Virus record (IMG/VR): IMGVR_UViG_3300005563_000098
Location: 1-24,207 of that record
Source: a virus
Strand: one strand, 5' to 3'
Length of the DNA stretch: 24,207 nucleotides
The notes below the pieces were generated by a model. That model was not told the origin of the DNA. It saw nothing but the letters and a program-made list of their open reading frames with translations, and did no database searches. Shown piece after piece: positions 1 to 24,207 of this stretch. The first letter of the stretch is position 1. Every line of letters starts with the position of its first letter. The position numbers and the translations under genes were made by a program.

Positions 1-66
1 GAAGCGAACATAGGCGCTATTTTGGCCTCGGAAAAACCGCTAAGAGCTTGTTCCGCCACAACGTCA

Positions 67-117
67 CCACCCTTCACACGGGTGGGGTCACAAGTTCAAT
101 CCTTGTACCGCCCACCA
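67..117 (+). other. attP-like core: 3' half of tRNA-Val(CAC)
   Basis: The sequence folds as the anticodon arm, T arm and 3' acceptor strand of a tRNA. The anticodon stem CACCC/GGGTG (68-72 with 80-84) carries loop TTCACAC with anticodon CAC at 75-77 and T33 and A37 in place. The T stem ACAAG/CTTGT encloses loop TTCAATC, and ACCGCCC plus A-CCA closes at 117. A full tRNA would need GGGCGGT and a D arm about 40 bases upstream, and bases 1-66 contain neither. Temperate phages often carry the 3' half of a target tRNA in attP so that integration restores the host gene. That reading fits the position just beyond the lysis genes. A decayed tRNA is the alternative. Confidence 0.6.
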
Positions 118-211
118 TTTTTAAAGAATGGTTTCAATGCTTTAGGTGTTGCGTAAGGGTGTGATCAGTTTCTCAATTGTACCGAAAGACCGAGACATCA
201 CTCTATATACG

Positions 212-469
212 TCACGGAATTGCGGCCCTCACCGCAGTCAGGCTCGCCGATAAGGTATCACCCCACGCCTCAAGGTCCGCGATCCAGCGTCCCGCAGATT
301 CATCGGATACATTCCCGTTATCGTCTGGGACAGGTCGCGCTGGCTTTTCAGGGATGCTTATTTGGGCTCGGCTTACCGGGCACGATGGGGCCTGAAGGCG
401 CTCCACTGTGTGAGAGCACCCCCCTAATAGCCCGAGCACAGCCAGGGCTGGCATTACCTTTTGCAACAC
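212..469 (-). CDS. Rz1: Rz1-like outer-membrane spanin lipoprotein
   Basis: This 85-residue protein is read in a different frame from Rz and overlaps its 3' half, the classic Rz/Rz1 arrangement. I chose the GTG at 469 because a strong AAGGAGG lies 9 bases upstream; the first ATG (454) would also give a signal peptide. The N-terminus has a lysine at 4, a hydrophobic stretch at 6-15 and a lipobox LLGGC with lipidated Cys18. A short Pro-rich piece (PEKPARPVPDD) follows, as in other o-spanins. The product should sit in the inner leaflet of the outer membrane and pair with Rz to fuse the two membranes at lysis. The gene runs 136 bases beyond the end of Rz. Confidence 0.8.
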   Translation of the reverse strand: MLQKVMPALAVLGLLGGCSHTVERLQAPSCPVSRAQISIPEKPARPVPDDNGNVSDESAGRWIADLEAWGDTLSASLTAVRAAIP

Positions 470-758
470 GGCTGATTTCCTCCTTGAGTAAGTCTGTGTC
501 GGCCTGGAGCTTAATTGCCTTGGCGTTGGCCTCGGCAAATGCCGCTTCAGACCGGGCGCGGGCCTCGCGTTCCTGTTTGATGATCTGGGCGTTTTCATTC
601 GCCCGCTGTTCAGCTTGGTCCGCTCGGGCAGAAGCCTCGCCGGCATGATAAATGCCATAAACCACGGCAATGACAGCAACAGCGCCAGCTACCGCGGGAA
701 CGACCCAAGATGGGAGACCGCCGAACCATGCTTTGATTGCGAGCCAAACGGCGCTCAT
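348..758 (-). CDS. Rz: Rz-like inner-membrane spanin
   Basis: The 136-residue protein has one N-terminal transmembrane segment (about residues 16-35) and then a long charged Ala/Glu/Lys/Arg helix (about 40-95) that looks like a coiled coil, the architecture of i-spanins. The ATG at 758 overlaps the endolysin stop as ATGA, and GGAG motifs lie just upstream. A longer reading from 785 is open but lies inside the endolysin gene and adds no recognisable sequence. Rz spans the periplasm from the inner membrane to meet Rz1. Identification rests on topology and on the embedded Rz1, since spanins are poorly conserved in sequence. Confidence 0.8.
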   Translation of the reverse strand: MSAVWLAIKAWFGGLPSWVVPAVAGAVAVIAVVYGIYHAGEASARADQAEQRANENAQIIKQEREARARSEAAFAEANAKAIKLQADTDLLKEEISRVAKGNASPGCARAIRGVLSHSGAPSGPIVPGKPSPNKHP

Positions 759-1345
759 TTCTCCAGCTCCATCATTCCCCACCACTTATGAATCTTGGTC
801 ACATAATCTCGTGTCTGGAGAGCATTGGCGGGGCCGGTGACGTAGGTCATGCAGGGTGAGATATCGGGCCATAGAACAGCTTCGTTGCATTGGCGCTGTG
901 CTTTGATCACGTTTCCGAGCCCTGAATTGTAGGAGGCGAGCCCCAGATCGTGACGCTGCAATTGAGTTCGCCCGGCAGGTTTCCAAGAAGCTCTAAGCTT
1001 TCCTTGATAAAAGGCCCAAGCCTCAATCCCAAGGCGAGCGTCAGATCTTGGAGTTCCGGCATCCCGTCCCATCTGACGTAAAGCGTCATTCCAGGTTGCT
1101 GGCATGAATTGTCCGAGTCCGCAGGCCCCGACTGAAGAACAAGCCTCTGGTTTGAGATTGGATTCTTGCCAGAGCTGGCTTTTCCCAAGTCTCCAGATGT
1201 CGAGGTCTTTCCACCATCGATGCACCGAAACTTGGATGTCGGAGTCGTATCGGTCATTGAAATCTTTCGAGTATGCCGCCCAGGGTGATAACCACAGCAC
1301 TAAGAAAAATGGCCATAGGGAGGGCATTGCCCTTTTTAGCCGCAT
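755..1345 (-). CDS. Exported lytic transglycosylase endolysin (SLT fold)
   Basis: The enzyme cleaves peptidoglycan glycan strands to free progeny. With the ATG at 1345 (196 residues) the N-terminus is MRLKR followed by a hydrophobic stretch to about residue 24, so it looks like a secretion signal or signal-anchor. SLT motifs follow: catalytic Glu61 in QESNLKP, GLGQFMPATW at 76-85 and ASYNSG at 137-142. Cysteines at 69, 75, 153 and 165 could form periplasmic disulfides. The reading frame is open to 1432, but the extra residues have no signal-like character. The chosen start lies inside the upstream holin-like gene (92-base overlap); GTG at 1300 is a later option. The stop overlaps the Rz start (ATGA). 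Confidence 0.85.
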   Translation of the reverse strand: MRLKRAMPSLWPFFLVLWLSPWAAYSKDFNDRYDSDIQVSVHRWWKDLDIWRLGKSQLWQESNLKPEACSSVGACGLGQFMPATWNDALRQMGRDAGTPRSDARLGIEAWAFYQGKLRASWKPAGRTQLQRHDLGLASYNSGLGNVIKAQRQCNEAVLWPDISPCMTYVTGPANALQTRDYVTKIHKWWGMMELEK

Positions 1346-1487
1346 CTTCCAGGGCATCAATCGCACCCTCCATATCAAGTCCGGTTGCTTTCTCGATGGC
1401 CCATGCAAATAGCCCCAGGAACCCCAGGGCAATGGCGAGCTTTGCTATGGAGAGAAATGTCGCTGTGAGGACAAAGTCATCGGTCAC
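1254..1487 (-). CDS. Putative two-TM holin
   Basis: This 77-residue protein has two hydrophobic segments (about 8-31 and 56-72) joined by a short charged loop (EDAAKKG), the layout of a class II holin. It lies directly before the endolysin, where holins are usually found, and would time lysis by forming inner-membrane holes. Its GTG start overlaps the stop of the preceding gene (GTGA). The call rests on topology and position; no family motif is recognised. It could instead be an antiholin, with its one-TM neighbour as the holin. Confidence 0.6.
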   Translation of the reverse strand: MTDDFVLTATFLSIAKLAIALGFLGLFAWAIEKATGLDMEGAIDALEDAAKKGNALPMAIFLSAVVITLGGILERFQ

Positions 1488-1666
1488 GAATGCCCATCCC
1501 GCAGATTATCAATTCGGTTTTGGACCGCGCCAAACCGGACTTCATCTTGCTGGATGTGCTCCTGTAGGAGCTTTTTGATCCATCCCATATCAACCTTTAG
1601 GACCAATATTGTGGCCCCAGCGGCTAGAAATGTTGTGGCGACATGCCAAAGAAAATCAGAAGTCAT
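1484..1666 (-). CDS. Small one-TM protein of the lysis cassette
   Basis: This 60-residue protein has one transmembrane segment (about 5-23) and then an amphipathic charged helix ending in RIDNLRDGHS. The layout resembles small phage membrane proteins encoded beside holins, so it may be a holin accessory, antiholin or pinholin-like protein. AAAGGG lies 10 bases before the ATG, and the stop overlaps the next gene as GTGA. No family is recognised. Confidence 0.55.
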   Translation of the reverse strand: MTSDFLWHVATTFLAAGATILVLKVDMGWIKKLLQEHIQQDEVRFGAVQNRIDNLRDGHS

Positions 1667-1735
1667 GGGCTGTTAACCCTTTTCATGCGTTCTATTAGAG
1701 CCATCGCCGTAAGTCCTTTTGCGGTGGGTGGAAGT

Positions 1736-1765
1736 CGGGGCGGAGTGTTCGCGCATTCCGTCCCG
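1736..1765 (+). other. 12-bp inverted repeat between ejection and lysis genes
   Basis: CGGGGCGGAGTG (1736-1747) and CATTCCGTCCCG (1754-1765) pair around the loop TTCGCG. The hairpin is complete with two G-U pairs when written as + strand RNA and has two A-C mismatches as minus strand RNA. It lies in the 107-base gap after the last ejection gene. No T tract follows on either strand, so I do not call it a terminator. It may be an RNA structure or processing site between modules. Confidence 0.35.
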
Positions 1766-1773
1766 GCGCCTGG

Positions 1774-3852
1774 TTAATTTTGATTGTGGGCTGCAGAACC
1801 CAAGCCCTGTTTCGCGGCAATATGAGATAGTTCTTTCCCGACAGATTCCATCTCGTATCGATTGGCCTGCCTCATCAAACGCGCAGCCAGTTTTGGATTG
1901 AGGGCTGCTTCAACAAGTATGTTTCCAACCGCCTCGTCTGGGAGGTGATACATCCACTCAAGCGGCCTCGCGACGGTCTGCGCAGCCTTTCCGACCGCTG
2001 TATCTGGGAAGTTTTTCCCCATGATCCGGCCAATAGCGTTGGCGACGGTGAAGTTCTTGAACGTGTCGGAGCCAGGTGTTTTTACAGTTCCGGCTTGAGC
2101 CGCAGAGCCTCTATCGAGGTCAGCAACGATGTTCGTGAGAACGTCTATTTGAGATTGGGAAAGGTTGGCATTGCCTGGGCCCTTGCCAAGTTTTCCCGAT
2201 GCAATGGCCTTGCGAACCATCGCGCCGAACTTGCCCATGGTAAGGACGGGGACGCCATGGACCGGGTCGGTGACCGCAGTGCGTCCATTGGCGCGGAGAT
2301 TATTGATCGCTTCGGTTTGGTTTAGCGCTCTTGATCTTTTGCTATATAGGTCAAGGTAACGCCTAAATCCGGGTGCGACTTTTTCAATAGCGCCATCCAG
2401 CGCGTTAATGACACTAGCCAGCTGACCTTTTGCCAATCTGAGGTCGGAACGACCGGCGGTGTTGTATTTCCCGTCTCGCGCATCGGCTAAATCCTTGCGG
2501 ACCGCATATAGCGTTTCCGCATCGCCACTTGCGACGCCGTCTTGGCTAAGAGCTTTATCAGCGAAATCCATAGCATCGCTGACGGCCTGCCTTTTGCCAT
2601 TCGGCGAACTGCGTATGTTAGTAATAGTGTCGAAAACCGGATTAAGGTCTGCATTGAATTGGGCGGCTATACCTGGGCCATGCTGCGCTGCAAGTTGCTG
2701 ACCAGCGGTGCGTTGCGCTTGATTGGACGCCAGCGCGGGGGTGAGATTTTGTGATATAGCATTGTCACGTTTATTTTTAGCATATTCCAGGCTTCCGCGC
2801 GCGGGGTTTTCAGATCCATCGCTTTGCATGGAAATGGAGTCTAAGGCATTGTTTCGTGCTAGGTTTTGGTCTGCAAGACGTTGATTAAGCCGCGCATCGC
2901 TCCCCGACCCCGCAATGATCATAGGTCTTTCGGCGGCGATTAACCCGGGGTCCTGCGACAGCTGGGCAATGGTCGGGTTGGAGCCGGGGATTATCGGCCT
3001 GGCCGCGTCCATGCGCTGAGACGCTATCGTCGGATTTGTTGACAAGCGATTCAGAACTGTTCCGGCGATGAGATTGCGGCCGTTTTCCGTAAATGGATCG
3101 ATAGCCAGTGATTTAGCACCCAAAGCGGTGCGCTCGCCCAACGTGCTTGCGGCCCCCGGCGTCATGGAACCCGCGACATTCAAGGCCATTAGAGCTAACG
3201 GGTTTTTTACGCCGAACGCCCTGCCCGCTTCCGTCGCGGCAACACCGCCAGCAGCACCAGCGGTTTGCCATAGAGGCGCGTCAGCAAGGGATTTCATGAT
3301 TAGAGAGGTAGCCGGCGCACTGCTTGCCAACGAACGCGCGATCCATCCCGCCAATCCAGCTCCACCGCCAGCGCCAACAGCGGCGGAGCCGATATCAGTC
3401 AATCCGCGTTCCATTTGGGTCTGAGGCTCTGGCAAGCCCAATGATGTGGCGGCTTGTTCTCCTAAATCAGAGACAGCCCGAGAATGACGAAACGGCTGAG
3501 GTGGGGCGACAACATCTTTCCCGGCAATCGCATTGATTCCACGATCCGTTAGGCCAACCAGTGAATCATATGCATCCATCCCGAGAGCGGGTAAGCCAAA
3601 TATAGCTGACGGAATGCCCTGAACGACGGCGCGACCTGCGAGGCCGGTATCATGGGCGACGGCACCGGCGACTGAATCATTCACCGTCGCTTTAAACGGG
3701 TCGAAGTCAACGGGCGTCGGTTGCGGCGTTCCTTGCGTTGGGCCACCGATATTAAGTCTGATTTCACCGGGCTGCGCAGGAGGCCCAAATTGAGCGGTTG
3801 GATCAACCGCCGAAAATGGATCATAGTCAACCGGAACGGCTGCTACCGCCAT
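1774..3852 (-). CDS. Large internal virion / DNA ejection protein
   Basis: This 692-residue protein is the last of three large consecutive proteins after the tail hub, the position of P22 gp7/gp20/gp16-type ejection proteins that leave the capsid and form a channel across the envelope. The N-terminus carries a repeated motif, PVDYDPF (7-13) and PVDFDPF (47-53). Gly/Ala-rich hydrophobic stretches (about 150-170 and 197-230) could insert in a membrane. The middle and C-terminal parts are charged, Ala- and Gln-rich and largely helical. The ATG overlaps the preceding gene by 10 bases. No enzymatic motif is seen. The role is inferred from position, size and composition. Confidence 0.65.
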   Translation of the reverse strand: MAVAAVPVDYDPFSAVDPTAQFGPPAQPGEIRLNIGGPTQGTPQPTPVDFDPFKATVNDSVAGAVAHDTGLAGRAVVQGIPSAIFGLPALGMDAYDSLVGLTDRGINAIAGKDVVAPPQPFRHSRAVSDLGEQAATSLGLPEPQTQMERGLTDIGSAAVGAGGGAGLAGWIARSLASSAPATSLIMKSLADAPLWQTAGAAGGVAATEAGRAFGVKNPLALMALNVAGSMTPGAASTLGERTALGAKSLAIDPFTENGRNLIAGTVLNRLSTNPTIASQRMDAARPIIPGSNPTIAQLSQDPGLIAAERPMIIAGSGSDARLNQRLADQNLARNNALDSISMQSDGSENPARGSLEYAKNKRDNAISQNLTPALASNQAQRTAGQQLAAQHGPGIAAQFNADLNPVFDTITNIRSSPNGKRQAVSDAMDFADKALSQDGVASGDAETLYAVRKDLADARDGKYNTAGRSDLRLAKGQLASVINALDGAIEKVAPGFRRYLDLYSKRSRALNQTEAINNLRANGRTAVTDPVHGVPVLTMGKFGAMVRKAIASGKLGKGPGNANLSQSQIDVLTNIVADLDRGSAAQAGTVKTPGSDTFKNFTVANAIGRIMGKNFPDTAVGKAAQTVARPLEWMYHLPDEAVGNILVEAALNPKLAARLMRQANRYEMESVGKELSHIAAKQGLGSAAHNQN

Positions 3853-5345
3853 TGTATATACTTTCCTGGACGATTGGGGTCAGGCGTGAACCATGCGGGA
3901 TTGCCGTCCCTATCCTTCCCCATCTTTGCATCCGGTGGAATACCGGGAGGTGGTGTGGGTGCGTTCGGGTTCGCTCCCGGCGCATATTGCGGATTTTCCA
4001 GTAATGCCGCCACTTGCGGGTCCAACTTCTTCGCAAAGTCTTTGCGCTGCGTTTCAGTTTCATATTGCTGCTTCAGCCCATGAAGCTGCCCAACCATGAG
4101 GCCCTTAAACGTATTTATATTTCCAGCCCGCTGTGGCCCGCTTGTGGCGGAAGATAGTGGAGCGGCAAACTTTTCTCTGTCGGATACTGCGGAATTTCCA
4201 CCGAGTACAAATTTTGCAACCTCGTCCCCGACCAAGGGGGCGGCGGTTTCATAGCTTGTGATCGGCACGCCGCCGAACTCTGCGGAGAGTTTGTTTTTGA
4301 TTGCGTTTGCGGCCTGAACGTCTCCGCTATCAAGGGCTTGCCCCAAAGCATCAAGCATTTGCAAATGGGTTGTCGCTACGTTGGCCGATCTGACAAGGGC
4401 GCCTTCTTTTCCAGACGCAAATTTGGTCTGGGCAGCGTTTGAGCTATTATAGAAGCGTTCGTCATAATCCGGGTTGATCTGCTTAACGCGGTCCATAATG
4501 GCCAGGTTAAAGGGACGCATTGCCCCCGCCCCACTGGGCGGCTTCTTCTGATAGTTGGCAATCATTTCCGCAGTCGATTGCACGTCTTCATCCGTAACCA
4601 TCTGCGTGCCGTCAGGTTTTTTGGTCTGACCCGTTTGCTTATTGATGAGAATTGGATTCCCGAACGCGTCTTTCGATTCAACCCATCCTGAATTTGCGGC
4701 GGCGTTATTTGCCTCGTTGGTCTGGGCAAGCACCCTTGCTCGTTCATCGGGGTCCGTGATTTTCCCCGCATCGTGGTCAATGATGGCCTGGAGCTGTGCG
4801 CGGCGTGGGTCATCAGGAGCCATCGCATTCAATGCGGCGATATTACGCTGTTGCGGCGTTTGTTCCGGGAACACTGACTTTGCGTTAGCTTCTCCCGAGG
4901 CTTTCGGATCGAGCAAATAGGCTTGTATCTGCGCGTCCGTCCAGCCAGCGGATTTAAGCTGCGGCACATATGCTGCTGCTGATGCCCTGCTCACATCCGT
5001 GGCCAGGAATGCAGTCGGGTCCGCCTGTCTCAACAGGTTCGCGTTTTCCTGGTCGGTCTGCTTATAGCTATCGGCCAATAGGTTCTTGACCTGTGGTGGG
5101 GCTGAGTTAACCGGCATCGTTTGGAAATTGCCGTTGGCGTCGGCTTGCTCATAATTTCCTGTCGGAGCAGATGGCGCGTTCCAGGTAATTCCCGTGTTGG
5201 GATCGGGCATACCATAGCCGAGCTTGGATTGTGCCGAGGTCTGGGAAAGAAGATTTTGCGCGGCCAGCTTGGCTTTGAGGTATTCGAGATTATCGGTCGC
5301 GTTCCTGGCGTTTATTCCAGAGAACAGGTCATCAAAGAAACCCAT
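3843..5345 (-). CDS. Putative DNA ejection protein (second of three)
   Basis: This 500-residue protein begins with an amphipathic segment (MGFFDDLFSG) common in phage internal virion proteins. It is rich in Ala, Asn and Gln and is mostly helical in character. The C-terminus becomes Pro-rich (about 455-475, PTPPPG) and ends in a small DRDGNPAWFTPDPN element. It lies between two other large structural genes with a 5-base gap before it and a 10-base overlap after it. I recognise no catalytic motif. A T7 gp15- or P22 gp20-like role in the ejectosome is inferred from gene order. Confidence 0.6.
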   Translation of the reverse strand: MGFFDDLFSGINARNATDNLEYLKAKLAAQNLLSQTSAQSKLGYGMPDPNTGITWNAPSAPTGNYEQADANGNFQTMPVNSAPPQVKNLLADSYKQTDQENANLLRQADPTAFLATDVSRASAAAYVPQLKSAGWTDAQIQAYLLDPKASGEANAKSVFPEQTPQQRNIAALNAMAPDDPRRAQLQAIIDHDAGKITDPDERARVLAQTNEANNAAANSGWVESKDAFGNPILINKQTGQTKKPDGTQMVTDEDVQSTAEMIANYQKKPPSGAGAMRPFNLAIMDRVKQINPDYDERFYNSSNAAQTKFASGKEGALVRSANVATTHLQMLDALGQALDSGDVQAANAIKNKLSAEFGGVPITSYETAAPLVGDEVAKFVLGGNSAVSDREKFAAPLSSATSGPQRAGNINTFKGLMVGQLHGLKQQYETETQRKDFAKKLDPQVAALLENPQYAPGANPNAPTPPPGIPPDAKMGKDRDGNPAWFTPDPNRPGKYIQWR

Positions 5346-5350
5346 TTAGA

Positions 5351-6532
5351 TCACCCAATCGAGAATTTTGCAGTGTTGGAATTACTCGACCCAGATTGAT
5401 CGGTGTTGCTCGTAAACGATGAGCCATTCCCCGCTCCCGCTGACTCAAGGAGCGCCTGGAGCTGCGCCTGTGTGATGGTCCCATTATCAAACAATGCCTG
5501 AGCGGCCTTTGTATCAATCCCGTTCGCCGTGACGATGTTATTGAGGATGCCTTCATCAATCCCGGTCTGCTGGGCGATGCTCGCGGCCATCTGACCTGCA
5601 GCGGCAAGTTTCTGATTGGTGTTGGTCTGCTGCGCGCCAACATTGAATTTCGATGTGTCGGTCAACAGATTTGCGTTGAATTGGTTATTGCTGAGCAGGT
5701 TCCCGGCATTGGTCGTGTCCGCCGAAAGCGTCCTGTTCGCGTCCTGCTGACCCAACCCAGCAGCAGTATTGAATGCGTTCAGGCGTAGTCCAGCAGCTAG
5801 ATTTCCAGCCCCTAAAGCTGAATCGGACTGGAACACGCCTTGAGCGACACCCGTCCGCTTATTCCCAAAAGCCCCAGCATTAGCGGCGGTCAGAGAATTG
5901 TATCCCTTGTCGGCGGCATGTTGATAACTATCCAGGCTTGAGTTCACGTAGGCGTCATTCAGGGGCGTCATATAGGGCGTCATGGCAGACGCGCCGGTTT
6001 GTGCGTTTACCAGGGGCGCATTAGCTGAGGTCGAAGCCGTAGCCTGTGGGGCGGTTTGGTTTTCAATGTCCCATAGTGGTTTGTTTACATAGTCTCCCAG
6101 GGCACCCTTGAAGTATTGAAGGTCTGGATTGATCGAAGCCACCGCCGCATCAACGGGGCTGTTAAGTAGGTTTTTGTTCTGAAAGTCCAGGGCCGTTTGC
6201 TGAGTCTTATTGGCGCCTATCTGGCCATATCCGTTCGTCGGCGTGTATGCAAACGGCTGTGTTGATGTTGCCGTGGCGGGGGTTCCGTCAGCGTTATAGG
6301 AATATCCATTAACGGTATATGTTGACGGTTGTGTGGTTCCAGTCTTTGCGGTGTTCGGTGGTGCGACATACCCAGATGAGCTGTTAACCGGCATATTCAA
6401 CGAACTTAGTATGTTGTTGAACTGCGTCTGCCACTGCGGCGAAAGGTTGGGCGTGCGCGTACCATATTGGCTAGTATTACTATTGCTGGACGTGCTCGTG
6501 TTCGAGTCACTTGCGCTCGGAAGCCAACCCAT
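5351..6532 (-). CDS. Putative DNA ejection protein (first of three)
   Basis: The protein of about 393 residues contains an N-terminal Ser/Thr/Asn-rich stretch, a central segment PYMTPLNDAYVNSSLDSYQ and GAFGNKRTGVAQGV, and a Gln/Asn/Ala-rich helical region NAFNTAAGLGQQDAN. From memory, this central block recurs in internal virion proteins of podovirus-like phages of alphaproteobacteria. The C-terminus returns to a Ser/Asn/Thr-rich tail. I prefer the ATG at 6532, with GAGG 7 bases upstream; the adjoining GTG at 6535 is possible. Its start shares a base with the upstream stop (TGATG). The likely role is entry of DNA into the host. Confidence 0.65.
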   Translation of the reverse strand: MGWLPSASDSNTSTSSNSNTSQYGTRTPNLSPQWQTQFNNILSSLNMPVNSSSGYVAPPNTAKTGTTQPSTYTVNGYSYNADGTPATATSTQPFAYTPTNGYGQIGANKTQQTALDFQNKNLLNSPVDAAVASINPDLQYFKGALGDYVNKPLWDIENQTAPQATASTSANAPLVNAQTGASAMTPYMTPLNDAYVNSSLDSYQHAADKGYNSLTAANAGAFGNKRTGVAQGVFQSDSALGAGNLAAGLRLNAFNTAAGLGQQDANRTLSADTTNAGNLLSNNQFNANLLTDTSKFNVGAQQTNTNQKLAAAGQMAASIAQQTGIDEGILNNIVTANGIDTKAAQALFDNGTITQAQLQALLESAGAGNGSSFTSNTDQSGSSNSNTAKFSIG

Positions 6533-6975
6533 CACTTAACCTCATGCTCTAAAGAATAATCGGCCCAACTCTCGCCAAGCGCTCTAAATTCCGCATTTAC
6601 CTGCCTCGCCCATTCCACGCCCCCGATGATCCGCGCCGCCATCGTCGTCAGGGATAACGCGGAAAATCTCAGCCCGTAGGCAATGATGATATTTTGGGAT
6701 TTTTTGGTTTTCTCCAATGCGTTCGCCGTCAGCCAATCGAGAATGGATATTTCAACCAGCGGGCTCAAAAGCTGGAAGTTCCGTTGATAGAATCCGTTCC
6801 TTGGTAATTTCACGAGGGCCGACATGAACGCGTAATTGATCTGCTCCGGATCAACCGGCTTATCCCGGTCGATCAGATCGTCCCAAATCTCAGCAATGCT
6901 ATGAATTGTTAGAATGAACTCTACCGCCTCTTGATCGCCCTTTAGATATTTGACGATCTCGTCTTTCAGGATCAT
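6532..6975 (-). CDS. Conserved phage protein of unknown function
   Basis: This 147-residue, largely helical protein has features such as EQINYAFMSALVKLPRNGFY, YGLRFSALSL and GGVEWARQV. I recall similar proteins near tail and ejection genes of other podovirus-like phages, but without a known function. The hydrophobic stretch at about 95-118 may be a buried or membrane helix. The start overlaps the hub-protein stop (ATGA), and the end overlaps the next start. A role in assembly or ejection is only suggested by position. Confidence 0.6.
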   Translation of the reverse strand: MILKDEIVKYLKGDQEAVEFILTIHSIAEIWDDLIDRDKPVDPEQINYAFMSALVKLPRNGFYQRNFQLLSPLVEISILDWLTANALEKTKKSQNIIIAYGLRFSALSLTTMAARIIGGVEWARQVNAEFRALGESWADYSLEHEVK

Positions 6976-9098
6976 TTTTGGCGGCTCGTGGCCTTAACGT
7001 CTACTTGAACGCGACCCTTGCGCCAGAATGTCGGAGCGGCGTTACCGGACCATTTTATCTTGAGCTGTTCACCCTGGGCTCTGATGCTTTTTTGCCCCGT
7101 TGCGGATGTAATATCCAAGGAGTTATAAATTCGCTGGAATATCCCGCGTATGTTGCGAATGATTCCGGTGATGGTGATTGTATAGCCGCCCTGGAGATCA
7201 TCACTATCCGGTCTAATCCCATTCACGAGAATTTGACCGTCTGTGTTCGATTGATAGGAACTCTCAAGAAACCAAGATCGAGGGCCGCCGTCTTTGGTAA
7301 ATCCCTTCTCGTGGAACCAGATTTTTCCGGTCGTATCTACAGCTAGGGGATATTGAAAAACCGTGGCGTCAACAAAGCAGGTTCTATCGAACAGCCCACA
7401 TGACCAGATCGAGCCCGATAACGTGTCCAGGCTCACATAACGGGATACTTCGCTCCCATCTCTCAAATCTGGATAAAAAAACCATGCCTCCGCATAATTT
7501 TTACCCACAAGGCGTGAAGCATAAACTTTATCCTGCTGCACCCATGCAAGGTTGTCCTTTGTGTCTCTCGCGACGGGGCACGGTAATTGTGCTGGCGCGG
7601 CTCCACTAAAGGCAAAGAATGCCCCCGCTGGGGTCATCCAATACCATCGACCAGCTACCTCAGAGACCGCATTCGGGCCGATTAGACCACACCCATTCCC
7701 CAATTCGATAAAGTCATAAACTCTATTTGGGTCGGCGTTGTATCGCATCAGCCAGAAACTTGAATCCGTCCATATTCCGTTTCCATTAGCCGATCCCTTC
7801 CGGCCCGCGACAGCTCTACCACCGGACGAAAGCGTATCTCCACCGGCTAGATTCGTATCCGTGGGCGTCCAGGTCTGATTGTTCTCCGCATCGGACCAGT
7901 CGATTTGCAGGGCGTCAAAACTTCCGTCAAGATTCGACCCTACGGCGACGACTATGCGTTCATCCGTCACAAACATATGCCCGACTTGCGTAGGGGCATT
8001 GGGGAGTAAATGCGCGGTCGTCAGAACCTTGACGGAGACGTTATCAACCGTCCCGACGAAAGAACTGTCCTTCGTGAATACGATGGTATCGGAACCGCCG
8101 TTTGCATAGAAATCAACCGCATAATGCCCAGCCGCACTAAGTGCTGACCCGATAGAAGTGGCCCCATGCTTTGGCTGAAGTGTTCCGGCACTTCTGGTCA
8201 TGTCGAAAGTCAGAAGATGCCATGCGCCGTTATTAAGCGTGACGTTAGTAGATAAATCTGAGCCAGCGCCCGCAGTTGCGGTCGCCACTCCACCAGAGAT
8301 TACCCACCCCGAACCAGACGACCATCCGACCGAAGACGTAAAATCACCATTCGTCACAAGTTCCGTATTGGTGACGTTCGGCGCCCATTCGTAAATCCCC
8401 CCACCTCTCGGAGAGGCGAGAAGGTTTTCACCCCAAGGGGCCAAAGACCATGTTCTTGGATAGAGGGTAACTGAAGAAGCGGAACCTCCATATCCACCAG
8501 AGCCAAAACCACCCGTTCCAAACCCGGCCCCGCCAAGCCCATCCGACTGGCCGGGAGCTAACGAATATTCATAATAGACCGTACCACCACCGGGACCGGC
8601 TGCCGTCGCCGTCGCGGTCGTAATCACGTAGTTATTGGCGTCCGTGACCGATTGAACGACATATGAGCCGGATATTGTTATTCCGCCGACAGCGGAGGCG
8701 TTCGAAAAGCTGACCTTTTGGTTCGCCACCAGCCCATGGGATGTATGGGTGACAGTCGTTGTTGTTCCATTCGTGGTCGTGAACGGATTCGTCAGAGTTC
8801 CACGTGAAACAACCGGAGTGATATCATAGACGTTTCCGTCGATATCCATCGCATATAGTCTGAGATGTGTCCCGAATGCCGCGTATGGATTTCGCGCATT
8901 GTCCGCCCAGGTAAATGCACCCCTCGCCAATCCTAAGAGAGTGGTGGTTGACGCGGCTTCCTGGCCGTAGATTGTTTCCGGTTCCCCATCAATGAACCTG
9001 ATGCCGTTACCGTCGATGTAACGGCCCATGCTTCCGGCTTGGAGTGGTGAGTTATCCTTGTCTATGCCTGGCGTGAAATTAAGGTCAGTCCAGGTCAT
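6972..9098 (-). CDS. Tail hub / head-closure protein with inserted CBM-like domain
   Basis: The 708-residue protein starts MTWTDLNFTPGIDKDNSP and holds RYIDGNGIRFIDGEPE, features I associate with P22 gp10-like stabilisation or tail-hub proteins. Residues about 100-180 form a small beta domain (THTSHGL...ISGSYVV). A Gly-rich linker (187-206) follows. From about 246 to 360 a separate module begins ELVTNGDF, continues through GWVISGGVATATAG and ends FVGTVDNVSVKVL, as in CBM4_9-type jelly rolls. The main fold resumes at NAPTQVGHMFVTDERIVVAVG (367-387) and includes ENNQTW. No good ribosome-binding site precedes the ATG, which overlaps the stop of an 18-codon ORF (TAATG). The module suggests glycan binding at the tail tip. 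Confidence 0.75.
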   Translation of the reverse strand: MTWTDLNFTPGIDKDNSPLQAGSMGRYIDGNGIRFIDGEPETIYGQEAASTTTLLGLARGAFTWADNARNPYAAFGTHLRLYAMDIDGNVYDITPVVSRGTLTNPFTTTNGTTTTVTHTSHGLVANQKVSFSNASAVGGITISGSYVVQSVTDANNYVITTATATAAGPGGGTVYYEYSLAPGQSDGLGGAGFGTGGFGSGGYGGSASSVTLYPRTWSLAPWGENLLASPRGGGIYEWAPNVTNTELVTNGDFTSSVGWSSGSGWVISGGVATATAGAGSDLSTNVTLNNGAWHLLTFDMTRSAGTLQPKHGATSIGSALSAAGHYAVDFYANGGSDTIVFTKDSSFVGTVDNVSVKVLTTAHLLPNAPTQVGHMFVTDERIVVAVGSNLDGSFDALQIDWSDAENNQTWTPTDTNLAGGDTLSSGGRAVAGRKGSANGNGIWTDSSFWLMRYNADPNRVYDFIELGNGCGLIGPNAVSEVAGRWYWMTPAGAFFAFSGAAPAQLPCPVARDTKDNLAWVQQDKVYASRLVGKNYAEAWFFYPDLRDGSEVSRYVSLDTLSGSIWSCGLFDRTCFVDATVFQYPLAVDTTGKIWFHEKGFTKDGGPRSWFLESSYQSNTDGQILVNGIRPDSDDLQGGYTITITGIIRNIRGIFQRIYNSLDITSATGQKSIRAQGEQLKIKWSGNAAPTFWRKGRVQVDVKATSRQK

Positions 9099-9154
9099 TA
9101 GGTTGTGGGCCAGTTATCCATGTCGGCTTTTATGGGCATCTTGCGGATAGACAT
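9098..9154 (-). CDS. Possible 18-residue leader peptide ORF
   Basis: The gap before the hub gene is filled by an ORF encoding MSIRKMPIKADMDNWPTT. Its TAA overlaps the hub ATG as TAATG. An AGGCG stretch lies 4 bases before its ATG, whereas the hub gene lacks its own ribosome-binding site. It may serve mainly to couple translation into the hub gene. Its length is too short to judge by coding bias. Confidence 0.35.
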   Translation of the reverse strand: MSIRKMPIKADMDNWPTT

Positions 9155-9160
9155 TTACGC

Positions 9161-9478
9161 CTACGCACCCTTGTCTAGCTTCTGGACCGCGTCCTTCACG
9201 GCGGAATTGTCTGCGAGAACCGCCAACGTATCGACTGCCGTAAACCAGGCGTGACCGTTGACGCCAGATGATCCGCCGGCAATAACTCCGTATTCGCTAC
9301 TGGACCCTTCAATCGCAGCCCATGTCGCATCGACGCCGGCATCACCTGCCGCGCTTGCGGTCGCCAATGCATCGGCGGAAACGCGCTTCAGGTCGGCAAG
9401 GGCTTCGATAAGGTTTCCAACTGCCAAGGCGACCTTGTTCGAAAGCGCCTTCGTAACATCGTAATCGAGTACAGCCAT
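9161..9478 (-). CDS. Small Ala-rich putative virion protein
   Basis: This 105-residue acidic, Ala-rich protein has helical ends and a central Gly/Ser segment (EYGVIAGGSSGVNGHAWF). A clear AGGAG lies 5 bases before the ATG. It belongs to the run of small genes between the adaptor and the tail hub, so a structural role is likely. I do not recognise a family. Confidence 0.55.
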   Translation of the reverse strand: MAVLDYDVTKALSNKVALAVGNLIEALADLKRVSADALATASAAGDAGVDATWAAIEGSSSEYGVIAGGSSGVNGHAWFTAVDTLAVLADNSAVKDAVQKLDKGA

Positions 9479-9479
9479 T

Positions 9480-9776
9480 TTATGCTCCTATGGTTGCGCG
9501 CAATGCGCTGGCTTGGTTGAACTGTCCTTTTTTATCGAGTAATGCAGCGCGGCCAAGGACCATGGCGCGGTTTTGCTGCTGATGATCAATCGGTCGCGCG
9601 AGCGCATTCGGATTGGTGAATGCTCCGTTGACATAGGTCCAGCCTGCATATTCGGCGTGGTACGCATCAAGCGTAATGAACTCAATGCCAGCGGGAGGGT
9701 CTGCTAAAGGGCCTGTGGTGGACGTGACTGCACTTACAAACCCATCAGATGTGCGTATATGCGCCGTATAGTACAT
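9480..9776 (-). CDS. Small tail-region protein
   Basis: The 98-residue protein begins with a beta-rich part (YYTAHIRTSDGFVSAVTS) and ends in a helical part with RAMVLGRAALLDKKGQFNQA. The layout resembles small phage tail or chaperone-like proteins with an N-terminal beta element. GGAG lies 8 bases before the ATG, and the start overlaps the preceding stop (TAATG). Its function is unknown. Confidence 0.55.
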   Translation of the reverse strand: MYYTAHIRTSDGFVSAVTSTTGPLADPPAGIEFITLDAYHAEYAGWTYVNGAFTNPNALARPIDHQQQNRAMVLGRAALLDKKGQFNQASALRATIGA

Positions 9777-10033
9777 TAGTAATACTCCACAACGACAAAC
9801 CGCACAGTGGGAGCGCCTGTGGAGTTTATGCCGGAAACGGTTGTCGAATTGGTTAGCGTCAGCGCTACGGCGCTTCTGCTTGGATCGGTGGCAGAATCTC
9901 CGCTTACCCCTAGATTCGCGAGAACGGCCTTCGCTGTATTGACACTGGAAATTGTAGCCGACCCAACTCCAGCAGCCATGCCGATAGAACCATATTGCAC
10001 GCTCCGAATGGTGCCGCTCGGAATAATGGCCAT
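9776..10033 (-). CDS. Small beta-rich putative structural protein
   Basis: The 85-residue protein is Ser/Thr/Val-rich with alternating hydrophobics (TIRSVQYGSIGM, TVRFVVVEYY), as in small beta-sandwich tail proteins. It sits between two similar short genes with one-base stop/start overlaps (TAATG) at both ends. It may be paired with the next upstream protein, which has similar composition. No family is recognised. Confidence 0.5.
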   Translation of the reverse strand: MAIIPSGTIRSVQYGSIGMAAGVGSATISSVNTAKAVLANLGVSGDSATDPSRSAVALTLTNSTTVSGINSTGAPTVRFVVVEYY

Positions 10034-10365
10034 TAGCCGAGCGTCCTTTTATTAATCATCAAATTGACCGCAGAATTAACTGTTGCGGCGCCAGTGATGT
10101 AGTCGCCCTCTTTCAGCACAATCGGTCCGGAAATCTGTTGCGTCGTAAATCCTGTAAGGGTCATGGAATTTACAATCTGTTGCGTGCCATGACTGATCGT
10201 CACGCCCACAGTTGTGCTGGTAATGCTGGTGATGAAGATATTTTCCACGATTTGAACAAGATTCGCGCCAACCGCAGATGTTATTGTTGCCGTAGCGGAA
10301 ACAAGCGCGACCTTGTCGTAATCGTAATTGAATGTCGAAAGCGCGGCGACATTTGGATTTGACAT
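10033..10365 (-). CDS. Beta-rich putative tail or decoration protein
   Basis: The 110-residue protein is rich in Thr, Val, Ile and Ser with many short beta-strand patterns (FITSITSTTVGVTISHG, GDYITGAATV). AGGAG lies 10 bases before the ATG, which overlaps the previous stop (TAATG). Its composition suits a decoration, collar or fibre component. No catalytic motif or known family is seen. Confidence 0.5.
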   Translation of the reverse strand: MSNPNVAALSTFNYDYDKVALVSATATITSAVGANLVQIVENIFITSITSTTVGVTISHGTQQIVNSMTLTGFTTQQISGPIVLKEGDYITGAATVNSAVNLMINKRTLG

Positions 10366-11042
10366 TAGATTTTAACTCCTAAGGCAAGTGTCATAGCAAT
10401 CGCCGTTTTCTTTGCGTTGACGGTCAGACGCGTGTTTTCGTTCCCACCGAGGTTTTGCGTTGCCATGCTGATATCACCGCTGACGGTTATTTTCTGAGAG
10501 AGATATCCGGCTGTCGTATCGGTTCCGCTGTTCAGCATTGTTCCGGCTGAGGCGGGTAATGCCGCATTGGCAATCAGCGTTTGAACCTGGGAATAGTTCG
10601 GTACATCCCCCGCGTTCGTGAGCGTTGTGGTCTCGCCCATCCATGTCGGAGTGTCGGTGGTGTAATCCGTGGAGCCGTCGCACCTAATCAGCACGCGGCG
10701 ATTGTTGGGGATCGCAACGCCAGTACCGCCAGAACATTTAATAGTTACAGTTGCCCCAGCGGTATTATGAACGCTCATCCAGTTCTGATAGGTCGGGAAC
10801 GTTAGGGTCGCGGCGGCCGACAGCGCCCCGGTAAGCAGCAAATGCGCGCATTGGCCTATGTTTCCGGTGCTGTAATTTGTCCACGAGACCGTCGCATCCC
10901 CCGTCACAGCAAGGGTTTGATAACCCTTCATTGCCTGCTCTGTCTGACGCTGCGTCGTGATGAGATATCCGCCCCATAAGTTCGTATTCGAACCCGTGGA
11001 CTGCTCACGCGTTAGGAGGATTGTGCTCGCGGTGTCTGTCAC
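10365..11042 (-). CDS. Tail fibre-like structural protein
   Basis: This 225-residue protein resembles, from memory, a common phage family with an N-terminal LTREQSTGSNTNLWGGYL element (a TGxNxNxWG motif). It then has repeated beta segments such as LLLTGALSAAATLTFP and HNTAGATVTIKCSGGTGVA, and IRCDGSTDY. These are often annotated as tail fibre or minor structural proteins. The GTG start overlaps the preceding stop (GTGA). The C-terminus (GDISMATQNLGGNENTRL) is beta-rich. It is a candidate distal fibre part, though short. Confidence 0.6.
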   Translation of the reverse strand: MTDTASTILLTREQSTGSNTNLWGGYLITTQRQTEQAMKGYQTLAVTGDATVSWTNYSTGNIGQCAHLLLTGALSAAATLTFPTYQNWMSVHNTAGATVTIKCSGGTGVAIPNNRRVLIRCDGSTDYTTDTPTWMGETTTLTNAGDVPNYSQVQTLIANAALPASAGTMLNSGTDTTAGYLSQKITVSGDISMATQNLGGNENTRLTVNAKKTAIAMTLALGVKI

Positions 11043-11320
11043 TGGAACCTGGCCCCGCTCTTTTCAATGACCGTATTGAACGGATCGCAAAACCACTGTT
11101 CCAGCATGGCCACCCGGGCGGCGCTTTCGCTCGGGTGGCGGATTGCGCTGTCCAATGTCTCCTCGACGGCTGGCGGGACAGCAACCCTCGGGCTCGCGAG
11201 ATATGTTTCGATGATACGAAGCACAGTTAAGGCCGCGTCGGGGTCGCCCGCCAGAATGAGCGCATGAGCCGCTGCAAGATGGCCTGCGGCGTGATAGCGG
11301 ATATTCTCAGGTGTACTCAT
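11039..11320 (-). CDS. Small helical phage protein
   Basis: The 93-residue protein is helical and Ala-rich with a hairpin-like core (HAAGHLAAAHALILAGDPDAALTVLRIIETYLASP) and conserved-looking HPSESAARVAMLEQWF. It overlaps both neighbours (ATGA, GTGA). I do not recognise it. A role in head-tail joining or assembly is a guess from position. Confidence 0.5.
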   Translation of the reverse strand: MSTPENIRYHAAGHLAAAHALILAGDPDAALTVLRIIETYLASPRVAVPPAVEETLDSAIRHPSESAARVAMLEQWFCDPFNTVIEKSGARFQ

Positions 11321-11559
11321 GCTGCCGATCCATCTGCATATCTCCAGGTCGTTCCGTCAGACCAAGCGGGCTTTGCTGTTGCTCGAACGTAGTAGGCACA
11401 AAATGCGAAGTTGACCGCGCTCGGAAGGTTTGCGGCGGCAGCAACGTTCGGCATACGGTTCGCGGTGGCGAATCTGGCATTCACCCATTGGACCAAGTCT
11501 CTTATTGCCGCGATGAGGTAGGGCGGTGATTCTGCCGGCGGAACGGGTTGGTTAGGCAA
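11317..11559 (-). CDS. Small phage protein with C-terminal W-x-DGT-x-W motif
   Basis: The 80-residue protein has a Pro-rich N-terminus and a helical part (LIAAIRDLVQWVNAR). The C-terminus, PAWSDGTTWRYADGSAA, resembles the end strands of small phage structural proteins. It begins with TTG, with AGGTG 4 bases upstream, and overlaps the adaptor gene by 8 bases. No ATG or GTG is available in a sensible place. Its function is unknown. Confidence 0.5.
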   Translation of the reverse strand: MPNQPVPPAESPPYLIAAIRDLVQWVNARFATANRMPNVAAAANLPSAVNFAFCAYYVRATAKPAWSDGTTWRYADGSAA

Positions 11560-12232
11560 TCGACACCTGAAGATTTGGCTTAGTTGGGACTGCAGCCCAT
11601 CTCACGTTCCGGTCATCGCCCATCAGGTCGTTTACGTTCTGGTCGTAATAACCCTTCCAGTATTGGAGACGATCATCGTTCTCCAGGAAGATGGATATCT
11701 CCATCATCGACCGTTCCACATAGATATCGGGGTGATAGGTCAGCACCCAATTCGTCGTGTTGGTGGTGCTCAAGGCCGGGATTTGTTGGGTGTAAATGAG
11801 CTTCGTCGCGTAAGACGCGTCCGGAATTGGGCGCATGTAGGCGCGGTTAGTCCCAACAATGGTGTATTTCTCTGGCTTGCCGGTCGTCGCGTTCGGGTAT
11901 TGGGTGAATAATGTTGTGGGATCGACAAATTCGAGAATCTGAACCGGGTCGGTCGCGATGAGAAAGGTTCTGGCACCTGCGAAATCGGTGGGAAAATCCA
12001 TATATTCCACACCGAGGGCAGTTGTCAGAGATGAGGTCAGGCTCTCCATGTTCTTGTTCCCGCCTCGGGAGACAAGATCGCGCTGGATTCCGGCGGTTGC
12101 GTTGGCGATGGCGCGTTTCACCATCCCATCAATCGTGGAAGGTGAGTATGCCGTTACATCGGCGAACATATCGTCCCGGTTTGCCGTATCGCCTACTGCC
12201 GCTTGGAGTTTGGCGTAGGTGTCGATGGCCAT
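11552..12232 (-). CDS. SU10-type head-tail adaptor protein
   Basis: The 226-residue protein matches the pattern I know for SU10-like adaptor proteins that bind beneath the portal. It has an N-terminal helical part (KLQAAVGDTANRDDM, MVKRAIANATAGIQRDL). A beta part follows with EYMDFPTDFAGARTF, GKPEKYTIVGTNRAYMRPIP and KLIYTQQIPALS. Helices NWVLTYHPDIYVERSMMEIS and DRLQYWKGYYDQN follow. The ATG shares a base with the upstream stop (TGATG). It would form a ring extending the portal and receive the tail. Confidence 0.7.
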   Translation of the reverse strand: MAIDTYAKLQAAVGDTANRDDMFADVTAYSPSTIDGMVKRAIANATAGIQRDLVSRGGNKNMESLTSSLTTALGVEYMDFPTDFAGARTFLIATDPVQILEFVDPTTLFTQYPNATTGKPEKYTIVGTNRAYMRPIPDASYATKLIYTQQIPALSTTNTTNWVLTYHPDIYVERSMMEISIFLENDDRLQYWKGYYDQNVNDLMGDDRNVRWAAVPTKPNLQVSIA

Positions 12233-12597
12233 CAGATTCGACCCGGCACCGTCTTAAGCTTGTAATTATCTCTGTCATTGATGATCTGGCGGAATTTCTT
12301 CTCGTCGTATCCATGACCGGGTTGGAAGCCGCATTTCTTCTTGATCTGCTCGTGAATGGCTATCGGCAGGGATGTAGCTTGGTACATCTCCTTGCCCTTA
12401 AAGCCGGTGAAATCGTTCTGCCGGGCAATATTCATATCCAAGACGCCTTGGATTAACTGCTTCGGCTGCTCGTGCCTGACAGTCATCTTCCGATCCTGGC
12501 CCTCACCGTGGAACCATATGGTCGTGCGAATACCCAACACTGGGTTCCATTTCTGGTAAACGCCGGGTGAGATTTGTGTGAAGCTGAGATCGATCAT
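12232..12597 (-). CDS. Phage protein downstream of the capsid gene, function unknown
   Basis: With the ATG at 12597 this is 121 residues, beginning MIDLSFTQISPGVYQKWNP. It has a small beta-rich first half (IRTTIWFHGEGQDRKMT) and a basic helical second half (DEKKFRQIINDRDNYK). A longer reading from a GTG at 12624 would start inside the terminator stem, with GGAG nearby. I prefer the later ATG, which lies 1 base past the T tract and lacks a clear ribosome-binding site. Its place between capsid and adaptor suggests a head-completion or minor virion protein. Confidence 0.5.
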   Translation of the reverse strand: MIDLSFTQISPGVYQKWNPVLGIRTTIWFHGEGQDRKMTVRHEQPKQLIQGVLDMNIARQNDFTGFKGKEMYQATSLPIAIHEQIKKKCGFQPGHGYDEKKFRQIINDRDNYKLKTVPGRI

Positions 12598-12598
12598 A

Positions 12599-12628
12599 AG
12601 AAAACGGGGTGAGATTGCTCCCACCCCG
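12599..12628 (-). terminator. Intrinsic terminator after the major capsid gene
   Basis: As minus-strand RNA, a 10-bp stem CGGGGTGGGA/TCTCACCCCG closes a GCAA (GNRA) tetraloop and is followed by TTTTCT. It begins 14 bases after the capsid stop. A terminator here would set capsid mRNA above the downstream structural genes, or partly stop transcription before them. The stem has one G-U pair. Confidence 0.8.
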
Positions 12629-12642
12629 CTCCATTTTCAGTT

Positions 12643-13659
12643 CTAGGTGACGGCGAACAAGGCTGCGTGCGCTTTGGGCGCGTCAACCTGCAAGGTATAC
12701 TCGGCGATGACCTCAAATTTGTCGGCATCGCCGGTCTTAGCCAGGTCCTCCGTGAACATAGGTCGCAAGTAGCTCACGGCGGCGTGTCGCGTATCCAAGA
12801 TATGGATTGTATTGTCCAACCCATTTGTCGTCGCAGAGTCCGATGCGTATTGAACATCCACGGCGACCTCCAACTGACTGAAGTTGGACAGCCATGTGTC
12901 AACCGTTCCAATCAGAACGCCGGGCTTGACAGCATTCATATTGTAACGGATCTGCGCAGCGCCGCCCAAAGACGACTGCAGCGTGAGGTTTGAGAACGCC
13001 GTCTTTTGCTTGGGCGACATCAGAACAAGGTTGGGCTTGCCGCCGGAGATGTACGCCGCCTGAACCGCGCCGTTAAGGCTGGTGAGATTCATCGCACGGG
13101 AGGTTGTCGCGGCCAAATTCCACGCGGTGGCGCCAGTACCTGAACCAGCCGTATAGAGGTTGGAGCCGAACTGAGCCGTCGTATCAGAGTTGGTGATATA
13201 TCCACCAAGTCCAGCCGCCTGACGCACGGTGGTTGTGCCACCGGAGGCATAAGCGACGTTATCCGCGAGCATCACTTCCATATCGCGGCGAAGCTCGACG
13301 GCCTTCAGCATTTTCTGGTTGTCGAGTTCGTTCGAAATGCCGGCCACGACAACGGACGACATGGTGCCGGTGACGGAGCCGATTTTCTTACTGATGGTGC
13401 AGATGTTGAAAAGACGAGTACGCGCCGTTGCCGCAGCAGCGGATACGTTGTCATCACCTTCCAACTGGGCGTTGGTTTTAACGGCAGCCGCAAGAGTCTG
13501 GACCTGCCATTCATGCTTAGTCTGTTTGGCAGCGGGCCCGGTGCCGATGTTCGAGAACAGCGGCGTTTCCTGGGGATCGATCAAGGCAACGATATCGGTC
13601 AAATCCTCGCGGATACCGATAGCAGCAAAGGTATTTTGAGAGTTCGTTTGCATAGTCAT
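12643..13659 (-). CDS. Major capsid protein (SU10-type, HK97 fold)
   Basis: The 338-residue protein contains REDLTDIVALIDPQETPLFS near the N-terminus and HEWQVQTLAA at about 49-58. These match the start of SU10/DUF5309-type major capsid proteins. The rest (LRRDMEVMLADNVAY, NLVLMSPKQKTAF, IHILDTRHAAVSYLRPM) fits the HK97-fold layout of E-loop region, spine helix and P domain, though fold placement is inferred. AAGGA lies 9 bases before the first ATG. It follows the scaffold and ends before a strong terminator. It forms the icosahedral shell. Confidence 0.85.
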   Translation of the reverse strand: MTMQTNSQNTFAAIGIREDLTDIVALIDPQETPLFSNIGTGPAAKQTKHEWQVQTLAAAVKTNAQLEGDDNVSAAAATARTRLFNICTISKKIGSVTGTMSSVVVAGISNELDNQKMLKAVELRRDMEVMLADNVAYASGGTTTVRQAAGLGGYITNSDTTAQFGSNLYTAGSGTGATAWNLAATTSRAMNLTSLNGAVQAAYISGGKPNLVLMSPKQKTAFSNLTLQSSLGGAAQIRYNMNAVKPGVLIGTVDTWLSNFSQLEVAVDVQYASDSATTNGLDNTIHILDTRHAAVSYLRPMFTEDLAKTGDADKFEVIAEYTLQVDAPKAHAALFAVT

Positions 13660-13678
13660 CGTGGCAGTTCCTTATGGG

Positions 13679-14698
13679 TTAGCCGCGCTGTGCTCTGCGT
13701 AATCCAAGGATTGCAGCGGCGTCGGCGATTGAGCCTGTGGACTTAAGACGCGCTGTCGCTTGCTGGATTGAGGATTGGCGTTGCGCCTGCGCACTGACTT
13801 TGGCGCCGGGCCGAACAACCTGGGGCTTGCCGGAAATCATTTTGGTGACGTTTCCCGCATTCGCTTCCGCCGCGTCTTGCAGCATGGCTTTATGCAGGAC
13901 CTTGATCATCCAAGGCTTCGTCATCATCTTGACTTCGCTCGGGTCAGCCCCTTCTTTGAGGGCGTAGACCGACATTGCCGTATAGTCCTTGTCCCGTTGC
14001 GCTGGGTCGGACCAAGACGACTGGTAACTTTCGGCAAGCTGCTTATCCCGGAGATTGACGGCCTCGGAATAGGCGCGCTGTTCGGCCTGTGATTTGGCCA
14101 TCTGAGCGCGATCTATTTCAGCCATCTGCTCCTGTTGATCGGCGAACCGCTCCAACCCACTGACCGGATCTTCTGAAAGCCACTGTTTGAGTGTCTTCGG
14201 CTGTCCAATCTTCTGTTGGAGGTGTCCAATCATCGTATCCAGTTGCGTCAGCTTCTGCGACCGCTCGGCTTCAAGCCCTTTGCGCTCCTCAGCAAGCGCC
14301 TGAAGACGGCGCGTGTGATCGGCTTTGAGCATGATGTTTTCGCGAATCTCGTCCTTTGTCAGGGCCACGCCTTCGCCAAGATCGATCGTCCCAGAGGGGT
14401 CGTCTTGAGCTTCGGCGGTTTTGGCATCGGGTGATTCGGCGGCAGCAGTATTGTCTTGGGGCTCATCACCCGGATTGGGCTGCTCATCCTCGACGGGCTG
14501 CGCAATTTCTTGGGATTGAGCGTTGGCCTGGGTCGTCCGCTCTTGGCGGGCCTGGGCTGCACGCTGTCCCAATGTCCGGGCAGCATCGGAAACGGGGTTG
14601 GCCGGCGCGACCTTGCTCTCGGCATAGCGCTGCGCGGCTTGGGCAACAGTGAGGGTTGTCGGCTGCTGTGGCGCAGCGACTTGGGTCTGTTCTGACAT
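13679..14698 (-). CDS. Capsid scaffolding protein
   Basis: The 339-residue, highly charged, Gln/Ala/Glu-rich protein has a disordered N-terminal half (about 30-105) and then a coiled-coil core. The core includes KADHTRRLQALAEERKGLEAE and LDTMIGHLQQKI, with a basic C-terminus (LRRAQRG) that could bind capsid protein. The KADHTRR block is common in phage scaffolds. AGAGGA lies 5 bases before the ATG. It sits directly before the capsid gene, as scaffolds do. I see no protease motif. It guides shell assembly and leaves during maturation. Confidence 0.8.
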   Translation of the reverse strand: MSEQTQVAAPQQPTTLTVAQAAQRYAESKVAPANPVSDAARTLGQRAAQARQERTTQANAQSQEIAQPVEDEQPNPGDEPQDNTAAAESPDAKTAEAQDDPSGTIDLGEGVALTKDEIRENIMLKADHTRRLQALAEERKGLEAERSQKLTQLDTMIGHLQQKIGQPKTLKQWLSEDPVSGLERFADQQEQMAEIDRAQMAKSQAEQRAYSEAVNLRDKQLAESYQSSWSDPAQRDKDYTAMSVYALKEGADPSEVKMMTKPWMIKVLHKAMLQDAAEANAGNVTKMISGKPQVVRPGAKVSAQAQRQSSIQQATARLKSTGSIADAAAILGLRRAQRG

Positions 14699-14710
14699 GA
14701 TATCCTCTGA

Positions 14711-14998
14711 TTATTTCGCTAGGAAATCGGTCCAGGCCGTCCAACGACGTTTGGCCTGGTCTTCATAGAAGCTGGAAACGTCTTCGTCCTTTGGCTTATC
14801 CGTGGCCATTAGTGCATTCAGATGTGCGGCGACCTTATCCACGGTCCGCCATGCATCGAGATAACGCCTACGTCCTTGGTCGTCTTTCTCATCACACGCG
14901 AGAGCAGCCGCCAATGTCTGGCGCTTGGCTTCATTCAAAGCAGCAACAAACGCATGGTTGTTCATCAGGTACTTAGCTTCCGCCGCAACGTCACTCAT
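14711..14998 (-). CDS. Small protein between portal and scaffold
   Basis: This 95-residue helical charged protein contains KRQTLAAALACDEKDDQGRR and ends RRWTAWTDFLAK. The start overlaps the portal stop (ATGA), and 12 bases separate its stop from the scaffold start. Small genes in this place are frequent in podovirus-like phages. Its role is unknown, perhaps in portal or scaffold interaction. Confidence 0.55.
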   Translation of the reverse strand: MSDVAAEAKYLMNNHAFVAALNEAKRQTLAAALACDEKDDQGRRRYLDAWRTVDKVAAHLNALMATDKPKDEDVSSFYEDQAKRRWTAWTDFLAK

Positions 14999-17121
14999 GG
15001 GCTGACGCTCATATCAAACGGCGGCGTTTTCTTTGGGGGCTTAACCCCAGTCTGAAAGTCCTTAGCGATCATTGAAGCATCGACTTTGGCGGCTTCGATG
15101 ATCAGGGAGTGTTTTTCAATGCCAAGCTGCTCGGCCTTGAGCATCGCATTCCAATAGTTGTTCTCCCGAGCTGTACGTTCAGTCGAGGCGATTTGCGCGA
15201 TGGCTTTCTCGCGCTCGAAATCGAGGTTCGCGGCGTCGGATGCCGATTTCGCCTGGGTTTTGGCGTTCTCGGTATCCGCAAGTAACTGCGCTTCCGGTGA
15301 TGGTGTCGGGGGTGGTTGCTGCGGTTTCCAATCGCCAGGGTCGGTGAAGAATTTCTCGGGGTATGCAACACCGGCAGATTCGGCGATGAGTTGCTGCGTT
15401 TTAACCAACTGCTTCATGCTGACGATCGGGTTATCCGGCCCCAATTGCATGACGACTTCTTTTTGTGCAGCAGCGATCTGCTGTAGCATCGCCATATCGC
15501 GGTCGCGGTTTCCCGTTCCCAACCCGGTATTGATATTGACTTCCAGGTCCTGCAATCCCGCCCATTGCCGGGGATCGACTTGAACCGGAGAACCGTCAAC
15601 CTGAATCGCCCGCGCGAAATCCTGGTAGGCGATGATGCATTTCAGGACGGAGCGGAATAGCTTTCTCATTCCCCCTTGCGCCCAAATCCGGGCGATCATC
15701 TCCAGCCGGCCCTGCATCGCGCTATACTGAAGGCTGGCAGCAGTGGCGGATTGGTTTTGCAACGTGTCAGGGTCTAATCCACCCGTTGCCCTGCCAACGC
15801 CAGTTCTTATCTCCGCTTCGCCATCGAAATACGACATGGCCGTAAGGACTTTGTCGGCCACGAAGGGAATGGACATTTCCCTGATCGCGCCGGGTTGTTT
15901 GACAAGCACCGGAGCGCCCGGCGCCATGTTCATCAACTGATCTGGTTTAACAATCCAGTCCATCACCACCTCACGCTGAGGGGTATTGGAAAGGAATAGA
16001 TTGTCGTTCATCTGCCGAATGAGAACGGTGCGTATCTTCTGCAGTTCGGCCAAATCATCGGCGGGGCAACGCCCATAAACCGTATGCGGCATGGGAATGG
16101 GGGTGAAGTTTGCAAAAAACACCTGGGCTTCGTAGGGCTCGAAGTCCAGAACCTTCAGCGCGTTATCGCTTCCTCCCGCCAGGAAGTACCATTCTTTGAT
16201 TCCGGTTCCATCGGCATCACAGCGGATAATACCTTGCGCCACCGTGACCTTGCGCAACATAGGGTCGGCGGCTTGCGATCTGTTCTGCAGCCCCGCCGCG
16301 TCCATATTGTATTTGGTCGTGCGGTTCGGATAGGGGTCGGCGTAGGCAGGTAACGCGTTAACTATTTCCGCTGGGTATCCATCTTCTATCAAATCGCCCA
16401 CGGTCATGAACGTGCGGTGGGCTTGGAGGATGCAATAATCATCCGTCCTGGCGTCCCGGCTGATGACGTATTCCTCGGGCGGGATTACCTCAATACAGAC
16501 CTTGGACTTGTTGGTCTTCTGGCGCACTTTGATCGAGTGCATCTGGGTTGGGCCGTTTGGCCCCTGACCAATGGGTCCAGGCGTATGTTCAATCGGCTCC
16601 ATACCATTGTTCGCTACCGTCTGCAGGAACGTCGGCAAATGCTCATGCGGAATGTTGTCATGGATCTGATCGGAGGATTCCCAGTTCTCCTCCCACCAAA
16701 CCTTTACCGTGCCGAGCTTTTGAATCAGCGCGTCATCGCACCAATCCCCGAGGAGCAATTCGCCCCGGTTATCCTTACGAAACACCACGTCATTCACATA
16801 ATGCGTGATGGTCTTAACGATTGGGTCCAGCTCATCTTTGGGGCTGACGTACTCGGCGATATTCCGGCCTGCGGTAAAAATGCGCAGAAGACTGGGCTTC
16901 ATCAACCCGATGTAGCTTGAAACAGTTCTATCCGTGATCTTCGACCGCCCGTTTGGAGCGGGAAGATCATTCATTATCCCACGGTAGTAATCGTAGTTTC
17001 TGTCTCTATCGGCGGCGATGCGATCTGGGCCATAAACATATTCAAGGCCAGCCGTCATTTCGTTGGAGATAAGCCGCTCAATGGATTCTTTATCAAGTCC
17101 CTTGCCGGGCTCAGCGATCAT
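14995..17121 (-). CDS. Portal protein (P22-like)
   Basis: The 708-residue protein is close to the 725 residues of P22 gp1. The N-terminal region has YYRGIMNDLP, GRSKITDRTVSSYIGLMKPS and FRKDNRGELLLGDWCDDAL, patterns I associate with P22-like portals. The middle has GRCPADDLAELQKIRT and RQMNDNLFLS, as in the wing and stem region. The C-terminus (about 610-690) is a long charged Ala/Gln/Glu helix resembling a barrel. ATG overlaps the TerL stop. The dodecameric portal forms the DNA gate at one capsid vertex and docks terminase. Confidence 0.85.
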   Translation of the reverse strand: MIAEPGKGLDKESIERLISNEMTAGLEYVYGPDRIAADRDRNYDYYRGIMNDLPAPNGRSKITDRTVSSYIGLMKPSLLRIFTAGRNIAEYVSPKDELDPIVKTITHYVNDVVFRKDNRGELLLGDWCDDALIQKLGTVKVWWEENWESSDQIHDNIPHEHLPTFLQTVANNGMEPIEHTPGPIGQGPNGPTQMHSIKVRQKTNKSKVCIEVIPPEEYVISRDARTDDYCILQAHRTFMTVGDLIEDGYPAEIVNALPAYADPYPNRTTKYNMDAAGLQNRSQAADPMLRKVTVAQGIIRCDADGTGIKEWYFLAGGSDNALKVLDFEPYEAQVFFANFTPIPMPHTVYGRCPADDLAELQKIRTVLIRQMNDNLFLSNTPQREVVMDWIVKPDQLMNMAPGAPVLVKQPGAIREMSIPFVADKVLTAMSYFDGEAEIRTGVGRATGGLDPDTLQNQSATAASLQYSAMQGRLEMIARIWAQGGMRKLFRSVLKCIIAYQDFARAIQVDGSPVQVDPRQWAGLQDLEVNINTGLGTGNRDRDMAMLQQIAAAQKEVVMQLGPDNPIVSMKQLVKTQQLIAESAGVAYPEKFFTDPGDWKPQQPPPTPSPEAQLLADTENAKTQAKSASDAANLDFEREKAIAQIASTERTARENNYWNAMLKAEQLGIEKHSLIIEAAKVDASMIAKDFQTGVKPPKKTPPFDMSVSP

Positions 17122-18395
17122 GCGACCCAGTCAACCTTAAATTCCATAACCTCGTTACCCCAGGCCGCTTTAGATGTTTTCTTAATGCCGGTGAATAAAT
17201 ACCGGAATGCGTCGGCAGGATGGCTTGTCCAATCATGCAATGGACGGTCGCGGAAGACTTTCTTCTGCTCATCCCATTCGGTGCGGTATTGCTTCAGCGC
17301 CTCAATTCCGCGCTTACATTTCTCAGCGTCGAACCAACAGCGGTTGAGAACCAAACGAACCGCATTAACGCCATCTTCAACGCCCAATTTTGGCGCGACG
17401 GTTGCGTTAATGTCCAATTCCTTCAGGACCTCTTTCCGGCTTTTGCCAGTACCAAGCTCTTTCGCCTCAACGTCATGAGGTAGGATATGGTCAGCATAGA
17501 CATAGGGCTTGGCCCTCAGTTCCTTGACATACCAGTCAAGCCCAACGCCGTTATTCTCCAGATAATCGATCAGGTGGTATTCCTGTCCTACCTGCTGGCA
17601 GAACCAAATCGCGGTTGAGTCGCCTATTCCTAAATCCCACGCCGTAATTACATCGGTGGATTTGTCATATGGCACCCGGCAGATGCGCTTCTGCGCCTCG
17701 GCCTCGGCCATTTCTTTGCCGTAATATGCGCCCTGGATTGCGGCTTCAAACGAGCACTCAAATTCCTGGGCATATTGATCTGCGGTCAGATCACGTTTAG
17801 CGGCTTGCAGCTCAATCTCGTGAATAAGTCCGGTTTCTGAAGCGCGATGCATCCGCGCATACCAGTCCGGGCTGTTCTGCGCCGCCTGCCAGATTTCGTA
17901 GAAATCATTGTGACCGTTCGGTGTCCCGATAAAATCCGCCCACCCCAGCCGGTCAGATAGCGCCGGTCGTACGACAGGCCATATACGAGGGTCCATGGTG
18001 CCATATTCGTCAAACACCACCCCATCCAGATAAATCCCTCTCAAGCTATCGGGGTTGTCGGCGCCGTAAAGTCTGACCTGGGCACCATTCGGATAATCAG
18101 CGCGCAGTTCGGATTCGTTGAACGTCGCGCCGGCTGAAATCAGCGGGGCCGAATAGAACTTCAGATAATCCCAAGCAACAGCTTTGGCTTGCTTCAGGAA
18201 TGGGGCGATATAAGCAAACCTCGGCCGCTCAAGCGTTTCGGTCAGCGCCCCTCGGATCAAATCATTCACCCGCGAGACCGTCTTTCCACCGCGACGGTGG
18301 ACAACCTCACACGAAAAGCGTTGGGTCCGGTTATGAAATGGCTGGAATAATGGTCTTGGCGTATAGGGGATGATTACCCGGCGTTCGGCTGCCAA
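17118..18395 (-). CDS. terL: Terminase large subunit
   Basis: The 425-residue protein is the ATPase/nuclease that pumps DNA into the prohead. An atypical Walker A HRRGGKT is at 33-39, Walker B GVVFDE at 125-130, and a coupling motif IGTPNGHND at 156-164. In the nuclease part TAWDLGIGDS (251-260) supplies the first metal-binding Asp and HPADAFRY (392-399) a late acidic residue. The start is TTG at 18395, 22 bases inside TerS; it places IIPYTPRPL about where related proteins begin. No better ATG is present. The stop overlaps the portal start (ATGA). Confidence 0.92.
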   Translation of the reverse strand: MAAERRVIIPYTPRPLFQPFHNRTQRFSCEVVHRRGGKTVSRVNDLIRGALTETLERPRFAYIAPFLKQAKAVAWDYLKFYSAPLISAGATFNESELRADYPNGAQVRLYGADNPDSLRGIYLDGVVFDEYGTMDPRIWPVVRPALSDRLGWADFIGTPNGHNDFYEIWQAAQNSPDWYARMHRASETGLIHEIELQAAKRDLTADQYAQEFECSFEAAIQGAYYGKEMAEAEAQKRICRVPYDKSTDVITAWDLGIGDSTAIWFCQQVGQEYHLIDYLENNGVGLDWYVKELRAKPYVYADHILPHDVEAKELGTGKSRKEVLKELDINATVAPKLGVEDGVNAVRLVLNRCWFDAEKCKRGIEALKQYRTEWDEQKKVFRDRPLHDWTSHPADAFRYLFTGIKKTSKAAWGNEVMEFKVDWVA

Positions 18396-18814
18396 GAAAT
18401 CACCAATGGGCCGCCATCAGCGCCCGTATGTTCATTTGTTACCTTATCGCCATATTTTTTCGGCTTCAGCTTGGCCGCCACCCATTTCCGGGCGTCAACA
18501 CGAAGCCTAGAGCGATTAATCCATTCGTGATCGCAAACTTCATATTTGCTGCCGTCATCATGGGTTAGCGTTTTGGTATCCCGGCTCGCCTCATCGGCTA
18601 TCCCAATGATTTCATCCGCCAACGTGTCCGCCTGTTCTTCGCGTGCGCGCGCGTACATGTCCGAGAATTCATTGTGGCGGCTAAGCCATAAATATACCGT
18701 TGATCTAACCGGCATATCCTCTCGCTCACATATTTCCTTCAGAGATTGGCCATCCCCGAGAAGGGAACAAATCTCAGCGGCTTTCTCAGGGCTGTAATCA
18801 GTCGGGCGCGACAT
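18374..18814 (-). CDS. terS: Terminase small subunit (Sf6-type)
   Basis: The 146-residue protein is close to the 140 residues of Sf6 gp1. It has an N-terminal helix-turn-helix (YSPEKAAEICSLLGDGQSLK, SLKEICEREDMPVRSTVYLW). A conserved middle follows (FSDMYARAREEQADTLADEI) and a C-terminal WINRSRLRVDARKWVAAKLK then KPKKYGDKVT. It would bind the packaging site and feed TerL. GAGG lies 7 bases before the ATG. The start shares a base with the preceding stop (TGATG), and TerL begins inside its last 22 bases. Confidence 0.88.
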   Translation of the reverse strand: MSRPTDYSPEKAAEICSLLGDGQSLKEICEREDMPVRSTVYLWLSRHNEFSDMYARAREEQADTLADEIIGIADEASRDTKTLTHDDGSKYEVCDHEWINRSRLRVDARKWVAAKLKPKKYGDKVTNEHTGADGGPLVISWQPNAG

Positions 18815-19827
18815 CAGGCAGCCTCGCTATGCCGGATTGAAATAACCTTGCTCAAATCAGCCTTGGGTATCTCGAATTTATTGGCCGGGAGCGGTTCAAG
18901 ATACCCGCCAACTTTCATGGGGTCTTTGTTGAAATCCTCATTCGCATGTAACCCTATCGTGGCGGCGTAGAATGGGAGCAATCCATGACCATAGACCGTC
19001 ATGGTAAATGCGGGTCTGAGTCTTTCAGATGCGGTATGAATCGGAAGCTCCTCGATGATGCGGTCAAAGTCGAAATACTGTCGCGCCATGTGGGAGTTTG
19101 TATCGAACTTCCGTTCGTACCCTCGGGATTTGCAAAGCACGGGACCGGATTGGGCGTCTTTGGCTTCGATCTTGTGGTAGGCGTGGAGCTTTCCAGCGGA
19201 ACGGCTACTGTCAAATCCGAACAGATGGAATTTGTCGGCGCCCATAAAATGGCCGGGCATGATCGACCTTAGCCCTACCGTCGTCGCGCCAGGAACCACA
19301 TGCCACGGCCTGGTCGGCCAGTATTGGCGAAGGACCGCAGTCGGCTCGTCCCCTTGCGGGAAGTCCTGGCCGGCGTGCCACAGGAAGACCGGATAAGCCT
19401 TCAGGCTCTCAAACACGCTGTCATGGCATTGGCTGGCCACGAAATAACGAACGTCCTTCCTCGGGCGTTTAACGTAATCCGCAACCCAGTCCTTGGGGTC
19501 GAGCAGGAAATGCCCCCAGGGGACAATTCCTTTTTCCAATAGCCAGTCATGTGACTTATTCACGCTGACGATATTCACGCCGCGCTTCTTCAAACGGAGA
19601 ATATCTTGAACACAGTTATTGATGGACGGGCCCCCGCCTATAATCGCCCATTCCTTGGCTTTGTTTTCGCACTGCAAGAAATGAGGTAGCTTTCGCTCCA
19701 TCGCGCTACAGGCTCTCGCCCTCACGTCTTCCCGGCTGAGCCGACCACCCATTGTGCTGTGGAGAACGCTTTTAAGCGTAGGTCCATCACTGGACAGATC
19801 AATTTCCGGGAATGTCTCGAATGACAT
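18814..19827 (-). CDS. DUF115/MAF-like protein, probable glycan-related enzyme
   Basis: The 337-residue protein has WAIIGGGPSINNC (about 59-71), VSVNKSHDWLLEKGIVPWGH and, later, VVPGATTVGLRSIMPGHFMG with HLFGFDSS. These resemble DUF115 / motility-accessory-factor proteins, which use a nucleotide-binding Rossmann-like fold and are linked to sugar modification, though their reaction is often unknown. The GGGPS motif probably binds a nucleotide-sugar. GAGG lies 4 bases before the ATG. It is transcribed just ahead of the terminase and lies near the glycosyltransferase and FkbM genes, so a shared job is plausible but not shown. Confidence 0.6.
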   Translation of the reverse strand: MSFETFPEIDLSSDGPTLKSVLHSTMGGRLSREDVRARACSAMERKLPHFLQCENKAKEWAIIGGGPSINNCVQDILRLKKRGVNIVSVNKSHDWLLEKGIVPWGHFLLDPKDWVADYVKRPRKDVRYFVASQCHDSVFESLKAYPVFLWHAGQDFPQGDEPTAVLRQYWPTRPWHVVPGATTVGLRSIMPGHFMGADKFHLFGFDSSRSAGKLHAYHKIEAKDAQSGPVLCKSRGYERKFDTNSHMARQYFDFDRIIEELPIHTASERLRPAFTMTVYGHGLLPFYAATIGLHANEDFNKDPMKVGGYLEPLPANKFEIPKADLSKVISIRHSEAA

Positions 19828-19965
19828 TTTCCCTCACTTGATCTGTTAATGGAGATGCGCCCGAGCATCCCGACCATTTTTAAGCTGTGCTTGAATGTTT
19901 GTGACGGTGCCGGGCGCAATTCGCGGAACGTTACAATTAATACCCTGGAATTATGGAACGTGAAG
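19828..19965 (-). promoter_or_regulatory. 138-base gap, possible late promoter region
   Basis: This is the largest gap in the right half of the window and separates the accessory cassette from the packaging genes. Bases GGAACGT occur twice, at about 19925 and 19954 on the + strand. The minus strand has TTCACG, 16 bases, then TATTAA, a weak -35/-10 match. A 5-bp inverted repeat GATGC/GCATC (loop TCGGGC) lies near 19853-19868 with no T tract. I cannot place a promoter with confidence. Confidence 0.25.
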
Positions 19966-20487
19966 TCAAGCTGCTTTTTGAGCCCTTCTGGTTTTCGCCC
20001 ATTTGATCAAAACGCTTAGACCGAGCATGAACTTTTTCCGGTCGGGACAGTGAGCGGATTGCTTTCCCTTCAGCCAGCCTGGATAGCGTTCATGAATAAT
20101 CACGTTATCAACAGCATCGAACACCCCTCTCCCGTGACTCTTGAGCATGTCACACGCTCGGCGAAATTCCGCTTCGTCTGTCGCATCACCCCCGGTTGGC
20201 TCCCCGCCTGTGGCATGGAGCAGATCCATGGCCTTTGGGTGGGGGCTGCCGAATACATTCTGGCGGGTCGCTCTGAATGCACATGCAGCGTTATAGGCGT
20301 CTAAACTGATCACCGGATGCACTTTGTCATATCTGAGGGCTTTGATCGCATCCAGGGGGCAGCTCGCGAGAGTGGCGTCCTCTGGGGAGATTTGAGTGCG
20401 CTTCATGATTAGCTCCGGGGTTCCGAGATCAATTGAGGGACGTGGTTTATTCTTAGGGCGACCGCCCTTATTGATTTTCTTTCTCAT
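19966..20487 (-). CDS. Basic phage protein with N-terminal GRPK...DLGTPEL motif
   Basis: The 173-residue protein starts with a basic stretch (MRKKINKGGRPKNKPRP) and IDLGTPEL, which I recall in small phage proteins of alphaproteobacteria. The rest is helical and alpha-rich (ISLDAYNAACAFRATRQ, FRRACDMLKSHGRGVFDA). I choose the ATG at 20487, with GAGG 5 bases upstream; a GTG at 20493 lies too close to it. It overlaps the upstream mini-gene by 20 bases and is followed by a 138-base gap. The position before late genes and the basic N-terminus hint at DNA binding or late regulation, but that is inference. Confidence 0.6.
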   Translation of the reverse strand: MRKKINKGGRPKNKPRPSIDLGTPELIMKRTQISPEDATLASCPLDAIKALRYDKVHPVISLDAYNAACAFRATRQNVFGSPHPKAMDLLHATGGEPTGGDATDEAEFRRACDMLKSHGRGVFDAVDNVIIHERYPGWLKGKQSAHCPDRKKFMLGLSVLIKWAKTRRAQKAA

Positions 20488-20650
20488 GGTCACCTCGGTA
20501 CGTGTTGATAACGGATTTCATCGGGCAGTCATTCGGCCAGGAACTCATACATCCCAGTTCCATAACGATCATTGGCGCATATCCGCAGGATGCGCAGCGC
20601 TCGACGGTTCCGGGTGTTCTTAATTCACCGTTTTTGAACCCCCGGCTCAC
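20468..20650 (-). CDS. Four-cysteine mini-protein
   Basis: The 60-residue protein has CASC (Cys19, Cys22) and further cysteines at 34 and 42, a possible small zinc-binding or disulfide fold. The GTG start overlaps the FkbM stop (GTGA), with AAGGGGG 6 bases upstream. The last 20 bases overlap the next gene. The coupling and SD support a real gene, but the short length leaves it uncertain. No family is recognised. Confidence 0.5.
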   Translation of the reverse strand: MSRGFKNGELRTPGTVERCASCGYAPMIVMELGCMSSWPNDCPMKSVINTYRGDHEKENQ

Positions 20651-21390
20651 AGCAGCCCCCTTACACTCAAATAATGATTAAAATCCCCACTCTTTGGGTC
20701 GGCTGGCATCAATGCATCAACAGACTCAATCCTCCCCCCGCGCTCATATATCTTCCATATGCGATAGCCCAACTGGGCTGCGGCCTTATTCCACTCAGCG
20801 CAATTGTCGGCGTCAAACGTCTCAAGCAGAATGTCGGGCCTGCTTTCCAATGACATCCCACCCAACACAAGAGCCTCTGCACCCTCCACATCGATCTTCA
20901 CCAACCCGCGCTGGCCGAGCTTGATGTCATAATTCGAGAACTTCTCGGCGACAGCGAGCACAGACTCATGCCTGCCTTGGGTTTCGCCCAAATGTCCGCC
21001 ACTGGAGATGAAGCCATCCTTATAAACCCATGAGAGAGTGGCCACGCCGCGACGGTCGGCGAGTGCTTCCCGATGCAACTCTATATTCTTGAAATCGTTA
21101 ATGCGCTTATGCACGGAGAGGCGCGCGAACGCGTCAGGATTAGGCTCGAAGGCATGTATGGGGATGTCCTCTCTAAGTGACGCTGCGGCGAGGCTATAAA
21201 CCCCCTCCTGCGCCCCTATATCAATGATGGTCGAGGCAGAGCGCACCAGTTTGCACCAAAGCGCCATTGAGATTGGCTCGAAATGTTTAAGCTGGACGAT
21301 GTCAACATAACGATGACTGTCGTTCGCTGAAAACATCCTAAACGGAGGGCAATCGAAAATATCAACACTATAAAAGCCAGGCACAGTCAC
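20647..21390 (-). CDS. FkbM-family SAM-dependent methyltransferase
   Basis: The 247-residue protein has the class I methyltransferase motifs DIGAQEGVYSL (57-67), FEPNP (81-85) and the FkbM signature KIDVEGAE (165-172). FkbM enzymes usually O-methylate sugars or related small groups. It follows the glycosyltransferase with a GTGA overlap, so it probably acts on the same glycan. The target (host surface polysaccharide, virion protein or DNA sugar) cannot be told from the sequence. It lacks a signal or membrane segment, so a cytoplasmic location is expected. Confidence 0.85.
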   Translation of the reverse strand: MTVPGFYSVDIFDCPPFRMFSANDSHRYVDIVQLKHFEPISMALWCKLVRSASTIIDIGAQEGVYSLAAASLREDIPIHAFEPNPDAFARLSVHKRINDFKNIELHREALADRRGVATLSWVYKDGFISSGGHLGETQGRHESVLAVAEKFSNYDIKLGQRGLVKIDVEGAEALVLGGMSLESRPDILLETFDADNCAEWNKAAAQLGYRIWKIYERGGRIESVDALMPADPKSGDFNHYLSVRGLL

Positions 21391-22679
21391 TTGGCGTATC
21401 TCTCATATAATTCCATATACTTCACGCGATCTGGATCAATCTGACGCTTGCCATCAGGACCGGGCTTCAATCCCATAAATTTGTTCTTGCCGGAATTACA
21501 CCACACGATTCCGTTATCTTTATACTCATAATCAATATGTTTATCGTCCAGGAACGCCAGCTTCGGCGAGCAGCCCAGATCGCGGAGATATTCATAGCAT
21601 CCATACATCGCGAATTGATCAATGCCCCATTGTAGATTCCCGCGCTGCCAGCAGAAGGCGATGTAGGCCGCAATCAGCCGGAAATATCGCTGCGCTGCGG
21701 GTGTCGGGGCCACTCCAACCACGCAGGCGTTGAACTGATTCCACGGCTCGAACCTGCCGGCGCGCACACGGAACGCAACGTCATGGCCATCGAGCGTTGC
21801 AAACATTGGTGCTGGATCGTTGCGGAACAGCGCATCAACATCCATCAACCACAGCGGCCCCTTGGCTTCTCGGAGATGTTGCCACAAGCGTATAAAACGA
21901 ATGGAATGATAATAGGCGCGCGAGGCTTCACAATATTCATATGTCCCGACGCCTAATTTATTCCCCAACGGGTTCATTTCATGAATATGGATGTTTTGGC
22001 CATTTGAAACATCGCGGAGAGACGCCACTAACGCATCTCCGAATGCGTTCATATATTTCCCATCGGCGCCGAGATATATCGTTGGGCTTGATGATGCCAG
22101 CCCCGTCCCATGGACCTCTGGCAGTCCGCGTAAAATATCCTCATCACTCATACTTTCCAGATATGCATAAAATTTGGGATCAAAATTAACACATGACCAC
22201 ACGTGATTTTGTACGCGGTCGCGAAACAGCGTGAGATTCCGCTGCGCGCCTGAGCGGTCTCGATCACAAAAACGCGCCAAACATTTCGCGACCAGATCAT
22301 TACTCTTGAACGCCAGTTCCTGATAAAGCTCAAAATCATCCACACAGTATTTGAAAAACATCTCATCCAAACTGGTCGCGTGATAAGGCATAAGCTCGCG
22401 ATCAATGCGCGCGGAGAACTCCTTATAAAATAGGAGCGCCCCTAGAATTTTTAGCTTTTCGCTATCCGATTCACTGTTCTCCAACATTTCATCCATGGTT
22501 TCGGCAGTCGAGCGCGGTTGATCGTCAAATATCGTCCGCGCATACGCAATTCCGGCATCTATATTTTTCGAGTCAGAACACCAAGCGCTGTAATAGGCCA
22601 ATGCAGCCAAGCGCCGCTGTCCTTCCGCTTCTGCTTTTTGGGCTCTTGCAAAATAGTCGATGCCGAACGCAAAGGTCAT
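21387..22679 (-). CDS. GT-A-like glycosyltransferase with helical N-terminal half
   Basis: The 430-residue protein has an N-terminal helical region (about 1-180) with Ala-rich repeats (ARAQKAEAEGQRRLAALAYY) that look TPR-like. The catalytic part begins near TIYLGADGKYM (200) and has LWLMDVDALF with the metal/nucleotide-sugar DXD motif at 280-282. FNACVVGV (316-323) and WGIDQFAM (351-358) follow, as in GT8-like folds. AAGGA lies 8 bases before the ATG. It overlaps both neighbours and leads into the FkbM gene. Donor and acceptor sugar are unknown. Confidence 0.7.
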   Translation of the reverse strand: MTFAFGIDYFARAQKAEAEGQRRLAALAYYSAWCSDSKNIDAGIAYARTIFDDQPRSTAETMDEMLENSESDSEKLKILGALLFYKEFSARIDRELMPYHATSLDEMFFKYCVDDFELYQELAFKSNDLVAKCLARFCDRDRSGAQRNLTLFRDRVQNHVWSCVNFDPKFYAYLESMSDEDILRGLPEVHGTGLASSSPTIYLGADGKYMNAFGDALVASLRDVSNGQNIHIHEMNPLGNKLGVGTYEYCEASRAYYHSIRFIRLWQHLREAKGPLWLMDVDALFRNDPAPMFATLDGHDVAFRVRAGRFEPWNQFNACVVGVAPTPAAQRYFRLIAAYIAFCWQRGNLQWGIDQFAMYGCYEYLRDLGCSPKLAFLDDKHIDYEYKDNGIVWCNSGKNKFMGLKPGPDGKRQIDPDRVKYMELYERYAK

Positions 22680-23065
22680 TCTGGATCGTCCTTGCGGCGG
22701 TGAGTGCGCATGAATCCAACTGTTTTTACATCATCTGCGCGTCGAGCGTGTAACCAACCTCCAAAACTAAATGGAGATACTATGCTATTAGCTTGAATAG
22801 GCTCCAGCTTGCGCATGGCGCGGTACGCGTCGAGTATGCAGTCAATTACATCTGGGCTGCCCGGTCGCCTGTTGAACGCTTTCCAGCCGGCTAAGCGCTG
22901 CTCCTCCGTCACAGGTATTTCCGGCTCATCGGATGGGTTGAGGGCGACTTCAAGAATGTCGCGCATATTCTTCCAATTTATGTCAGCGGGGCCATGTATT
23001 GGCCACATTGCCTTCCAAAGTGCCCGCTCCACCATCGCGTCGTCTATCTGTATTTTCTTGGTCAT
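22676..23065 (-). CDS. Phage protein of unknown function
   Basis: The 129-residue protein is helical in its first part and has EEQRLAGWKAFNRRPGS and DCILDAYRAMRK, a layout seen in small phage early proteins. It is joined to both neighbours by ATGA overlaps, between the nuclease and the glycosyltransferase. I do not recognise a domain. Confidence 0.55.
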   Translation of the reverse strand: MTKKIQIDDAMVERALWKAMWPIHGPADINWKNMRDILEVALNPSDEPEIPVTEEQRLAGWKAFNRRPGSPDVIDCILDAYRAMRKLEPIQANSIVSPFSFGGWLHARRADDVKTVGFMRTHRRKDDPE

Positions 23066-23547
23066 CCGGCACCTAGAATCGAGAAATCGTTCACCTCTTT
23101 TGGTGACATTGGCTTTGGCTTAGTCGGAATTAATCCGACCTCACGCAATAAAATCTGCGCTCTGGCCAGGGGATTGTGATGGATTTCAGATCCAGTCACC
23201 CGAAACACGCGGTAACCGTATTCCTCGATAACGGCGGTTCGTCTTACATCCCGAGCAATATCCTTGTGAAACGCGGCACCATCACATTCGATCACAATCC
23301 GAGGGGCACCATTGGGATGTATTACAACAACATCAGCGCGGTATTTCCCAATCGGAACCTGGACATCAATCTTTGGCCTGATTTCCGGGTCTGCCGTCAG
23401 AATCACCAGGCACAAAGCACATACGAAAAGCTGCTCAATTGGGCTTTCACACTTCTCCACAATCTCCAGCATTTCGGCTGGCATTTGGCCCATGAATGGC
23501 GTGACCAAACTCCACCCCGAAATGCCATCAATCTCGCGCCGGCTCAT
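23062..23547 (-). CDS. PD-(D/E)XK endonuclease, DUF559/Vsr-like
   Basis: The 161-residue protein has the DUF559 pattern: Glu38 in ESPIEQ, Asp72 in YRADVVV, and Glu87-Cys-Asp89 then GxxFH (IECDGAAFH). The segment RDVRRTAVIEEYGYRVFRVT is followed by SEI. DUF559 proteins are small single-domain nucleases related to Vsr and are found with phage and mobile DNA. A role in DNA repair, resolution or processing of phage DNA, or against competing DNA, is possible. ATGA overlaps join it to the replication-like gene and the next gene. Confidence 0.75.
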   Translation of the reverse strand: MSRREIDGISGWSLVTPFMGQMPAEMLEIVEKCESPIEQLFVCALCLVILTADPEIRPKIDVQVPIGKYRADVVVIHPNGAPRIVIECDGAAFHKDIARDVRRTAVIEEYGYRVFRVTGSEIHHNPLARAQILLREVGLIPTKPKPMSPKEVNDFSILGAG

Positions 23548-24206
23548 GCAACCCTCGCCTTTCGTTTTCTGTCCAATTCATTGGCCATTTTGTCCGCCCA
23601 TTCCTCGCTATTCAGCAGCCCCTCGTAAAAATGCAGGTATTCGCGTTCGGGCAATGTCTGCTGGGCGAACTGGATGATTTTCCCTTGCCAAGCCGCCTTC
23701 TTCTGCTCAGGCGTCCAGGTGGAACTCCGTCCCTGAAGGGAGGAAGCGAGACCACCTAAGATTTCTTGAGAATCTTTCTTTCTGGATTCTGGCCTCTGGC
23801 CTTTGGGTGCAAGGGGTATGTTATCCGGGGGGTTAACCCCCTCGCTTTTTGTAAGATTAGGGTTTCCACCTAACCTCCCGTTTTTCTTAGCATCTGCCGC
23901 CTTTTTTGCGTCACGGGTCATTCGCCGTGAGTAGATAACGCCCGCGCGCGTTTTGGACAAAACTCCCGAATTTTCCAGCTCGGCTAATAAGGCGCTGATC
24001 TGGTCCTGCGGGGTTCCTGTCAAAAGGCCGAGTTGCGTTTCTGTCACGGGATTACCGTTCACTACGAGGTGGCCGTAGGGTTGGGCGAAATGCATGAGAC
24101 ACATGCACTCGACCCACAAACCCCTCGCTGCGATTGAACACATTCGAAGGGATTGGTCTCCGCGCCAGTCTTGCGCGTAGAATTTGAAATATGGGCGAAC
24201 GGGCAC
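23544..24206 (-). CDS. Phage replication-initiation-like protein (start near window edge)
   Basis: The 220-residue protein has RPYFKFYAQDWRGDQSLRMC and a helical winged-helix-like part (ARGLWVECMCLMHFA, ETQLGLLTGTPQDQISALLA, SRRMTRDAKKAADAKKNG). This start is typical of DUF1376/YdaU-like phage replication proteins. A basic, low-complexity linker follows to a C-terminal helical part with FYEGLLNSEEWADKMANELD. It probably binds the origin and helps load helicase. The start is a GTG at the very edge; its ribosome-binding site is outside, and a longer gene is possible. Confidence 0.65.
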   Translation of the reverse strand: MPVRPYFKFYAQDWRGDQSLRMCSIAARGLWVECMCLMHFAQPYGHLVVNGNPVTETQLGLLTGTPQDQISALLAELENSGVLSKTRAGVIYSRRMTRDAKKAADAKKNGRLGGNPNLTKSEGVNPPDNIPLAPKGQRPESRKKDSQEILGGLASSLQGRSSTWTPEQKKAAWQGKIIQFAQQTLPEREYLHFYEGLLNSEEWADKMANELDRKRKARVA

Positions 24207-24207
24207 A

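Follow-up and report, generated by a model that had tools for sequence, protein, structure and literature searches.

A candidate glycan cassette with a Maf-like transferase beside the terminase genes of a podovirus-like phage record

In this work, we analyzed a virus record of 24,207 bases, IMGVR_UViG_3300005563_000098 (the whole stretch is hereafter called the window), and the results suggested that three of its genes, encoding a glycosyltransferase (GT), an FkbM-family methyltransferase and an MptE-like protein, are likely to form a phage glycan cassette of cooperating enzymes. All three proteins were placed in families, the model of the MptE-like protein had a fold closest to the catalytic domain of Maf flagellin glycosyltransferases, and the three activities were found linked and often fused in related viruses. 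The case for the virion as the target of the cassette is, in our estimate, evenly balanced.

The record is classed as linear and is therefore perhaps a fragment. All assigned genes lie on the minus strand, in the order replication-initiator-like, nuclease-like, gp129, GT, FkbM, gp175, MptE-like, terminase small subunit (TerS), terminase large subunit (TerL), portal, scaffold, major capsid protein and tail/lysis genes (Table 1), and the reading frames of the GT, FkbM and MptE-like genes are all open and intact. An earlier note had recognized GT, FkbM and DUF115-like genes beside the terminase, and both the families and the location were confirmed, with profile scores above the cut-offs and TerS and TerL adjoining. 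Its description of the packaging region as podovirus-like also agreed with our results, as the portal, scaffold and major capsid protein matched PHROG head families and the TerL was nearest to HTVC010P-type and other phages. The three genes that it grouped as one cassette are present, but they are not contiguous, because gp175 and a possible 60-aa ORF lie between FkbM and MptE-like. This ORF had no homologue among the loci of relatives compared, and gp175 gave no family match in profile searches. The GT and FkbM genes, which had been called translationally coupled, do share a 4-nt overlap, but this is not distinctive: the same overlap occurs at 10 of the 26 consecutive junctions of the window and a 1-nt overlap at 5 more, so coupling appears to be a general style of this genome. 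A transmembrane-like segment was absent from the cassette proteins (best 19-residue hydropathy 0.8-1.15). Ser/Thr-rich stretches were also seen in gp708 and gp394, which are listed as possible acceptors and are not counted as evidence.

Table 1. Position of the cassette genes and their neighbours in the window.
Feature	Coordinates	Strand	Remarks
GT-A type glycosyltransferase, 430 aa	21387..22679	-	PF03407 in residues 263-341; N-terminal extension of ~190 residues
FkbM-family SAM methyltransferase, 247 aa	20647..21390	-	TIGR01444, PF05050, phrog_8156
Possible 60-aa ORF, reality uncertain	20468..20650	-	4-nt overlap with FkbM
gp175, 175 aa	19966..20493	-	Adjoins MptE in L003 too (homologue E 5e-7)
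PF01973 'MptE-like' protein, 337 aa	18814..19827	-	Predicted Maf/GT42-like fold; module core
Terminase small subunit (Sf6-like, PF20901)	18374..18814	-	Neighbour
Terminase large subunit (TerL)	17118..18395	-	Neighbour and phylogenetic anchor

The MptE-like protein scored 47.3 bits against PF01973 (cut-off 34.6). This family was formerly DUF115 and is now named 'MptE-like' in Pfam. An AlphaFold model built with 26 sequences reached a pLDDT of 81.7, with residues ~28-312 folded, and its top match in the PDB was the Maf of M. magneticum, 5mu5 (Foldseek E 1e-6; Z 18.4 over 224 residues at 3.8 A), of which residues 244-508 were aligned. The sequence profile of the phage protein also matched 5mu5, with an E of 8e-11 over most of the domain. 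The second PDB match was the archaeal M. jannaschii HPPK/MptE, 8sd5 (Z 15.0 over 187 residues at 2.7 A). Archaeal MptE, a 6-hydroxymethylpterin diphosphokinase, thus has PF01973 and a similar fold in common with the phage protein, but the profile match was weaker than that to Maf (E 0.0025, covering the N-terminal part) and the gene partners differ. Together with the Pfam name, the fold match might be taken to indicate a true pterin or nucleotide pyrophosphokinase unrelated to sugar; we regard this as highly improbable, since Maf is the stronger match in both sequence and fold and the recurring partners of the phage gene are GTs and sugar-type methyltransferases. Sialyltransferases were matched as well, Cst-I (2p2v) with Z 10.6 over 184 residues at 4.1 A, and Cst-I/Cst-II and GT29 enzymes in general with Z ~8-11. 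Residues W150, G180, G196, F200-H201, G204 and D206 were kept across all phage versions of the protein, and H246 near the C-terminus was kept in the closest clade only; presumably, the active site published for Cst is made up of other residues than those conserved from W150 to D206.

Maf enzymes work in the cytoplasm, where they join sugar to Ser/Thr residues of a protein that is already folded, and their PF01973 domain has been reported to be similar to the sialyltransferase Cst-II (PMC11339370). This model is borrowed here for the phage protein, with which Maf shares the PF01973 catalytic domain as its best match in sequence and fold. The phage protein, however, is a single-domain protein of 337 aa against 632-666 aa for Maf; only the central domain aligns, the N- and C-terminal domains of Maf are absent, and there is no flagellin context around the phage gene. 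Judging from the model, we would say that the protein probably works like a Maf-type transferase without being Maf itself, a name that we withhold because the three-domain architecture of Maf is lacking.

The window GT matched PF03407 (Nucleotid_trans) marginally, at 22.3 bits for a cut-off of 22, and no homologue in the GT alignment matched this family. Both aspartates of D280-x-D282 were invariant among these homologues, so that the DxD metal/nucleotide motif is kept, and EPWN (311-314) and D354-Q355 were retained by phage relatives. The structure model of the GT failed (pLDDT 43), and PDB sequence searches with the window GT, the FkbM protein and the GT domain of the fused proteins described below gave no matches. 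The FkbM protein scored 72.7 bits against TIGR01444 (cut-off 37.7) and 30.9 bits against PF05050 (cut-off 22.7), and inspection of its sequence revealed the motifs DIGAQEGVYSL, EPNP and KIDVEGAE. It matched 69 phage records, with coverage of no more than 75% of its length among the matches listed.

The nearest relatives by TerL were Pelagibacter HTVC010P-type, Methylophilales and Rhodoferax phages (42-49% identity), together with many environmental contigs. Among the best 80 TerL loci, the MptE-like gene was found in L002, L003, L020 and L022 only. L003, with a TerL 76% identical, is the closest relative in which that region is sequenced, and its order is an initiator-like gene, two small genes, gp175, MptE, a TerS-sized ORF and TerL; GT and FkbM are absent. 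Therefore, of the genes beside this terminase, MptE and gp175 appear to be the older pair, and the variable pair is formed by GT and FkbM. L020 likewise keeps MptE without GT or FkbM and carries a ParB/DNA-methyltransferase gene in their place. It follows from these two loci that MptE either has a role independent of GT and FkbM or makes use of host enzymes. A TerL search of genomes gave distant matches in several phyla, both in MAGs and in isolates, and the module was absent beside those matches.

The composition of L003 and L020, and the fact that FkbM is private to the window (PF05050 in 0 of 50 relatives), could also mean that an accessory hot spot by the terminase has gathered the three genes as unrelated cargo. 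We consider this improbable, as it is strained by the wider survey of viral loci. An alignment of MptE-like relatives recruited 68 viral loci, and ten further loci were recruited through the GT (78 records). A GT and/or SAM methyltransferase shared the ORF with MptE or lay no more than three genes away in 59 of the 68 MptE-recruited loci and in 69 of the 78 records, with both activities in 48 of the 78, in counts whose profiles were derived partly from the very loci counted. In four of the nine loci without either gene, the contig ends at the MptE gene. Terminase relatives without the MptE-like gene had a GT or methyltransferase gene in 2 of 76 cases. With Pfam models only, PF01973 was found in 49/50 module records and PF13578 in 25/50 MptE records, each against 0/50 controls. 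GT, methyltransferase and MptE-like domains were joined on one polypeptide in 42 records; since many records are closely related (~16 lineages at 60% identity clustering), independent events are far fewer than records. In addition, the window GT had 12 usable relatives, each of them encoded directly upstream of MptE, which was followed by a TerS-sized ORF and TerL. The co-occurrence across relatives that the earlier note had proposed to check is therefore seen for the activities, which recur together and are often fused, but not for the exact families.

The arrangement of the module differed among these viruses. First, in L084/L085 and L149-L158, a homologue of the window GT is fused to a GT-B-like domain and followed by MptE, a TerS-sized ORF and TerL, and in L087 a GT-B-like gene overlaps MptE, with TerS and TerL next. 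Second, other lineages carry separate or two-domain forms: L095/L102 have genes for the major capsid protein, a small ORF, MptE, a GT-A-like protein and Methyltransf_24, all overlapping or adjacent; L093 has a methyltransferase-MptE fusion adjoining the portal gene; and L089 has a GT-MptE fusion. Third, L100, L111, L121, L136 and many others encode a protein of 718-785 aa with GT-A-like, Methyltransf_24 and C-terminal MptE-like domains, and a phrog_28018 GT gene usually precedes this three-domain gene. The N-terminal domain of the fused proteins may tentatively be labelled a GT, because it has a DxD-like motif and weak Pfam GT2/GT8 matches; a profile comparison gave no support for kinship between its family and that of the window GT. 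The solved structures nearest to the fused methyltransferase are O-methyltransferases, including the macrolide-sugar enzyme mycinamicin III 3''-OMT. The neighbours of the MptE-like gene were the major capsid protein (L102, L097), the portal (L093) and TerS/TerL in several lineages, and DNA polymerase and RNR genes lie near the module in the L111 lineage. These findings suggest that terminase and head neighbourhoods recurrently host such genes, and the view that the combination is unusual for a packaging region was thus not upheld.

In the scheme that we prefer, a host nucleotide-sugar would serve as donor for the GT-A enzyme, and the sugar that it adds would be O-methylated, and thereby capped, by the FkbM enzyme. 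The MptE-like protein would be a second sugar transferase and, by analogy with Maf, the one likely to link sugar to a Ser/Thr residue of a protein that is already folded. The site of action would be the host cytoplasm, at a late stage of infection, and the acceptor a virion protein assembled there. The donor, the acceptor, the order of the steps and the virion target are inferences. Stepwise building of a methylated glycan is suggested because three soluble enzymes of the sugar-transfer and methylation type are linked and sometimes fused. A virion protein seems the likeliest acceptor because the enzymes, having no membrane segments, would work in the cytoplasm late in infection, and because capsid, portal and terminase genes are their neighbours in several lineages. 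For the full scheme, a cytoplasmic cassette that would build, methylate and attach a sugar, probably on the virion proteins of the phage itself, we see about as much for as against.

Serotype-converting phage genes alter host surface polysaccharide, and the cassette might act on the host surface in infection, for example by blocking superinfection or by releasing progeny from receptor debris. Polysaccharide clusters commonly contain members of the GT and FkbM families; moreover, the podovirus ct7QV12 has an island of GTs, a methyltransferase and a DegT aminotransferase directly upstream of TerL, and a GT/methyltransferase/sulfotransferase cluster is present in the Pelagibacter phage Mosig. All cassette proteins nevertheless look soluble, unlike gtrABC-type serotype conversion with its multi-pass membrane GT and flippase, no integrase was identified among the genes of the window (a fragment), which leaves lysogeny unsupported, and the genes lie within the packaging block. 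We therefore consider a host-surface role rather unlikely. Modification of a sugar on phage DNA, as a hypermodified base that shields from restriction, seems to us slightly more improbable even than unrelated cargo. DNA-glycosylating GTs of phages are well known (cited in PMC12619734), replication and packaging genes flank the cassette, a nuclease-like gene is nearby, and the polymerase and RNR genes of the L111 lineage would be in line with such a role; however, a gene for a sugar-accepting modified base was not recognized in the 24-kb fragment, and T4 DNA alpha-glucosyltransferase matched the MptE-like model with Z 4.5, far below Maf and sialyltransferases. Among host surface, virion and DNA, decoration of the virion fits best with the soluble enzymes, the head and packaging neighbours and the Maf-like fold.

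Two known systems are comparable to the proposed virion decoration. In chlorovirus PBCV-1, A064R is a single chain that unites a pair of rhamnosyltransferases with a methyltransferase and acts on the capsid glycan (PMC9614988). The A064R/A061L proteins resemble the phage module as soluble virus-encoded GTs and O-methyltransferases, and the three-domain polypeptide resembles the fused relatives; PBCV-1 differs in being a eukaryotic virus with an N-glycan and no MptE/Maf-like domain, and the window genes are separate. Mycobacteriophage glycans have been reported on capsid and tail tube proteins (Freeman et al. 2023, cited in PMC12619734). Glycans on the phage particle are the likeness to the role proposed here. 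To our knowledge, mycobacteriophage virion glycosylation has no MptE-like component.

Several searches gave no match. A near-DNA search with half of the window against phage records found nothing, as did protein queries with the MptE-like protein and its L020 version against 50,697 phage records and with the window GT against phage records; for the fused L136 protein there were two matches among the phage records, both through its GT-like domain only, one being the podovirus ct7QV12. When MptE, GT and FkbM were run as single sequences against viral contigs, nothing was found either, whereas alignment queries did recover relatives. One scan of bacterial and archaeal genomes with the MptE alignment and one short pattern had no match, which is weak evidence for phage specificity. 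A literature search on the function of phage DUF115/MptE-like proteins yielded no relevant paper.

The recurring phage arrangement, with three activities neighbouring or fused, was described nowhere in the literature searched. Virus-encoded glycan modification is already known, and we rate the Maf-like, often fused component as new. Somewhat below an even footing, we put forward Maf-like phage transferases, together with or fused to a GT-A enzyme and a sugar O-methyltransferase, as a possibly undescribed virus-encoded system for methylated glycans on the virions of environmental phages. Few bacteriophages are known to carry glycans on their particles. If our reading is true, a widespread fused GT-methyltransferase-Maf-like module would be a genetic marker for glycosylated phages and would add soluble protein glycosyltransferases of a new class. 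Furthermore, it would explain many phage proteins whose present label, '6-hydroxymethylpterin diphosphokinase MptE-like', has a weak basis.

Glycan-type gene clusters were also found in two named phages. In the complete record of podovirus ct7QV12 (L161, MW202713.1), such an island lies directly upstream of TerL and comprises a TibC-like glycosyltransferase (GT), a GT-A-like gene, a methyltransferase, an unannotated GT-B-like ORF and a DegT-type aminotransferase. In Pelagibacter phage Mosig (L160), methyltransferases, glycosyltransferases and one sulfotransferase are clustered and adjoin the RNR genes.

Other genes were observed in loci carrying the MptE-like gene. In L020, a terminase relative of the window phage, the interval between MptE and the terminase encodes, on inspection of its sequence, a ParB-like domain followed by a DNA-methyltransferase-like domain with a DPPYG motif. 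In the viral locus L085, a 638-aa protein contains a GHKL ATPase (HATPase_c) domain scoring slightly under the Pfam cut-off, and the GT lies three genes downstream of its gene. In L097, where the MptE-like gene stands beside the major capsid gene, the protein is extended N-terminally by ∼150 residues, and this extension looks like a degraded GT8-type domain.

Coordinates of the additional features
Record	Feature	Position	Strand	Remark
Window	frame 1 of pair	348-785	-	hydrophobic segment at start
Window	frame 2 of pair	212-679	-	lipobox-like LGGC at start
Window	small nuclease-like protein, MTES_1575/DUF559 family	23062-23547	-	adjoins replication gene
L020	ParB-like/methyltransferase-like gene	2368-3591
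L085	638-aa protein	1159-3075
L097	MptE-like protein	9464-10618
L161	glycan-type island	2039-6578
L160	glycan-type cluster	3656-9490

Within the window, two mutually overlapping reading frames (212-785, minus strand) lie close to the lysozyme gene and, judged by sequence, look like an Rz/Rz1 spanin pair.
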